This document shows positions 1 to 64,000 of a stretch of 64,000 nt of DNA, in pieces. Each line of letters begins with the position of its first letter. The first letter of the stretch is position 1. The stretch spans positions 62,001 through 126,000 of the forward strand of contig NZ_JAIELN010000014.1 in NCBI RefSeq assembly GCF_019753045.1, written 5' to 3'. Made by a program: the position numbers and the translations under genes. The stretch is from Hyphomicrobium sp. (GTDB taxonomy: Bacteria; Pseudomonadota; Alphaproteobacteria; Rhizobiales; Hyphomicrobiaceae). The notes under the pieces were generated by a model. The model worked only from the letters and a program-made list of their open reading frames with translations. It did no database searches and was not told where the DNA came from.

Positions 1-17
1 CCGAAAATTCGCCCGCT

Positions 18-659
18 TTGAGGCTCAATCGAGAGCCTCCGCCGGGCAGCGCCCCCTCACTGGATTCTGAATTGAGAAAGCCGTTGCTTTTGAATTTTGC
101 GCTGAGCGTACGGCTTAACCGTCGCGGAGCGGCCCTGACGTCGCTGACGCTTTTGCTCGCAGGCGCAATGAGCGCGGCGACGGCGCCCGCCAAGGCCGAT
201 CGCATCGAAAATCAGGTTGCCGTCTTTTCCGCGCTCGACAAGGTGACGGCGCACATTTCGAAATTCGAGGTGGCGCTGGGCGAAACGGCGACGTTCGGCG
301 CGCTCAAGATCACGCCGCGCGCCTGCTACTCGCGCCCGCCGACGGAAGAGCCGAAGACGACGACGTTCGTCGAGATCGATGAAACGCAGCTCGACGGCTC
401 GGAAAAGCGAATTTTCACGGGCTGGATGTTCGCCGAGAGCCCCGGCATCTATGGCCTCGAGCATCCGACCTATGACGTCTGGTTGACCGAGTGCAATAAG
501 CCGGCGCGCACGATCGTCGAGCAGAAGCCCGTCACGCCCGAGACCGCTCCGGCCGACGCACCCGCGACCGCCGAAGGCCAGCAACCGCCGGATGCGGGCT
601 ATCAAGACAACGGCGAACCGCCTCCCGACCAAGACTACCGCCGCCGCGTCCGCCGCTAG
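18..659 (+). CDS. DUF2155 domain-containing secreted protein
   Basis: A hydrophobic stretch at about residues 36-60, ending in an Ala-rich AKA site, looks like a signal peptide, so the mature protein is probably periplasmic. The next ~100 residues match my memory of the DUF2155 family of alphaproteobacteria: a Phe-Ser-Ala-Leu-Asp-Lys start, a conserved ITPRACYSRPP segment, and a Gly-Trp-Met-Phe then Tyr-Asp-Val-Trp-Leu-Thr pattern. The last 45 residues are Pro/Ala/Glu-rich and disordered. No enzymatic function is known for the family. The start is uncertain: the frame opens at a TTG close to the window edge, and a TTG at 72 would still keep the signal peptide. It converges on hemB, 33 bases away. 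Confidence 0.75.
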   Translation: MRLNREPPPGSAPSLDSELRKPLLLNFALSVRLNRRGAALTSLTLLLAGAMSAATAPAKADRIENQVAVFSALDKVTAHISKFEVALGETATFGALKITPRACYSRPPTEEPKTTTFVEIDETQLDGSEKRIFTGWMFAESPGIYGLEHPTYDVWLTECNKPARTIVEQKPVTPETAPADAPATAEGQQPPDAGYQDNGEPPPDQDYRRRVRR

Positions 660-692
660 TTTGCCATCGCCGTCATACTCGGACGAACGCTG

Positions 693-1841
<1,149 letters not shown>

Positions 1842-1891
1842 TCAGGGATGACAGCGATGCAGGGCTGGAATGCCGCCGCCCGCAAAGTCCG

Positions 1892-3124
1892 CTAATCGCA
1901 GATTTTGGTAAACTTGCGCTGCGCCATATCGATGTGGAAATGGTTCCGGTGATCCTCGTTCGCTTCCGGCCCAAGCGTCGTTCCGAAGATACGGCATGCG
2001 GCCGTGTGTGCCTCGCGCAGGAACGCCTTGATCTCGGGGTCCGGATTGGACGTCGAACGCGCGCCCACCTGCGACGTTTTCTGAACCGACGAGCCCTTTT
2101 TGGCAGGCTTCACGAGTGGGCCGCCAAGTTTGTTCGCGACGACCGGATCGGACGTTGCCAACGTCGGCGTTGCGACGATCTCCGCATCCCCGACGCCGTC
2201 GATGATTGTCGAACGCGCGAGCGACGTAACAGCCGCTCCCGCGGTTGACGGCAGAGCCGACGCGAGCGCGGCCTGAGCCGGATTGGCCGCGATGGCCGTT
2301 CCCGCGGCCTTGGCAGCCGCTTCCTCTGCGGCGCGCTGCTCGGCGGCAGCCTCGGCCAAAATTTGGCGTTGTGGCTTCCCCCAATCCTGAAGCACATCGG
2401 CCGTTTTCGTCGACGCCGTTACGAAGCCGCCGATATCGAGCGCATTCGCCAATCCGTGCTCGCTGAGCTTCGTCTTCTTGCGGCCGTAAGCGTTGCGGCA
2501 CGAATAGGAGCTCATCGTCTGGATCGTGATGATTTCGGATTTGAGGTGCTTGCGAGCGAGCGGCTGCACATCGCCTTCGAACCAATTGACCAGAGACTCA
2601 GCGAGATCGCAGGTGACGATCGCCGGCGGCGATAACGCGACTTGGGGGTTCTGACCGATACTGATGAGTTCGATGGGAGCAGGCGTCCCGCAGGCACCCT
2701 CCTTGATCGGCTCATGCGGCATGGCGACGGCGTGGATGCGCTTGAGTACGACCGCGCAGTGCGCCTTGGCATCCGCGATCTCCGCTGCGGACCACGTCGG
2801 GGGCGCTTTCGGCGCAGGTTCGGCGGCAGTCTTCGCCGGATCGGCTGGCTTTCCGCCATCCTCCGGCTTCTGAGCAGCTGGATTGGCCTTCGCAGCGTCT
2901 GATGCAGCTTGAGCGGGCGGCGCCTGAGAAGCGGGCTCGGCGGTGGAAGTCGCTTCCGCTGCGGGGTGCTTTGCCTTTTGCTTAGCCTGAGCATCAGCTG
3001 GCATTTCGCCAACAAGCAATGAAGCGACGAAAATGGCGGTGGTTGCGATCTTCCGAAGGCGCGACGGTCTGGTGTCGTGCCCCGCGCTGGGGGATGTCGT
3101 CATTTCTGTCTGTACATCCTTCAC
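1892..3124 (-). CDS. Extensin-like family protein, secreted
   Basis: A basic N-terminus and hydrophobic segment (about residues 22-46, ending ADAQA) suggest export. A Pro/Ala/Lys-rich spacer to about residue 110 precedes the conserved part, which includes SYSCRNAYGRKKTKLSEHG and a C-terminal EDHRNHFHIDMA block. This His-rich arrangement is typical of extensin-like C-terminal (COG3921) proteins and resembles metal-dependent peptidases acting on the cell wall; that activity is inference. The conserved domain is split by a roughly 110-residue Ala/Val-rich insert (about residues 265-375), which is unusual. The start is either GTG at 3124 or ATG at 3103; the second has AAGGA upstream at long spacing. 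Confidence 0.75.
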   Translation of the reverse strand: MKDVQTEMTTSPSAGHDTRPSRLRKIATTAIFVASLLVGEMPADAQAKQKAKHPAAEATSTAEPASQAPPAQAASDAAKANPAAQKPEDGGKPADPAKTAAEPAPKAPPTWSAAEIADAKAHCAVVLKRIHAVAMPHEPIKEGACGTPAPIELISIGQNPQVALSPPAIVTCDLAESLVNWFEGDVQPLARKHLKSEIITIQTMSSYSCRNAYGRKKTKLSEHGLANALDIGGFVTASTKTADVLQDWGKPQRQILAEAAAEQRAAEEAAAKAAGTAIAANPAQAALASALPSTAGAAVTSLARSTIIDGVGDAEIVATPTLATSDPVVANKLGGPLVKPAKKGSSVQKTSQVGARSTSNPDPEIKAFLREAHTAACRIFGTTLGPEANEDHRNHFHIDMAQRKFTKICD

Positions 3125-3283
3125 GGCCGCTCTACAAAGTCGACGCGAGCGTTGATCTTGGCGGGAACCTGAATATTCCAGAATTCCCTTTTCAGGCCAA
3201 GCTCATACTGACCTCGGCCGTTGATCCGATCGGGGATACGGCACGCGTCTGGAGTGTGGAAGACGATTCCATAGCCGCAAAAT

Positions 3284-4477
3284 ATGGCGAGTTCGTATGA
3301 AACAAGCCATAGCATCGAATTTCACAACCGAGTCGCGCCAGCGATACTTACCGAGCATGCAGTGAACCAGCACAACACCGATCTCAAAACATCGACAGTC
3401 GGACAGTCTCCGAAGATCATTGCGGACCGATCGCAGGCGCTGCAGACGTTCACGCTGAACAGGCCGAACGCACTCAACGCCCTCGACGATGAGATGTGCC
3501 GGACGTTGAGCAGCGCCATCCCGACCGTTGCTCGCAATCCCGACGTCTACATCGTCGCGCTTCTCTCGAATAATCCGCGGGCCTTCTGTGCCGGTGGTGA
3601 CGTCCGGGCGCTGTCCGTTGCTGCAAAGGACGATATCGAGACCGCGAAGAGCTATCTCCGCACCGAGTACTCGCTCAACTGGCTTCTCGAATGCTTTTCC
3701 AAGCCGACGGTATCGTTCATCGATGGGCTCTGCATGGGCTCGGGCGCCGGCTTGACCGCCTACAATACGCATCGCATCGCCGGCGAAAATTTCAAATGGG
3801 CGATGCCCGAAACCAAGATCGGACTGTTCCCTGACGTCGGCATATCGCGCGTGCTGGCGAAAATGCCGTGGCCCATCGGAATCTATTTGGGTCTTACGGG
3901 CCGCGCGATCGGACGCGCCGATGCGCAATGGCTAGGTCTCGTTACGCACTGCATTTCCGCGACGCATTTTCCCGGCATACTCGCGAAATTGAAAGACGCC
4001 GAACCCGTCGATCCCATGCTCGACGCCCTTAACGAAATTCAAGCTCCCGGCGATTTGCAAAAAGACCGGGGCCATATCATCGAGCATTTTTCCGAGCCGA
4101 CGCTCCAAGGTATTCTGCGGTCGCTGACGAACGCGGAGGTAAAAGGCTCGGAGTGGGCGAAGAAGACGCTGGCGGATCTCGCGAAGTGTTCGCCGATATC
4201 GCTGGCCATTACGATCCGCCATATTCAATCGGCGCTTTCGTTTGATATACGTCAAACACTCATCGAAGATTATCGTCTAGCTGTGCGCTGCATCGAGAAC
4301 CACGATTTTCACGAAGGCGTTCGCGCGCTGCTCATCGACAAGGATGGCAGCCCAGCATGGAAACCAAATCGCTATGATGATAGTATTGCTGATGTAGTCG
4401 AAGCGTATTTTGCGCCATTGCCAGGGGCAGAGCTCGAATTGCCGAAGAGAACTGAGATGCAGGCAGCGCGAGTTTAA
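3284..4477 (+). CDS. Enoyl-CoA hydratase/isomerase family protein, 3-hydroxyisobutyryl-CoA hydrolase-like
   Basis: This crotonase-fold protein has the oxyanion-hole segment RAFCAGGDVRAL (residues 99-110) and an MPETKIGLFPDVG segment carrying Glu176 and Asp184. The spacing of that Glu/Asp pair and the C-terminal extension to 397 residues are typical of 3-hydroxyisobutyryl-CoA hydrolases of valine breakdown rather than simple hydratases of about 260 residues. The first ~40 residues are not conserved; a GTG at 3362 is an alternative start. Base composition at the 3' end and in the following spacer is more AT-rich than nearby genes. The substrate is inferred from family only. The mmsA gene about 16 kb away could act on a later step of the same pathway. 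Confidence 0.75.
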   Translation: MASSYETSHSIEFHNRVAPAILTEHAVNQHNTDLKTSTVGQSPKIIADRSQALQTFTLNRPNALNALDDEMCRTLSSAIPTVARNPDVYIVALLSNNPRAFCAGGDVRALSVAAKDDIETAKSYLRTEYSLNWLLECFSKPTVSFIDGLCMGSGAGLTAYNTHRIAGENFKWAMPETKIGLFPDVGISRVLAKMPWPIGIYLGLTGRAIGRADAQWLGLVTHCISATHFPGILAKLKDAEPVDPMLDALNEIQAPGDLQKDRGHIIEHFSEPTLQGILRSLTNAEVKGSEWAKKTLADLAKCSPISLAITIRHIQSALSFDIRQTLIEDYRLAVRCIENHDFHEGVRALLIDKDGSPAWKPNRYDDSIADVVEAYFAPLPGAELELPKRTEMQAARV

Positions 4478-4694
4478 AAAATCTGGCGATATTGTTGTTA
4501 ATTGTCGTCGCTGCGTTAGGACGATAGTTACCAATCCGGAGAAATCACCTGAATATTGGTTAAAAATTCATTCCAAACACACCCCCCTACTATTCTTTTA
4601 CTATATCTATTTAGCCGAAATTCAGGCCTCCGAGTTATCAATTTGTCAAAACCCGGGCGAACCGGGTGGCGTCAAACAATTGCGAGGCAGGGTT

Positions 4695-5204
4695 ATGAGT
4701 TTAGCGTACGATATGGCGCGTCACCGCGCGCCGGCCCAGGAAGAAGGGTTTCGCGGTGAATACCTTCAGGCGCTGCGTTTGATTGAGCGCCTGCATCGCC
4801 TTCTGCTCGACGTCATCAAGGACGAGTTTGATCGTCGTGGCGGAGCCGAACTCAACAGCGTGCAGGCATTGCTCCTTTACAACATCGGCGAGAGTGAGCT
4901 GACGGCAGGCGAGCTGAAGACCAGGGGTTACTACCTTGGGTCGAACGTGTCCTACAACCTGAAGAAGCTCGTCGACATGGGATACATCCACTACAAGCGG
5001 TCCGACACGGATCGCCGGTCGGTGCGTGTAAGCCTGACCGACAAGGGCCTCGAGGCACGGGACATCGTTTCGAAGCTCTATCTTCGTCAGCTGGGCTCGG
5101 TACAGACCGTCGGTGAAGTTTCCAACGAAGACGTCAAAGGCTTGAACAAGGCCCTGGTGCGCCTGGAACGCTTCTGGTCGGATCAGATCCGCTACCGCCT
5201 CTAA
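4695..5204 (+). CDS. ldtR: MarR-family winged-helix regulator, LdtR-like
   Basis: The protein has 169 residues from the ATG at 4695, which follows a purine-rich GGCAGGG. A MarR winged helix is visible, with recognition region YYLGSNVSYNLKKLVDMGYI and a wing around KRSDTDRRSVRVSLTDKG. Length and sequence resemble LdtR, described in Liberibacter and Sinorhizobium as a regulator of L,D-transpeptidase genes. The next gene downstream on the same strand is an L,D-transpeptidase, which supports the assignment. The long upstream extension of the frame (from 4410) overlaps the previous gene and is not expected to be translated. A strong terminator follows, so ldtP is probably transcribed from its own promoter. 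Confidence 0.85.
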   Translation: MSLAYDMARHRAPAQEEGFRGEYLQALRLIERLHRLLLDVIKDEFDRRGGAELNSVQALLLYNIGESELTAGELKTRGYYLGSNVSYNLKKLVDMGYIHYKRSDTDRRSVRVSLTDKGLEARDIVSKLYLRQLGSVQTVGEVSNEDVKGLNKALVRLERFWSDQIRYRL

Positions 5205-5258
5205 AAACGGCCGACGCCAATAACCTGCTGTTGAACGCCGTCGTTAGACGGGCGTTGA

Positions 5259-5292
5259 GGACCTCTCTGCATCCGCGGGAGAGGTCCTTTTT
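5259..5292 (+). terminator. Rho-independent terminator after ldtR
   Basis: A 9-bp perfect stem (GGACCTCTC / GAGAGGTCC) with an 11-base loop is followed at once by five T. It lies 55 bases after the ldtR stop and ends that transcript. Confidence 0.9.
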
Positions 5293-5436
5293 CGTTCGCG
5301 AAAAGGGCAGCGATGAGCGCCTGTGGACATGCCCACCTGCCGAAAGCCAGCCCGGCATCTATCCGATGTCAAATACTCGGATTTCAGATAGTGTAGCCCC
5401 AACGCAGGTTGGAATCGCAAGCGCCGGGGGACGGAC

Positions 5437-6777
5437 GTGGGCTTGGGGGAACAGAAGCTTAGGGCAGGGATCGGCCTGTCAGGCCGGCTCGTAGCCAGCG
5501 TCCTGAGCATTGGATTCATTGCGATATCGGCTGCCGGTTGGACGGGATCCGGCGCTGCGGCGGCCCAGGGTTTCAGCTGGTTCAATTTTGGCTCCGGCAA
5601 CGACGGTCCGTCCTACACGAGCAACCGGGCCGATCCAGACTTCGTCCGCGAATGGGAAGCCAACCCGCCCAAAGGTTACGCGACGCTCGCCAAGGCAAAT
5701 ATCGAAGCGACCAAGATGGCGGTCCGGCAGTACACGATGATCATCGGGAAGGGCGGCTGGCCGCAGATCCCCGAGCCCCCGCCGAAGACACCCCGTGACA
5801 GTCTCATGCAGTACGGGACAACCGATCCCGCTGTCGCATTGCTGCGCGCCCGCTTGGCGGCCTCAGGAGACCTGCGCAGCGGCAATACAACCTCCAACTA
5901 TTTCGACAACGACCTCGAGAAGGCGCTTCAGCGGTTCCAGGCATCGAACGGCCTGACGCCAACGGGCATCGCCGACAAGAGGACGATCGCCGCCCTGAAC
6001 GTACCCGCGGATGTGCGCCTGAAGCAGCTGAAGGTCAATCTGGTGCGCTTGCAGGAAGCCATTCCGACGACATCGAAGAGATACGTCGTCGTCAACATTC
6101 CGGCGGCACAGATCGAAGCCGTTCAGAACGGCGCAATCGTTGCCCGTTACGCAGGCGTCGTCGGCAAGCCCGAGCGTCCGACACCTCTTCTGCGCACGCC
6201 GATCACCGACCTCAACTTCAACCCGATGTGGCGTCTGCCGCCGACGGTCGTTTCGGAAGACCTGATTCCGCGCGGGCGCGAGATGCAGAAGAAAGGCCAG
6301 AACGTTCTGGTGAAGTTCGGCATCGACGCCTACGCAGGCGGCAAGAAAGTCGATCCGCAAAGCATCAACTGGGAGAAGGTGTCGCCGGGCACCTACACGT
6401 ACAGCCAGCAGCCGGGCAAGGAGAACCCGCTCGGGTTCCTGAAGATCAACTTCGACAGCGCCCACTCCGTTTACATGCACGACACCCCGTCGGATCGCAT
6501 CTTCGGCCGCAACTTCCGTTCCGAAAGCTCGGGCTGCATCCGCGTCCACAACATCGAAAACTTGGCGGCCTGGTTGCTCGCCGATCAGCAGGGTTGGAAT
6601 GCCGACAGGATCGCGCAGCTGAAGGAGAAGGGGCAGCGCCTGGACGTTCGCTTAAAAAAGCCCGTTCAATTGTTATTTGTCTACATCAGCGCATGGGCGA
6701 CCGAGGATGGAGTCGTGCAATTCCGGCGCGACATTTACCAGAAGGACGGCATCGGCGAAGTCGCAGCGTCCTATTAA
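5437..6777 (+). CDS. L,D-transpeptidase with peptidoglycan-binding domain, LdtP-like
   Basis: A signal or membrane segment spans about residues 14-43. A peptidoglycan-binding-like region follows (about 125-190, with the LEKALQRFQASNGL repeat typical of PG_binding_1), then a YkuD catalytic domain (about 215-420). The catalytic motif is His348 and, after the usual spacing, SSGC367IRVHN with Arg369. The enzyme should form 3-3 crosslinks or attach proteins to peptidoglycan. The GTG start at 5437 has a GGGGGA element at good spacing. The upstream ldtR makes it the likely regulated transpeptidase. A paralogue with the same layout lies at 15835-17196. Confidence 0.85.
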   Translation: MGLGEQKLRAGIGLSGRLVASVLSIGFIAISAAGWTGSGAAAAQGFSWFNFGSGNDGPSYTSNRADPDFVREWEANPPKGYATLAKANIEATKMAVRQYTMIIGKGGWPQIPEPPPKTPRDSLMQYGTTDPAVALLRARLAASGDLRSGNTTSNYFDNDLEKALQRFQASNGLTPTGIADKRTIAALNVPADVRLKQLKVNLVRLQEAIPTTSKRYVVVNIPAAQIEAVQNGAIVARYAGVVGKPERPTPLLRTPITDLNFNPMWRLPPTVVSEDLIPRGREMQKKGQNVLVKFGIDAYAGGKKVDPQSINWEKVSPGTYTYSQQPGKENPLGFLKINFDSAHSVYMHDTPSDRIFGRNFRSESSGCIRVHNIENLAAWLLADQQGWNADRIAQLKEKGQRLDVRLKKPVQLLFVYISAWATEDGVVQFRRDIYQKDGIGEVAASY

Positions 6778-6846
6778 CGTCTCGATGCCACCTTACCGTC
6801 TCGATGGCATCATAACTTCTGGACGCGAGGGGCTGTTATGCACCTG

Positions 6847-6860
6847 TTGACTTGCGTCAA
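6847..6860. promoter_or_regulatory. FNR/FixK-type palindromic operator upstream of hemA
   Basis: The 14-bp perfect palindrome TTGACTTGCGTCAA has the TTGA(C/T)-N4-(G/A)TCAA form of Crp/Fnr-family (FnrL, FixK) boxes. It lies 164 bases upstream of the hemA start. Oxygen-responsive control of hemA by FnrL or FixK is known in other alphaproteobacteria, so this site probably raises haem synthesis at low oxygen. The regulator itself is not in the window. Confidence 0.6.
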
Positions 6861-7023
6861 AGCGACAAGCTGCCAGAAACAGAAACTGCAATCTGAAAGG
6901 TCTTCTGGCCTGACCAAATTTTCATCCTCTGCGCGACGAAACGGCACTGGTCCTTTCAAGTCCACGGGTACATAAAAGGACTAAAATAATGAACGCCGTG
7001 CTTTAGGGAGCGGAAACCGACTG

Positions 7024-8256
7024 ATGAACTACGAGCAGATGCTCTCGGACGCCCTCGATACAGTAAAGCGTGAGGGACGCTATCGGGTTTTCGCTGATGT
7101 GAAGCGCCGCAGAGGTGCCTTCCCCAAAGCTGATGTCGTCAAAGGTGAAGCTGCAAAGCAGATAACCGTTTGGTGCTCCAACGATTATCTCGGCATGGGC
7201 CAGCACCCGAAGGTGCTCGCGGCGATGCACGAGGCCATCGATCTCGTCGGCGCCGGTTCGGGCGGCACGCGCAACATCGCAGGCACCACCCATTACCACG
7301 TCGAACTCGAGCGCGAGCTTGCCGACCTCCACGGCAAGGAGATGGCACTTCTCTTCACGTCGGCGTTCGTCGCCAACGAGGCCGCGCTATCGACGCTCGC
7401 AACGCTCTTTCCCGGCTGCGTGATCTTTTCCGACGAGAAGAATCACGCGTCGATGATCGCGGGCATCCGCAACGGCCGCGGACCGAAGCAGATCTTCGCT
7501 CATAACGACCTCGCCGATCTGGAAGCGCGCCTGCAGAAAGTGCCGCGCGACACGCCGAAGATCATCGCCTTCGAGAGCGTCTATTCCATGGACGGTCACG
7601 TAGCGCCTATCGCGGCCATCTGCGATCTCGCGGAAAAGTACAACGCGCTGACGTATCTCGATGAGGTGCACGCGGTCGGGCTTTATGGCCCCCGTGGCGG
7701 CGGCGTCGCAGAGCGCGACGGCGTCATGCATCGCATCGATATCATCAATGGCACGCTCGCGAAGGGCTTCGGCGTCATGGGCGGCTACATTGCCGCGTCC
7801 AAGACGCTGTGCGACGCCATCCGGTCGTATGCACCGGGCTTCATCTTCACGACCTCGCTGGCGCCCGCTGTCGCGGCCGGCGCACTCGCGTCGATCCGCC
7901 ATTTGAAGTCGAGCAACGTCGAGCGTGAGCAGCACCAGGAGCGCGCCCGCGCTCTGAAGCGGCGCCTCTCGGCTGCCGATTTCCCGGTCATTTCCGGGCC
8001 GAGCCACATCGTGCCGGTCCTCGTTGCCGACCCGGTGCGCTGCAAGGCGCTGACCGACGTGCTGCTCGATCGCTACGGTATCTACGTCCAACCGATCAAC
8101 TATCCGACGGTTCCGCGTGGCACCGAACGGCTGCGGCTGACACCGTCGCCCCAGCACACCGACGCGGATATGGAGCATCTGGTCAATGCCCTGTCGGATC
8201 TCTGGTCTCAGTGCCCGCTGGCGCTGATGGAGAGCCTTGCCGAAGCGGCTGAGTAA
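7024..8256 (+). CDS. hemA: 5-aminolevulinate synthase
   Basis: This PLP enzyme condenses glycine with succinyl-CoA to 5-aminolevulinate, the C4 entry to haem and the alphaproteobacterial hallmark. The 410-residue length is standard. Recognisable elements are the N-terminal [19 protein letters not shown] segment, the cofactor Asp and His in [12 protein letters not shown] (about 211-222) and Lys247 in [12 protein letters not shown], which forms the internal aldimine. The ATG at 7024 is preceded by GGGAGCGG. The upstream spacer carries an FNR/FixK-type box. It stands as a single gene ahead of glyA, whose product makes or uses glycine, the co-substrate. Confidence 0.97.
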
Positions 8257-8307
8257 GGCCCCACGGGAACGCCCGGAGAGGCACCCAGTTCAGTTGCGTT
8301 GCAATAC

Positions 8308-8339
8308 CCGCAGCCCGCGCCCTTATTACGCGGGTGCGG
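8308..8339. other. GC-rich hairpin after hemA
   Basis: Arms CCGCAGCCCGCG and CGCGGGTGCGG pair with one bulge around a 9-base loop. No T-run follows, so this is a weak terminator at best and may mark the hemA 3' end. Confidence 0.4.
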
Positions 8340-8453
8340 ATAGAGTTGAGCGCTGGCATAGTAGCTCGCAACTATGGTTGAAAGCCGGTCCGGGCTTGCT
8401 CCAAAGTGCCCGCCAGCGCTAAAAAAACGTTTCCCCAATTTAGAGGAAAGCCC

Positions 8454-9755
8454 ATGTCGACTGCACCGGCAGCAACTTCGCAAACGTCGCGCTTTTTCAA
8501 GGCGCACCTTTCTGAAACCGATCCCGAAGTCTTCGGCGCTATCCAGAAGGAATTCGGACGCCAGCAGCACGAGATCGAGCTGATCGCTTCGGAGAATATC
8601 GTTTCCCAGGCCGTGCTCGATGCTGCAGGCTCGGTCCTGACGAACAAGTACGCGGAAGGCTATCCGGGCAAGCGCTATTACGGCGGCTGCCAGTACGTCG
8701 ACATCGCGGAAGAGCTCGCGATCGACCGCGCCAAGAAGCTGTTCAACTGCGGCTTCGCCAACGTGCAGCCGAACTCGGGCAGCCAGGCGAACCAGGGCGT
8801 CTTCAATGCGCTTGCCAAGCCCGGCGACACCATCCTCGGCCTGTCGCTCGCAGCCGGCGGTCACTTGACCCACGGCGCGACCGTCAACCAGTCGGGCAAG
8901 TGGTTCAAGGCCGTGCACTACATGGTGAAGCCTGACACCCACCTCATTGACATGGACGAGGTGAAGAAGCTCGCGCACGAACACAAGCCGCGCATCATCA
9001 TCGCCGGCGGTTCGGCCTATCCGCGCAAGATCGACTTCGCCGCGTTCCGCGCGATCGCCGATGAAGTCGGTGCGCACTTCCTCGTCGATATGGCGCACTT
9101 CGCCGGTCTCGTTGCGGCAGGCCTCATCCCGAGCCCGTTCCCGCACGCTCACGTCGTCACGACGACGACGCACAAGACGTTGCGCGGTCCGCGCGGCGGC
9201 ATGATTCTGACGAACGACGAAGACATTGCGAAGAAGGTCAACTCAGCGATCTTCCCTGGCATCCAGGGCGGCCCGCTGATGCACGTCATCGCCGCAAAGG
9301 CCGTTGCATTCGGCGAAGCGCTGCGTCCCGACTACAAGGTCTACATCAAGGCCGTGATGGACAACGCCAAGGCGCTGGGTGAAGTGCTGGTGCAGAACGG
9401 CTTCGCGCTCGTCTCCGGCGGCACCGACACGCACGTCGTGCTCGTCGATCTCCGTCCGAAGAAGCTCACCGGCAACAAGGCCGAGAAGTCGCTCGAACGC
9501 GCTCACATCACCTGCAACAAGAACGGCATTCCGTTCGACCCCGAGAAGCCGATGGTGACGTCGGGCATCCGCCTGGGTTCGCCGGCCGGCACGACCCGCG
9601 GCTTCGGCGTCGCGGAATTCCAGGAGATCGGCCGTCTGATCACCGAAGTTCTCGAGGGCTTGGCGAAGAACGGCGAAGAGGGCAATGCCGCGGTCGAAGC
9701 CGCCGTCAAGGCAAAGGCGACGGCGCTCACCGATCGCTTCCCGATTTACGCCTAA
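8454..9755 (+). CDS. glyA: Serine hydroxymethyltransferase
   Basis: GlyA interconverts serine plus tetrahydrofolate with glycine plus 5,10-methylene-tetrahydrofolate; in methylotrophs this is also the entry of C1 units into the serine cycle. The 433-residue length is typical. The PLP lysine is K241 in [14 protein letters not shown], with the [10 protein letters not shown] and [12 protein letters not shown] segments before it. The ATG at 8454 follows GAGGAAAG; the upstream in-frame ATG at 8406 adds 16 unconserved residues. A strong terminator follows. The gene precedes nrdR as in many alphaproteobacteria. Confidence 0.97.
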
Positions 9756-9797
9756 GCTGAACTTAAGCCTGGGCCGAACGCCCGGTTCAATCGATCG

Positions 9798-9827
9798 AGA
9801 GCGCCGGATACGTCCGGCGCTCTTTTT
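9798..9827 (+). terminator. Rho-independent terminator after glyA
   Basis: An 11-bp perfect stem (AGAGCGCCGGA / TCCGGCGCTCT) closes a TACG tetraloop and runs into a T-run. Confidence 0.92.
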
Positions 9828-10094
9828 GTTTGGGCATGAGAGCCCTTATGCTCGGCTGCAATGTGACACCGCTTCACGAGAAGCCGCATCGAACAGGCTG
9901 TAAGTAACGATAATCTCGCGTTTCGGGTTATGACGGGCAGATGCAGGTCTTTTCTCATTGTTGAAAACCTCCCCGTAGGCCATCTCGGGAATGTGTGCCG
10001 CGGGCGGAATCTGGCTTGTGGTTAAGACACCGTCAGTTTGAGCGGGAAAGAGGCGGCGCCGATAGGAGCGGTCGCCGATTGCGAGGAGCTAAGG
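9828..10094. other. Spacer between the glyA terminator and nrdR
   Basis: With the glyA tail, about 340 bases lack a gene here. After the terminator I see no convincing coding frame, riboswitch or repeat. It should contain the promoter of the nrdR-rib transcript, but no clear -35/-10 pair can be picked by eye. Confidence 0.5.
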
Positions 10095-10622
10095 ATGCGC
10101 TGTCCATTTTGCGGAAGCGAGGATAGCCAGGTCAAAGACAGCCGGCCGTCGGATGAGAATGCCGCGATCAGGCGTCGGCGGATCTGCGCCGATTGCGGTG
10201 GTCGTTTCACCACATTCGAACGCGTCCAGCTTCGCGAGTTGACTGTCCTCAAGCGCTCGGGCCGCAAGGTCCTGTTCGATCGCGACAAGCTTTCGAAATC
10301 GATCTCGGTCGCGATGCGCAAGCGTCCGATCGAGCCCGAGCGGATCGACCGTCTCGTCTCGGGCCTCGTCCGGCAGCTCGAAAGCTCCGGCGAAACGGAA
10401 ATAACATCTGCCGAAATCGGCGAGCTCGTCATGGCGGCCTTGCGCGAGCTCGATCCTGTGGCGTATGTGCGCTTCGCGTCCGTGTATCGCGATTTTCGCG
10501 ATACCGCGGACTTTCATGCCGTCCTCCGCGAGCTCGCGAGCGATACCCCCGAGCCGCTCGATCTTAACGAGCGGTTCGGTACACCCGCTCTCGACAAGAT
10601 CGTGAGCCAGAAGAAGCACTGA
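10095..10622 (+). CDS. nrdR: Transcriptional repressor NrdR
   Basis: NrdR represses ribonucleotide reductase genes in response to dATP/ATP. The N-terminal zinc ribbon is intact (C3-P-F-C6 and C31-A-D-C34), followed by an RRRR basic patch and an ATP-cone domain starting near residue 47 with a [16 protein letters not shown] segment. Length is 175 residues against about 150-160 usually, the extra being a C-terminal tail. The ATG at 10095 follows GAGGAGCTAAGG. It is 9 bases upstream of ribD and probably cotranscribed, a conserved order in alphaproteobacteria. Confidence 0.95.
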
Positions 10623-10631
10623 GCGGAGCCA

Positions 10632-11750
10632 ATGTCGAGTTTCCAAAGTCGTGCGTTCGACGACGAGATGATGGAGATCGCGCTCCGTATGGCCGAGCGC
10701 GGACTTGGCGCAACGGCGCCGAACCCATCCGTCGGCGCCGTCATTGCCGACGAGGCCACAGGCGAGCTGATCTCGCGCGCGAGGACGGCGGACAAAGGCC
10801 GTCCGCATGCCGAAACGACCGCGATTGCAACGGCGGGAGAAAGAGCGTGCGGCGCCACGATTTACGTCACGCTTGAGCCGTGCTCGCATTACGGCCAGAC
10901 GGGCCCGTGTGCCGATGCGATCGTAACGGCGGGACTGAAACGTGCGGTCGTCGCGATCGAAGATCCCGACCCCCGCGTCGCTGGCCGTGGTCTCGAACGG
11001 CTGAGAAACGCAGGAATTGAGGTCGTTCGGGGCGTCGGCGCTAACCGGGCGCGATGGCTGACGCGAGGCCACGTCGTTCGCATCACCGAGCGCCGGCCGC
11101 TCGTCACGCTGAAGCTCGCCGTCGACGAGAAGGGCGAGATCGCGCGCGGCTCGGGCTCCGCGCCTGTGTGGGTCACCGGTGAAAGAGCGCGCGCCCACGG
11201 CATGCTGCTGCGCAGTGAATTCGACGCGATCCTCGTCGGCAGCGCGACGGTCAGAGACGATGATCCGGAACTGACGTGCAGATTGCCGGGCCTGATAGGC
11301 CGCTCGCCCGTTCGCATCGTTCTTTCGCGCTCGCTCGATCTTTCACCGGGCGCGAAGCTGTTTCAGAGCGCAGCCAAAGTTCCGGTTTGGTTGATGACGG
11401 CTCAGGATGCCGATCCCGGAAGGAAAAGTGCGATCGCCGCCGGAGGCACGGACGTCGTCGACGTCGGCGTTGTCGGAAATACGCTGTGGCTGCCGTCGAT
11501 CATGGAAGCGCTCGTTGCGCGCGGGATAACCCGGCTGCTCGTCGAAGGCGGCCCGGCGATCTGGCGCTCCTTCGCGGCCGCCTCTCTCGTCGACGAGATC
11601 GTTCTTTACATGGCCGGCAACCCGACCGATCTCGATGCACAGAATGTACTCTTGCGCTGGCTGGGCCCGCTCGGGATGACGCCCGTCGAACGGCGGACAA
11701 TCGGCACCGATACGATGTGGCGGCTTCGTCGCCTAGCGGACAAGGCCTAG
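10632..11750 (+). CDS. ribD: Bifunctional diaminohydroxyphosphoribosylaminopyrimidine deaminase / 5-amino-6-(5-phosphoribosylamino)uracil reductase
   Basis: RibD performs the second and third steps of riboflavin synthesis. The N-terminal deaminase domain has the zinc ligands and base in H59AE61 and the cysteines of EPC84SHYGQTGPC93. The C-terminal reductase domain starts near residue 155 (VTLKLAVDEKG) and contains an EGGPAIWRSF segment near the end. Length (372) matches the fused enzyme. It opens the rib block after nrdR and is 24 bases from ribE. Confidence 0.95.
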   Translation: MSSFQSRAFDDEMMEIALRMAERGLGATAPNPSVGAVIADEATGELISRARTADKGRPHAETTAIATAGERACGATIYVTLEPCSHYGQTGPCADAIVTAGLKRAVVAIEDPDPRVAGRGLERLRNAGIEVVRGVGANRARWLTRGHVVRITERRPLVTLKLAVDEKGEIARGSGSAPVWVTGERARAHGMLLRSEFDAILVGSATVRDDDPELTCRLPGLIGRSPVRIVLSRSLDLSPGAKLFQSAAKVPVWLMTAQDADPGRKSAIAAGGTDVVDVGVVGNTLWLPSIMEALVARGITRLLVEGGPAIWRSFAAASLVDEIVLYMAGNPTDLDAQNVLLRWLGPLGMTPVERRTIGTDTMWRLRRLADKA

Positions 11751-11774
11751 CGGACATGGAAGGACGCTGATCAG

Positions 11775-12368
11775 ATGTTTACCGGATTGATTACGGATGT
11801 CGGCGAGGTGATCGCGAAATCGCCTGGCGGCTTCACTTTGAAAACGGCTTACGCGCTTAAGCCTGAAGAGACAGGGCTTTCAATCTGCTGCGACGGCGTA
11901 TGTCTCACGGCGACGGCCATAACGCCGCGTGCTGATGGCGCCGAATTTTCGGTCGACGTTTCCAACGAGACGATGGCCAAGTCGACGCTCGGCAGCTGGC
12001 AACCCGGCAAGCGCGTCAATTTGGAACGATCCCTGCGGGCTGGCGATGAGCTCGGCGGCCACATCGTGTCCGGCCACGTCGACGGCGTCGCCAAAATCAT
12101 CGCAATCACCCGCGATGGCGACAGCAAACGCTTTCTTTTGGAAGCGCCCGAGCATCTTTCCCGCTATATAGCTGCCAAGGGATCTGTTGCGTTGGATGGG
12201 ACCTCCCTGACGGTCAACGAGGTTGCGGAAGCCCGTTTCGGCGTCAATCTCATTCCGCACAGCTTGACGGTTACGACCTGGGGCGCGAAAACCCCCGGCG
12301 ATCTGGTCAATCTCGAAGTCGATGTATTCGCGCGCTACGTTGCGCGCCTGATGGAGTTTCGCCCATGA
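11775..12368 (+). CDS. ribE: Riboflavin synthase alpha chain
   Basis: It dismutates two 6,7-dimethyl-8-ribityllumazine molecules into riboflavin and the ribitylaminouracil precursor. The start MFTGLITDVG is a family signature. Two lumazine-binding repeats are visible (about 1-95 and 96-190), with the second carrying GHIVSGHVDGV and the LDGTSLTVNEV segment. Length is 197, standard. Its TGA overlaps the ribBA ATG by 4 bases, implying translational coupling. Confidence 0.95.
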   Translation: MFTGLITDVGEVIAKSPGGFTLKTAYALKPEETGLSICCDGVCLTATAITPRADGAEFSVDVSNETMAKSTLGSWQPGKRVNLERSLRAGDELGGHIVSGHVDGVAKIIAITRDGDSKRFLLEAPEHLSRYIAAKGSVALDGTSLTVNEVAEARFGVNLIPHSLTVTTWGAKTPGDLVNLEVDVFARYVARLMEFRP

Positions 12369-13519
12369 TGTCGGGCACGACAAATTTGCAGTCCGCGGGC
12401 AGCAACAGCGCGCTCTCGCCGATCGAAGAGATCGTCGAGGAAATGCAGAACGGCCGGATGGTCATTCTCGTTGATGCCGAAGATCGCGAGAACGAGGGCG
12501 ACCTCATCATCCCGGCGCAGATGGCGACACCCGACGCTATCAACTTCATGGCCAAGCACGGCCGTGGACTGATCTGCCTCGCGCTGACGCCGGCGCGTGC
12601 CCGGGAACTCAATCTCGATTTCATGGTGCGCACGAATGGCTCGCGCAACCGCACCGCCTTCACCCAATCGATCGAAGCGCGCGAAGGCATCTCGACCGGC
12701 ATCTCTGCTTTCGACCGCGCTCGCACGATCTCGACGGCTATCGATCCGACGAAGAGTGCAGCCGACATCGTCTCGCCCGGTCACGTCTTTCCGCTGATCG
12801 CGCGCGACGGCGGCGTCCTCGTACGCGCGGGCCACACCGAAGCGTCGATCGATCTTGCGAAGCTCGCCGGTCTTTCGCCAGCCGCCGTCATCTGCGAAGT
12901 GATGAACGAAGACGGCACGATGGCGCGCATGGCAGACCTTGCCCGCTTCGCCAAGCACCATGACCTTAAGATCGGCGCCATCGAGGACCTGATCGCCTAC
13001 CGGTTCAAGAACGATCGCATCGTCAAGCGCATCGCTCAAACGCCCGTCGAAACGACGACGGCCGGCAGCTTCGACCTGCACGTCTACGAGACGACGGTGG
13101 AGACCGGAGAGCATCTGGCGCTGGTCAAAGGCAACGTCTCCAAGGGCGGCCCTGTCCTGGTGCGCGTCCATGCCCTGAACGTGCTCCATGATGTGCTCGG
13201 CATTGACGGCCACACCGAGAGCGGCACGGTCATTGAGCAATCGATGCGCGCCATCGAAGCTGAAGGCCGCGGCGTCTTAGTTCTCATTCGAGACTTGCGT
13301 CCCAAATCCGTGTCTGATTGGGTGACGCGGAGAAACACACCGGGCGCGCTCGCAGACTTGAGCAAGGAACGGCGCCAAGTCGAAATCGGCGTCGGCTCGC
13401 AGATCCTTGCGGACCTTGGCGTCAAGGACATGGTGCTTCTCACGACACAACCGCAGCATGTCTACGTCGGCCTCGAAGCGTTCGGGCTGCGCGTGACCGG
13501 CACAAGAAAAATCGAGTAG
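12365..13519 (+). CDS. ribBA: 3,4-dihydroxy-2-butanone 4-phosphate synthase with a degenerate GTP cyclohydrolase II domain
   Basis: The N-terminal half (about residues 20-220) is a full RibB domain with DAEDRENEGDL, ISAFDRARTI and the RAGHTEASIDLA segment, making the four-carbon precursor of lumazine from ribulose 5-phosphate. The C-terminal half aligns in layout with RibA, but the HSECLTGD and RCDCG segments that hold the zinc cysteines are replaced (HALNVLHD, IDGHTESG), and the GRNIGL-like segment is also missing. The RibA activity is therefore probably lost, and a separate GTP cyclohydrolase must exist elsewhere. The 4-base overlap with ribE and 8-base gap to ribH show one operon. Confidence 0.9.
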   Translation: MMSGTTNLQSAGSNSALSPIEEIVEEMQNGRMVILVDAEDRENEGDLIIPAQMATPDAINFMAKHGRGLICLALTPARARELNLDFMVRTNGSRNRTAFTQSIEAREGISTGISAFDRARTISTAIDPTKSAADIVSPGHVFPLIARDGGVLVRAGHTEASIDLAKLAGLSPAAVICEVMNEDGTMARMADLARFAKHHDLKIGAIEDLIAYRFKNDRIVKRIAQTPVETTTAGSFDLHVYETTVETGEHLALVKGNVSKGGPVLVRVHALNVLHDVLGIDGHTESGTVIEQSMRAIEAEGRGVLVLIRDLRPKSVSDWVTRRNTPGALADLSKERRQVEIGVGSQILADLGVKDMVLLTTQPQHVYVGLEAFGLRVTGTRKIE

Positions 13520-13527
13520 CACGACAC

Positions 13528-14031
13528 ATGATTCAGAAAACCCCAGGAGCACCGCGGGACGAAAAGAGCGCGGCTCCAATTCGTGCGCACATTCTTTTCA
13601 TCGAAGCGCGCTACTACGAAGACATCGCCGATCTGCTCATCGAGGGCGCTATCGCCGAGTGCAAAAAGCGCGGCGCCACCTACGAGCGGATTACCGTTCC
13701 GGGTGCGCTCGAGATTCCCCAGGTGTTGGCCGCCGCGGCAGACGCGCGCCAGGCCGGACGAACCGCGTTCGACGGTGCCGTCGCTCTCGGCTGCGTCATT
13801 CGCGGAGAAACCTCGCACTATGACATCGTGTGCAACAACGCGAACCACTGGATGATGGATGTGGCCATGCGCCAGAACATTCCGGTCGGCAATGCCATTC
13901 TCACCGTCGATACGCGCGAGCAGGCAGTGGCTCGCGCTGAAGGCGGCATTACAGGTAAAGGCGGCGATGCCGCGCGCGCATGCTTGCGGCTTATCGAGGC
14001 GAAGCGCGCTTTCTGGGAAACGACGGCATGA
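13528..14031 (+). CDS. ribH: 6,7-dimethyl-8-ribityllumazine synthase
   Basis: RibH joins the ribitylaminouracil and the butanone phosphate to lumazine and typically assembles as a pentamer or icosahedral shell. Conserved pieces are RYYEDIADLLIEGA at the N-terminus, VPGALEIPQVL, GCVIRGETSHYDIVCN (with the catalytic His) and NAILTVDTREQA. From the ATG at 13528 it has 167 residues. The longer upstream frame overlaps ribBA and is not conserved. Its stop overlaps the nusB start (ATGA). Confidence 0.95.
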   Translation: MIQKTPGAPRDEKSAAPIRAHILFIEARYYEDIADLLIEGAIAECKKRGATYERITVPGALEIPQVLAAAADARQAGRTAFDGAVALGCVIRGETSHYDIVCNNANHWMMDVAMRQNIPVGNAILTVDTREQAVARAEGGITGKGGDAARACLRLIEAKRAFWETTA

Positions 14032-14525
14032 CCGCCAAAGGCAAATCCAAGCTGGAGGAAATAACGCCTCGTACCGCAGCTCGGATTGCGGGCGTGCAGG
14101 CGCTCTATCAAATGGACATGGCGGGAACGGACGTCAATGACGTCATAGCCGAGTTCATCGAGCAGCGCTTTGAAGGCGATAATCGCGACGAAGTTCTGGC
14201 GACGGCTGACCGCGTTTTCTTCGCCGACATTCTGCGTGCGGTCCTGCGCCGGCAACGCGAAATCGACCCGATGATCGACGAGCAGCTTGCGATCGGCTGG
14301 AGCCTGATACGCGTCGATTCCATATTGCGCGCCATTCTCCGGGCAGGCGTTGCCGAGCTCGTTGACAGGGCCGACGTTCCGGCCCGCGTCGCCATCAACG
14401 AATACGTCAATGTCGCGCACGTCTTCTTCGACGACGAAGAACCCCGCGTGGTGAACGGCGTGCTCGACAAGATAGCGCGCAAGGTTCGAGGCCACGAATT
14501 CGTAAGGCGAGTAACGCCATCCTGA
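14028..14525 (+). CDS. nusB: Transcription antitermination factor NusB
   Basis: NusB works with NusE (S10) on boxA RNA in rRNA antitermination. The all-helical 165-residue protein shows the RIAGVQALYQMDMAG start, RQREIDPMIDEQL, and RVDSILRAILRAGVAEL then VAINEYVNVAHVFFDDEEPRVVNGVLDKIA pattern of the family. The ATG at 14028 overlaps the ribH stop by 4 bases. The ribH-nusB-thiL order is conserved in alphaproteobacteria. Confidence 0.95.
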   Translation: MTAKGKSKLEEITPRTAARIAGVQALYQMDMAGTDVNDVIAEFIEQRFEGDNRDEVLATADRVFFADILRAVLRRQREIDPMIDEQLAIGWSLIRVDSILRAILRAGVAELVDRADVPARVAINEYVNVAHVFFDDEEPRVVNGVLDKIARKVRGHEFVRRVTPS

Positions 14526-14558
14526 GGACGTAGCGCGCGAGCGCTGGGCTTGGAAAGC

Positions 14559-15596
14559 ATGCCGCCAACGCACGCCAACGCGCCAGGATCAGAGGATCGG
14601 CCAGAAGATCGGATCGAAAGCGAAACCGATCTCGTGCAGACTTATTTGGCGCCGCTCGCGGCAGGTAGCCCGGGCGCATTCGGACTTCGCGACGACGCAG
14701 CACTGATCTCTCCCGAGCCCGGAACCGATCTCGTCGTCAGCAGCGATCCCATCATCGCGGGCGTGCATTTTTTCGTCGACGACGCGCCCGATGACGTCGC
14801 CTGGAAAGCCCTCGCGGTAAACGCCTCGGACATGGCTGCAAAGGGCGCAACACCGCTCGCCTATATTCTGACGCTCGCCCTCCCGGACGCGCCCACCCGC
14901 GCCTGGATGACGAGATTTTCCGATGGCCTCAGAAGCGCGCAGGAAAGCTTCGGCTGCCATCTCATCGGCGGCGATACGGACCGCACGCCCGGTCCGCTCT
15001 CGATCGGCATAACGATCTTCGGTGCGGTGCCGGCCGGTAGATTCGTCCCCCGCCAGGGAGCGGCAGCCGGCGACCACGTCTTCGTCACCGGAACCATTGG
15101 CGATGCGGCGCTCGGCCTTGCCGTCCGCAGAGATCCCTCGGTATTCGCCGGGGTCTTGAGCGACGACGAGCGCGCCTTCGTGCTCGGCCGCTATCTCCGG
15201 CCGCGCCCCCGGATCGCGCTCGCTGAAGCATTGCGAAATCATGCGTCCGCCGCGCTCGACGTTTCGGACGGCCTGTTGAAGGACCTTGCCCGGCTCGCCG
15301 GTCCGTCAGGAATTTCTCTCAGCCTTGGCTCCGTCCCCATGTCTCCGGCCGTCAGCGCCACGCTGGCCCATGACGCCGCGTTCGCCAGAACCATCCTGAC
15401 AGGGGGCGATGACTATGAGCTGCTTGTTGCCGTCCCTCCCGCGTCCATCGCGGATTTCAAAACCGGCGCCGAGCAAGCGGGCATCGCGATCAGCCGTCTG
15501 GGTGTGCTCGATGCCGGGCGGAAACTTGAAATTCTCGACCAGCACGGAACGCCGATCGATTGGCGGCAGTTGGGCTACGACCATTTCTCCCGCTAG
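14559..15596 (+). CDS. thiL: Thiamine-monophosphate kinase
   Basis: ThiL phosphorylates thiamine monophosphate to the active diphosphate using ATP. Visible features are the FGLRDDAALI segment, the DPIIAGVHFF metal/ATP site, NASDMAAKGA, CHLIGGDTDRTPG, ALDVSDGLLKDL and TGGDDYELL, all standard for this PurM-like fold. Length is 345 residues from the ATG at 14559, which has GGAAAG very close upstream; a TTG at 14550 in the same frame is an alternative. It ends the rib-nusB-thiL operon. Confidence 0.93.
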   Translation: MPPTHANAPGSEDRPEDRIESETDLVQTYLAPLAAGSPGAFGLRDDAALISPEPGTDLVVSSDPIIAGVHFFVDDAPDDVAWKALAVNASDMAAKGATPLAYILTLALPDAPTRAWMTRFSDGLRSAQESFGCHLIGGDTDRTPGPLSIGITIFGAVPAGRFVPRQGAAAGDHVFVTGTIGDAALGLAVRRDPSVFAGVLSDDERAFVLGRYLRPRPRIALAEALRNHASAALDVSDGLLKDLARLAGPSGISLSLGSVPMSPAVSATLAHDAAFARTILTGGDDYELLVAVPPASIADFKTGAEQAGIAISRLGVLDAGRKLEILDQHGTPIDWRQLGYDHFSR

Positions 15597-15834
15597 GCCG
15601 TAAACGCGCGGCGAAGCGGGGCCCGCCTGCAACACAGATCTGCATTTCGACCTCTGGCTGCGACGGGATTGGGTTGGTAGATCGTCACTCTTTGGCCATA
15701 TGGGTGCTGGTACTTAAGTGGCTGAAAAGGCACGTGTGCTGCCACATAGACGAGCTGCGTCGAAATTCGAAAGCGTCGCCGGAAGAAGTTTTATAACTGG
15801 TACGCATCATTTAGCGGAAAGCCGGGCAAGCGGG

Positions 15835-17196
15835 ATGAGGGATTTGATTTTGACAACGCGGTTTGGAACTTCGGTTCTGAAGACAGCCGCGCTGATGCTG
15901 GTTGTTTCGGTCTTTCAGTTTCTCCCGCAGTTCGCGACGCCGGGTCACGCGCAGATCAGCCTTTGGGATCAGATCCAGGGACCGAGCTTCGGTCGCGGCG
16001 CGAGCGATACCCCCCCGCCGCCAACGCCCGTTGCGCTTGACGACCTGAGGCCGGACGCAACCCCGTGGCGCAGCGACGTGATGCTCAATGCCGTTGCCGC
16101 GGCGATCGAGCGTTACCAGAAGATCGTCGATAGCGGCGGCTGGCCGGTCGTCCCGCAGGGGCGCATGCTGCGTGAAGGCGATGACGATCCGCGCGTTCCG
16201 ATTCTGCGGAAGCGTCTGAGGATCAGCGGCGACATGCCCGCGAAGGGCTCCTACTACGATGTTCAAACGTTCGACTCCGAACTGACCGAAGGCGTGAAGC
16301 GCTTCCAGAAGCGCAATGGCATCCGCGAGACGGGACGCATCGAGCAATCGGTCTACCCCGTGCTGAACATCACGGCCGAACAGCGCCTGGCGCAGCTCAA
16401 GCTGAACTACGAACGGCTCCGCGGCCTCATGCAAGGCGTCGAAGAGCGGTACGTGCTGGTCAACGTTCCGGCATTCCAGCTCGAAGCCGTCGACAAGTTC
16501 GAAGTGCAGCTTCGCCATCGCGTGATCGTTGGACGGCAGGGCCGCGAAACGCCCGATGTCCGCGCGACGATCAAGGCGCTCAACTTCTTCCCGTTTTGGC
16601 GCGTGCCTGACAGTGTCGCAACGCTCGACCTCATCCCGCGCCTCAGGAAGGAACCCGGCTACCTCGAGGAAGAAGGCATCCGCGTTTACAACGGCGTCAA
16701 CGGACCCGAACTCGATCGCAAGACCATTGATTGGTCGTCGCCTCAGACCGCCAGCTACAAGTTCAAGCAGGATCCGGGAGAGAAGAACGCGCTCGGCCTC
16801 CTGCGCTTGGACATGTCCAATCAATACGGCGTCTACATGCACGACACGCCGATGAAAAATCTGTTCGACCAGCGCAGCCGCGCCTTCAGCGCCGGATGCG
16901 TCCGCGTGCAGAACGTATTCGATCTTGGCGATTGGGTCGCGCATTACGAGGCCGGTTGGGATCAGCCTGGCCGCGTCCGACAGCAGCTCGATTCGGGCCA
17001 GCCCTTGGAACTTAAGCTGACGCGTCCCATTCCGGTTTACTTCACCTACATCACGGCGTGGGCCGAGCCGTCGACCGGCGCCATTGAATTCCGCCCGGAT
17101 ATCTATGGCCGCGACGGCTCTGCGATGCAGACGTCCTATCAGCGCGACGCCGATGATGCACCGCCTGCGTCCGCCGCGGCTGCCCTCGCACCCTGA
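15835..17196 (+). CDS. L,D-transpeptidase with peptidoglycan-binding domain, second copy
   Basis: From the ATG at 15835 the 453-residue protein has a signal peptide (about residues 10-40, ending HAQ), a PG_binding_1-like region with the ELTEGVKRFQKRNGI repeat (about 149-163), and a YkuD domain with His336 and SAGC355VRVQN plus Arg357. Overall layout equals the enzyme at 5437-6777, so the two are paralogues that probably share peptidoglycan crosslinking. Here Ser-Ala-Gly-Cys replaces Ser-Ser-Gly-Cys before the nucleophile. It has a His- and Pro-poor C-terminal tail rich in Ala. No regulator lies next to it. The frame extends upstream to 15718 without similarity. Confidence 0.85.
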   Translation: MRDLILTTRFGTSVLKTAALMLVVSVFQFLPQFATPGHAQISLWDQIQGPSFGRGASDTPPPPTPVALDDLRPDATPWRSDVMLNAVAAAIERYQKIVDSGGWPVVPQGRMLREGDDDPRVPILRKRLRISGDMPAKGSYYDVQTFDSELTEGVKRFQKRNGIRETGRIEQSVYPVLNITAEQRLAQLKLNYERLRGLMQGVEERYVLVNVPAFQLEAVDKFEVQLRHRVIVGRQGRETPDVRATIKALNFFPFWRVPDSVATLDLIPRLRKEPGYLEEEGIRVYNGVNGPELDRKTIDWSSPQTASYKFKQDPGEKNALGLLRLDMSNQYGVYMHDTPMKNLFDQRSRAFSAGCVRVQNVFDLGDWVAHYEAGWDQPGRVRQQLDSGQPLELKLTRPIPVYFTYITAWAEPSTGAIEFRPDIYGRDGSAMQTSYQRDADDAPPASAAAALAP

Positions 17197-17203
17197 TCGT
17201 TGC

Positions 17204-17683
17204 CTAGCGTAGTAAAGCCGATCCGGGCAGGGATCGGCTTGTGACCTCGCGCAGCACGAAGCTTGAATGCAATCGGGAGACTCCAGGGAGCCCCGACAAC
17301 TGCTCCTTATGGATCCGTTCAAAATCGGCGAGGTCTCGCGCCAGCACCGTGATGAGATAATCGTCCTGCCCGGACATCATGTAACAGGACACGATGGACG
17401 GGGCCGCGGCAGCCGCCTGTTCGAACGCCACCAGCAGTTCCTGGTTCTGACTCTCGAGGCTGATCTGCACGACGACCATCATCGTAAAGCCGAGGGCCTT
17501 GCGATTGACTTTGGCCTCATAACCCGAGATCACGCCTGACTGTTCGAGCGCGCGGATCCGGCGGCCGATAGCCGTGGGTGATAGGGGCACGCGCTCCGCC
17601 AGTTCGACTTGGCTCTGGCGGCCATCGGCGAGAAGCGCGGTCAGAATCGCCTTATCCAGCGCATCCATCGCAATTTCCGCCAT
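17204..17683 (-). CDS. Lrp/AsnC-family transcriptional regulator
   Basis: The 159-residue protein has an N-terminal winged helix (LDKAILTALLADGRQSQVELAERVPLSPTAIGRRIRALEQSGVI) and a C-terminal RAM ligand-binding domain with MSGQDDYLITVLARDLADFERI. It is divergent from ald with about 150 bases between start codons, the usual layout for an amino-acid-sensing activator of alanine dehydrogenase. It converges on the second L,D-transpeptidase, leaving only 7 bases; the hairpin at 17215-17240 lies inside its 3' coding end. Confidence 0.9.
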   Translation of the reverse strand: MAEIAMDALDKAILTALLADGRQSQVELAERVPLSPTAIGRRIRALEQSGVISGYEAKVNRKALGFTMMVVVQISLESQNQELLVAFEQAAAAAPSIVSCYMMSGQDDYLITVLARDLADFERIHKEQLSGLPGVSRLHSSFVLREVTSRSLPGSALLR

Positions 17684-17834
17684 TTTTCAGCGTCCTTCAG
17701 CCCAGTGACGATGATTTGCTGCGAAAAATCGCCTTAGGGCAAGCGGAATTGCTGGGTAACGGCACAGCTTTTGTGTCAGCCTACGCTGCAGAAGAGGACG
17801 GCGGCCTATTGAGGCGCCAACCAAGGGGATGGAT
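17684..17834. promoter_or_regulatory. Divergent lrp/ald promoter region
   Basis: This 151-base spacer must hold both promoters and the Lrp sites. It is locally AT-richer (for example GATTTGCTGCGAAAAATCG) but I could not pick an exact operator. Confidence 0.5.
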
Positions 17835-18959
17835 ATGCGGATTGGTGTGCCTACGGAAATTAAGACTGACGAATTTCGAGTGGGTCTGGTGCCCGGCTCC
17901 GTACGCGAGCTGACGGCCCGCGGTCACGAGGTCATCGTCCAGTCCGGCGCCGGAGGCGGCATTTTTGCCGACGACGCCGTTTACGAAAAGGCCGGCGCTC
18001 GCATCGCCAAGACGGCGGAAGAGGTGTTCGCTGAGGCTCAGCTGATCGTGAAGGTTAAGGAGCCCCAGCAGGCCGAGTGGAAGCGCCTCAAGTCCGATCA
18101 AATCCTGTTTACCTATTTGCACCTTGCGCCTGACGCCCCCCAGGCGATTGGCCTGATGGAGTCAGGCGTCTCGGCGATTGCCTACGAGACGGTCACGGAC
18201 CCGGCCGGTGGCTTGCCGCTTCTCGCCCCCATGAGCGAAGTAGCCGGGCGTCTTTCGATTGAGGCAGCCGCGATTGCCTTGCGCCGTCCGACGGGCGGGC
18301 GTGGCGTTCTGCTGGGTGGAGTTCCGGGCGTGAAGCCCGCGAAAGTCGTTGTGCTCGGCGGCGGGGTCGTCGGCACGCATGCGGCGCGGATGGCGGTCGG
18401 TCTTGGTGCCGAGGTTTCCATCATAGACCGGTCGCTCCCGCGTCTCCGTCAGCTGGACGAAGTCTTCAAGGGCCGCACCACGACGCTCGCGTCGACGATG
18501 GAAACGATCGAGAACGAAGTGCTCGCAGCCGATGTCGTTATCGGCGCGGTGCTGATCGCAGGCGCGAGCGCGCCGAAACTCGTCAATCGCGCGATGCTGA
18601 AGCACATGAAAAAGGGCGCAGTCCTCGTTGACGTGTCCATCGATCAGGGCGGATGCTTCGAGACATCGAAGCCGACGACCCATGCCAATCCGACATTCGA
18701 AATCGACGGCATCATTCATTACTGCGTCGCCAATATGCCGGGGGCGGTTCCCGTCACATCGGCGCAGGCCCTCAATAACGCAACGCTGCCATTCGTTATG
18801 AAGCTTGCGGAAAAAGGCCTTGCGGCGTTTGATAGGGACCCCCACTTAGCAGCTGGGTTGAACGTCAAGAATGGGCGCATTACGCATGCAGCCGTCTCGG
18901 CATCGTTAGGTTTCGACAGTGTAGAAACCAGTCGCAACTTTCGTCTTGCTGCTGAGTAA
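17835..18959 (+). CDS. ald: Alanine dehydrogenase
   Basis: Ald reversibly deaminates L-alanine to pyruvate and ammonia with NAD. The start MRIGVPTEIK is typical and sits 6 bases after AAGGGG; the in-frame ATG at 17829 overlaps that Shine-Dalgarno site and is less likely. With this start the catalytic residues fall at K75 and H96, the canonical numbers. The NAD-binding VVVLGGGVVGTHAARMA and the C-terminal MPGAVPVTSAQALNNAT segments are present. Length is 374. In a pyruvate-linked transaminase network (omega-amino acid and SpuC-like enzymes nearby) it would recycle the alanine produced. Confidence 0.96.
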   Translation: MRIGVPTEIKTDEFRVGLVPGSVRELTARGHEVIVQSGAGGGIFADDAVYEKAGARIAKTAEEVFAEAQLIVKVKEPQQAEWKRLKSDQILFTYLHLAPDAPQAIGLMESGVSAIAYETVTDPAGGLPLLAPMSEVAGRLSIEAAAIALRRPTGGRGVLLGGVPGVKPAKVVVLGGGVVGTHAARMAVGLGAEVSIIDRSLPRLRQLDEVFKGRTTTLASTMETIENEVLAADVVIGAVLIAGASAPKLVNRAMLKHMKKGAVLVDVSIDQGGCFETSKPTTHANPTFEIDGIIHYCVANMPGAVPVTSAQALNNATLPFVMKLAEKGLAAFDRDPHLAAGLNVKNGRITHAAVSASLGFDSVETSRNFRLAAE

Positions 18960-18976
18960 TTCTGAAGAACCCCCGT

Positions 18977-19000
18977 GCCGCCGGATCCCTCACCGGCGGC
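18977..19000 (+). other. First hairpin after ald
   Basis: A perfect 8-bp stem GCCGCCGG / CCGGCGGC with an 8-base loop, five bases before a second, stronger hairpin. It may act with that hairpin in termination or protect the mRNA end. Confidence 0.55.
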
Positions 19001-19004
19001 CATC

Positions 19005-19040
19005 AAACCGGTCGCTCCTCCCCCCGGAGCGGCCGGTTTT
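19005..19040 (+). terminator. Rho-independent terminator after ald
   Basis: A 14-bp stem with a single G-T wobble (AAACCGGTCGCTCC pairing with GGAGCGGCCGGTTT) ends in a T-run. It closes the ald transcript 45 bases after the stop. Confidence 0.9.
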
Positions 19041-19237
19041 CTATTCCGCCACTTGTTCTCCGAAGCGTTCTATCGGCGACGTATTGCGCCACTAGGTGCC
19101 TTCGAAATGTCGCGAACGCGCGCGATGTTTTTTGCAACGATTCATTCATGCCTGTGATCGTTTCGCGGTTTGGCGACGGATCAATTCGTTGGCCGCGTTA
19201 GGCGGGAAAGGCACATCGTTTCGGTGGGAACGCATCA

Positions 19238-19594
19238 ATGACCAAACTGAAAAAACTCATCGCATCATCTCTCGTCGTCGTCTCCATGACGGCAACGTTT
19301 GCGGCGACCGAGCAAGCAGCCGCAGCCCCATTCGGCGCTGGCGTACCGGCCCTGGCGAAAGACAACGGCGTGATGAACGTCGGCTGGCATGGCGGCGGCG
19401 GTTGGGGCTGGGGACCCGGAGCGCTCATCGGCGGTATCGTCGGAGGCGCGTTGATCGCATCCGCAGTGGCCGAGCATCGCGCCGACCGCGTGGATATGGA
19501 TCGCTGTGCGCGAGACTTCCCGGAATTCAGTTATCGTACCGGCACGTATATCGATCGCCGCGGCGTCGAGCGCGTCTGCCCGTATCTTCGCTGA
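19238..19594 (+). CDS. Small secreted BA14K-like protein
   Basis: The 118-residue product has a signal peptide (residues 1 to about 30, with KLKKL then a hydrophobic core, ending AAA), a Gly/Trp-rich linker (WHGGGGWGWGPGA), a hydrophobic Gly-rich helix (ALIGGIVGGALIASAVA) and a C-terminal block CARDFPEFSYRTGTYIDRRGVERVCP. The final block resembles the Cys-...-TGTY-...-G-...-CP signature of BA14K-like lectin proteins of Hyphomicrobiales. No enzymatic role is known. It stands alone between terminators. Confidence 0.65.
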   Translation: MTKLKKLIASSLVVVSMTATFAATEQAAAAPFGAGVPALAKDNGVMNVGWHGGGGWGWGPGALIGGIVGGALIASAVAEHRADRVDMDRCARDFPEFSYRTGTYIDRRGVERVCPYLR

Positions 19595-19654
19595 TATAAC
19601 GCCTGCGAATTAAATCGCACGCTCGCGGAGCATTCCATTGTTCTGAAAAGGAAG

Positions 19655-19693
19655 TGCGGCGCCGGATCGGATGATCCCGGCGCCGCATTTATT
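19655..19693. terminator. Bidirectional terminator between the BA14K-like gene and mmsA
   Basis: An 11-bp perfect stem TGCGGCGCCGG / CCGGCGCCGCA is followed on the plus strand by an AT-only stretch rich in T. It separates two convergent genes. Confidence 0.8.
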
Positions 19694-21190
19694 TTATTTC
19701 AAGCTCGGGAAATTGAACTCCGCGCCCTTGCGGATGCCGGCCGGCCACCGCGAGGTGACCGTTTTCAAGCGCGTATAGAAGTGCACGCCTTCCGGTCCGT
19801 AAATCGCATGGTCTCCGAACGCGGACCGCTTCCACCCGCCGAATGAGTGATACGCAACCGGAACCGGCAGCGGCACGTTGATGCCGACCATGCCGACTTC
19901 GATCCGATCCGCGAAGGCGCGCGCGGTATCGCCGTCGCGGGTGAAGATCGCGGTGCCGTTCCCGTATTCGTTCGTATTGATGAGGTCGGCGGCTTCGTCA
20001 TAGTTCTGAGCGCGAACGACGGAAAGAACCGGCCCGAAGATCTCCTCGCGATAGATCGTCATGTCGCGCGTGACACGATCGAATAGCGTGCCGCCGAGGA
20101 AGTAGCCGTTCTCATATCCCTGAAGCTTCAAGCCGCGGCCGTCCACGACGAGCTTGGCGCCTTCGGCGACGCCCTTGTCGATGAGCGACGTGATGCGCCG
20201 CTTCGCGTCTGCCGTCACCACGGGGCCCATTTCGGATGCGGCATCCGATGCGGGGCCGACCTTCAGGTTAGCGACGCGCGGCGCGAGAGCTTCGACAAGC
20301 CGGTCGGCCGTCTTCTCGCCGACCGGAACCGCGACCGATATCGCCATGCAGCGCTCGCCGGCCGAGCCGTAACCCGCACCCATGAGAGCGTCGACGGCTT
20401 GATCCATATCCGCGTCCGGCATGACGATCATGTGGTTCTTCGCCCCGCCCAGAGCCTGCACGCGCTTTCCATTGGCCGAGCCGCGGCCGTAGATGTACTG
20501 CGCGACGGGCGTCGACCCGACGAACGACACAGCCGAAATATCCGGATGATCGAGGATCGCATCCACGATCGTCTTATCGCCGTGCACGATGTTGAATACA
20601 CCGGCCGGGAGGCCCGCTTCCTGGAAAAGCTCCCAGAGCAGCATCGGCGCCGACGGATCGCGCTCCGACGGCTTCAGGATGAAAGTGTTGCCGCACGCGA
20701 TGGCGACCGGAAACATCCACATCGGCACCATGGCCGGGAAGTTGAAAGGCGTGATGCCGGCGACGACGCCGAGCGGCTGGCGATCCGACCAACTGTCGAT
20801 GTCGGGCCCGACGTTGCGGCTGAACTCGCCTTTCAGGAGATGAGGAATTCCGCAGGCGAAATCGACGACATCGATCCCGCGCGCCAATTCGCCGAGCGCG
20901 TCCGCATGCGTTTTGCCGTGCTCGCGCGAAATCGCGCGTGCGATCTCGTCGGCATTCTTCTCCAGAAGCTCCTTGAACTTGAACATCGGCCGGACGCGCT
21001 TCATCGGGGGCGTCGTGCCCCACGAAGCGGCGGCAGCCTTCGCCGCCACCACAGCCGCATTGAGATCTTCCGCGCTCGACAACGGCAGCCGCGCAACTTC
21101 TTCGCCCGTCGCCGGGTTGAAGACGGGCGCAGTGCGCGCAGCGTGAACGGCGGCGCGGCGACCGTTGATGGCATTCTCGATCATGTGCAT
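19694..21190 (-). CDS. mmsA: CoA-acylating methylmalonate/malonate-semialdehyde dehydrogenase
   Basis: MmsA turns methylmalonate semialdehyde into propionyl-CoA, or malonate semialdehyde into acetyl-CoA, with NAD and CoA. The 498-residue ALDH-fold protein has the nucleophile C281 in GSAGERCMAIS and the family-specific LGGAKNH segment (about 248-253) in place of the ELGGK general-base motif of hydrolytic aldehyde dehydrogenases. It also has REHGKTHADALGE and an EEIFGPVL segment. It is the last gene of the minus-strand series, 49 bases after the omega-aminotransferase, whose product from beta-alanine would be malonate semialdehyde. Confidence 0.93.
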   Translation of the reverse strand: MHMIENAINGRRAAVHAARTAPVFNPATGEEVARLPLSSAEDLNAAVVAAKAAAASWGTTPPMKRVRPMFKFKELLEKNADEIARAISREHGKTHADALGELARGIDVVDFACGIPHLLKGEFSRNVGPDIDSWSDRQPLGVVAGITPFNFPAMVPMWMFPVAIACGNTFILKPSERDPSAPMLLWELFQEAGLPAGVFNIVHGDKTIVDAILDHPDISAVSFVGSTPVAQYIYGRGSANGKRVQALGGAKNHMIVMPDADMDQAVDALMGAGYGSAGERCMAISVAVPVGEKTADRLVEALAPRVANLKVGPASDAASEMGPVVTADAKRRITSLIDKGVAEGAKLVVDGRGLKLQGYENGYFLGGTLFDRVTRDMTIYREEIFGPVLSVVRAQNYDEAADLINTNEYGNGTAIFTRDGDTARAFADRIEVGMVGINVPLPVPVAYHSFGGWKRSAFGDHAIYGPEGVHFYTRLKTVTSRWPAGIRKGAEFNFPSLK

Positions 21191-21239
21191 TGAAAGCTCG
21201 TTTTCCGATTTTTGTTTGCTATGCGCGACTTTGACTGGC

Positions 21240-22562
21240 TCAGTAGTCCGCCTTCAATACCTTCGTGAAGATGTCGAACAGCTGGTCGATCTCAGCCTTT
21301 GAAATGACGAGCGGCGGCGACAGAGCGATGATGTCGCCCGTCTGCCGGACGAGAAGACCCGCCTCGAATGCTTTGACGAATCGCTCGTAGGCGCGCTTGC
21401 CGGGTTGCGCCGGATCCGGTGCGAATTCGATCGCGCCGATCAGGCCGATGTTGCGAATGTCGATGATGTGCGGAAGCCCTTTGAGAGCGTGCACGCGCTC
21501 TTCCCAATAGGGGGCAAGCTCGGCCGCGCGCGTCAGCAGGCCTTCCTCGGCATAGGTATCGAGCGTGCCGATGGCGGCCGCGCAGGCGACCGGATGGCCC
21601 GAATACGTGTAGCCGTGGAAGAAATCGATCATCCAATCCGGGCCGTTCATGAACGCGTCGTGGACATGCGATTTCACGAATACCGCGCCCATCGGAACGG
21701 TGCCGTTGGTCACACCCTTCGCCGTCGTGATGATGTCGGGCGAGATGCCGAAGTAATCCGACCCGAACGGCGTGCCGAGCCGGCCGAACGCGGTGATCAC
21801 TTCGTCCGCGATCAAGAGAATGTCGTGCTTGCGCGCGATGGCTTCGAGGCGCTTCAGATATCCCTTCGGCGGGATCAGCACGCCCGTCGAACAGGCAACG
21901 GGTTCGACGATGACGGCAGCGATCGTCGAAGCATCGTGCAAGGCGACGAGACGTTCGAGATCGTCTGCAAGCTCGGCACCATGTTCCGGTTCGCCGCGCG
22001 AGAAAGCGTTGCGAGCGATATCGTGCGTGTTGCGCATATGGTCGACGCCGGCGACGAGCGCGCCGAACATCTTGCGGTTCGGACCGATGCCGCCGACCGC
22101 CATGCCGCCGAAGTTGACACCATGATAGCCGCGTTCACGGCCGATCAGGCGCACCTTCGAGGCGTTGCCCTTCGCGCGGTGATACGCGATCGCCATTTTG
22201 AGGGCGGTCTCGACCGACTCCGAACCCGAGTTGGTGAAGAATACCTGGTTGAACCCTTCAGGCGCGAGATCGACGAGACGGGTCGCCGCTTCGAAAGCGC
22301 GTGTGTGACCCATCTGGAAGGTGCCTGCGAAGTCGAGCGTCTCGACTTGCGCCTTGATGGCTTCGGCGATCTTCGGCCGGCAGTGACCGGCGTTGACGCA
22401 CCAGAGACCCGACGTGCCATCAAGAACGCGCCGTCCATCGTTGGTGATGTAGTGCATGTCCTTGGCGCCGACGAACAAGCGCGGGTTCGCCTTGAACTGC
22501 TTGTTCGCGGTGAACGGCATCCAGAACGCTGCAAGATCGTTCGGTTTGATTTGGACGTTCAT
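21240..22562 (-). CDS. Omega-amino acid (beta-alanine):pyruvate aminotransferase
   Basis: This class III PLP aminotransferase of 440 residues begins FWMPFTANKQFKANPRL, the hallmark of omega-amino acid:pyruvate transaminases. The cofactor region includes TNSGSESVETALKMA, the LLIADEVITAFGRLG Asp, and the Schiff-base Lys in TTAKGVTNG. The expected reaction is beta-alanine plus pyruvate to malonate semialdehyde plus alanine, feeding MmsA directly downstream. The Shine-Dalgarno GGAGG is clear. Other omega-amines could also be substrates. Confidence 0.88.
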   Translation of the reverse strand: MNVQIKPNDLAAFWMPFTANKQFKANPRLFVGAKDMHYITNDGRRVLDGTSGLWCVNAGHCRPKIAEAIKAQVETLDFAGTFQMGHTRAFEAATRLVDLAPEGFNQVFFTNSGSESVETALKMAIAYHRAKGNASKVRLIGRERGYHGVNFGGMAVGGIGPNRKMFGALVAGVDHMRNTHDIARNAFSRGEPEHGAELADDLERLVALHDASTIAAVIVEPVACSTGVLIPPKGYLKRLEAIARKHDILLIADEVITAFGRLGTPFGSDYFGISPDIITTAKGVTNGTVPMGAVFVKSHVHDAFMNGPDWMIDFFHGYTYSGHPVACAAAIGTLDTYAEEGLLTRAAELAPYWEERVHALKGLPHIIDIRNIGLIGAIEFAPDPAQPGKRAYERFVKAFEAGLLVRQTGDIIALSPPLVISKAEIDQLFDIFTKVLKADY

Positions 22563-22581
22563 GGGTCACTTTCCTCCATTT

Positions 22582-22672
22582 CGGCCCGGCTCCCCGAAGA
22601 GCGTCACCGAGGTCAATCATTTTATCTCTTCGGCCTCGGCGGCCGGCTCCCCGGAGGGGAGTCGCCGAGGCC
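22582..22672 (-). other. Structured spacer between gabT and the omega-aminotransferase, with an imperfect repeat
   Basis: A long two-part hairpin spans 22632-22672: outer arms GGCCTCGGCG / CGCCGAGGCC and inner arms CTCCCC / GGGGAG. A diverged copy of its right half (shared GGCTCCCC...CACCGAGGTCAATC pattern) lies at about 22582-22619. No T-run follows, so this is more likely an mRNA processing or stability element than a terminator. Confidence 0.55.
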
Positions 22673-22677
22673 AATCG

Positions 22678-23973
<1,296 letters not shown>

Positions 23974-24052
23974 TGTCGGTCCTTCAAATGGTCTGGCTGT
24001 CTATGATGGCTCAGCGGAGCAATAGTCGAATTGCTCCGCCGAAACTTGACTG

Positions 24053-25507
24053 CTAGGCGCTGATGCCGCCAAGGCAGATGAATTTCGTCTCGAGATATTC
24101 GTCGAGACCTTCCTGCGCGCCCTCGCGGCCGAGACCCGACTGCTTGATGCCGCCAAATGGCACGACCTCGTTGGAGAAGACGCCCTCGTTGACGCCGACC
24201 ATGCCGGCCTCCAGCGCCTCCGCGACGCGCCACGCCCGCGACAGGTTCTGGCTGAAGAGGTAAGCCGCAAGGCCGAACGGCGTATCGTTGGCGATACGGA
24301 TCGCATCGGCTTCCGTCTCGAAGCGGAAGATCGAAGCGACAGGTCCGAAAATTTCCTCGGTCGCGATGGCCATTTTGTCCGTGATTCCGGTCACGATGGT
24401 CGGCGAGAAGAACAGCGCTCCGTGATTATCGGGCTTGCCGCCCATCTCGATCTTCGCGCCATGTGACACTGCATTTGAAAGCAGCGATTTCACCTTCTCG
24501 ATCGCTTCTGCGTTGATCAGCGGCCCGATGGTGGACGTCGCCTCACGGCCCGGAGCGACGACGAGCTTTCCGGCGGCTTCCTTCAGGCTAGCGATGAACT
24601 TGTCGAAGATCCCCGCCTGCACGAGAATGCGGTTGGCGCAGACGCATGTCTGACCCGCATTGCGGAACTTCGAAGCCATCGTTCCGGCGACTGCCTGCTG
24701 CAAGTCGGCGTCGTCGAAGATGATCAGCGGCGCGTTGCCACCGAGTTCGAGCGTCAGCTTTTTGATCGTATCGGCGGACTGGCGATAGAGGATGCGGCCA
24801 ACCTCGGTCGATCCGGTGAACGTCAGCTTCCGGACGCGGTCGTCGGCGGTCAGGACCTTGCCGCAGCCCGGGCCATCAAGCGTCGTGATGACGTTGAACA
24901 CGCCGGCCGGCACGCCCGCGTCGACGGCGAGCTTCGCGAGGGCGAGAGCCGAAAGCGGCGTCTCTTCCGAAGGCTTGACGACGATCGTGCAGCCCGCGGC
25001 GAGCGCGCAGCCGACCTTGCGCGTGATCATCGCAATCGGGAAATTCCACGGTGTGATCGCGGCGCAAACGCCGATCGGCTGCTTGATCGTAACGTAGCGG
25101 CGCGAAGCGACCGTCGTCGGGATCGTATGCCCGTAGGCGCGTTTCCCTTCTTCTGCGAACCACTCAATGAAGGACGCGCCATAGACGACTTCGCCGCGCG
25201 CTTCGGCGATGGGTTTGCCCTGCTCGGCTGTCATCAGCTGCGCGAGCGACTCCGTTTCGGCAATGATGAGATCGAACCAGCGCCGCAGGATTACTGCGCG
25301 ATCCTTCGCGGGCTTGGCGGCCCAGGCCGGGAACGCCTTGGCGGCAGCATTGATGGCGCGCTTCGTGTCCTCAGGCGTCAGATCCGGCACATCCGCGATC
25401 TTCTCGCCCGTCGCCGGATCGAGAACCGCGAACGTCTTCGGCGAGGTGACCCACTGTCCGTCGATGAGTGCGGCGGTCGGGAAGGGGGTCGAGGGCTTGA
25501 TGTTCAT
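24053..25507 (-). CDS. gabD: Succinate-semialdehyde dehydrogenase
   Basis: GabD oxidises succinate semialdehyde to succinate with NAD(P). The 484-residue ALDH has ITPWNFPIAMITRKVG, the ELGGNAPLIIFDDAD general-base Glu, and NAGQTCVCANRILVQ with the nucleophile and the neighbouring redox-type second Cys, a combination typical of GabD. GGAGACC precedes the ATG. It is 17 bases after the PuuC-like gene and just upstream of gabT, so the two complete GABA breakdown. Confidence 0.94.
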   Translation of the reverse strand: MNIKPSTPFPTAALIDGQWVTSPKTFAVLDPATGEKIADVPDLTPEDTKRAINAAAKAFPAWAAKPAKDRAVILRRWFDLIIAETESLAQLMTAEQGKPIAEARGEVVYGASFIEWFAEEGKRAYGHTIPTTVASRRYVTIKQPIGVCAAITPWNFPIAMITRKVGCALAAGCTIVVKPSEETPLSALALAKLAVDAGVPAGVFNVITTLDGPGCGKVLTADDRVRKLTFTGSTEVGRILYRQSADTIKKLTLELGGNAPLIIFDDADLQQAVAGTMASKFRNAGQTCVCANRILVQAGIFDKFIASLKEAAGKLVVAPGREATSTIGPLINAEAIEKVKSLLSNAVSHGAKIEMGGKPDNHGALFFSPTIVTGITDKMAIATEEIFGPVASIFRFETEADAIRIANDTPFGLAAYLFSQNLSRAWRVAEALEAGMVGVNEGVFSNEVVPFGGIKQSGLGREGAQEGLDEYLETKFICLGGISA

Positions 25508-25524
25508 TATGGTCTCCGGGGGCG

Positions 25525-27012
25525 TCAGAACGTGATCGATACCGACTTCATGTCGGCATACTTATGGAGCGCGTGAAGCGAGCGGTCGCGGCCGAAGCCG
25601 GATTGCTTGAACCCGCCAAACGGCATCGTGATATCGCAGGCGTCCCAGCCATTGATCCAGACGAGCCCCGCGCGGATTTCGCGGGCGGCACGATGGGCGA
25701 GCGAAATGTCCTTCGTCCAGAGCCCGGCTGCGAGACCGTAATTCGTATCGTTGGCAATGCGAATGGCGTCGTCGGGCTGTTTGAACCGGGTGACGGCGAG
25801 CACGGGGCCGAAAACTTCTTCGCGCGCAAGCGTGTTCTCAGGCTTGATCTGATCGAACACCGTCGGCTCGACGTAGAAGCCGCCGGTGTCAGCCAGCGTG
25901 CGACTGCCGCCGAGCGCCAGGGAGCCGCCCTCGCGCTTCGCCGTTTCGATGTAGCGTAGTGCCGTCTTCATCTGCTCTTCATTCACCATTGCGCCCGTGG
26001 CGGTCGAAGGCTCGAGCGGATCACCGGCAACGATCTTGCGGGCAACCTTTATGAGCCGATCGAGGAAATCATCCGCTATAGAATCCTGCGCTAAGAGGCG
26101 AGATCCGGCAGTGCATACCTGACCTGAATTATAGAAGACGCCCCAGGCGGCTTCCGTGGCGGCGCGGTCAAGATCGGGGCAGTCCGCGAAGATGATGTGC
26201 GGAGACTTGCCGCCGAGTTCCAGGCTCACGCGCTTCAAGTTGCTCTGTCCGGAATACTGCATCAGCAGCTTGCCGACCGAGCCCGATCCGGTGAAGGCGA
26301 TCATGTCGACGTCGTTGTGCAGCGCGAGAGCTTTCCCGGCTTCAATGCCGAAACCCGGGACGACGTTGAGAGCGCCGGCCGGCAGCCCGGCTTCGAGAGC
26401 GAGTTCCCCGAGCTTCAGCGCCGTGAGAGGCGATTGCTCGGCGGGCTTCAAAACGACGGAGTTCCCCATAGCCAGCGCCGGAGCAACCTTCCACATCGCC
26501 ATGTGGAGCGGAAAGTTCCACGGCACGATGGCGCCGATCACGCCGAGCGGATCGTGGACCACGAACGAAAATCGGTCCGGCGCTTCAGGGCCGACCTCGC
26601 CATAAATCTTGTCGAGCGCCTCGGCGTAATAGCGGAGGCTTCGGATTGCATTCGGTACATCGCCGCCGAGCGCGTTCGAGATTGGCTTGCCGACATCGAG
26701 GCTTTCGAGAACGGCGAGCGTCTCGATATCGCGCTCCATCAAGTCCGCGAGCTTGAGAAGGATCTTCTTCTTTTCGCGATAATGAAGCTTGCGCCACGAC
26801 CCGTTCTCAAATGTGCTGCGCGCGCTTTTGACGGCGGCGTCGACGTCGGCCGCATCGCACTGGGCGACGCGATTGAGAATTCGTCCGTTCCGCGGTGTGA
26901 CGTTGTCGAACGTCTTGCCCGACGCGCTACCGGTGAGGCGCCCGTCGATGACGGCCTCCCCCGGAAGCTTCATCGAACCAGCAACCGCTTCGAAATGCGC
27001 GAGCGATGTCAT
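25525..27012 (-). CDS. puuC: Aldehyde dehydrogenase, gamma-glutamyl-gamma-aminobutyraldehyde dehydrogenase-like
   Basis: The start at 27012 gives 495 residues (MTSLAHFEAV); the frame extends 11 codons upstream into the puuA end. The NAD fold has VPWNFPLHMAMWK, ELGGKSPHIIFAD with the general-base Glu, and NSGQVCTAGSRLLAQ with the nucleophilic Cys. Sequence style and position next to PuuA- and PuuD-like genes point to gamma-glutamyl-aminobutyraldehyde as substrate, giving gamma-glutamyl-GABA. Broad aldehyde specificity is common in this group, so the exact substrate is inference from context. Confidence 0.85.
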   Translation of the reverse strand: MTSLAHFEAVAGSMKLPGEAVIDGRLTGSASGKTFDNVTPRNGRILNRVAQCDAADVDAAVKSARSTFENGSWRKLHYREKKKILLKLADLMERDIETLAVLESLDVGKPISNALGGDVPNAIRSLRYYAEALDKIYGEVGPEAPDRFSFVVHDPLGVIGAIVPWNFPLHMAMWKVAPALAMGNSVVLKPAEQSPLTALKLGELALEAGLPAGALNVVPGFGIEAGKALALHNDVDMIAFTGSGSVGKLLMQYSGQSNLKRVSLELGGKSPHIIFADCPDLDRAATEAAWGVFYNSGQVCTAGSRLLAQDSIADDFLDRLIKVARKIVAGDPLEPSTATGAMVNEEQMKTALRYIETAKREGGSLALGGSRTLADTGGFYVEPTVFDQIKPENTLAREEVFGPVLAVTRFKQPDDAIRIANDTNYGLAAGLWTKDISLAHRAAREIRAGLVWINGWDACDITMPFGGFKQSGFGRDRSLHALHKYADMKSVSITF

Positions 27013-27023
27013 GACACTATGCC

Positions 27024-28370
27024 TTATGCAACTTGGGCGTACCACGCGTGGTCGAGAGAGGTGACGATGCGTTCGAACGCGATCCGTTCGGTCTGCTTCA
27101 GCCTATAATAGACGTCCTGGAACGGCGCGCCGAATGCTTCCCGCACGATTTTCGATGTGCGGAATTTCTCGAGGGAATTGACCCAGGCTGTCGGAAGCGA
27201 AGCGCCGTCGAGCGTTTCCGCGTTGCCTTCGGCGTGTTGTCCAGGGTCGATCGCATTGGTTAAGCCGTGGCGAATACCGGCGAGGATCGCGGCAACGACG
27301 AGGAACGGGTTGGCGTCCGCCCCCGAAACGCGATGCTCGATGCGCGTCGCAGGGCCTGAGCCGGCCGGAATGCGCAGCGCGACGGTGCGGTTGTTGAAGC
27401 CCCAGTGGGCGGCCATCGGAACGTAGGATTCCGGCACATAGCGGCGGTAGGCATTGGCCGACTGTGCCCAGATCGCCATGAAGTCCGGCATGGATTGGCA
27501 CAAGCCGCCGATGGCCTGACGGAACATCGGCGCCATCGGCTCGCCGGCAAATAGGTTTTTGCCCTGGCTGTCGACGAGGCTGACGTGGATGTGCATCCCC
27601 GAGCCGGTCCAGTCGTGATGCGGCTTGGCCATGAAGGTCGCTTCGAGATCATGAGCGCGCGCAGCAGCCTTGACCGCCCGCTTGAGCAGGAGGCCGTTGA
27701 GCGCGGCCGACATGGCATCGCTATGCTTGAGGTTGATCTCGAACTGTCCGGGGCCCGACTCCTGCATCACCGCATCGACCGGAAGCCCCTGGGCCTCGGC
27801 GATCCGGTAAACGTCGTCGATGAACGGTCCGAGCGTATCCATTTCCTCGAACTGGAAGGTCATCGGCCGTTCGGGATCGGACGAGAGACCGGGCGGCGTC
27901 TCGAGAGTGAAATGACCATCGGGCGAGCGGCGCGTGACGTAGAATTCAAGCTCTACGGCAACGACAGGCGTCTGCCCGGCGGCGGCGAGACGTTCGACTT
28001 GCCCCTGAAGCACGCCGCGCGGACACATATCGCAGAACTCCACCGGCACCATTACGGCTTGCCCGTGGGTACCCGCGCCGACCGGCACCGGCTTGAGCGT
28101 GCCGGCAAGAATGCGGAATGGAATGTCGTGATCGCCGGTTTCCCAAAGACGGCCCGTCTCCGCGATCGAGTTGCCGCGCGGGTCGAGCACGTAAACAGAC
28201 GCCGGAAGTAAGAGGCCGTTCTTGACGGCGCCGACGAGATCGGCGCGACGGACTCTCTTGCCTCGAGCCATGCCGTTCATGTCGAACAGCACGATGTCGA
28301 TCCAGGTGACGGTCGGATTGGCGTCGAGGAATGCGGCCGCTTCGTCGATGGTGATGAAAGTGTCGGTCAT
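27024..28370 (-). CDS. puuA: Glutamine synthetase-family gamma-glutamyl-polyamine ligase
   Basis: This 448-residue glutamine-synthetase-fold enzyme has AVELEFYVTRR, QFEINLKHSDA, the PHHDWTGSGMHIHVSL active-site block and NNRTVALRIPAGSG. Length and sequence fit PuuA/PauA ligases that couple glutamate to putrescine or other amines with ATP, not the ~470-residue ammonia-using GlnA. The ATG at 28370 overlaps the puuD stop by 4 bases and the next gene is a PuuC-like dehydrogenase. Gamma-glutamylmethylamide synthetase (GmaS) is in the same superfamily and would suit a methylotroph, but the puuC/puuD neighbours argue for polyamine use. Confidence 0.82.
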   Translation of the reverse strand: MTDTFITIDEAAAFLDANPTVTWIDIVLFDMNGMARGKRVRRADLVGAVKNGLLLPASVYVLDPRGNSIAETGRLWETGDHDIPFRILAGTLKPVPVGAGTHGQAVMVPVEFCDMCPRGVLQGQVERLAAAGQTPVVAVELEFYVTRRSPDGHFTLETPPGLSSDPERPMTFQFEEMDTLGPFIDDVYRIAEAQGLPVDAVMQESGPGQFEINLKHSDAMSAALNGLLLKRAVKAAARAHDLEATFMAKPHHDWTGSGMHIHVSLVDSQGKNLFAGEPMAPMFRQAIGGLCQSMPDFMAIWAQSANAYRRYVPESYVPMAAHWGFNNRTVALRIPAGSGPATRIEHRVSGADANPFLVVAAILAGIRHGLTNAIDPGQHAEGNAETLDGASLPTAWVNSLEKFRTSKIVREAFGAPFQDVYYRLKQTERIAFERIVTSLDHAWYAQVA

Positions 28371-29119
28371 GCGGCCTGTCCTTTTGCGATCTTGCCTCTC
28401 GCAGCGTCGCCGAAGCGACGGAACAGAGCCAGGGATTGAGGATTTGAATGGATCTGCCACTCGGGGTGCCATTGCACGCCGAGTGAAAATGGATGCCCGG
28501 GAACCACCCGCGCAGCTTCGATCAGCCCGTCTTCGGCGAATGCTTCGGCGACGAGCGGCTCGGCAAGGGACTTGATGCCCTGTCCGTGCAGCGAATTGAC
28601 GATGATCTCGTCCTGCGCGAGCCACTTCTTGAGTTCGCCCTTGAGCGTAACCGGATGGCGAGCCGCAAACATCACGTCGAAATCCGTGACCGCCGGCTCG
28701 CGATGATCGGCGTAGTCCTCAAGGGTATGCACGGCCTGGTGCAGCGTGCCGCCGAGCGCGACGTTGAGCTCCTGGAAGCCCCGGCAAATCGCAAAGAGCG
28801 GTAGCTTGCATTCGACGGCCGCGCGGATGAGCGGCAACGTCACCGCATCCCGATCGCGATCGATCGCGTTCGGGAGGATCGGCTCTTCGTCACTGTAATG
28901 CTCGGGGTGAACGTTCGAGATGGCGCCCGTCAAAAGGATGCCGGACGCGACGTCGAGAACCGAGCCGATATCGGCAAGCCCCTTGCCGACCGGAACGAAG
29001 AGCGGCTGGCACTCCGAGCCTTCGACGACCGCGACCGCGTATTTCCGCACGACGGCGTCGGCGGAGAGCCCGCCGACCGTTTCCGTGCTGCAGGGAATTA
29101 TGATGATCGGCCGGCTCAT
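28367..29119 (-). CDS. puuD: Gamma-glutamyl-gamma-aminobutyrate hydrolase (class I glutamine amidotransferase fold)
   Basis: PuuD releases GABA and glutamate from gamma-glutamyl-GABA. The 250-residue peptidase C26 protein has the nucleophile C112 in AICRGFQELNVALGG and the His218/Glu220 pair in GVQWHPEW, completing the triad. An LTGAISNVHPEHY segment precedes it, as in the family. The start at 29119 overlaps the aminotransferase stop (ATGA), and its own stop overlaps the puuA start, so the three genes are translationally coupled. Confidence 0.92.
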   Translation of the reverse strand: MSRPIIIIPCSTETVGGLSADAVVRKYAVAVVEGSECQPLFVPVGKGLADIGSVLDVASGILLTGAISNVHPEHYSDEEPILPNAIDRDRDAVTLPLIRAAVECKLPLFAICRGFQELNVALGGTLHQAVHTLEDYADHREPAVTDFDVMFAARHPVTLKGELKKWLAQDEIIVNSLHGQGIKSLAEPLVAEAFAEDGLIEAARVVPGHPFSLGVQWHPEWQIHSNPQSLALFRRFGDAARGKIAKGQAA

Positions 29120-30501
29120 GCCGCAAGTTCTCCACGCACGTCGGCGAGCGTCTGATCTAGTGCCTTCTGGATCACGGCGCCGGCTTCTTCGAAGTGCGTG
29201 TCCGTCCAAGTCAGCGGCGGTGCGCATACCATGGTGTCGTAGACGGCCCGCATGATGAATCCTTCGCGGAAGAAGTGGTCGCGGCAGATGAGGCCGACGC
29301 GGCCCGGATCGTCGAAACGCTTGCGCGTTTTCTTGTCTGCGACGAGTTCGATCGCGCCGAGCATGCCGACCGTGCGCACTTCACCGACAAGCGGGTGATC
29401 CTTGAACCGGGCGAACAGCTTGGCGAGCGCCGGACCCGTCGTCTCCTTCACCTTCGGAACGAGCCGGTCGCGCTCCATGATCTCGAGATTCTTCAACGCG
29501 ACGGCGCAAGCAACGGGATGGCCCGAGAAGGTGTAACCGTGATTGAAATCGTCGTCCTTCGACATCAGCGCTTCGACGATCTTGTCGTCCACGAGAACGC
29601 CGGAAAGCGGAATGTACCCGGACGTCGCGGCCTTCGCGAATGTGATCAGGTTCGGCTTGAGCCCATAGAATTCCGATGCAAACCACGTCCCGACGCGACC
29701 GAACCCGGTGATCACCTCGTCAGCCAGCAGCAGAATGCCGTACTTGTCGACGATGCGCTGAACTTCCGGCCAATAGGTGGATGGCGCAATCTTGACGCCG
29801 CCTGCGCCCTGAACGGGTTCGCCCGCGAATGCCGCGACATTCTCCGGTCCGCAGCGAAGAATCTCTTCCTCGATCGCGCGCGCCGCACGAAGCCCGAAAG
29901 CTTCCGGCGTCTCGCCCGGGAATGAATCTCCATACCAATAGGGATCCATCACATGCCGGAACCCTTCGTAAACGGGATAGCTGTGCTGATGGACATGGCT
30001 CATGCCGCCCATCGAGCCGGCCGCGATGGTCGACCCGTGGTACGCGTTCTTGCGGCTGATGATGATCCGGCGTTTCGGCTCGCCCTTGAGCGCCCAGTAG
30101 TGACGGATGAGGCGGATCGCCGTGTCGTTCGATTCCGAGCCTGACGATCCGAAGAAGACTTGATTGATGTGCGCCGGCGCGATTTCGGCAAGCTTGCGCG
30201 ACAACGCCACGACAGGCGGATGCGTCGTCTTGAAGAACGTATTGTAGAACGGCAGCTCGACCATCTGGTCGTAAGCGGCCTGAGCCAGCTCCTTATTGCC
30301 GTAGCCGATGTTGGTCGTCCAAAGGCCGGCCATGCCATCCAGAATGCGGTGGCCTTCGCTGTCGATCACGTAAGGTCCTTCGCCCTTCACGATGACGCGG
30401 ACGTTCGGACCCGCCCGTAGCGACTGGTGATCCGAGAACGGATGCAAATGATGCTGCGCGTCGAGGTCTTGGATCTGCTTTGTCTGAAATCGGTTGGACA
30501 C
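29116..30501 (-). CDS. spuC: Class III aminotransferase, putrescine:pyruvate (SpuC-like)
   Basis: The 461-residue PLP enzyme starts with LDAQHHLHPFSDH, typical of the SpuC-type polyamine and related omega-transaminases. It has FFGSSGSESNDTAIRL, the KNAYHGSTIAAGSMGG segment, LLADEVITGFGRVG and the cofactor Lys in FAKAATSGYIPLSG. It is the first gene of the catabolic series and directly coupled to puuD. Because no PuuB-type amine oxidase is present, it could deaminate putrescine or gamma-glutamylputrescine itself; which one is not decidable from sequence. Confidence 0.85.
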   Translation of the reverse strand: MSNRFQTKQIQDLDAQHHLHPFSDHQSLRAGPNVRVIVKGEGPYVIDSEGHRILDGMAGLWTTNIGYGNKELAQAAYDQMVELPFYNTFFKTTHPPVVALSRKLAEIAPAHINQVFFGSSGSESNDTAIRLIRHYWALKGEPKRRIIISRKNAYHGSTIAAGSMGGMSHVHQHSYPVYEGFRHVMDPYWYGDSFPGETPEAFGLRAARAIEEEILRCGPENVAAFAGEPVQGAGGVKIAPSTYWPEVQRIVDKYGILLLADEVITGFGRVGTWFASEFYGLKPNLITFAKAATSGYIPLSGVLVDDKIVEALMSKDDDFNHGYTFSGHPVACAVALKNLEIMERDRLVPKVKETTGPALAKLFARFKDHPLVGEVRTVGMLGAIELVADKKTRKRFDDPGRVGLICRDHFFREGFIMRAVYDTMVCAPPLTWTDTHFEEAGAVIQKALDQTLADVRGELAA

Positions 30502-30852
30502 GGGTTTTCTCTCCAGCGGAACGGTTGAGGGGCCCGGTAGCGGGCCAGTCGGTGAAAGAAGCTGGGAGGCGTCAGTGCGGCGTATAGCCGATGCGGGCGC
30601 ACAGCTTCAGAAGCTCGCGCTTCGGATGAGGCGCGCTTTTCATGGGGCGCGAGGTCCCGCTGCAGCCGGCCTGAGCCAGTGCACTGTCAGCGAAAAAAGC
30701 CGGGAGCCGGATACCCGACGGCGCCATACCGATGTTTCCTGGCCGGTCGCACCATCCGCGATGCGACACTCGATAACTAACGACAGCGATACTTGCTTAT
30801 TCAATAACTTCTAGAGTATTCTCTACAGTGTAGAAGTCAAGGGCCACGCGAA
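30502..30852. promoter_or_regulatory. Divergent promoter region of the polyamine series and tetR
   Basis: About 350 bases without a convincing gene. The side near tetR (30770-30840) is AT-rich and holds the dyad at 30808-30836. The rest, next to the aminotransferase, is GC-rich; a short minus-strand frame there has no credible features. Confidence 0.6.
30808..30836. promoter_or_regulatory. Candidate TetR operator dyad
   Basis: Outer arms CTTCTA / TAGAAG flank a 29-bp partly symmetric stretch that contains the perfect palindrome CTACAGTGTAG (30823-30833). It ends 16 bases before the tetR start, where an autoregulating TetR protein would bind. Confidence 0.55.
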
Positions 30853-31545
30853 ATGGCAGAACCGAAATCCCGGGCACGCCGGGGGGTCGAGAGATCCGAG
30901 ATCCTCGACGCCGCCTTTAATCTGTTCGCGAGCACTGGAGAGCAGGGATTTTCGATCCGGAAGCTCGCTGCAGCCCTCGGCGTCGACCCGATGACGGTCT
31001 TGCATCATTTCGGCTCGAAGGAGGAACTGCTTCGCGCCATCGCCGACCGCGCCTTGCGCGACATCGAAATGCCGGTATCGACCTCCGATTGGCAGAGCGA
31101 CCTCAAGGCCGTAGCCAACGCCTATCGCACGCTCGCGCACCGCCATCCGCTCGTTTTTCCTCTACATTTTCGCTACAACGCGACGGGACCCACCGACCAC
31201 ATATCGAGCGAGGTCGTTTATTGCGCGCTGCGGCAGGCCGGGCTTGCCGACGCTGACGTCGCCGGCCTCGGCCTCGCGTTTTACGCTTTTGTCTTGGGTT
31301 TCGCGCTCGCCGAGGCCGAGGGCCTTCTGCGCCCCATCGGGCCCAGCGATGAAGCGGAACTCGAAGGCCTCGAGCCAGAGACCTACAAGGCGACCAGGTC
31401 GCTCATTCCGGCTCTCAAGACACTCGATCCGGACGCCGCGTTCGACAATTCGATCAACGTCTTCATCTTGGGGGTGGCGGCTCTCGCAGCGGGCCGGCCT
31501 GAAAGCGCCTCACACAAATCGAAAGTCGGTTTCGCTACGCATTAG
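30853..31545 (+). CDS. TetR-family transcriptional regulator
   Basis: The N-terminal helix-turn-helix is clear (RSEILDAAFNLFASTGEQGFSIRKLAAALGVDPMTVLHHFGSKEELL split over residues 14-58). The C-terminal ligand domain, with LAHRHPLVFPLHF and FYAFVLGFALAEAEG, is of the TetR_C type found in many regulators of unknown ligand. Length is 230. It is divergent from the polyamine genes and 116 bases upstream of eutB on the same strand, so it could control either set; the dyad in front of it suggests autoregulation. Confidence 0.88.
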   Translation: MAEPKSRARRGVERSEILDAAFNLFASTGEQGFSIRKLAAALGVDPMTVLHHFGSKEELLRAIADRALRDIEMPVSTSDWQSDLKAVANAYRTLAHRHPLVFPLHFRYNATGPTDHISSEVVYCALRQAGLADADVAGLGLAFYAFVLGFALAEAEGLLRPIGPSDEAELEGLEPETYKATRSLIPALKTLDPDAAFDNSINVFILGVAALAAGRPESASHKSKVGFATH

Positions 31546-31661
31546 CCTGCGCTCGCACTGCAAACGTGCTGATGACTATAGGATGAGCACGAATTGAAGC
31601 TTGCGTAGATGGCCTCTTGCGACATTATTGGTAAGAACGACCGGTGACCGGGGAGAATGCC

Positions 31662-33047
31662 ATGTATCGGGTGCACGCTGGCGGAACCACCTACACGTTT
31701 TCCACCCTCAAAGAACTTCTGGCCAAGGCGACACCGCCGCGTTCCGGCGACGTGCTTGCTGGCGTCGCGGCGACATCGGCCGCCGAGAACGTGGCAGCCA
31801 AGATGGCGCTTGCCGATGTCCCCCTGAAGCAGTTCCTCAACGAAGCGATCATCCCGTACGAAGCCGACGACGTAACGCGCCTCATCATCGATACCCATGA
31901 TGCGGTAGCCTTCGCGCCCATCTCACACATGACGGTCGGCGAGTTCCGCGATTGGCTTCTCTCAGAAAACGCGACGCCGCAGAAAGTCTCCGCCCTCGCA
32001 CCTGGACTGACGCCGGAGATGGTCGCAGCCGTCTCGAAAATCATGCGCAACCAGGATCTCGTGCTCGGCGCCAAGAAGGCGCACGTGATAACGAGGTTCC
32101 GCAATACGATCGGCATTCCGGGCCATATGGCCGTCCGCCTGCAACCTAATCACCCGACCGACGACAAGAAAGGCATCGCGGCTTCGATCGTAGATGGCTT
32201 GATGTACGGCTGCGGCGATGCCGTCATCGGCATCAACCCGGCGAGCGACAATCTCACCGCGATCACCGATCTTTTGGTGATGATGGACGATATCATCCGC
32301 CGCTTCGAAATCCCGACGCAGAGTTGCGTGTTGACCCACGTCACGACCACGATCGACGCCATCGCCAAGGGCGCGCCCGTTGACCTCGTATTCCAGTCGA
32401 TCGGCGGGACGGAGGGTGTAAACGCGTCGTTCGGCGTCACGCTCGCGCATCTGAAGGAAGGCCGCGAAGCCGCCCTCAGCATCAAGCGCGGAACAGTCGG
32501 CGACAACTGCATGTATTTCGAAACGGGCCAGGGGTCGGCACTGTCGGCGGACGCGCATCACGGCTGCGATCAGCAGACGATCGAGGCCCGCGCCTATGCC
32601 GTCGCCCGTCAGTTCAAGCCGCTTCTCGTCAACACCGTCGTCGGCTTCATCGGGCCGGAATATCTCTATAACGGCAAGGAAATCATCCGGGCCGGGCTCG
32701 AGGATCATTTCTGCGGCAAGCTGCTCGGCCTGCCGATGGGCTGCGATATTTGCTACACGAACCACGCCGAAGCCGACCAGGACGACATGGACATCCTGTT
32801 GATGATGCTCGGCGCCGCAGGCGTCAACTTCATCATGGGCATCCCTGGCGCCGACGACATCATGTTGAATTACCAGTCGACGTCGTTCCACGACGCGCTC
32901 TATGTGCGAGAAGCGCTGGGGCTGAAGCGCGCGCCCGAGTTCGAAGCGTGGCTCTCTCGCATCGGGGTGACTGACACAAGCGGCCACCTCGCGCCGCACG
33001 CGCCGGGCAATCCGCTCCTCACGCATGCACAGGCATTGGCAGCATGA
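31662..33047 (+). CDS. eutB: Ethanolamine ammonia-lyase large subunit
   Basis: EutB is the catalytic chain of the adenosylcobalamin-dependent enzyme that splits ethanolamine to acetaldehyde and ammonia. The 461-residue TIM-barrel protein has GDAVIGINPASDN, TQSCVLTHVTTTIDAI, FQSIGGTEGVNASFG, YFETGQGSALSADAHHGCDQQTIEARAYA and a C-terminal FIMGIPGADDIMLNYQSTSFHD segment, all family landmarks. The ATG at 31662 is preceded by GGGGAGA; a GTG at 31644 is less likely. It overlaps eutC by 4 bases. No reactivase (EutA) or shell protein is present nearby. Confidence 0.95.
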   Translation: MYRVHAGGTTYTFSTLKELLAKATPPRSGDVLAGVAATSAAENVAAKMALADVPLKQFLNEAIIPYEADDVTRLIIDTHDAVAFAPISHMTVGEFRDWLLSENATPQKVSALAPGLTPEMVAAVSKIMRNQDLVLGAKKAHVITRFRNTIGIPGHMAVRLQPNHPTDDKKGIAASIVDGLMYGCGDAVIGINPASDNLTAITDLLVMMDDIIRRFEIPTQSCVLTHVTTTIDAIAKGAPVDLVFQSIGGTEGVNASFGVTLAHLKEGREAALSIKRGTVGDNCMYFETGQGSALSADAHHGCDQQTIEARAYAVARQFKPLLVNTVVGFIGPEYLYNGKEIIRAGLEDHFCGKLLGLPMGCDICYTNHAEADQDDMDILLMMLGAAGVNFIMGIPGADDIMLNYQSTSFHDALYVREALGLKRAPEFEAWLSRIGVTDTSGHLAPHAPGNPLLTHAQALAA

Positions 33048-33829
33048 CCATGACAGAGGATCCCTGGGCAAATCTGAAACGGTTCACGGACGCGCGCATC
33101 GGCCTTGGCCGCTCGGGTTCTGCGATGCCGACGCGCGAAGTTCTGAATTTCGCCCTTTCGCACGCCATGGCGCGAGACGCGGTGACGACGCCGATCGATT
33201 GGACGCCGATCGAAAAAGGCCTGTCAAATCTCGGTCTTTCGACGTTGAGAATAGCGAGCGCCGCCACCGATCGGTCGGAATATCTCCGCCGTCCCGACCT
33301 CGGCCGCCGCCTGTCCGACGTCTCGCGCGAGGCGCTCGTTCGCGCATCCGAGGTCGAAGGATCGGCGAAGCCTGATCTCGTCATTCTCGTCGGCGACGGG
33401 CTTTCGTCGCTGGGCGTCGCGGCCAACACGCTGGCCTATATGTCGGCGTTCATGCCCTACGTCGTGAAAGCCGGCTGGAAACTATCGCCGGTCCTACTCG
33501 CCGACGACGCCCGCGTTGCGCTGGGCGACGAAGCCGGCGAAATTCTCGGCGGCAAGGCCGTGCTCGTGTTGATCGGCGAGCGGCCGGGCCTGTCGTCGCC
33601 GGACAGCCTCGGCGTCTACCTCACGTTTTCGCCGCGCATCGGCATCAAGGACGCCGACCGCAACTGCATTTCGAACATTCGTCAGCGCGGCCTCTCTTAC
33701 GATGAGGGCACGTTCAAAACCGCATGGCTGCTGCGGGAAGCGTTCCGGCGCGGGCTGACCGGCGTCAACTTGAAGGACGACTCCCAGTTCCTGATCGAAG
33801 GTCAGCCGGGACCCGAGCTGATCGGATAG
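33044..33829 (+). CDS. eutC: Ethanolamine ammonia-lyase small subunit
   Basis: EutC completes the cobalamin-binding enzyme with EutB. The 261-residue protein has ALVRASEVEG, DLVILVGDGLSSLGVAANT, ALGDEAGEILGGKAVLVLIGERPGLSSPDSLGVYLTF split over residues 165-200, and the C-terminal DADRNCISNIRQRGLSYDEG block, all characteristic. The ATGA overlap with eutB implies coupled translation. It converges on the SDR gene across a hairpin. Confidence 0.95.
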   Translation: MTMTEDPWANLKRFTDARIGLGRSGSAMPTREVLNFALSHAMARDAVTTPIDWTPIEKGLSNLGLSTLRIASAATDRSEYLRRPDLGRRLSDVSREALVRASEVEGSAKPDLVILVGDGLSSLGVAANTLAYMSAFMPYVVKAGWKLSPVLLADDARVALGDEAGEILGGKAVLVLIGERPGLSSPDSLGVYLTFSPRIGIKDADRNCISNIRQRGLSYDEGTFKTAWLLREAFRRGLTGVNLKDDSQFLIEGQPGPELIG

Positions 33830-33834
33830 CGGCA

Positions 33835-33869
33835 GCCGTCGCCCTCGACTTCACACCAAGGGCGACGGC
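33835..33869. terminator. Hairpin between convergent eutC and SDR genes
   Basis: An 11-bp perfect stem GCCGTCGCCCT / AGGGCGACGGC with a 13-base loop sits between two convergent stops. No strong T-run on either side, so termination may be partial. Confidence 0.6.
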
Positions 33870-33885
33870 CGCCGTTACTATCGCA

Positions 33886-34653
33886 TCAAACCGCCGTAAA
33901 GCAGTTGTCCACGAACAGGTGCGCACCGTTGACGAAGCTCGCTTCGTCACTGGCGAGGAAGAGGGCAGCACGCGCAACTTCTTCCGGCTCGCAGAGGCGG
34001 CCTTGCTGGACGGCAAGAGCGGCGTCCGAAGCATCGACGCCACGCTTCGACAGCTCCGCCACTTCGCGCAGACCGTGGGGCGTCTTGACGAACCCGGGGC
34101 AGACGGCGTTGCAGCGAATGCCTCTGTCACGGTACTCGACGGCGATGGACCGCGCGAACATGTGGCAAGCGCCCTTCGACGTATTGTACGCCGTCTCCAT
34201 GGGCGTTGCCGCAATGGCCGAAATCGACGACGTACAGACGATCGATCCGCCGCCAAGCTCCAGCATTCCCGGCAGCACCGCTTGCGTCATCAGGTACATG
34301 CTCGTGACGTTGATGCCCATCAGCCATTCCCACTCCTTGAGCGTCGTCTCGAGGAACGGCTTGATGATGATCGTGCCCGCGTGATTGAAGAGCACGTTGG
34401 CTTGCCCGATGGCGGACGTGACGCTCGCGACGGCAGCATTCACCTGTGCTTGATCCGCCACGTCGGCAGCCGCGAAAACGGCCTTGCCGCCCGCGTTGTT
34501 GATCTCGGCGACCACGGCGCGTCCGGCCTCTTCGTTGCGGTCGATCACGCCGACCGCCGCACCCTCGGCGGCAAAAAGGCGGGATGAGGCGCCGCCCATG
34601 CCCGTTGCTCCGCCCGAAATGATCGCAATCTTACCCTTAAGCCGGTCTGCCAT
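33886..34653 (-). CDS. Short-chain dehydrogenase/reductase
   Basis: This 255-residue classical SDR has the cofactor motif GGATGMGG near the N-terminus, an acidic DRNEE after strand 2 suggesting NAD preference, NHAG, the catalytic Ser in CTSSISAIAA, and Tyr/Lys in AYNTSKG. The ATG at 34653 follows AGGAGC at good spacing; the longer frame overlaps the permease gene and is not used. It lies 106 bases downstream of an amine-type permease. The substrate is unknown; oxidising or reducing a carbonyl from amine breakdown would fit the setting. Confidence 0.85.
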   Translation of the reverse strand: MADRLKGKIAIISGGATGMGGASSRLFAAEGAAVGVIDRNEEAGRAVVAEINNAGGKAVFAAADVADQAQVNAAVASVTSAIGQANVLFNHAGTIIIKPFLETTLKEWEWLMGINVTSMYLMTQAVLPGMLELGGGSIVCTSSISAIAATPMETAYNTSKGACHMFARSIAVEYRDRGIRCNAVCPGFVKTPHGLREVAELSKRGVDASDAALAVQQGRLCEPEEVARAALFLASDEASFVNGAHLFVDNCFTAV

Positions 34654-34698
34654 TTTTCTTGCTCCTGTCGAGACGCTTGCGAGGATGTGTAACAGATG

Positions 34699-34724
34699 CG
34701 GGCCGGATCGTTTGATCCGGCCCG
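34699..34724 (-). other. Intercistronic hairpin between permease and SDR
   Basis: A perfect 11-bp stem CGGGCCGGATC / GATCCGGCCCG with a 4-base loop. The T-run lies on the plus-strand side only, so on the transcribed minus strand it is a stable hairpin without a U-tract, possibly an mRNA processing or stability element. Confidence 0.6.
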
Positions 34725-34759
34725 TACCATTTTTTGACATCGAAGGGGGTCTTGACCCG

Positions 34760-36316
34760 TCAGTGGCCTTCGCCGACCGCCGCCTCGGCTGCTTTGATCT
34801 CGGCCGCACGCCGTGCGATGTCCGCGCCGATCGGAGGGCCCTTGAACCGGCGGTTCTCAAACAGCACCCAGATGATGAGCGACAGCACGATGAAGCCGAT
34901 CGTGATTTCCAGCGCCCAGTCGTTTGGCGGCTGGATGCCGATGTAGAAAATGACAGCCATCGAGATCAGCGACAGCACGCACACGAGCTTGAAGAGGCCG
35001 GACCCAAGATCCCACGGGCCGGGCTTCGGGAAGGCCGGTCCGCCGTACTTGAACAGCGCCAGGGCGATCGGCACCGCGAACGACAGGAACAGGAAGATGA
35101 CCGTGCAGGACACGACGATCGAGTAGGCCGGTGTGCCCGCGATGGTGATCGCAGACGTGAACCAGACGAACAAGGTCGCGAGCAGCGCGCCGAACCAGAT
35201 CGCGTTCTGGGGCACGCGGTATGTCGGGCTAACCTTTGCCAGCCAGCCCGAAATGCCCGGAATACCGCCGTCACGCGAGAAGGCGAACAGCATGCGCGAT
35301 ACCGATGTGACGGTCGCCAGGCCGCAGAGCCATTGTGACACGAAGATCAGCACGTACATCGCGTTCTTGATGCCCGGCGGAACCTGCTTATCCATGGCCC
35401 AGAAGAACACGTTCCAGCCCTGCTTGGCGGCTTCGTCCATGTTGGGGATCATCAACACGAACGCACACAGCATGATGTAGCCGAAAACGCCCGACCATAG
35501 CACGGCCGAGCACATGCCTTTGGGCACAGCCATCGACGCGTTGACGGTTTCTTCGGCCGTATGGGCCGAAGCGTCGTAGCCCGTGATCGTGTAGATCGGC
35601 AGCAGCAGGCCAAGCGCGAACGCCATGCTCAACGAAACCGCGTTCGGCCAGACGCCGTTAGCGCCTTCCGTGCCCGTGTAGTTCGAGAACGTCCACAGCC
35701 GCGAAACGTCATAACTCGGTGCGAAGATCAGGCACACCGCGGCCAGGGCCACGGCGCCGAACAGAATGATGTAGCCCGAAAAGTCCGTGAGCTTCATCGT
35801 CAGGCCGATGCCGAGATGGTTGACGAGAGCCTGCAGGCCCGTGATCAGCGCCATGAAAAGCACGCGATGGGTAAGCGTGTCTTCGACGCCGAAGTAGGGA
35901 CCGAACGCGCCGAAGAAGAAGTAGAACGTCCCGACGTTGATGGCGCCGAGCACCGTGATCAGGCCGAGCAGGTTGAGCCACGCGGCAAGCCAGCCGGTGA
36001 ACCGGTTGCCCAGGATGGAGCCCCAGTGATAAAGGCCGCCGGCGGTCGGATAGGCTGACGAGATTTGCGCCAAAGCCATTGCAAACACACCGGAAATCAG
36101 AACGCCCAAAGGCCATCCCAATCCGATTGCCGCCCCACCCGCGCCGGCGGTCGCCTGCCCGAGCGAGTTGATGCCGCCCGACAGGATGCAAATGATGGAA
36201 AACGAGATAGCGAAGTTCGAGAACGCGTGCATGCGCCGGGAAAGTTCCTGCGCGTAGCCCATCGAATGTAGGACTTTTACGTCCTCATCGACCACTTTCG
36301 GTTCGGTGGATGACAT
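34760..36316 (-). CDS. APC-superfamily permease, amino acid/choline/GABA (ACT) type
   Basis: From the ATG at 36316 the 518-residue protein has about 12 hydrophobic segments. The N-terminal ELSRRMHAFSNFAISFSIICILSGGINS and the SAYPTAGGLYHWGS loop are signatures of the ACT family, whose fungal members carry GABA or choline. An ITGYDASAHTAEET motif in the middle and a hydrophilic, acidic C-terminus are also typical. Likely cargo is GABA, ethanolamine, choline or a polyamine; the flanking eutBC and polyamine genes make these equally plausible. A cluster of GTGACG/CGTCAC arms lies just upstream. Confidence 0.85.
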   Translation of the reverse strand: MSSTEPKVVDEDVKVLHSMGYAQELSRRMHAFSNFAISFSIICILSGGINSLGQATAGAGGAAIGLGWPLGVLISGVFAMALAQISSAYPTAGGLYHWGSILGNRFTGWLAAWLNLLGLITVLGAINVGTFYFFFGAFGPYFGVEDTLTHRVLFMALITGLQALVNHLGIGLTMKLTDFSGYIILFGAVALAAVCLIFAPSYDVSRLWTFSNYTGTEGANGVWPNAVSLSMAFALGLLLPIYTITGYDASAHTAEETVNASMAVPKGMCSAVLWSGVFGYIMLCAFVLMIPNMDEAAKQGWNVFFWAMDKQVPPGIKNAMYVLIFVSQWLCGLATVTSVSRMLFAFSRDGGIPGISGWLAKVSPTYRVPQNAIWFGALLATLFVWFTSAITIAGTPAYSIVVSCTVIFLFLSFAVPIALALFKYGGPAFPKPGPWDLGSGLFKLVCVLSLISMAVIFYIGIQPPNDWALEITIGFIVLSLIIWVLFENRRFKGPPIGADIARRAAEIKAAEAAVGEGH

Positions 36317-36361
36317 GAGAGGTCCCCAAGAAATTGTTCCCTTTGGGAAATCTTGGGCGAC

Positions 36362-36390
36362 GTGACGCTTTTCGTCACTCAAGCGTGACG
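36362..36390. promoter_or_regulatory. Nested inverted repeats upstream of the ACT permease
   Basis: GTGACG (36362-36367), CGTCAC (36373-36378) and GTGACG (36385-36390) form two overlapping inverted repeats, 46-74 bases ahead of the permease start. A dimeric regulator could bind them; the alternative hairpins could also matter in RNA. Confidence 0.4.
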
Positions 36391-36559
36391 GCGTCCAATT
36401 CTTCCGAGGCCACTCTGGTGGCAAGCCGAGAAAAGGTCAATCGCTGGGCAAGGCCAAATAGTGGGCAAACTTTGCCTCGGCCGCACGACAATCATGCGGT
36501 CCGAGGTTCGCAAGCGGGGGGCGCCATGAGCGGCGACCATCCGCCAGAGGGTCGATCGT

Positions 36560-37807
36560 CTACTGATCAGATCTGACCTTGGCGACTTGATCCGTCAGCG
36601 GCTCTATCCGGTAGATCGAGGCTTCGGAACTGTCGGTCAACAAATAGATATACCCGTCTGGAGCGACTGCGACGTCGCGAATACGCCCGATCTTATGGTG
36701 GAGATAGCGCTCTTCCTTGACGACTTTGCCGGAGTCCATTCGGAGCCGGATCAGGCATTCCCCGACGAGCGTTCCAACCAGGAAGTCCCCGCGCCAATCG
36801 TCGGGCATGACGTTGCCATAGTAGGAAACGAGACTGGCCGGAGCGACCGAGGGGACCCAAACATATACCGGGTCGACCATGCCGGGAGCAGATGTTTTGT
36901 CCGAAATGACTGACCCGTCGTAGTTAACTCCATAGGTAACGAGCGGCCATCCATAATTGCTGCCGCCGGTAATGAGGTTGAGTTCGTCGCCGCCTTTCGG
37001 ACCCTGTTCGATTGACCAGAGCTGCCCGTCGCCGACGTTGCCGATCAGCCCCTGCGGATTGCGATGCCCGTAGCTGTAGATTTCCGGCAGCACGTCGCTG
37101 CGGCCGACGAACGGATTATCTTCGGGGATCGACCCATCCGTGTTGATCCGGATGATCTTGCCGCCATGATCGAGCAGGTTTTGCGCGCGCTCTTTCTGGA
37201 AGCGGTCGCCGATCGTCAAATAGAGAGCCTTGTCCGGCCCGAACGCCAGGCGTCCGCCGATCTGGTCGAGCCCATTCGCGGCTGGCCGGCTCTCGAAAAT
37301 GACCCGCTTGTCGACGAGGTTCATGCCATCGAGGACGGCGCTCGAAATCCGTATCGTTCCGGCTTCCGGAGTTCCGTGCATATAGGAGAGAAACAAGCGG
37401 TGATTCTTCGGGAATTCAGGATCGACGAGCACATCCAGAAGCCCTGAGTGGCTGCCTGAAAGAACTGTCGGCACGCCTGCGATACCCGCCGGCAGGAGCA
37501 TGTCGCCCTCGATGACGCGAAGGCGTCCGGGCCGCTCGGTGACGAGAATTCGGCCATCCGGCAGGAAGCCAATCGACCAGGGGCTTTCCAGCTTGTCGGC
37601 TATTTTTCGCAGGTCGAATGGGAAATCGCCGTCCGGAATTTCGCGAATATCGGGCTGGGTCGGCAGCGAATCGACATGCGTCTCTTCGCTTCCGATTTCG
37701 CCTCGGGAGGGTTCCGGTGCAACAACCATGAGAGCAGCGAAGAATGCAGTCGCGATTCCGGAACGAACGCCGAAATGCCGCCCGAGGGCCGATGTGATGC
37801 TGTCCAA
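36560..37807 (-). CDS. PQQ-type soluble aldose (glucose/sorbosone) dehydrogenase, active-site variant
   Basis: A signal peptide (about residues 15-36) is followed by a six-bladed beta-propeller of the soluble aldose sugar dehydrogenase type: ESPWSIGFLPDGRILVTERPGRL, SGLLDVLVDPEF, GGRLAFGPDKALYLTIGDR, SYGHRNPQGL, EQGPKGGDELNLI and NYGWPLVTYG. It should act in the periplasm on sugars with PQQ. In related enzymes the residue in the x-His-x-GGR motif is the catalytic His; here it is Gln182 (LDQIGGR), so activity is doubtful or altered. The start is TTG at 37807 behind GGGGGC. It is divergent from the adenylate cyclase. Confidence 0.85.
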   Translation of the reverse strand: MDSITSALGRHFGVRSGIATAFFAALMVVAPEPSRGEIGSEETHVDSLPTQPDIREIPDGDFPFDLRKIADKLESPWSIGFLPDGRILVTERPGRLRVIEGDMLLPAGIAGVPTVLSGSHSGLLDVLVDPEFPKNHRLFLSYMHGTPEAGTIRISSAVLDGMNLVDKRVIFESRPAANGLDQIGGRLAFGPDKALYLTIGDRFQKERAQNLLDHGGKIIRINTDGSIPEDNPFVGRSDVLPEIYSYGHRNPQGLIGNVGDGQLWSIEQGPKGGDELNLITGGSNYGWPLVTYGVNYDGSVISDKTSAPGMVDPVYVWVPSVAPASLVSYYGNVMPDDWRGDFLVGTLVGECLIRLRMDSGKVVKEERYLHHKIGRIRDVAVAPDGYIYLLTDSSEASIYRIEPLTDQVAKVRSDQ

Positions 37808-38132
37808 AATGCCCCCGTTTTCCCTTTGTCTTCCGGCTCTTCGGCCGTTTATGATACTTTTAAGACTATGCAGAAAATTGGCGCGAGCAAGCCGAAAAGA
37901 TGAATGTCCAATTCATCTGACCAGTCTCGATCGGTTCGAAGAAGCATCGGCTTCGTTCCACTCCGCAGAATCCGCTGCACAGAAGCGGAAGATCCTGACC
38001 ACAGGCGACGATCGCGCCGGGCACTATGCCGCGCTATGTGCGCGTGCGAGAGTTGCGCAATTCAACCCGTCGTGGCCGTCGCCGAAATCGACTCTCAAAT
38101 GGCTCGTTCGCCCAACCAACGGATGCTGGCCG
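37808..38132. other. Spacer between the PQQ dehydrogenase and the adenylate cyclase
   Basis: About 325 bases between divergent starts. The cyclase frame stays open upstream to 37500, but that part overlaps the dehydrogenase gene antisense and has no family similarity. I see no clear operator or RNA element. Confidence 0.5.
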
Positions 38133-40307
38133 ATGAATGCTGGATTGAGCCGTCTGCCACTCGCACTGCTCATCTCCGTCGCATTGCTCGCGACCTGTCT
38201 CGCACTGCGCATCGCAGACCCCGAACCGGTGGCGCGTCTCAGGCTCTCGGCTTTCGACACCTACCTCCGCGCGGCGCCACGTCAGGTCGACCCGTCGTTT
38301 CCGGTACGCATCGTCGCGATCGACGAGGCCTCGCTCGCAGCAGTCGGCCAATGGCCGTGGCCACGAACCAAACTTGCGGACCTTGTGTCGAAACTCGTTG
38401 CGGCCGGAGCCGCATCCGTCACGTTCGACATGGTCTTCGCCGAACCGGACCGGCTTTCTCCGGAAGAGCTTCTGCGCTCCCTGGCTGATGATGCCGGGCA
38501 GGTGACTGCACTCGCGGACTTGGGACGGTTTCCATCCAACGACGCGCGTCTGGCAGCCGCCATCGAAGGTGCGCCCGTTGTTTTGGGGGTCGCCGGAAAT
38601 GCAATCGGGTCCGGCAAGATAAGTCCTTATCCTGCAGCCGTTTCTTATGCGGGTGACGATCCTTTGCTCTTCGTCCACGCCTTCGCAGGCGGCGTGGAGA
38701 ATCTGCCGGGCCTCACGAAAGCGGCCCGCGGTGTCGGCGCCGTCAATTGGTTGCCTTCGAGCGATCAGGTAGTGCGGCGCATACCGCTTCTCGTTTCGAT
38801 CGGCGGCTCGCTCTATCCCTCTCTCGCGCTCGAAGCACTCCGGATCGGCACGAAACAATCGACGATATTCATCAAGTCGTCGGGTGGAAGCGGTGTCGAA
38901 GCTCTCGGACAAAAAACGGGCGTGGAGAGCGTCCGCGTCGGCGATACGGTTCTTCCGTCCGATGGACGAGGCGAGTTGTGGCTGAAGTTCGCGCCGAGCG
39001 ATCCGAGACGCACGATATCGGCGTTGAGTATTTTCGACGGCACTGCGAATGCCGACGATATAAAATCGCGGCATATGATTATTGGTGCGACGGCGACTGG
39101 CCTTCTTGACCTCAGGGCAACGCCGCTCGAGCCTGCTGTTCCGGGTGTCGAAGTTCATGCACAAGCTCTAGAGCAGATGCTCTCGGGCGATCACCTCGTC
39201 CGCCCGGCCTATGCTTCAGGCGCCGAACTCACATTCCTTTTGGTCGTCGGCGTGCTGGTCACTTGGCTGATCGAACGATCGGGAGCTTTGCGCGCCGCAA
39301 TTGTCGGACTGACATCGATCGCGTTCATTGTCCTGCTCTCCTGGCTCGCGTATTCGCGCGCCGGATTGCTGTTCGATCCCGTATATCCGTCGCTCTCCGT
39401 GGCGCTCCTTTATTTCGGCGTATCGCTGACGAGCTTTATCAAATCCGAAATTCAGCGCGCCGAAATCCGCTCGGCATTCGGACATTACGTTGCGGCGCCG
39501 TTGGTCGAGGAACTCGCGAGAAACCGCGATAAGCTGAAGCTCGGCGGCGAGACACGCGAAGTCACGCTTCTTTTCGCCGACGTTCGCGGCTTCTCGAAAA
39601 TTTCGGAAGGCCTGCAGGCGGACGAATTGATCCGTTTCGTCAATCGCCTCTTCACGCCGCTGACGGATGTCATCCTCGGTCATAGCGGCACGATCGACAA
39701 GTTCATGGGCGACGCGGTGATGGCGTTCTGGAATGCGCCGGTGCATGACGCGAACCACGCAAGCAACGCCTGCCGCGCCGCGCTCGCAATGCTCGACCGT
39801 TTAGCCAGTCTCAACGACGCGCTGAGAGCGGAGGCCGTCGCGGCTGGCGCGCCATTCGTGCCGGTGCGCTTAGGGATTGGCTTGAATACGGGAGAATGCG
39901 TCGTCGGCAACGTCGGCTCGCCACAACGCTTCGATTATTCGGTTCTCGGTGACGTTGTGAACGTCGCGGCCCGGTTCGAGGAATCGACGAAGATGTTCGG
40001 CGCGAGGATCGTCGTTGGCGAGCGGACGGCGGCGCAGGCTCCGCAGTTCGCATTCCTGGAACTCGGCTCCGTCACGCCCCGCGGGAAGGATCGTCCAGAA
40101 AACGTTTTCGCTCTGCTCGGAGACGAGACCTACGCCGCCTCCGAAGCGTTTCTCAATGTGCGCAACGCGCATGTTGCGTTTCTTGCCGCGCGTCAGGCCG
40201 GCGACCCGCGACAAGCCGAGGAAGCTCTCGCCGCCTGCATGCGCAGCGCGCCGGAGGACATGGTCGCCTACTATCGCAACAGCGCGCGTGAGAAAATCGC
40301 GACCTGA
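38133..40307 (+). CDS. CHASE2-domain membrane adenylate cyclase
   Basis: The 724-residue protein has an N-terminal membrane helix (about 8-26), a periplasmic CHASE2 sensor domain (about 30-340, with RIVAIDEASLAAVGQWPWPR and GVGAVNWLPSSDQVVRRIPL), two to three further helices (about 365-430) and a cytoplasmic class III cyclase domain (about 470-640). The cyclase has metal-binding FADVRGFSKI (about 480), DKFMGDAVMAFW (about 522, with the base-selecting Lys), and GDVVNVAAR (about 607-614). It should make cAMP in response to an external cue. The convergent neighbour is a FecR-domain protein, a frequent companion of CHASE2 cyclases. Confidence 0.9.
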   Translation: MNAGLSRLPLALLISVALLATCLALRIADPEPVARLRLSAFDTYLRAAPRQVDPSFPVRIVAIDEASLAAVGQWPWPRTKLADLVSKLVAAGAASVTFDMVFAEPDRLSPEELLRSLADDAGQVTALADLGRFPSNDARLAAAIEGAPVVLGVAGNAIGSGKISPYPAAVSYAGDDPLLFVHAFAGGVENLPGLTKAARGVGAVNWLPSSDQVVRRIPLLVSIGGSLYPSLALEALRIGTKQSTIFIKSSGGSGVEALGQKTGVESVRVGDTVLPSDGRGELWLKFAPSDPRRTISALSIFDGTANADDIKSRHMIIGATATGLLDLRATPLEPAVPGVEVHAQALEQMLSGDHLVRPAYASGAELTFLLVVGVLVTWLIERSGALRAAIVGLTSIAFIVLLSWLAYSRAGLLFDPVYPSLSVALLYFGVSLTSFIKSEIQRAEIRSAFGHYVAAPLVEELARNRDKLKLGGETREVTLLFADVRGFSKISEGLQADELIRFVNRLFTPLTDVILGHSGTIDKFMGDAVMAFWNAPVHDANHASNACRAALAMLDRLASLNDALRAEAVAAGAPFVPVRLGIGLNTGECVVGNVGSPQRFDYSVLGDVVNVAARFEESTKMFGARIVVGERTAAQAPQFAFLELGSVTPRGKDRPENVFALLGDETYAASEAFLNVRNAHVAFLAARQAGDPRQAEEALAACMRSAPEDMVAYYRNSAREKIAT

Positions 40308-40320
40308 TGCGATGATCGCA

Positions 40321-41313
40321 TCAGCGGCCTCTGCTGCCGTAGTTGCCGCCATCGCCGCCTCCGCGATGGCCTCCGAATCCGCCCATTCCGCCGCCGCCGA
40401 TTACGATGCCCATACCGGTCATGCAACTCGGGCAATCGTCACCGTATCCTCCATTGCGCGGTTTCGTCGGCTTCTGCGTCGCAACCTTCTGCTTCTTCGG
40501 CTCTTTGCGCGGCGTCTCGGCTTTGCGTGTTTTGACCGGCTTCTGAATCTCGATCGGTGAATGCGGGTTGATGCAATCTTTCGCCGGTGCGTCGGGTAAT
40601 GACGCTTCGATGATTTGCGCGCGCGTCAAAAGCGGGTTGGGATCGATCGATGGAGTATTGATGACGAAGGGGAAGGCTGTATCGAACGCAACCGCGTTGC
40701 CGTCAGGAAGCTTGGACCAATTGAAAGGCCCCGTGACTGTCCCATCGCTTGCGATGTGCATCATCTGTCCTGGACGGTCGAGAACGCGGCAGACATTCTT
40801 CTTGCCGGTCGCCTCGAGCGCGCCTTCGTGAAGCAGCACCCACACCGACTTGTCCGGCAATATGTAAGAGTCGAATATCGTGCCCCGCACGGTTATCGAT
40901 GCGTTCGGTGTGTTGATGACATACGTCGGTTTCGCGGCGACGCCTGTGATGAAGCGAAACGCGCCCTTCGCGACGTTGAGAATGATCGAGCCCGTTTTCT
41001 TGTCGCTGTCGTAAACGAATTTATCGAGCACGAGCCGCGAGCCGGGCCCAAGCGCAAGCTTCGTGTCGTCGTCGAGCTTGAACTCGCCTTGCGCGTCCGT
41101 GTTGACCTCGATGATCTCGTCCTGGCGAACGTCGTCGCCGCGCGCAAGCTTACGCTGCTTTTCTGCGTAATCTGCCATGACGATATTGGTAATCACGACG
41201 GCATCGCCGATGCGCTCGCCCGATGCTGCATGCGCCGGTTGGAGATGGCTGGCGAGCGTGCTCGCCGTAGCGGCCGACACGATGATCGCGAGTTTCTTCC
41301 AAGATCTCGACAT
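40321..41313 (-). CDS. FecR-domain secreted protein
   Basis: The ATG at 41313 gives 330 residues with a signal peptide (to about residue 29, PAHA). A FecR-type domain follows: VRQDEIIEVNTDAQGEFKLDDDTKLALGPGSRLVLDKF and FRFITGVAAKPTYVINTPNASITVRGTIFD split across residues 62-145. The C-terminus is Lys/Pro-rich, then Gly-rich with CPSC and long glycine runs. Single FecR proteins of this kind often sit beside CHASE2 cyclases and may be part of the same envelope-sensing circuit; this is inference. It converges on the cyclase with 13 bases between stops. Confidence 0.8.
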   Translation of the reverse strand: MSRSWKKLAIIVSAATASTLASHLQPAHAASGERIGDAVVITNIVMADYAEKQRKLARGDDVRQDEIIEVNTDAQGEFKLDDDTKLALGPGSRLVLDKFVYDSDKKTGSIILNVAKGAFRFITGVAAKPTYVINTPNASITVRGTIFDSYILPDKSVWVLLHEGALEATGKKNVCRVLDRPGQMMHIASDGTVTGPFNWSKLPDGNAVAFDTAFPFVINTPSIDPNPLLTRAQIIEASLPDAPAKDCINPHSPIEIQKPVKTRKAETPRKEPKKQKVATQKPTKPRNGGYGDDCPSCMTGMGIVIGGGGMGGFGGHRGGGDGGNYGSRGR

Positions 41314-41710
41314 GGCAAAGGTCCCCAAAATCGGCGGATCGAAGGCTATGCGTCCGATGAATAGCACAGTTGCGCTTTGAGGGCTCGTCTAATGGATGCT
41401 CTACATCACGTGTTGTTCCCTGCGTGACAGAGTGCCAGGAAAGTGTCGGCACCCTTTCATTCTCAATCGTTTCGAAATAGCAATTAAACTATAACGTAAG
41501 CAGGTGAGAGTTTCCCGAACGCCGTTTTGAAGAAACTCGAACCATTTACGCGTTGATCAGTTGATGCCAGCGGGACTTGCCTGAACATGAACGCCGGCCC
41601 GCGGAAACCGATCAATCCCGCCAACGCATATCAATGCCGTCGATGACAAAACAAATCTGCAGAACGCATGAGCACGGTACGGCGGGCCGATGCTTGGCGA
41701 GGGAGTAATC
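41314..41710. other. Intergenic region between fecR-domain and SMP-30-like genes
   Basis: About 400 bases between divergent starts. The centre (41450-41540) is AT-rich and should hold the promoters. A short CCAGCGGGACTTGCC stretch and a weak minus-strand frame have no support as genes. No clear repeat or RNA element was seen. Confidence 0.5.
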
Positions 41711-42685
41711 ATGAAGCTGTTTCGCGGCCCTATTATTGGCCTGACCGCCTTTGTCTCTATCGGCGCTCTTATAGTCGCCACGCAGGCGATTGCTGGCGAC
41801 TTGAAGCCGATCGAAATCCCGGGCGATCAAGCCTACCCCGAAAGCATGTCCGCGGCGTCCGACGGAACGATCTACATCAGCAGCCTGGCCTCCGGCGGCG
41901 TCGCCCGCGTCAAGCCCGGAGCGTCGAAAGCTGAGATGTGGATCAAGCCCGGAGCTTTCGATACGCGTTCGACGTTCGGCGTCCTGGTCGATGAGCCGTC
42001 GAAAACGCTTTGGGTTTGCTCCAACGATGTTTCGAGCTTGGGCGTTCCCGGACCGTCGAACGTCACAGGCGCGTATTTAAAAGGCTTCGACCTCGCAACC
42101 GGCGAAGGCAAACTCAGCGCCGCATTCCCCGGCAAGGCGACGATCTGCAACGACATGGTCGTCGCTCCCGACGGCACCGTGTACGTGACGAACACCGCCG
42201 CACCACAAATTTTGCGCCTTAAGCCCGGCGCGAAAGAACTTGAAGTCTGGGTCGAAAACGGTCTGCTCGTTCCGAAGAACGGCGCGGGCCTCGACGGCAT
42301 AGCCTTGGGAAGCGACGGCAATCTCTACGTCAACACCTATGGCGGCGGCGAATTCTTCCGCATCGACGTCAAGGACGGCGCGCCCGGCGCCGTGACCAAG
42401 CTGGCGACATCACGCCCGCTGAAGTTCCCGGATGCTCTGCGCCAGCTCAACGGCAACACGTTCCTCATGGTGGAAGGCGCCGGCACCCTCGATCGGGTGA
42501 TCGTGGACGGCGATAAAGTCACTATCGAAAACTTGAAGGATGGCCTCATCGGCCCGACGTCTCTCGCGAAGGTCGGCAGCACGGTCTGGGTCGGCGAGGG
42601 TCAGCTCAATCATCTTTTCTCGCCGAAAGAGAACGGACCGCCGAAGCTGCCGTTCCAAGCCGTGCCGGTGACGATCGGCGACTGA
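41711..42685 (+). CDS. Secreted SMP-30/gluconolactonase-like beta-propeller protein
   Basis: From the ATG at 41711 (GAGGGAG upstream) the 324-residue protein has a signal peptide ending near AIA-GD (residue 28). The remainder repeats ASDGTIYIS, APDGTVYVTN and GSDGNLYVN-type strands, as in NHL/SMP-30 propellers. It might hydrolyse a sugar lactone made by the neighbouring sugar dehydrogenases; that role is inference from context. It is followed by a hairpin and, 61 bases later, by the sorbosone dehydrogenase/cytochrome gene on the same strand. Confidence 0.75.
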   Translation: MKLFRGPIIGLTAFVSIGALIVATQAIAGDLKPIEIPGDQAYPESMSAASDGTIYISSLASGGVARVKPGASKAEMWIKPGAFDTRSTFGVLVDEPSKTLWVCSNDVSSLGVPGPSNVTGAYLKGFDLATGEGKLSAAFPGKATICNDMVVAPDGTVYVTNTAAPQILRLKPGAKELEVWVENGLLVPKNGAGLDGIALGSDGNLYVNTYGGGEFFRIDVKDGAPGAVTKLATSRPLKFPDALRQLNGNTFLMVEGAGTLDRVIVDGDKVTIENLKDGLIGPTSLAKVGSTVWVGEGQLNHLFSPKENGPPKLPFQAVPVTIGD

Positions 42686-42690
42686 ACAAT

Positions 42691-42716
42691 GCTGCCCGGA
42701 CTTTCGTCCGGGCAGC
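42691..42716 (+). terminator. Hairpin after the SMP-30-like gene
   Basis: A perfect 11-bp stem GCTGCCCGGAC / GTCCGGGCAGC with a TTTC loop, followed by TTCGATCTTTC. It may partly terminate or separate expression of the two propeller genes. Confidence 0.65.
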
Positions 42717-42746
42717 TTCGATCTTTCAAAGTACAGGAGTTCAGCC

Positions 42747-44504
42747 ATGCAACCTGCCGGAACAAAGCGCGCTGCAGTTTTTGCCGCGCCGGTGGCGCTC
42801 GCTCTCGGTTTGCAATTTGCCGGCACGCCCGAGGCGAGCGCCGAAACGTGCCCGGGCGGCAATGCCGGGCTCAGCCTGCCGAAGGGGTTCTGCGCGACCG
42901 TTTTCGCCGACAACATCGGCCATGCCCGCCAGATGGCGGTCGGCAAGGACGGCACCGTCTTCGTGAACACATGGAGCGGCGTCTATTACAAGAACAACGA
43001 TTTGCCGCCGGGCGGCTTCGTCGTTGCGCTGAAAGATACGAAGGGCACCGGCACCGCCGATGTCGTCAAGCGCTTCGGCGAAACGCAGAAGGAAGGCGGC
43101 CACGGCGGCACCGGCCTCGCCCTATACAACAATTACGTATATGCGGAGATCAACGATCGCATCGATCGCTATCCGCTGAAGGACGGAGAGATCACACCCG
43201 AAGGCAAAGCCGAGACGGTGCTCTCCGGCATGCCGATCAACGGCGACCATCCGATGCACTCGTTCATCATCGATGCCGACGGCAATCTGTTCGTCAGCAT
43301 GGGGTCGGCAACCAACAACTGCGAAATCAAGAACCGCATGCCGCACTCGAAGGGTCACAATCCGTGCGTCGAACTGGAGACGCGGGCTGGGGTCTGGAAA
43401 TACGACGCCAACAAGCTTGGCCAGAAATTCTCGCCCGCCGAGCGTCATGCAACCGGCATCCGGAACGGCGAGGGCTTGGATTTCGATTCCGCGGGCCAAC
43501 TCTATGTAACGCAGCACGGGCGCGACCAGCTGCATGAGAATTGGCCGGAACTTTACTCCGCGCAACAGGGCTTCGATCTGCCGGCTGAAGTCGTCGTCGC
43601 GCTGAAGCAGGGCGGCGATTACGGCTGGCCGTATTGCTACCACGACGGCGCGCAGCAGAAGCTCGTGCTGGCTCCGGAATACGGCGGCGATGGCGGTAAG
43701 AAGGTAGGACAGTGCGCTGAGAAGCTCGGACCCGTCGCGTGGTTCCCGGCGCATTGGGCGCCGAACGACATGAAAATTTACAAAGCCTCGACGTTTCCAG
43801 AACCCTATCGCAACGGCATGTTCATCGCATTTCACGGTTCATGGAATCGCGCACCAGGTCCGCAGGGCGGCTACAACATCGTCTATCAGCCGTTTGCCGA
43901 TGGTAAGCCCACCGGCAAGTTCATCGTCTTTGCTGATGGTTTCGCCGGCGCCAAGAAGGATCCAGGCGGCGCTGCGCACCGGCCATCGGGACTGGCCGTC
44001 GGCCGAGACGGCGCTCTCTATATTTCGGACGACGTAAACGGCCGCATCTGGCGCGTCACCTATTCCGGCGATCCGAACTCGAAGACCCTCGATGCAGCGC
44101 CGGAAGTTCAGACACAGGAGGCAAACGCGGGTCAGGCTTCGCCGCCGGAGGGTGTTCATCCTGAGGCCGGAGCATTGGCAGCGCTCCCCGTACCGCCGGG
44201 CTCGACTGCCGATCAGGTCGCGCTCGGAAAGAAAGTCTTCGATGGTGACGTCGGCGGCGCGACATGTGCCGGATGTCATGGCGCGGGCGGGGTGGGCAGC
44301 CCGGTCGGCGCCGATCTCACGTCAGGAAAATGGTTATGGAGCGACGGCAGCGTCGAGGGTATCACCAAGACGATTTTGGATGGCGTGCCCGAACCGAAGG
44401 AGCATCCCGGTGCCATGCCGCCGAAGGGCGGCGTCGAACTATCGGATGATCATGTGAAAGCCGTCGCCGCTTACGTCTGGGCGCTCGGAGATCGGAAGAA
44501 ATAG
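42747..44504 (+). CDS. PQQ-dependent sorbosone dehydrogenase-like protein fused to cytochrome c
   Basis: After a signal peptide (to about residue 32, ASA) comes a beta-propeller of the glucose/sorbosone dehydrogenase type (about 45-445), with GDHPMHSFIIDADGNLFVSMGS, RHATGIRNGEGLDFD, GGDYGWPYCYHDG and FIAFHGSWNR. A linker leads to a C-terminal cytochrome c domain (about 490-585) with the single haem site CAGCH and a distal Met in HPGAMPPKGG. The fusion allows electrons from periplasmic oxidation to pass straight to the respiratory chain. The sugar or alcohol substrate is not known. Confidence 0.85.
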   Translation: MQPAGTKRAAVFAAPVALALGLQFAGTPEASAETCPGGNAGLSLPKGFCATVFADNIGHARQMAVGKDGTVFVNTWSGVYYKNNDLPPGGFVVALKDTKGTGTADVVKRFGETQKEGGHGGTGLALYNNYVYAEINDRIDRYPLKDGEITPEGKAETVLSGMPINGDHPMHSFIIDADGNLFVSMGSATNNCEIKNRMPHSKGHNPCVELETRAGVWKYDANKLGQKFSPAERHATGIRNGEGLDFDSAGQLYVTQHGRDQLHENWPELYSAQQGFDLPAEVVVALKQGGDYGWPYCYHDGAQQKLVLAPEYGGDGGKKVGQCAEKLGPVAWFPAHWAPNDMKIYKASTFPEPYRNGMFIAFHGSWNRAPGPQGGYNIVYQPFADGKPTGKFIVFADGFAGAKKDPGGAAHRPSGLAVGRDGALYISDDVNGRIWRVTYSGDPNSKTLDAAPEVQTQEANAGQASPPEGVHPEAGALAALPVPPGSTADQVALGKKVFDGDVGGATCAGCHGAGGVGSPVGADLTSGKWLWSDGSVEGITKTILDGVPEPKEHPGAMPPKGGVELSDDHVKAVAAYVWALGDRKK

Positions 44505-44510
44505 CAACCG

Positions 44511-44541
44511 AGAGCGCGCGGCCTTGCGGGCGGCGCGCTCT
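44511..44541. terminator. Bidirectional hairpin between convergent genes
   Basis: A 9-bp stem AGAGCGCGC / GCGCGCTCT lies between the cytochrome-fusion stop and the csaA stop, with TTCTCC after it on the plus strand. Confidence 0.65.
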
Positions 44542-44548
44542 TCTCCAA

Positions 44549-44920
44549 TCAGAACAGGCGCGCGCCGTTCGGCACCTTGATGTCGGGCTTGAACATCACG
44601 ACCTCGCCGCTTTCATCCGGAAATCCGAGCGTCAGTACTTCCGACATGAATTTGCCGATCTGGCGCGGCGGAAAATTTACGACTGCCGCCACCTGCCGCC
44701 CGACGAGGGTCGCGCAATCATAATGCCGCGTGATCTGCGCGCTCGATTGCTTGACGCCGATACCGTTGCCGAAATCGATCCTGAGCTTCAGTGCTGGCTT
44801 CCTTGCTTCCGGATAAGGCTCGGCGGCAACGATTGTACCGATGCGGATATCGACCGCGAGAAACTGGTCGAACGTTATCGCTGGCGCCGCGGGCGCATTT
44901 GGATCTTGGACGAGATGCAT
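44549..44920 (-). CDS. csaA: CsaA-like tRNA-binding-domain protein
   Basis: The 123-residue OB-fold protein begins its domain with ITFDQFLAVDIRIGTIVAAEPYPEARKPALKLRIDFG (split here over residues 15-51) and continues with VGRQVAAVVNFPPRQIG and EVLTLGF, the layout of CsaA, a small dimeric protein with a tRNA-binding fold and proposed chaperone activity in secretion. It is the last gene of the minus-strand series, 10 bases after the tautomerase. Its link to amine breakdown, if any, is unclear. Confidence 0.9.
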   Translation of the reverse strand: MHLVQDPNAPAAPAITFDQFLAVDIRIGTIVAAEPYPEARKPALKLRIDFGNGIGVKQSSAQITRHYDCATLVGRQVAAVVNFPPRQIGKFMSEVLTLGFPDESGEVVMFKPDIKVPNGARLF

Positions 44921-44930
44921 AGCGTCGCCT

Positions 44931-45323
44931 CTACTCGAGCTTGCCCGTTAGAAATTGCGCTTCGCCGTTTCCGAACGACCAATCGGCATCGGTGTTGATG
45001 ACGAAGTTGACCATCACATCGCTCGGCGCGATGCCGCAACGGCTGGAAAGCGCCTCCGTCAACAGCCGGTAGAATTCCTGCTTCTGTTCCGTTGAACGCG
45101 GCCGGCTCGTCACCTGAACGAGAACGACCTTGTGGGTGCGCTCGATACCGAGGCCGGTATCCTCGATCCGCACGCGGCTCGGCTCGTGCTCGTGAACGAT
45201 TTGATAGCGGTCGCGAACAGGCACCTTGAATGCCTCCAGCATGGCGTCGTGCGCCGCATCGAGCAGCGTGGCAATTTCGGCGTCAGTGCGCCCCTTGATG
45301 AGATCAAATCGAAGAAATGGCAT
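44931..45323 (-). CDS. Tautomerase-superfamily protein
   Basis: Starting at 45323 the mature N-terminus is MPFLRFDLIKGRTD, placing Pro at position 2 as required for the catalytic proline of the 4-oxalocrotonate tautomerase superfamily. AAGGA precedes this ATG by 7 bases, which favours it over the TTG at 45329. The 130-residue length and the VQVTSRPRSTEQKQEFYRLL segment fit the longer single-chain subgroup. The substrate is unknown. It lies between the AcuI-like reductase and csaA on the same strand. Confidence 0.8.
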   Translation of the reverse strand: MPFLRFDLIKGRTDAEIATLLDAAHDAMLEAFKVPVRDRYQIVHEHEPSRVRIEDTGLGIERTHKVVLVQVTSRPRSTEQKQEFYRLLTEALSSRCGIAPSDVMVNFVINTDADWSFGNGEAQFLTGKLE

Positions 45324-45358
45324 GGGCAATTCCTTGAGGCTACAAATGCTGAAAGACG

Positions 45359-46348
45359 TTACGAGAGGACGCCGGTCTCAACGACGAGACGGCCACGCAC
45401 TTTTCCGGCGAGAAGATCACCCGCGGCTGCGATGGCCTGTTCCAGCGGAATGGTGCGCGTCATGCCATCGAGCTTGTCGAAGTCGATCTCATGGGCGAGA
45501 CGTTTCCAAGCGGTCGTGCGATCCGCAATAGAACGGTAGACGGAGTTGATGCCAACGAGCGTAACGCCGCGCAGAATGAAGGGCGCGACCGTCGTCCGGA
45601 AGTCCAAGCCTTGCGCAAGGCCACATGCAGTGACGACGCCGTCGTCCTTCATGCTCGCGCAGACGTTTGCAAGCGTGTGGCTGCCAACGCTGTCGACTGC
45701 GCCCGCCCATCGAGCCGTTTGAAGCGGCCGGCCCGGCTCCGAAAGCGCTTTGCGATCGATGATCGTCTTCGCGCCCAAGCCTTTCAAGTACTCGGCTTCT
45801 TCGACGCGGCCGGTCGATGCGGCGACGTCGTAGCCGAGGCGCGACAGAATGAGAACGGCAACGCCGCCGACGCCGCCGCCCGCACCCGTTACGATGATCT
45901 CGCCCTTGTCCGGCGTGACGCCTTCGCGTTCGAGCGCCATCACGCATAGCATCGCTGTGTATCCTGCCGTGCCGAGCGCCATCGCGCGGGCAGGGGGCAA
46001 GCCTTCGGGAAGCGGAATGAGCCAGTCACCCTTGACGCGCGCATATTGGGACAGGCCGCCCCAGTGACTTTCGCCGACGCCGAACCCGTTGAGCAGAACC
46101 GCGTCGCCCGCTTTGAAACGGGGATTGCTGCTCTCTTCGACCACCCCTGCGAAGTCGACGCCCGGCACCATCGGGAACGAACGGATGATCGGCCCTTTCC
46201 CGGTAATCGCAAGACCGTCTTTGTAATTGAGTGTCGAATGGCTGATGCGCACCGTCACGTCGCCTTCAGGCAGTGACTGCTTATCGAGTTCCGCAAGACG
46301 AGGCGTTGCGCGCTCGCCGTCTTTTTCTATCAGGATCGCCTTGAACAT
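45359..46348 (-). CDS. acuI: MDR-family NADPH oxidoreductase, acrylyl-CoA reductase (AcuI/YhdH)-like
   Basis: The 329-residue protein has STLNYKDGLAITGKGPIIRSFPMVPGVDFAGVVE, a strong AcuI/YhdH pattern (split over residues 38-72), and a Rossmann site VTGAGGGVGGVAVLIL (about 154-169). It lacks zinc cysteines, as expected for the quinone-reductase branch. The family reduces acrylyl-CoA to propionyl-CoA and also detoxifies acrylate. It lies 113 bases and a hairpin downstream of tdm. No DMSP lyase or other acrylate source is visible here, so its role in this place is open. Confidence 0.85.
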   Translation of the reverse strand: MFKAILIEKDGERATPRLAELDKQSLPEGDVTVRISHSTLNYKDGLAITGKGPIIRSFPMVPGVDFAGVVEESSNPRFKAGDAVLLNGFGVGESHWGGLSQYARVKGDWLIPLPEGLPPARAMALGTAGYTAMLCVMALEREGVTPDKGEIIVTGAGGGVGGVAVLILSRLGYDVAASTGRVEEAEYLKGLGAKTIIDRKALSEPGRPLQTARWAGAVDSVGSHTLANVCASMKDDGVVTACGLAQGLDFRTTVAPFILRGVTLVGINSVYRSIADRTTAWKRLAHEIDFDKLDGMTRTIPLEQAIAAAGDLLAGKVRGRLVVETGVLS

Positions 46349-46410
46349 CTCGTGCCTCCGAGGGGTTCGGCGCGTTTACTCTTCGCAGTCATCGGAGGCA
46401 AGACGCGAAA

Positions 46411-46432
46411 CGGCCGCCATCGCTGGCGGCCG
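46411..46432 (-). other. Hairpin between tdm and the acuI-like gene
   Basis: A perfect 9-bp stem CGGCCGCCA / TGGCGGCCG with a TCGC loop, extended by outer GCGAAA / TTTCGC arms. There is no U-tract on the minus strand. It may mark the 3' end of the tdm mRNA or reduce read-through into the next genes. Confidence 0.6.
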
Positions 46433-46461
46433 CCACTTTCGCATGGGAGTTATGCGAAGGC

Positions 46462-48813
46462 TTACATTTTAACGCGCTTCTTCTCCGGATCGTAGAACGG
46501 AAACGGCACGACCGTCGCCTTGAAACGCTTCTGCAGTCCGTCGAGACGTCCGATCTCGAGCGCTGTCCCCGTCGCCGAATGGGTGACGTCAACCCGCGCA
46601 AACGCGAGCGTCTTTTTAAGAAGCGGCGAGCGCATCGCACTTGTCACCGCGCCGACCTGCGCGCGGCCGACGAACACCGGGTCGCCGTGCGCGGGCTTTT
46701 CGTTCCCCTCAATTTCGAGGCCGACGAGCTTCCGAAGCGGATTAGCGCGCCGCTTCTCGATTGCGGCCTTGCCGATGTAGTCTTCATCTTTCTTCGTCGG
46801 AACGGTGAAGCTGATGCCAGCTTCGAGCGGATCAGTCGTTGAATCGAAATCGTGACCGCCGAAGACGAGGCCGGCTTCGATGCGAACCATGTCGAGCGCA
46901 TCGAATCCGAACGGCTGAATTTTGAACGGCGCACCGGCTTCCATGATCTTATCCCAAACCGCAGGCGCGTCCTTGGGATGACAGAACACTTCGTATCCGA
47001 GTTCGCCCGTATAGCCCGTTCGCGAAACGAGCACCGGAATGCCCGCGACGCCACCGATGCGGCCGACCGTGAAGCGGAAGACGCCGAGCTCCTGCATCGT
47101 CGGCCGGCCAGGCGGCGTCTCGATGATCTTCTGAAGAATTTCCCGCGACTTCGGGCCCTGAACGGCAACGTTGTTGAGTTCCGACGTCGCCGTCTTGAGG
47201 TTCACTTTGTAGTTTGTTTTGGCGAGCTGCTCCTTGAGCCAGATGAGGCTCGCGTCATCGCCGCCGATCCAGCGGAAGTTGTTTTCGCCCAAACGGAACA
47301 GTGTCCCGTCGTCGACCATGCCGCCGTGTTCGTAGCACATCGGCGTATAGTAGATCTGCCCGACCGAAAGCTTGCGAACGTCGCGCGTGATGATGCCGTT
47401 GAGAAACTGCTCGGCATCGGGTCCGAGCACTTCCATCTTCCTGAGGGGCGAGAGGTCCATGATGACCGCCCGTTCACGGCACGCCCAATATTCTTCGATC
47501 GCGCCGGCGTTCGCGTAGCAGTGAGGAACCCAGAAACCGCGGTAATCGCCGAAGTTGCGGGTGAGGGCTGACGTGCGCGGGTGAAATCCCGATTCTCTTG
47601 TCAGCTGAAGCGGAGCATCCGGTGCCATTCTGTATCCGATCGAGCGCTTGAAGGGTGTGTCTTTCGGGTAGACCCGAACGTGTATTTCAGTGAGGTTCCA
47701 GCCGTTCGACGCATCGATATCGGCTGGGCAGGCAGAGGTGCCGCAGACGAGATCCGTCAGCGCGCGCATCATCACGTAGTCGCCGGGACGCGACCAAGGT
47801 TCATCCGACCAGATGTTGTTGTGGCAGTCGACGTTGGTGTTGAAGAAGAAGTTGATCGCCGGCCAGCCCCTGTAGCTGCCAATGGGATAGTCCTTCAGCG
47901 CATCGTTGAAATTATCGCTGCAGTTCGGATGCCCGAAGTAACCCATGTCCTCGTAATAGCGCGTCGTGCACGCAAGGTTGAACGTGTCGTGCCGACCGAC
48001 GGTGTCCTGGACGACCTCGACCAGCGGATTGCGGTCGCGATCGAAGAATTTCGAGAACAAGCCCGGCTTCGGATAGGCCATGCCTGTCATCGACCGCGTC
48101 GTGGTGGAGTCGAGGCCAAGCACGTTGCCCTTATCGAGTTCCCTGCGGTTGAACGCCAGGAAGTCCGAGCACTGTCGCCCGGCCACATCGATGATCTGGA
48201 TGTACTCGCCTTCGTGAACTTCGAAGCTTTCGGCGCTCGAGATGTTGATGCGGATATCGAGACGCGGTTCGGCGATCGGCTCCGGCAGCTTCGCTTCGTT
48301 CAGAAGCCGCGGATTGGCTCGCTGAATGAAAACCAAAATATCGGTTGCGGGCGTCTGTTCCCATACGATCATGGGCTCCGCGGGCGCACCGAAGACGGCG
48401 AGAACCGACCGTTCAACGTCCAGCGAAACGACATCGCCCGGAACGCAATCCGGCCCAAGCACCCTCGCGGCTTTCACGCGACCGATATCGAGCCCCCGCC
48501 TGAACAATCCGAAGCGCACGCGTTGCGCGTCTTCGCTGTCGGCTTCGAGGGCCCGTTGAATTCCCGTCGGCTTGGCACTGCCTTTGAGGCCGAGCGCCCC
48601 GAGATCGCTTTTGCCTCCCGGTGCGAACGCCGCAATTTCCACTCCCTGTCCGCCCTCGAGCGGACTGAGTTCGACGCGGTCGCCCTTGTCGAGTTCGAAG
48701 ACCGCCGTGCCGCCGCCTTTGAGCACGTAGCGCTCGACACCGGGCGCCAGCGATGATTGTCCTGGAACGAAAAGTTTCGGGCGCGCGGGGGACGTCAGAA
48801 CAGTTTCGCTCAT
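46462..48813 (-). CDS. tdm: Trimethylamine N-oxide demethylase (DUF1989 + GcvT domains)
   Basis: The 783-residue protein has an N-terminal DUF1989-type region (about 180-420, with IQIIDVAGRQCSDFLAFNRR, CTTRYYEDMGYFGHPNCSDN and SACPADIDASNGWN) and a C-terminal GcvT-like tetrahydrofolate-binding domain (about 430-783, with ERAVIMDLSPLRKMEVLGPDA, the SRTGYTGELGYEVFCHPKDA block and AGLVFGGHDF). This two-domain layout is that of the TMAO demethylase (Msil_3603) of Methylocella silvestris, which converts TMAO to dimethylamine plus formaldehyde. The conserved Cys residues in the first domain are probable metal ligands; the GcvT domain probably receives the formaldehyde. GAGGACAAG precedes the ATG. 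It directly follows tmm. Confidence 0.93.
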   Translation of the reverse strand: MSETVLTSPARPKLFVPGQSSLAPGVERYVLKGGGTAVFELDKGDRVELSPLEGGQGVEIAAFAPGGKSDLGALGLKGSAKPTGIQRALEADSEDAQRVRFGLFRRGLDIGRVKAARVLGPDCVPGDVVSLDVERSVLAVFGAPAEPMIVWEQTPATDILVFIQRANPRLLNEAKLPEPIAEPRLDIRINISSAESFEVHEGEYIQIIDVAGRQCSDFLAFNRRELDKGNVLGLDSTTTRSMTGMAYPKPGLFSKFFDRDRNPLVEVVQDTVGRHDTFNLACTTRYYEDMGYFGHPNCSDNFNDALKDYPIGSYRGWPAINFFFNTNVDCHNNIWSDEPWSRPGDYVMMRALTDLVCGTSACPADIDASNGWNLTEIHVRVYPKDTPFKRSIGYRMAPDAPLQLTRESGFHPRTSALTRNFGDYRGFWVPHCYANAGAIEEYWACRERAVIMDLSPLRKMEVLGPDAEQFLNGIITRDVRKLSVGQIYYTPMCYEHGGMVDDGTLFRLGENNFRWIGGDDASLIWLKEQLAKTNYKVNLKTATSELNNVAVQGPKSREILQKIIETPPGRPTMQELGVFRFTVGRIGGVAGIPVLVSRTGYTGELGYEVFCHPKDAPAVWDKIMEAGAPFKIQPFGFDALDMVRIEAGLVFGGHDFDSTTDPLEAGISFTVPTKKDEDYIGKAAIEKRRANPLRKLVGLEIEGNEKPAHGDPVFVGRAQVGAVTSAMRSPLLKKTLAFARVDVTHSATGTALEIGRLDGLQKRFKATVVPFPFYDPEKKRVKM

Positions 48814-48850
48814 CTTGTCCTCATTTCGCTAAAGAGCATGACGTTCGGAT

Positions 48851-48880
48851 GTGGACCGGCCGCGTGTGCGGCCAGTCCAC
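48851..48880 (-). other. Hairpin between tmm and tdm
   Basis: A 13-bp stem with one mismatch (GTGGACCGGCCGC against GCGGCCAGTCCAC) and a GTGT loop, in the 94-base spacer. There is no U-tract on the transcribed strand, so it may set relative expression or stability of tmm and tdm. Confidence 0.6.
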
Positions 48881-48907
48881 GATTTGCTTCTTACGTAGCG
48901 AGACTCG

Positions 48908-50269
48908 CTACTCCGCAGCGACCTTGCTCGGCTGATTGAGGAACGCCTCCATCGAGTCGTCGGCAGCTTTCATCCAGGGTGTATGATGGACCGGGGCCAG
49001 CGTGCCGGTCAGCACAGATTTGTGCGAACGGTCGCGATAGGTCAGGATGTCTTCCATCTTGTGATGCTCCCACTCCTTGAACATCTTCGCGACGGTGTCG
49101 ACGTCGAGGCGCGGGTAGTCGGTTGGAGCAAGGAGATCGCGCATATATTCCGTCTGGAAGTCGATGGCGCCTTCCGCATCCGGGATGGCTTCTTCCAGCG
49201 CGGTCCACTTCTGGATGTCGTCGAACATGTCGGATTTCGACGGCAGCTTGATGCGTCCGAGAACGACATCGCGCGCGTACCACGCCTGCGCGTCGAACAT
49301 GTTGAACGTATAGAACTGATCCTGCATGCCGATGTACATCAGCTTCGGATTGTCGATCCAGAAGATGCCCTTGTAGAGGTTCGGCGGATAGAGCCGGTTG
49401 CGTGACTTGAGGCGCAGTGAGTCTTCCATGAACGGATGGTGATGCAGATATCCCGTGCACAGAATGATCGCATCGACGTCCTTCTTGCTGCCATCCTTGA
49501 AGTAGGCTGTCTTGCCTTCGACGCGCTCGAGCAAGGGGACTTCGTCCATGCGAGCCGGCCATTTGAATCCCATCGGCTTCGTGCGCCACGAGAAAGTGAC
49601 GGACTTGGCGCCATATTTGTGGCACTGAATGCCGATGTCTTCCGACGAATAGCTCGCGCCGACGCATAGAACGTCCTTGCCTGCGAACTCGTCAGCCGAT
49701 CGGAAGTCGTGCGAATGCAGCGTGCGTCCAAGGAAGTGGGTCAGACCGGGGAATTCCGGAATGTTCGGCGTCGAGAAATGGCCGCTGCCGCAGAAGACGT
49801 AGTCGAATTCCGATGACGAGAGCGTATCGGCGACGAGATCCTTCACCGTCACGGTGAACTTTTGCGTCTCTTCGTTGAATGTGACGCTGCGGACCGCTGT
49901 GCTGAGCTTGATGTAGTGCATGATGCCGCTGCGTTCGATGCGGCCCTTGATGTAGTCGTGCAGCACGGCCCGCGGTGGGAACGAGGGGATCGGACGTCCG
50001 AAGTGCTCTTCGAATGAGTAGTCGGCGAACTCCAGACATTCCTTCGGTCCGTTCGACCAAAGATAGCGGTACATGCTGGCGTGAACCGGCTCGCCGAACT
50101 CATCCGTTCCGGTGCGCCACGTATAGTTCCAAATACCCCCGCAATCCTTCTGCCGCTCGTAGCAGACCATTTCGGGAATATCCGCGCCCTTGCGCCGGGC
50201 GCTCTCGAATGCGCGCAAAACCGCCATGCCGCTCGGGCCGGCGCCGATAATAGCTATTCGCTCTGCCAT
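48908..50269 (-). CDS. tmm: Trimethylamine monooxygenase (bacterial FMO)
   Basis: Tmm oxidises trimethylamine to TMAO with NADPH and O2. The 453-residue flavoprotein has the FAD site GAGPSG (9-14), the FMO signature FLGRTLHSHDF (179-189), and an NADP-binding GASYSSEDIG (204-213). Tyr207 is at the position known from structural work on the Roseovarius Tmm to move with the nicotinamide during catalysis. The YERQKDCGGIWNYTWRTG and FPPRAVLHDYIKGR segments are typical of this group. Neighbouring tdm and dmm genes use its product and the dimethylamine derived from it, confirming the assignment. Confidence 0.95.
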   Translation of the reverse strand: MAERIAIIGAGPSGMAVLRAFESARRKGADIPEMVCYERQKDCGGIWNYTWRTGTDEFGEPVHASMYRYLWSNGPKECLEFADYSFEEHFGRPIPSFPPRAVLHDYIKGRIERSGIMHYIKLSTAVRSVTFNEETQKFTVTVKDLVADTLSSSEFDYVFCGSGHFSTPNIPEFPGLTHFLGRTLHSHDFRSADEFAGKDVLCVGASYSSEDIGIQCHKYGAKSVTFSWRTKPMGFKWPARMDEVPLLERVEGKTAYFKDGSKKDVDAIILCTGYLHHHPFMEDSLRLKSRNRLYPPNLYKGIFWIDNPKLMYIGMQDQFYTFNMFDAQAWYARDVVLGRIKLPSKSDMFDDIQKWTALEEAIPDAEGAIDFQTEYMRDLLAPTDYPRLDVDTVAKMFKEWEHHKMEDILTYRDRSHKSVLTGTLAPVHHTPWMKAADDSMEAFLNQPSKVAAE

Positions 50270-50327
50270 TTGGTGTCCTTCCGAAAAATCAATTCGCTAG
50301 GATTTTCTGACTTCGTAAGTGCGTGGA

Positions 50328-51455
50328 TCAGGCTTTGTCGTGGGGATGTGTGCGAAGGCGGAGAGGATCGTAGAACGGCATCCGCACCACGGTCGCCGGC
50401 CAGTCGCCGCCGTCATGGACGACGAGTTCGGTGCCGAGTTTGGTGTAAGCGGGTTCGATCTGCGCCATCGCAAGCGATTTCATGAGATGCTTGCTGTAGG
50501 TCGTGCTGGTGATGACGCCGACCTCTTTGCCGTTCGCCGTGATTTTGGAGCCGGGCGCGATCGCTTTCGTGTGATCGACCTCAAGGCCGGTAACGAACGT
50601 ACGTTCCTTGCCCTTCTTCTCGACGAGCGCCTTCTTGCCGATGAAGTCCGGTTTCGAGAGATCGACGGTCCAGTCGGCCTTCACTTCCCAGGGCGTCGTA
50701 TCTTCGTTCGTCATCTCGCACGGGAAGAACAGCAGACCGCCTTCGACGCGCACGATGTCGAGGCATGCCCACGATACCGGGATAAGCCCTTTATCCTTGC
50801 CCGCGGCCAGGATGGAATCCCACATCTTGTGCGCATCCTTGGCCGCGCAGAAAACTTCATATCCAAGCTCGGCCGAATAGCCGCCGCGAGCGAGACGCAC
50901 CGGCGTTCCGAACAACGTCGACGTTCCATGCTTGAAGTAGCCGAGCCCGGCGAGATCCATCGGCGTATGCGGCGCGAGGATTTCGAGCGAAAGCGGCCCC
51001 TGCAATGCCAGCACGTGGACATCGTCATCGCGCTCGACCTTGACATCGTACTTCGGCGCGAGCGCGCGGATTGCCTCTTCGACCTTTCCTGCACCGTGAG
51101 AAAGGCGGTACTCGGTCGGGCTATCGACGTAGATGAGAACGTCGTCGATCAACCCGCCATTTTCATTGACGATATTTGAAATATGCGAGTCGCCCGGCTT
51201 GGCTTTGGAGATGTCGGACGTCAGCACATAATTGAGGAGCTTCGTCGCGTCGGGCCCCGACACGTTGAGCAACTGCAGCGACGAGACGTCAAAGAGCCCT
51301 GCCCGGCAACGAACGGCTTCGACTTCCACATAGGGATCGGTCGCGTACGTCTGCGGAAGCGGCATGTTGTTCCACGACACGGACTCGAGATCGCCTCCGT
51401 TCGCCCGATGGCGATCGTTGAGAATGGACTGACGTGGCAAATCGGCTAGGGACAT
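50328..51455 (-). CDS. dmmD: GcvT-fold protein of the dimethylamine monooxygenase system
   Basis: The 375-residue protein is an aminomethyltransferase-fold protein throughout: RCRAGLFDVSSLQLLNVSGPDATKLLNYVLTSDISKAKPGD (over residues 49-90), ALQGPLSLEIL, the RGGYSAELGYEVFCAAKDA block and EGGLLFFPCEM. It has the folate-binding layout of GcvT and resembles the C-terminal half of Tdm. Position between tmm and dmmA matches dmmD of the dmmDABC set in Ruegeria and Methylocella relatives. It probably moves the oxidised methyl group from dimethylamine onto tetrahydrofolate. DMSP demethylase (DmdA) has the same fold but is not supported by the setting. Confidence 0.87.
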   Translation of the reverse strand: MSLADLPRQSILNDRHRANGGDLESVSWNNMPLPQTYATDPYVEVEAVRCRAGLFDVSSLQLLNVSGPDATKLLNYVLTSDISKAKPGDSHISNIVNENGGLIDDVLIYVDSPTEYRLSHGAGKVEEAIRALAPKYDVKVERDDDVHVLALQGPLSLEILAPHTPMDLAGLGYFKHGTSTLFGTPVRLARGGYSAELGYEVFCAAKDAHKMWDSILAAGKDKGLIPVSWACLDIVRVEGGLLFFPCEMTNEDTTPWEVKADWTVDLSKPDFIGKKALVEKKGKERTFVTGLEVDHTKAIAPGSKITANGKEVGVITSTTYSKHLMKSLAMAQIEPAYTKLGTELVVHDGGDWPATVVRMPFYDPLRLRTHPHDKA

Positions 51456-51520
51456 GAGAGCTACCTCTTGCTTGTTTTTTGATCGCTTCGGCTTTGGGGG
51501 TGTTCTTCAATTTGGTTCGC

Positions 51521-52561
51521 TTAGTCGGGACCTCCGCCAGGTGAGGTCGGAGCGCCGTCGTCGTATGGCGCAAGGTACGCAAGTGCCATGTCGCGGTAGC
51601 GGCCGAGGCTTTTGTACTCGACGAGTTCAGGCGGCAGCGAAGCGAGAACGCGCGGCAGGCGGCGGCCCCATTTCGGCACGGTGACGATCTGCTCGAGGCT
51701 CATCAGATAACCGCGGATCGAGAACAAGATTGCGTTCGATCGGGGCAACCTGAAGAGGCCCTGCATCTCGACGCGCAGATGCACTTTCTGGCCGACATTC
51801 TCCGGCGTCACGGTCATGCGATCGCTGGCCCACTTGTGATAGTTCTCGGGGCTCGTATCGAGACGCGGATTGATCGTCATCGTCCAGTTCAAGCGGCGAA
51901 CCGGTTTGCCGATCTGCAGATTGAGAAGAAATTTCAACGCGCGCTCGAAAACGCCGGCCTCGTGCGCGAGCGGCACCGGTCCGTGCCATTCGAAGAAGTT
52001 CATGCCGACGTCGAAGTCGAGCGACCAGTCGGCTTGCGACGTGATGATGCCAGCATCCATCCAGAGCTGGTTATCGCGCTGGTCTTGGATCGAGAAATCG
52101 CCCTGCACCTGACGGCCGATAAATTCCATCGGAGGGTAGGGCAGCGTGCTCGCATCGAGGAACGTGAACTTCTGGTCGATGCCGAGCGGCCGGTTGATCC
52201 AATGCCACGCCGTACCGTCGCGATGGAGCGTGAAGTGCTCGGGATAATCGCGCGCAAGCGATGTCATGAGCAACTCGAGCATGTCCCACTGCGCCGTCAT
52301 CATGTGCGGCAGAGCTTGGCATCGCAAAGGATCTGCGGCGAGAACCATCGCACGATCGCGCATTTCCGAAACGTAATGCTCGTCGACGTCGAAGTGGTGC
52401 TCGAACGGAGACCCCTTCGGGCCCGGCGTATGCGGCTCGATATTGACCGAATACCGGTACTGATCCTCGACGAAAGGAAACGGAAACCGCCGGATGTTGG
52501 ACGGACTGTTTGTGTACGTGAAGTCGTCTCGAAAAGTCTCGTTTCTAAATGTCAGTCCCAT
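51521..52561 (-). CDS. dmmA: Dimethylamine monooxygenase catalytic subunit, haem-dependent oxidative N-demethylase family (DUF3445)
   Basis: The 346-residue protein belongs to the DUF3445/HODM family, whose members bind haem and N-demethylate secondary amines. Recognised pieces are RFPFPFVEDQYRYSVNIEP at the N-terminus, LDASTLPYPPMEFIGRQVQGDFSIQD, and a C-terminal VEMQGLFRLPRSNAILFSIRGYLMSLEQI. Haem ligation by a nearby His cannot be fixed from sequence alone. It is 37 bases after dmmB, which should deliver electrons, and upstream of dmmD. The C-terminus is short and Gly/Pro-rich. Together with dmmB and dmmC it converts dimethylamine to methylamine and formaldehyde. Confidence 0.9.
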   Translation of the reverse strand: MGLTFRNETFRDDFTYTNSPSNIRRFPFPFVEDQYRYSVNIEPHTPGPKGSPFEHHFDVDEHYVSEMRDRAMVLAADPLRCQALPHMMTAQWDMLELLMTSLARDYPEHFTLHRDGTAWHWINRPLGIDQKFTFLDASTLPYPPMEFIGRQVQGDFSIQDQRDNQLWMDAGIITSQADWSLDFDVGMNFFEWHGPVPLAHEAGVFERALKFLLNLQIGKPVRRLNWTMTINPRLDTSPENYHKWASDRMTVTPENVGQKVHLRVEMQGLFRLPRSNAILFSIRGYLMSLEQIVTVPKWGRRLPRVLASLPPELVEYKSLGRYRDMALAYLAPYDDGAPTSPGGGPD

Positions 52562-52598
52562 ACCATGATCTCCCGGATAGGAATTTTTGGATTGTTCT

Positions 52599-53561
52599 TT
52601 AGAGATCGAGAGTGATCGATCCTGTTTGAATGCGAGACATGCAGATCATGATCTTCTTGCCGCTCACGCGCTCGGGCTCGGTGAGGAAGTGGTCGTTGTG
52701 CTCGATGAAGCCGTCGCACGCGACGACCTGCGTTTCGCATTGACCGCAAGCGCCGCCGCGACAGAGGAAAGGCGCGTCGACCCCGTTCTCTTCGAGTGCT
52801 TCGAGAATGCTTTGGTGCCCGCGCACAATGACCTCTCGGCCCGACCGCGCCAACTTCACGAGGAACTGCTTACCCGGAGGCGGAGCACTGAATTGCTCGG
52901 AGTGCACGTTCTCGTCGGGCCAGCCGAGCAGCTTCGCCGTCTGCAGCGACCACTCGATCATTGGCTTTGGCCCGCAGACGTACACATGCGTGCCGAGCCG
53001 CTGGTCGCCCAGAATGCGCTCGAGCGGGATCAGCTGACCCTGGTCCTGGCGATAGATATTCACCCGCGATCCGTAGCGAGATTGCAGATATTTGCAGTAG
53101 GCGCCGTCTTCGAGCGAGCGAACGCCGTAGTGCAGCTCGAAGTCGGAATGCAGCCCGTCGAGCTCGTTCATCATCGACATGAAAGGCGTGATGCCGATGC
53201 CGCCTGCGATCAGCACATGCTTCTTCGCAAGCTTGGCTGGCGGAAAGAGATTGAGCGGCTGCCCGATCTCGAGTTCCGTGCCAACGGAGACCTTCTCATG
53301 CATGAACTTCGAGCCGCCACGGGAATCCTCGACGTTCAAAACGCTGATTTGATAGCTCGACGTATCCGAGGGCGCTCCCATGAGCGAATAGGGATTACGC
53401 AAGAGACGGTCGCCAGCGTGCATGACGACCGAAATGTGAGATCCACCCGAAAACTCCGACAGCGGAGCATTGTCAACATCGACGAAGCGAAAGCGCTTGA
53501 TGCGGTTCGCCACACGTTCCACCTCGGCGACCCGAACGCGCCGTAGAAGAGATCCACTCAT
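52599..53561 (-). CDS. dmmB: Dimethylamine monooxygenase reductase subunit (flavin + 2Fe-2S)
   Basis: The 320-residue protein has an N-terminal flavin/NAD(P)H reductase module (about 1-215, with RNPYSLMGAP for flavin, AGGIGITPFMSMMNEL for NAD(P), and YVCGPKPMIEW) and a C-terminal plant-type 2Fe-2S ferredoxin domain with C267, C272, C275 and C307. This is the layout of one-component oxygenase reductases such as VanB. It should pass electrons from NAD(P)H to the haem of DmmA. Its start overlaps the dmmC stop by 4 bases. Confidence 0.92.
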   Translation of the reverse strand: MSGSLLRRVRVAEVERVANRIKRFRFVDVDNAPLSEFSGGSHISVVMHAGDRLLRNPYSLMGAPSDTSSYQISVLNVEDSRGGSKFMHEKVSVGTELEIGQPLNLFPPAKLAKKHVLIAGGIGITPFMSMMNELDGLHSDFELHYGVRSLEDGAYCKYLQSRYGSRVNIYRQDQGQLIPLERILGDQRLGTHVYVCGPKPMIEWSLQTAKLLGWPDENVHSEQFSAPPPGKQFLVKLARSGREVIVRGHQSILEALEENGVDAPFLCRGGACGQCETQVVACDGFIEHNDHFLTEPERVSGKKIMICMSRIQTGSITLDL

Positions 53562-54160
53562 TGGTACAGCGCCTCCGTCGGCGGGATTTCACCAGGAACT
53601 TCCGCGTCGATGCACACGCCTTGGAACGCGGCAAGCCGACGGGAGTAGTGGTCGCGCACCAGCAGTGTGAGGCCGCAATGGGTGCATTTCACCGGGTTCG
53701 TCGTGACGTTCTCGATGTAACCCTTGCAATGGACGCATTGAACGCGCCGCATGAGCGAGCCGCGATGCTCGGTGCGGATAGACAAGTGGTCGATCGAGAA
53801 ATCGAGGCCCGCCTGCACGACGAGGCCGATGAGAGGTTCGGAACCGGCCGCGTAAAGGCGCAGGCCCATGGGTGCCGTTTCAAGAAGTTGCCGCAGACGT
53901 GCGATGCCATCGGCAAGAGTTGGCTGAATTTCGACTGCAGCCGGCGCAAGATCGCGACTGAGCGTTTGGGTTTCGGTAGCAGACAGGCTGTCCGCCAGAA
54001 TGATGGTCGTCCGCTCCGCAAAGGCGCTGTCGGCGCGCGAAAACAACTCGGTGACTGCCGCCGCACCCGCTTTGTCACAGACGATGATGTTGCGTCGCGC
54101 GTTGAGATCCGGGCTGAGACCCGGATAGATTGGCCGGCTTTTGATAGTGCTTACCGTCAT
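53558..54160 (-). CDS. dmmC: Dimethylamine monooxygenase subunit DmmC (zinc-ribbon protein)
   Basis: The ATG at 54160, preceded by GGAGC, gives 200 residues; the longer frame from 54256 overlaps a hairpin and is not conserved. The N-terminal two thirds resemble a short alpha/beta domain (IIVCDKAG, TTIILADSLSATE) and the C-terminus has a four-Cys site, C142-x2-C145 and C159-x2-C162, followed by HYSRRLAAFQGVC. The order dmmC-dmmB-dmmA on the minus strand matches the known dimethylamine monooxygenase genes. The molecular job of DmmC is not well defined; an electron-transfer or assembly role is possible. Confidence 0.87.
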   Translation of the reverse strand: MTVSTIKSRPIYPGLSPDLNARRNIIVCDKAGAAAVTELFSRADSAFAERTTIILADSLSATETQTLSRDLAPAAVEIQPTLADGIARLRQLLETAPMGLRLYAAGSEPLIGLVVQAGLDFSIDHLSIRTEHRGSLMRRVQCVHCKGYIENVTTNPVKCTHCGLTLLVRDHYSRRLAAFQGVCIDAEVPGEIPPTEALYQ

Positions 54161-54217
54161 CAATTGCTCCCTGAATCCATCAGGCCACATGCCCGGGACC
54201 TGCGGAAAGTGATCAGA

Positions 54218-54254
54218 GCAGATCGGAGCGGAGGAGGAAACCGCCCCGATCTGC
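54218..54254 (-). other. Hairpin between the TMAO permease and dmmC
   Basis: Arms GCAGATCGGAGCGG (54218-54231) and CCGCCCCGATCTGC (54241-54254) pair over 14 positions with one mismatch and a 9-base loop. It begins 7 bases after the permease stop and has no U-tract. It could hold back or protect the message at the permease/dmm boundary. Confidence 0.6.
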
Positions 54255-54261
54255 AATTTCT

Positions 54262-56055
54262 CTAGGCAGGCAGCTGGAAGAACCAGTTCGACACCAGGAC
54301 TACGAGCAAGCCAGCCACGAGAACAAGATAGGGAAGCACCCCGGCCTTCCGCGTTTTCAAGTCGCCCTGCGTCAGGCCCAGATCCTCCAGCATGTGGGCA
54401 GGAAAGACGCCTTTATCCTGCACGTAATGGCGGAAGCAGAACACCGGAATGATCAGCGATGCGGTGAACAGGCCGGCCCACAATGCGACGGGATTCCAGA
54501 CCTTCGCTCCCGCGCCCATGAAGACGGCATTGACGAACGCGAACACCGCGCCGATGGCAAGCACGAAGCTCGGTGCGCGCCACGGACGATGGACGCCGGC
54601 GTTATCGATGCGGTGGATCCAACCTGAATTGAGGTTCAGGAAGTTGAAGATGATGTAACCGCAGTTCGAAACGGCGAGGATGAAGAAGAAGCTCGTAGCG
54701 TCTGCACAGGCGATCGCGAGGACCGCGAGGTTGATCACGAGATCGGTCCACATCGCGCGCGTCGGTGCACCGTGTTCATTAACGTGGCTGAGGTAGCGAG
54801 GCAGCCAGCCATCGCGCGAGCCCTGATAAAGGGTGCGCGATGATCCGGCCATCGCGGTCATCAGGCACAACATGAGCGCCAGGATCATGAGCATGACGAG
54901 CAGGCTCGTGAGCATTCCGCCGTGGCCGACCATGTTGGCCATGGCCGCAGCGACACCGGAACCATCGACGATCGACGGCTCGAGCATACCCTCGAGACCC
55001 AAAACCCCTTGGAAGGTGAAGGGCACGAGCGTGAAGAGTACGAGGCAAAGCAGACCCGAATAGAAGATCGCCTTGAACGTATCGCGGCCCGGATCGCGGA
55101 ATTCGCTCGTGTAGCAAATCGCCGTTTCAAATCCGTACGTGGACCACGCGGCGATGAACATGGCGCCGAGAATGAGCGTCCAGCCCGCGATATCCCAATG
55201 GCCCATTTCCGGAGCATAGGCCGCTTTCAGCGGCTCGAGCGGCGTGAAGTTCGACCAGTTGATCTGGCCCGTGATGATCGGCACGATGCCGACGATGAAC
55301 ATCGGAATGATCACCGCGAGGCCGATATATTTCTGAACGCTGGCGGTGCCGAGAATGCCTCGGTGCTGAATGGCGAACGTGATCAGCATGAGCACCGCGC
55401 CGATGAAGAACGCGGCGTTGAAAGAGAACGACACGGGTCCGAGAGTTCCGTGGAAGAGGGACCAGTTGCGGATCTCCGGCGTCAGCGCAGCAATGGCATC
55501 CGTTGAAAGGAGAGCTGCGACCGCGTCCGCTGCCGTCTTGCCGTGATTTGCTGCGAGCCACTCGGCGACGCGAGGAGAATCGAGCGGGATCGACGCGGCG
55601 TGGGCACTGACCCAAGCGGCGACTTGCGGCGCATCAGCCGGTGGGACGGCTGCCAGAGAGTTCAGGATGTAGGCGGCTGCGATCGAGCACCCGAGCGAGA
55701 GCACGGGCGACCACGCGAACCAGTTGCACCAGACGGACAACGGCGCGATCAGCTTGGAATATCTCACCCATGCCGCTGCGCCATAGACCGAGGCGCCGCC
55801 CGATTTGTTCGGGAAGAGTCCGGCTATTTCTGCGTATGTGAAGGACTGGATAAGCCCCATGAGCATCGAGACGAACCAAACGAGAAAGGCAACCTTTCCC
55901 GCTACGCCCGCGATGCCGCCGATGGAAAACAGGACAAGAGCTGGGACGCCGCTGGCGACCCAAAACGCTCCCCTCCAGTCGATGGCTCGGACGAGTTTGC
56001 CGGACGACGCGTCAAACGCGCTACCCGCAGTATGCACTCCAGTATCTATGGCCAT
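54262..56055 (-). CDS. APC-superfamily permease, likely TMAO permease
   Basis: The 597-residue membrane protein has about 12-14 hydrophobic helices with APC features: VPALVLFSIGGIAGVAG, FTYAEIAGLFPNKSGGASVYGAAAW, and GFETAICYTSEFRDPGRDTFKA. An unusual hydrophilic, Ala-rich loop of about 70 residues (about 140-215) interrupts the N-terminal half. In Methylocella silvestris an APC permease in the tdm cluster (Msil_3606) is required for growth on TMAO, and the position here is the same in kind. Transport of other methylated amines cannot be excluded. GGAGCGATC precedes the ATG. It is the first gene of the leftward series. Confidence 0.8.
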   Translation of the reverse strand: MAIDTGVHTAGSAFDASSGKLVRAIDWRGAFWVASGVPALVLFSIGGIAGVAGKVAFLVWFVSMLMGLIQSFTYAEIAGLFPNKSGGASVYGAAAWVRYSKLIAPLSVWCNWFAWSPVLSLGCSIAAAYILNSLAAVPPADAPQVAAWVSAHAASIPLDSPRVAEWLAANHGKTAADAVAALLSTDAIAALTPEIRNWSLFHGTLGPVSFSFNAAFFIGAVLMLITFAIQHRGILGTASVQKYIGLAVIIPMFIVGIVPIITGQINWSNFTPLEPLKAAYAPEMGHWDIAGWTLILGAMFIAAWSTYGFETAICYTSEFRDPGRDTFKAIFYSGLLCLVLFTLVPFTFQGVLGLEGMLEPSIVDGSGVAAAMANMVGHGGMLTSLLVMLMILALMLCLMTAMAGSSRTLYQGSRDGWLPRYLSHVNEHGAPTRAMWTDLVINLAVLAIACADATSFFFILAVSNCGYIIFNFLNLNSGWIHRIDNAGVHRPWRAPSFVLAIGAVFAFVNAVFMGAGAKVWNPVALWAGLFTASLIIPVFCFRHYVQDKGVFPAHMLEDLGLTQGDLKTRKAGVLPYLVLVAGLLVVLVSNWFFQLPA

Positions 56056-56498
56056 GATCGCTCCAGCTGAGCCTGCTCATTGATAAATCTTCGTGCAGTG
56101 ATCGATCCCCGAGCTAGGCGCAGAAGCGCGGCCGCCGCGTGAAGCAAAAAAGCACGATCCCCCGTCGGGCCCGGCATTGGCGTGACGCAAGCAGATGGTT
56201 TTGCGACATAAACCAATTTAAACCAGTAATTACCGCAATTAGCCCAACACGACCATGTTACGGAGTGACGAATTACCCGCAAGTCAAAAAAATCACCAAA
56301 AAGAAACGACACTGATCATTTCGCAGGCACAAAATCCAGATTTCATCGATATTAAACGCAGTTAGCCGCAATATCGCAGGTGCGAACCTACTTTGGCTGG
56401 CATTGGTTGAATTCGGTTGCATTCTGGTTTCGAGGAAGGCATCTTTTTTCCCAATTGGGGATGGGCAATTTCCTCCGAAATCTGAATTGCAGGCGCGC
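56056..56498. promoter_or_regulatory. Divergent control region of the amine island
   Basis: About 440 bases between the permease and the TPR-like gene, clearly AT-richer than its surroundings (56200-56380). It should hold the promoters for both directions and the sites for the GntR regulator. The only exact repeat I find is the TAAACCA pair at 56209-56225; no sigma-54 promoter was recognised. Confidence 0.65.
56209..56225 (+). repeat. 10-bp-phased direct repeat in the amine control region
   Basis: TAAACCA occurs at 56209-56215 and again at 56219-56225, one helical turn apart. Same-face spacing fits a protein binding site, about 155-170 bases upstream of the permease start. Confidence 0.45.
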
Positions 56499-57242
56499 GT
56501 GGCTGAGATTGAGATGTGGACGGATCAGAGCCTGCAGGCCTTCGCGGCAATGGCACGCTTACAGATCAATGATGCTGCACGCTTGTGGCTTCGCGCAGCG
56601 GCAATCGTCGAGGCTGCCCCGTCTCCGGCGTCATCGCTCGCTGCGAGCCGTTCGAACGTCGGCGTCGCGCACACCATCCTCGGCAACGCAAACGAAGCCC
56701 GCCACGCCTTTCGCGAAGCGGAGAAGGGTTGGCGGCTGGTTGTTGCCGGCATCGCGACGCTCGACATCCCAATGACCGGCGCGACCTCGTTTCACTTCCG
56801 GCTCGCAACGAAGGTCCCGCACGCGCTGATCGAAGCGCGCCGCCAGCGATATCGTCAGCTTGCGGAAGCAGCACTCTCCATCACCCGCTTCAATCGTCTC
56901 CTCATCGATGCTGGCGATCCGGCGTCCGAAATAGTGACGCTTCAGGCGCGCGACCTGAGGGCGATGCTGAGGGAGATCCTGGGCGCAAGTTCGCCCGAAG
57001 TTCGCCTGCTCGCGACGGCTGCTGAGCAGGCAGCGGACGCATCTGTCTTTTCGAGCTACGCGGCGAAAGCTGCGGATTTCGCGAATCGACAGCATACGCT
57101 TTCGACGGCGCTCTCCGAGGATTGTGCGGCTTTGGAAACCGCCGTCGCGCTTACCGCACTGCTCGGGCCCCAGACATTTTCCGCAGTGCGTCATCTGCGG
57201 GAAACCGAAAAGGCCCGTTCTGAAATTGGAATGCAACATTAG
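56499..57242 (+). CDS. Uncharacterised helical protein with TPR-like region
   Basis: I do not recognise this protein. From the GTG at 56499 (AGGCGCGC upstream) it has about 247 residues; an ATG at 56514 and a TTG at 56403 are alternatives. It is almost entirely alpha-helical by composition. Residues about 15-70 (AARLWLRAAAIVEAA, then SRSNVGVAHTILGNANEARHAFREAEKGW) have the hydrophobic and Gly/Ala spacing of tetratricopeptide repeats. The middle has an IEARRQRYRQLAEAALSI helix. There is no signal peptide or membrane helix. It ends 14 bases before the GntR gene and starts divergently from the TMAO permease, so it is probably regulated with the amine genes. Confidence 0.6.
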   Translation: MAEIEMWTDQSLQAFAAMARLQINDAARLWLRAAAIVEAAPSPASSLAASRSNVGVAHTILGNANEARHAFREAEKGWRLVVAGIATLDIPMTGATSFHFRLATKVPHALIEARRQRYRQLAEAALSITRFNRLLIDAGDPASEIVTLQARDLRAMLREILGASSPEVRLLATAAEQAADASVFSSYAAKAADFANRQHTLSTALSEDCAALETAVALTALLGPQTFSAVRHLRETEKARSEIGMQH

Positions 57243-57256
57243 CTTGAGCTGCAATC

Positions 57257-58027
57257 ATGTCTGATACCTACGACTTCGAAGCGCCTCCCTGGATCGACGA
57301 TGTCACGCGCCATCCGCTCGTCACGCCGCGGGTGAAGGAAATCGCCACGAGGCTGTTCGCTCGCTTTGCGTCGGGGGAATATCCGTTCGGAACGCGAATT
57401 CCGGCCGAGCGGGACTTGGCCGATGCGTTCGGTGACAGCCGGGCGACGATACGTCAGGCGCTTGAGTTCTTGGCCACATACGGGATCGTCGCCCGCCGTC
57501 CGGGAAGCGGCACGTTCGTTTCATATCAACGAAAGCGCTCGTCTCACGACAGCAGGGATGAGCGCACCTCGTCGTTTCCTGGCGTCGACCAACTCGTCGA
57601 GACCGCGTCGCCGTTCGCGATGAATATAGCGAGTTCCATCCTGGCGCCTGAGATGACGCGCCTCGCAACCATTTACATGTCGGCGCGAGACGTCGCCGAT
57701 CTCCAAAATCAGCTCATCCAACTCGAAGCGATCGTCACCGAATCCGACACGTTCGCGATATTGGAAGAAGAATTCATGATGGCCATCGCCCGCGGCACGC
57801 ATAACTCGCTGGTCGTCGCGATGTACGCAATTCTGCATGAGGTACGGCGCCATCCGCAGTGGGCGTCAGCCCGTCGGCAGGCACTGACGCCGGCGAAAAT
57901 CAAGAGCATCCAGCTGATGTTCAGGTCGCTCTACGATGCGATCGAGCGGCGAAACGTCGAGACGGCCGTCGAGATCATCAGACTCTACTTCGCCAACGCG
58001 CACGAAGACATGATCTACGAGTCCTGA
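57257..58027 (+). CDS. GntR-family regulator, FadR subfamily (FCD domain)
   Basis: The 256-residue protein has the GntR winged helix at about 22-90 (LFARFASGEYPFGTRIPAERDLADAFGDSRATIRQALEFLATYGIVARRPGSGTFV split across it) and an all-helical C-terminal FCD ligand domain. The conserved acidic/His metal ligands of FCD are hard to place; FMMAIARGTHNSLVVAMYAIL and YFANAHEDM carry candidate His residues. Its position beside the TPR-like gene and divergent from the TMAO/dimethylamine genes makes it the best candidate regulator of that island. It overlaps the 3' end of the solute-binding gene by 13 bases. Confidence 0.87.
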   Translation: MSDTYDFEAPPWIDDVTRHPLVTPRVKEIATRLFARFASGEYPFGTRIPAERDLADAFGDSRATIRQALEFLATYGIVARRPGSGTFVSYQRKRSSHDSRDERTSSFPGVDQLVETASPFAMNIASSILAPEMTRLATIYMSARDVADLQNQLIQLEAIVTESDTFAILEEEFMMAIARGTHNSLVVAMYAILHEVRRHPQWASARRQALTPAKIKSIQLMFRSLYDAIERRNVETAVEIIRLYFANAHEDMIYES

Positions 58028-59325
58028 GCCGTCAAACGATCGAGTGTCTCGGCAGACGCGGCGAGGTGTTCGCGCTGATCCCACATCAGGTTCATTGACC
58101 GCATGTGCTTTACGAGGGTCGACCGGTGTTTTGACCACCAGTCCGCGATCGAGCCGAACTCTTGAATCCGCGCCTTGCCATTGACGATCGCGACGACGGG
58201 CCATTCTCCGACGAGCGCGTTATCGATCCCGAACAGATCTTTTCCCCACCATCGGGCTTCGCCGAAAGCGTGCGGACCGATGCCGCCGACCTTCATCGCC
58301 GCGAGAACGGAGAACGGCTCGAAGGTGCGCGCACGCTGCACGGCTGATTTCCAAAGTTCCAGCGTCGAGGCGTATTCCCACGACACCGCGCTCCATGTTC
58401 CCGGGAAGCGGCGGCAAAACTCGTCGTAGAATTTGCCGGGATCTTCGAAGTTCGTATGGCCATCGTTGAGGCGAGGATCGTCGAAGTCCGGAAACTGGAA
58501 GATGAAGCCTTCCATGAATTCGACGCTCGTGCGCCGGATGAGCTCCGGATAGTTGTCGCACGTGCACGACAAAAGGCGGCCGCGGAAGCCGCGTTTGAAT
58601 GCTTCGATCGTAAGCGAATGGACAAACGGCTCATACGCCGTATCCCAACAGAGGATATCCGGCCTTTTCGCCATCAGTTCGTCGACGATCGGCCCGAAAT
58701 CGCTCGTTTCCGGGTCGAATACGCGCTCGGCGACAAGCTCGATGCCGGCCGCTTCGAAGGCCGCTCTGTAGGTGGCGATGGACGGCAGGCCGAGAAGATC
58801 GCGCTGCGCACACAACGCCGCCGTCTTGAGTTCCGGATGGTTCCGCCTCAGCCATTCGACGCCGGTCACGTTGTAGATTGGATGGACTTCGCTCGGCGCA
58901 ACAAGCGTCGGCACGTCCGGCGACAGATCGCTCGGCAGAAGCGTCGCGACGAGCATGCGATGCTGGCTGATGAGCCGTCGGACTTCAGCCGTCAGGTCGT
59001 TGCCGCCGATCATGAGGATGAGCTTCACGCCATCCTCCATGATTAGCTTCCGTGCGCCTTGAAGCGCCAGGTCGGGCTGATAGTTGGTGTCGAACTGGAC
59101 GAGTTCGAGCTTGTACTTCCGGCTGCCGATCTTCAGGCCGCCGGTCGCGTTGATCCGCTCGACCCAAATGAGACTGCCGTTGAATCCCGGCAGTGCCCAG
59201 GCTTTGAGTGGTCCTGTCAGCGGAGCGAGGATGCCGATCTTCAGAACCGTTTGTGAACCGAGTCCGAAGTCCCTCATTGCAACCGCCAGAGCCGATGCGA
59301 CGGCGCTCCTGGGTCTAACGGCCAT
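58015..59325 (-). CDS. Orphan solute-binding protein (Peripla_BP_6 / Leu-Ile-Val-binding type) without a clear signal peptide
   Basis: The 436-residue protein has the two-lobe binding fold of branched-chain amide/amino acid receptors: VLKIGILAPLTGPLKAWALPGFNGSLIWVERINATGG at the N-terminus (over residues 26-62), ARKLIMEDGVKLILMIGGNDLTAEVRRLI, and TYRAAFEAAGIELVAERVFDPETSDFGPIVDEL. No convincing hydrophobic signal peptide precedes the fold; starts at 59325 or at 59277 (MRDFGLG) both begin almost at the domain. No ABC permease or ATPase is near. It could be a cytoplasmic amide/amine sensor of the AmiC type or an exported receptor with a mis-set start. It converges on the GntR gene. Confidence 0.7.
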   Translation of the reverse strand: MAVRPRSAVASALAVAMRDFGLGSQTVLKIGILAPLTGPLKAWALPGFNGSLIWVERINATGGLKIGSRKYKLELVQFDTNYQPDLALQGARKLIMEDGVKLILMIGGNDLTAEVRRLISQHRMLVATLLPSDLSPDVPTLVAPSEVHPIYNVTGVEWLRRNHPELKTAALCAQRDLLGLPSIATYRAAFEAAGIELVAERVFDPETSDFGPIVDELMAKRPDILCWDTAYEPFVHSLTIEAFKRGFRGRLLSCTCDNYPELIRRTSVEFMEGFIFQFPDFDDPRLNDGHTNFEDPGKFYDEFCRRFPGTWSAVSWEYASTLELWKSAVQRARTFEPFSVLAAMKVGGIGPHAFGEARWWGKDLFGIDNALVGEWPVVAIVNGKARIQEFGSIADWWSKHRSTLVKHMRSMNLMWDQREHLAASAETLDRLTAQDS

Positions 59326-59542
59326 GGCCTGGCTTTACCGGGCTAGAAAACTGTCGAAACACTGGGTCAACTTCTTGGCGGCTTGCCGGAGCCGTGCGCT
59401 GCCGCGCCGGCGTTCACGGAATTTCACGAACGAACGGTCAGGCTAAGGCCGGAGCTACAGCTTGTCGATAGGTCCAGATGCCCAACCCCCCACCGGACCG
59501 CATCGTCGTTGCAGCGAACAAACAGGGGAGCGGGGCGCGCCG

Positions 59543-60577
59543 CTAGCGTGTCGCCCCGGTGGTGGCGATTGCCGAAGTCTCGACCGGCGGTGACGACGGC
59601 TGATGCTCTGCTGCGACTTCCAGCTGACCGCCACGAACTTTCGTTAGGAAAGCATCGAGACTTGGACCCCAGATGTCCCAGCCTTGGCGATCGTCGGCGA
59701 TGGAATGGCCGTCGTTGCCATAGGCGGGAAGAATATGCTCTTCCGCGTTGCCGCCCGCGCCGTTCCAGGCTTGCGCCAGTTCCTGCGCGAGGGCCGGGCC
59801 GAAATAGCTATCGTTCTCGGAATAAAACCAGATGCTCGGCTCGCGCGCCGTGCCTCCGTATTTGTGCGCCGCCGCGACCAGGTCCGGCTTGCCGCAAATG
59901 GCGTTGGACCGTCCGTACGCGTGACCGCCGCGGCCCCCGGCGAAATTCACGACGGCCTGCACCTGCGGAAGATTGCGTGCAGCCAGAGCCAACGACGCCC
60001 ATCCGCCGGTCGAGATACCGGCAACAATCGTCGCCTTCTGCGCGATGAACGGCTGTTGGGTCATGTAATTGACGGTCGCGGCGATATCGTCGGCAGCGAT
60101 GTTCCCGGACGCGTAATGGTTCGGTTGCTGGCAGGTGCCGATGGATTCCGAGAGAGCGCCGCCGGTGGCGCCGTGACCGCGACGCTGCGGAAGGACGACG
60201 ACGTAGCCGCGTTCGACGAACCAACGGGACAGCCAGTAGTAAACCGGCATGGCGACGGCAAGGCGCGTCGCTTCGTCGGTACCGTGATTGATGACAACGA
60301 GCGGATGTTTCTTATTGGGCTCCGACGCTTCGTCGTCGGGGCGGAACACAGTCGCGCGCAGCGAGCGGCCTTCTTCACCGCTCGGCAAGATCCAAAGCTG
60401 CTCGCGCATCCGCGAACCCTCGGGCCCGAAAGCGCCGAATTGCTGCTCGGCCGCGTTCGCCGATCCGCAGAGTGCGAGGGCCAACATCATTGCGGCCATC
60501 AAAATTTTTTGCGTATTCACAAGTTGGCCCGATCTGTCCGGCAAGCGGGACAGAAAAATTCCCCTTACGAAAGTCAT
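59543..60577 (-). CDS. Secreted alpha/beta hydrolase, dienelactone hydrolase-like
   Basis: The ATG at 60577, with GGGGAAC upstream, gives 344 residues with a signal peptide (about 18-48, ending ANA). An alpha/beta hydrolase fold follows: HPLVVINHGTDEATRL (oxyanion region), VEREGYVVVLPQRRGHG-like strand, the nucleophile Ser in AGISTGGWASLALA, an acidic residue in WFYSENDSYFGP and the final His in GNDGHSIADD. The substrate is unknown. Hydrolases of this kind act on esters or lactones. It is the only gene of its transcript as far as I can see. Confidence 0.78.
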   Translation of the reverse strand: MTFVRGIFLSRLPDRSGQLVNTQKILMAAMMLALALCGSANAAEQQFGAFGPEGSRMREQLWILPSGEEGRSLRATVFRPDDEASEPNKKHPLVVINHGTDEATRLAVAMPVYYWLSRWFVERGYVVVLPQRRGHGATGGALSESIGTCQQPNHYASGNIAADDIAATVNYMTQQPFIAQKATIVAGISTGGWASLALAARNLPQVQAVVNFAGGRGGHAYGRSNAICGKPDLVAAAHKYGGTAREPSIWFYSENDSYFGPALAQELAQAWNGAGGNAEEHILPAYGNDGHSIADDRQGWDIWGPSLDAFLTKVRGGQLEVAAEHQPSSPPVETSAIATTGATR

Positions 60578-60784
60578 TAAAAGTTCCCCGCGCCACCGCG
60601 TCTTTGTGTTGGCATTGGAAAGCCGTATGACGCGCGCGTCAAGAGCACAGGCGACACACCCCGATGTCATGCACCGAAGCCCGTATTTGCTGATCATTTT
60701 TGATCTGCGGCGTTGCTGACGCGGCGACGGACGGTCGCACAATCTCCTCATTTCGCCGCCGCTTGCGAACGCGGCCGATCACAC

Positions 60785-60816
60785 AAAAAGGAAGCGCCGG
60801 GACATGGCCCGGCGCT
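60785..60816 (-). terminator. Rho-independent terminator after the Arg/His-rich gene
   Basis: Read on the minus strand, a 9-bp stem AGCGCCGGG / CCCGGCGCT with a short loop is followed by CTTTTTG (five T at 60785-60789). It ends the transcript of the gene at 60845-61234. Confidence 0.85.
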
Positions 60817-60844
60817 CGTGATCGCTATTCGCTAGACGACCGGT

Positions 60845-61234
60845 TTACCACCAGCACACGCCGATGCAGTAGCCGTACCGCGGATGGCGCCGGTAAGCCG
60901 GCTGATACGAGTTGTAATAATAGTGCCGGCGATACTGCTGGTGATGGCGATAGTAATAACGGTGGCGCCAATACCGGTCGCGCCAATGCCGATGCCGCCA
61001 GCCGCGATGATAGCCGTATCCATTGTCCCAACGGCGATGGTGCCTGTAACCGCAGTGGCGATACCCGTTACGCCACCAGCAGCGATAACGGGCCTGTTGA
61101 ACAGTCGCAGATTGCTCTGCCTTCAGCGCCGAAATGTTGGTCGTAAGTATCGCGGCGCGCGCCTGCGGGGCATTAGCCCCAAATGCAATGGCCATCGCGC
61201 AGCTCAGCGCGATGAGCGAAAGCAATTTTCTCAT
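60845..61234 (-). CDS. Small secreted Arg/His/Tyr/Trp-rich protein
   Basis: From the ATG at 61234 (GGAGGGG upstream) the 129-residue protein has a signal peptide (residues 1 to about 28, ending ARA), a short Ser/Ala linker, and a mature part very rich in Arg, His, Tyr and Trp (repeats of the RHRHWRDRYWRHRYY type) that ends CIGVCWW. Proteins of this composition are common in Hyphomicrobiales envelopes but have no known function; metal or polyanion binding is possible. A strong terminator follows on its strand. Confidence 0.7.
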   Translation of the reverse strand: MRKLLSLIALSCAMAIAFGANAPQARAAILTTNISALKAEQSATVQQARYRCWWRNGYRHCGYRHHRRWDNGYGYHRGWRHRHWRDRYWRHRYYYRHHQQYRRHYYYNSYQPAYRRHPRYGYCIGVCWW

Positions 61235-61449
61235 ATGCTGCTCCCCTCCCAATCGTCAGAAGATAGCCACGCGGACCTTTGTGCCCGCTCCGTGGATAGA
61301 TCGTCCTCGATACTGCATTTGGGACATGTCCGTACAACCCCAATCCGCCCAAACCGATGCCGGTCGAAGCTGCTTGTCGGAACGGTGTGGCATGTTCGCG
61401 TCACCACGGAAGTTCAGCGCAGCGCGGGAAGGGGGGCTCGACAGCCCAA

Positions 61450-63819
61450 CTAGCGAGTCCGTTGCCTCAGTTCTCCGAGCAGCTGCATGACATCTGAACG
61501 GTCCGGTTCGAGGTGATTTAGGAGTTCGGTGCGGGCGAGCGCCGATGCATTGTCGCCGTCCTCGATCTCGTAGGTCGCGAGAGCCCATAAGATATCGCGA
61601 TCGTACGGGTGACGCGTGAGAGCGCTCTTCAGCGTCTCTACTGCTTCTCGCGGCTTGCCGGTATCGTGAAGTGCGACCCCATAGACGTAGCTGAAGCGCG
61701 GTTCTTCGGGAGCAAGCTCAGCGGCCTTCGCAAGAGCGGCCATCGCTTCGGGCAGGCGCTTCTGACGAATGAGACTAAGACCGAGGGCATGCCACAGCCC
61801 GCCGGAACGGGGATTTCCGCCGAGCGATTTGCGTAACACCGCTTCAGCACCATTCTCGTCAGCCCGCTCTCTCTTCAGCTCGGCCGATGCGATGACTGCC
61901 GGGACGAAGGTCGGATCGATCTCGATCGCCTTTGCGTAGGCAGCTCGGGCGTCGTCGGGCTTGCCGCGATCGCGATAAAGTGTGCCGAGATTGGTTTGCG
62001 ACTCTGGCCGTTCCGCATTGAACAATTGGGCATCGATATATTCGGCGAGCGCCTTCTCGAACGAGGCGCGATCATCGGTCGACAAATTCTGTTCCGCTTC
62101 TCCGGCAATGGCTCGAGCGGCATCCATACGAACCAGGCGGGTCTCATCCCTCAGCAAAGGCGCGAGTAGCGACCGGCGCGTCTCTGGGGGCGCCCCGGCA
62201 ATCACCGACACGGCCGCCGCTCGAATTTGGGGATCATCGATTTTCAAGGAGCTCGCCGCGAAGTCCAACACCTGAGGCGAGGGAAATCGTCGAAGCCTCG
62301 CAATCGCGCTTGCGCGCGCGATGGGCGCCTCCGAGCTGGCTTTGGCAATTCCGATCAAGCCGAGTTGAGCGCCAGGAGCTCCCCAGTCGCCGCGATCGAA
62401 CGCTTCAGCGAAATCTTGGAAGCCCGGTTTCGGCGAACGATACCATGCCTTGACGGCATCCATGGCCCATTTGGCGTTTTTGTCGGTATGACATTGATTG
62501 CACGCGTTGGGCGTTCCGAGCTGCACCGTTCGATCGGGTCGAGGAATGCGGATTGAATGATCGGGGCGCCTGTCGATACCCATGTATGTGGTGGCCGGCA
62601 TATGGCATGAGGCACATTCAGCGCCCTTTGAATTCGGCGCGTGGTGATGATGCGCACTAACGTCAAATCGTTCGGGCGCATGGCACTGCCCGCAAAGCGC
62701 ATTTCCGGTTTGGCGTAGCTTCCCCGTGTGGGGATTGTGACAGTCGGAGCAGGTGACGCCTGCGGAATGCATGCGACTCTCGAGAAACGATCCGTAATTG
62801 TAGACCTCGTCGCGCTGTTGGCCGTCGACATGATAGAGCCCGTCTTCCAGCAGCGACGGCCGGAAGGCGTCGAACAAGCGGCCAACGCTTCCAGGATCAT
62901 CCGAGAACTGTTGGCGCCGCGAATGGCAGCCCGCGCAAACATGAATCTCATTGGCCGATGTACGAGGCACCGAGCGTTTAGCCTGCCCGGTGGCATCCAT
63001 TGGCCACGTCACGCCTTTGCGCTCGTCGAAGTTTTGCGCAAATCCCTTGCCGCGCTGATCGGACTGCTCCCATCCGTTTGACTTCGTCGCCCAAGCCACA
63101 TGGTCCGAGCCGGGCCCGTGGCAGGCTTCGCAACCCACGCTGATCTCGGACCAGGTTGTGTGAAAATCACCGCTCGCCTGATCGTAGTTTTTCTTGAGAT
63201 TGGTCGAGTGGCACCACGCACACTGGTAGTTCCAATTCTGATCGATGCCGGTCCAATGGAGCGGATCGCCGGCCTTCAACTTGCGGTCTGGATAGAGCTG
63301 AAACCAGCGCTGGCCTCCGGCTTCCTTCGAGCGCGCATCCCACGCAATGCCGAGCGCTTGAATGCGCCCTCCTGGAAGCTTGATGAGGTACTGCTGTAGC
63401 GGCCAGACGCCAAATGTGTAGCTGATCTCGAAATCGCCGAGCGCCCCGTCAGGCCCGTCGGTCCGTACCCAAAACTTGCCGTCAGTTTTGTAAAATTTGC
63501 TCGTGACGTTTTCATTGCTGAACGTAGTGCCGTCGAAGCGTCCAAGAACGGTATGCTCCGTCGCCTCCTGCATAGCCACTGCGTGTTGCGAGCTGAGCCA
63601 GTCTTTGTGCTCTGCTGCATGACATTGCGCGCATCGGTCCGATCCGACGAAATCGGGATGCGCAACCGGATCGGCCGGTTTCGCCAGCGCTTCTTCCGCA
63701 TGTGAACCCGGCGATTCAAGGCTGAAACTCACCGCCGCAAATAATGCCATGCAGGTCAGGATCGGCCATGAAATTCTTGCAGCGCATCGCCACTGAATAG
63801 AACACGCCGAGTGGTTCAT
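61450..63819 (-). CDS. Octaheme cytochrome c with HEAT-like and TPR repeats
   Basis: From the ATG at 63819 the 789-residue protein has a signal peptide (about 12-41), a multihaem region (about 55-450) with eight CXXCH sites at residues 63, 200, 230, 295, 357, 376, 402 and 440, a helical HEAT-like stretch (about 480-600) and at least three TPR repeats (about 630-780, for example NLGTLYRDRGKPDDARAAYAKAIEIDP). Similar large multihaem/TPR proteins are annotated as cytochrome c family or c554-like, but their substrate is mostly unknown. It should be periplasmic and could take part in nitrogen-oxide or metal redox chemistry. An upstream in-frame start at 63891 cannot be excluded. Confidence 0.85.
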   Translation of the reverse strand: MNHSACSIQWRCAARISWPILTCMALFAAVSFSLESPGSHAEEALAKPADPVAHPDFVGSDRCAQCHAAEHKDWLSSQHAVAMQEATEHTVLGRFDGTTFSNENVTSKFYKTDGKFWVRTDGPDGALGDFEISYTFGVWPLQQYLIKLPGGRIQALGIAWDARSKEAGGQRWFQLYPDRKLKAGDPLHWTGIDQNWNYQCAWCHSTNLKKNYDQASGDFHTTWSEISVGCEACHGPGSDHVAWATKSNGWEQSDQRGKGFAQNFDERKGVTWPMDATGQAKRSVPRTSANEIHVCAGCHSRRQQFSDDPGSVGRLFDAFRPSLLEDGLYHVDGQQRDEVYNYGSFLESRMHSAGVTCSDCHNPHTGKLRQTGNALCGQCHAPERFDVSAHHHHAPNSKGAECASCHMPATTYMGIDRRPDHSIRIPRPDRTVQLGTPNACNQCHTDKNAKWAMDAVKAWYRSPKPGFQDFAEAFDRGDWGAPGAQLGLIGIAKASSEAPIARASAIARLRRFPSPQVLDFAASSLKIDDPQIRAAAVSVIAGAPPETRRSLLAPLLRDETRLVRMDAARAIAGEAEQNLSTDDRASFEKALAEYIDAQLFNAERPESQTNLGTLYRDRGKPDDARAAYAKAIEIDPTFVPAVIASAELKRERADENGAEAVLRKSLGGNPRSGGLWHALGLSLIRQKRLPEAMAALAKAAELAPEEPRFSYVYGVALHDTGKPREAVETLKSALTRHPYDRDILWALATYEIEDGDNASALARTELLNHLEPDRSDVMQLLGELRQRTR

Positions 63820-64000
63820 ATCGCATCCGAGCATAAGACTACGGCCACGCCTGGCTGCACCATTGCCGCCGACAGATATGATAATCAGCACACTGTATAG
63901 AACCTATTTACGAACTAAATCGGCGTCGATTGCGCGCGTGCGTGAACTTGGGCAGCTTCGACTCTCGGTGTGCGGGCAGGTGCGTTGCATCCTCGGTTGA
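63820..64000. other. Window end, upstream of the octaheme cytochrome
   Basis: About 180 bases. AT-rich near 63880-63920 (TATAGAACCTATTTACG), where the cytochrome promoter probably lies. No gene is recognised before the window ends. Confidence 0.5.

Follow-up and report, generated by a model that had tools for sequence, protein, structure and literature searches.

Gene content of the locus and the reading as a catabolic operon

The question raised by this locus is whether one stretch of DNA encodes the entire path from trimethylamine (TMA) to methylamine and, if so, where methylamine is handled and what senses the amine. The window, viz. the whole stretch of 64,000 nucleotides that was analysed, contains seven intact ORFs in one minus-strand series, which lie head to tail from 46462 to 56055 (Table 1), with intergenic gaps of -4 to 94 nt inside the series and acuI located 113 nt from it. 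The head-to-tail arrangement described in the sequence-only reading is seen here, but the gene order given in it is to be corrected to permease-dmmA-dmmB-dmmC-dmmD-tmm-tdm in the direction of transcription. Based on the genes, protein families, residues, gene order and the downstream gene set in the genome, this series is very probably a catabolic TMA-to-methylamine operon of a Hyphomicrobium-like methylotroph, for which enzyme activities, co-transcription and the permease substrate are predicted.

Table 1. Positions in the window of the operon genes, the adjoining cassette and the region between them.
Feature	Position	Strand	Evidence or remark
tdm, TMAO demethylase (DUF1989 + GcvT)	46462..48813	-	NF053776; phmmer to 9q59; metal-site residues
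tmm, trimethylamine monooxygenase	48908..50269	-	NF058570; phmmer; Tyr207
dmmD, GcvT-like protein	50328..51455	-	PF01571, PF08669
dmmC, haem N-demethylase subunit	51521..52561	-	PF11927; phmmer to 5lte
dmmB, flavin/2Fe-2S reductase	52599..53561	-	PF00175, PF00111; Cx4Cx2C...C motif
dmmA, dimethylamine monooxygenase subunit	53558..54160	-	NF041259; PF22290, PF22289; four C-terminal Cys
APC permease, TMAO permease family	54262..56055	-	NF053774
Divergent intergenic region	56056..56402		Between permease start and first plus-strand ORF; presumed promoter/operator
orfX, weakly TPR-like	56403..57242	+	Directly upstream of regulator gene; TPR_12 20.5 bits, below cut-off of 30.1
GntR/FCD regulator	57257..58027	+	PF00392, PF07729; TmoR-type by position only
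Substrate-binding protein (Peripla_BP_6), lacking an export signal	58015..59325	-	PF13458, 136.3 bits

The identities proposed earlier for these proteins are supported by the NCBIfam cut-offs, which are passed by Tmm, Tdm, DmmA and the permease, and by the match of DmmC to a solved enzyme. Tmm scored 811.2 bits with NF058570 (cut-off 675), and its phmmer matches among solved structures include 8b2d and 2xve. The FMO-type fingerprint (FxGxxxHxxxF at residue 179) and a Tyr at residue 207, both noted previously, are present in its sequence. The permease scored 894.2 bits with the TMAO permease model NF053774 (cut-off 690). However, three paralogues in this genome, inclusive of the operon permease, pass this cut-off, the other two being 60-66% identical to it and found in other contexts, and due to this the name TMAO permease is not substrate-specific here. 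For Tdm, the score with NF053776 was 1201.9 bits (cut-off 1100; residues 19-782) and the phmmer match to 9q59 had an E value of 2.1e-257. Both the Tdm and the permease model have names ending in Msil, a hint that Methylocella silvestris proteins served to build them. Further, the Tdm residues D217, C282, H295, C298, C362 and D365 are all present and correspond, at a constant offset of 19, to D198, C263, H276, C279, C343 and D346 of M. silvestris Tdm, named as Zn/Fe-site residues in the cited part of PMC12560246.

All three subunits of DmmABC are present, in the form of a DmmA family member, a 2Fe-2S reductase and a haem N-demethylase-like protein. The domain in DmmA scored 107.5 bits with NF041259 (cut-off 60), and no solved structural relative of this protein was found. 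Its reading frame is open from a TTG at 54256 and includes an ATG at 54160 with GGGAG upstream, of which the ATG appears the likelier start. DmmC scored 239 bits with PF11927 (HODM_asu-like; cut-off 25) and matched the solved haem N-demethylase 5lte in phmmer (E 1.1e-142); the NCBIfam equivalog cut-offs were reached by neither DmmB nor DmmC. DmmD scored 211.6 bits with PF01571 (GCV_T; cut-off 25.6), and as a DMSP demethylase (DmdA) or a plain GcvT it was below the cut-offs of both kinds of models.

These families support the sequential conversion of TMA to TMAO, dimethylamine (DMA) and methylamine proposed earlier, with DmmB and DmmD placed in it by Pfam domains and position. The permease would import TMAO or a related methylated amine and Tmm, a flavin monooxygenase, would oxidize TMA to TMAO, from which Tdm, by means of its Zn/Fe DUF1989 and GcvT domains, would form DMA and formaldehyde. 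DmmABC, with C as the haem subunit, B as the reductase and A as the small subunit, would then convert DMA to methylamine and formaldehyde, and the GcvT-like DmmD may hand C1 units to tetrahydrofolate, its role not being settled in the literature according to the relevant part of PMC5520151. However, the description of all these steps as aerobic is too strong for Tdm, since TMAO demethylation by this enzyme is reported, in the part of PMC12560246 cited here, to proceed with or without oxygen. The same gene set has been tested genetically in Ruegeria pomeroyi (PMC5520151, in the part cited) and by use of mutants in P. aminophilus (PMC4543880, likewise).

Location of the methylamine step

It was also expected that the genes for the last step, being absent from the window, would be found elsewhere, and the genome agrees with this. 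The genes mgdABCD, mgsABC and gmaS are found together on contig C14, separate from the operon contig, where they constitute a complete N-methylglutamate set, and a second gmaS-mgsABC is present on contig C4. LysR and XRE-cupin regulators adjoin mgd/mgs. Methylamine would thus be finished by an N-methylglutamate pathway encoded off-window. The operon itself is a clear and complete case in a Hyphomicrobium-like methylotroph. The suggested search for gmaS/mgs/mgd or mau genes yielded no mauA-type match for methylamine dehydrogenase in this genome, where the assembly is 97.27% complete and the absence is not proved; across 289 genomes of the class, the mauA family matched in 10 (9 over the cut-off), and the present genome is not among them. 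Trimethylamine dehydrogenase was likewise not found in the genome, which gave two Oxidored_FMN matches. The longer of these (L100) scored at most 164.5 bits as trimethylamine dehydrogenase vs 250 bits as 2,4-dienoyl-CoA reductase, the trimethylamine dehydrogenase homologue in L148 scoring 1315.3 bits for comparison, and the shorter (a 356-aa frame) was set aside by its length alone. Within the window, a glutamine-synthetase-like gene (27024-28625, minus strand) lies among aldehyde dehydrogenases and aminotransferases, and it reaches 178.9 of 650 bits for gamma-glutamylputrescine synthetase and 177.7 of 469.6 bits for type III glutamate-ammonia ligase. Due to these low scores and neighbours, the statement that the last-step genes are not in the window stands.

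Tmm has also been under discussion as a dimethyl sulfide oxidase, and if it acted mainly on this or some other substrate, then the cluster would not serve for growth on amines. However, this is highly improbable, since dimethyl sulfide use involves neither Tdm nor Dmm nor the N-methylglutamate set, and Tmm is tied to Tdm and Dmm by gene order.

Gene order in other genomes

Of 79 Tdm loci, 9 (L005, L006, L007, L008, L010, L011, L012, L018 and L024), all of which are Hyphomicrobium-type, have the seven genes on one strand and in this order; the remaining 70 do not show the full order, due to a different arrangement, the lack of some genes or the end of a contig. In one of the nine, H. facile DSM 1565 (L007), each protein is 95-99% identical to that of the operon. 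The operon is of a known kind, with a gene order ordinary for Hyphomicrobium-type loci. In M. silvestris BL2, the same seven genes (tdm, tmm, dmmD, TMAO permease, dmmABC) constitute Msil_3603-3609, where Msil_3606 is reportedly (Zhu et al. 2014) the permease gene between dmmD and dmmABC. In the cited part of PMC5520151, dmmD of this species is Msil_3605 and dmmABC are Msil_3607-3609, whereas here dmmD is found between dmmC and tmm. The R. pomeroyi cluster SPO1548-1588 (tmm, tmoR, tdm, dmmDABC, gmaS-mgsABC, mgdABCD) encodes the same enzymes, but this species has tmoXWV, an ABC importer, and TmaR, an AraC activator, whereas here an APC permease lies beside the enzymes.

A GntR/binding-protein cassette beside the operon

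Next to the operon, orfX, which has matches in 13 of the 79 related loci (E <= 1e-3), is followed by a GntR/FCD regulator gene, which lies tail to tail with the gene for a substrate-binding protein. The binding protein is present in 28 other loci, and in 25 of these the two genes are again convergent. By its PF00392 and PF07729 domains, the regulator belongs to the GntR family, as does TmoR. In R. pomeroyi, TmoR (SPO1553) represses tmm and is encoded near it, usually with one gene of unknown function between them (PMC13390433, in the part cited). A GntR gene is likewise near tmm in the window, but here the cassette is reversed relative to tmm. A search of open-licence PMC papers gave none with SPO1552; a HAAT-family PBP is named in tmm/tdm/tmoR neighbourhoods in the cited part of PMC4744692. 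In the 2026 study of TmoR, the effectors DMA and TMAO were inferred from mutants and the DNA-binding domain alone was purified (PMC13390433, same part). For the part that senses the amine, a binding protein that lacks an export signal and is conserved together with the regulator is a direct candidate, and for this reason the cassette matters more than the operon.

We consider it about an even chance (probability of roughly 0.5) that this protein, as the product of the gene between tmm and tmoR, was once a Tat-exported ABC substrate-binding protein, from which the signal disappeared a single time, in a single lineage, and which now serves the GntR repressor as a cytosolic sensor of methylamines (DMA or TMAO). 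A TmoR-type repressor with the adjoining binding protein as its ligand sensor would then control the operon, a step less sure than the catabolic part.

Export signal and phylogeny of the binding protein

In a tree of 46 rows, all 25 binding proteins of the cassette type group in a single clade (support 100/100). None of the 22 clade members whose N-terminus can be seen (it is cut in L012, L018 and L024) has an export signal, Tat or Sec, whereas all 21 rows outside the clade have one. Of the Hyphomicrobium-type loci, L005, L006, L007, L008, L010 and L011 are omitted from the tree, their binding protein being partial; L174 serves as the outgroup, and the positions of the long rows L174, L152 and L036 are less certain. 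Eight of the 21 outside rows adjoin tmm, and no GntR gene was found beside any of the 21 in the flanks examined, the GntR labels on the tree having been entered by hand. For one set of loci these flanks were at most about 1.5 kb (shorter for L157, L172 and L176), and a GntR gene at a greater distance would escape notice. Export was called by two sequence rules and not by a signal-peptide predictor. Among the outside rows, the first rule called 18 as Tat, missing L163, L152 and L174, and the second 19, missing L157; L174 was assigned as exported (Sec-like) by hand. Each of the 20 Tat rows was picked out by one or both of the rules, whereas neither rule picked out a clade row. If L157 is scored as lacking a signal, then the tree requires two state changes; if it is scored as Tat, then a single branch separates the rows lacking a signal from all others.

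It is unlikely, on this evidence, that the binding protein is still an exported part of a transporter, using a route that requires no recognisable signal, with its place beside the regulator being incidental. The protein has the periplasmic-binding-protein fold of ABC binding proteins. AmiC shares the best fold score with others, and most of the top-ranking folds are those of transport proteins. Further, in L162, L164 and L166 the exported relatives that adjoin tmm are followed by branched-chain-type ABC permease genes, and the export calls depend upon the above rules. However, besides the distribution of the signal in the tree, the upstream sequence is too short to encode one in the window, in L015 and in L019, and in the window only three codons separate an in-frame stop from the ATG. 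In the window the gene is flanked by the GntR gene and a hydrolase, with no ABC gene adjoining, and the gene lists of L149, L150, L154, L155, L177 and L178, for which the plasmid gene tables are incomplete, do not contain one either. In L153 the ABC set is efflux-type and starts about 4.9 kb away, and in L151 it starts about 2.6 kb away and has its own Tat-bearing binding protein.

Binding protein as a candidate amine sensor

The reading as a cytosolic sensor has parallels in AmiC-AmiR, the amidase regulator of P. aeruginosa, and NasS-NasT, in which a binding-protein-like sensor is likewise paired with a regulator. NasS is described as devoid of the export signal that its periplasmic relatives carry (PMC3795266, in the part cited), and by the above rules the protein of the window has no such signal either. 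However, AmiR and NasT are RNA-binding ANTAR antiterminators, whereas the partner here is a GntR/FCD DNA-binding protein. The fold and the lack of an export signal are thus shared with AmiC/NasS-type proteins and the ANTAR partner is not, and for this reason the binding protein may work like AmiC/NasS but is not classed as a member of this group. We propose that it senses methylamines in the cytosol on behalf of a TmoR-type repressor, in the manner of AmiC/NasS; the idea of such a sensor with a GntR/FCD in place of an ANTAR partner is put forward with no claim of priority.

FCD domains bind small ligands themselves. The GntR protein could hence sense a ligand of its own with no part played by the binding protein, or the cassette could regulate something else, with the TMA genes as chance neighbours; this is less probable than the sensor reading, but it deserves more weight than continued export. 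One of the 25 clade members (L151) lacks an adjacent GntR gene, and the cited part of PMC13390433 reports repression of tmm by TmoR with no mention of a binding protein. However, the gene usually present between tmoR and tmm and the PBP named in such neighbourhoods, both noted above, argue against chance, as does the fact that Hyphomicrobium, Mesorhizobium/Aminobacter/Pseudaminobacter and Rhodobacterales (including Paracoccus) all have the cassette next to tmm. Plasmid searches gave 573 records with Tmm and 119 with the binding protein, ten regions being examined for the latter. In P. aminovorans, the cassette adjoins a trimethylamine dehydrogenase homologue and ETF genes, and it may thus follow the substrate and not the enzyme.

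Composition of the operon

The sequence-only reading had described a complete set of genes for oxidizing trimethylamine (TMA) to methylamine, and this finding is confirmed: all seven named ORFs are present, intact and arranged head to tail. In order of transcription they encode the permease, DmmA, DmmB, DmmC, DmmD, Tmm and Tdm, the successive gaps being 5, -4, 37, 65, 58 and 94 nt, with 113 nt from tdm to acuI; were dmmA to begin with the ATG at 54160 and not the TTG at 54256, roughly 100 nt would separate it from the permease gene. The NCBIfam equivalog cut-offs of 1100, 675 and 690 bits are exceeded by Tdm (1201.9), Tmm (811.2) and the permease (894.2), respectively, and that of the NCBIfam DmmA domain model, 60 bits, by DmmA (107.5). 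The Pfam assignments are DUF1989 and GCV_T (Tdm), FMO-like (Tmm), GCV_T (DmmD), HODM_asu-like (DmmC), and Fer2 and NAD_binding_1 (DmmB). Among solved structures, Tdm is related to 9q59 (E 2.1e-257) and Tmm to 8b2d (E 1.2e-213) and 2xve (E 4.1e-204), DmmC matches the haem N-demethylase 5lte (E 1.1e-142), and DmmA has no relative at E <= 0.001. Residue 207 of Tmm is Tyr, as had been claimed, and the Zn/Fe residues of M. silvestris Tdm discussed in PMC12560246 correspond, at a single constant offset, to D217, C282, H295, C298, C362 and D365 here. The operon is of a known kind, and its interpretation as a route from TMA via TMAO and dimethylamine to methylamine is supported.

Among 79 Tdm loci, the top-scoring ones from a Tdm scan of species genomes that yielded more, all seven genes occur in the same order and strand in 9, whose titles read Hyphomicrobium or Proteobacteria bacterium (two MAGs); the other 70 have only some of the genes or have them differently ordered, contig ends cutting many of these loci. 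Identity to Hyphomicrobium facile DSM 1565 (L007) is 95-99% per protein. The acuI gene is retained in seven near relatives (L005-L011).

Coordinates and identities of the features
Feature	Location	Strand	Remarks
acuI, acrylyl-CoA reductase AcuI	45359-46348	-	541.1 bits, cut-off 440; directly downstream of tdm
Seven-gene operon	46462-56055	-	
orfX	56403-57242	+	beyond operon 5' end; weakly TPR-like, fast-evolving; just upstream of GntR gene
GntR/FCD regulator	57257-58027	+	beyond operon 5' end
Peripla_BP_6 binding protein	58015-59325	-	convergent with GntR gene, 13-nt overlap
Amine-catabolism stretch	19694-30501	-	aldehyde dehydrogenases, aminotransferases, gamma-glutamylputrescine-synthetase-like protein below cut-off
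Ethanolamine ammonia-lyase EutB and EutC	31644-33829	+	next after amine-catabolism stretch
mgdA	contig C14 (L098)		DAO
mgdB	contig C14 (L098)		SoxD
mgdC	contig C14 (L098)		sarcosine oxidase alpha family, 1385.5 bits
mgdD	contig C14 (L098)		SoxG, 25.4 bits, cut-off 21
mgsA	contig C14 (L098)		glutamine amidotransferase
mgsB	contig C14 (L098)		GXGXG
mgsC	contig C14 (L098)		Glu_synthase

Methylamine utilization and permease paralogues

Methylamine handling had been predicted to lie outside the window, by either the N-methylglutamate route or methylamine dehydrogenase. The first was found: contig C14 of the same genome carries, consecutively, mgdABCD, an XRE-cupin regulator gene, mgsABC and gmaS, the last (type III glutamate-ammonia ligase model, 670.7 bits) being named by context because that family is broader. 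A second gmaS-mgsABC set lies on contig C4 (L099:9529-16812) together with an XRE-cupin regulator and the second of the genome's TMAO-permease-family proteins. Family matches in this genome number 11 (glutamine-synthetase-type), 4 (GXGXG) and 2 (SoxD). The second was not found, mauA having no match in the genome (97.27% complete), while the control search scored in 10 of 289 genomes of the class; no trimethylamine dehydrogenase was found in this genome either. Seven PQQ alcohol dehydrogenase genes exceed the cut-off, one in two pieces, which fits a methylotroph.

The third permease paralogue, on C14 (L119:6283-13533), adjoins a glutamine amidotransferase as well as an ABC importer of the OpuAC type. 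As the three paralogues (mutually 60-66% identical) occur in differing contexts, "TMAO" is for the window permease a family name and not a result, and the family, with at least one member in 19 of 22 genus genomes including this one, may span several methylated amines.

The regulator/binding-protein cassette

The part deserving a bench test is the cassette beyond the operon. The binding protein occurs in 28 further loci, viz. 20 among the 79 Tdm loci (a minimum, since some loci are cut) and 8 plasmid regions picked by their match to it. In 25 of the 28 the GntR gene is convergent, in some with a short gap and no overlap; L036 and L152 lack a GntR gene nearby, and in L151 it is about 4 kb away. 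The cassette has its binding-protein end towards tmm, in a head-to-head arrangement, in Mesorhizobium, Aminobacter, Pseudaminobacter, Paracoccus, Falsirhodobacter and Ponticoccus, except on Paracoccus aminovorans plasmid IV. In Hyphomicrobium it is the GntR end that points to the operon. The cassette seems to have flipped as one unit, the pair being kept together. On that plasmid (L148:8968-19239) it lies beside a trimethylamine dehydrogenase homologue (1315.3 bits) and ETF genes, and not tmm; hence the cassette is associated with methylated amines through two dissimilar enzymes, the second association being based on one locus. The orfX gene is present in 13 of the 79 loci, all Hyphomicrobium-type. 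One Hyphomicrobium MAG (L017:3-4445) has two cassettes back to back.

No twin-arginine or hydrophobic signal is present at the N-terminus of cassette members; relatives that have no GntR gene beside them do carry one. The window leaves just three codons between an in-frame stop and the ATG, and L019 leaves none. In a tree of 46 rows, trimmed to begin roughly where the binding fold starts and with the distant L174 as root, the 25 cassette-type rows form one clade (support 100/100); 24 have a convergent GntR gene, and neither of two sequence rules detects a signal in any of the 22 with a visible N-terminus. Outside this clade all 21 rows have a signal (20 Tat, 1 Sec-type) and none a GntR gene within the flanks examined. 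The exported form is divergent to tmm in 8 of 20 loci examined (L158, L159, L160, L162, L164, L165, L166 and L167). Branched-chain-type ABC permease genes above the Pfam cut-off adjoin it in L162, L164, L166 and L161, in the last of which tmm was not seen; L158 has a truncated piece that reaches 25.8 bits against a cut-off of 26.8. By eye, an LPR motif near the former signal end is common to many rows, exported and signal-less, and looks like a relic.
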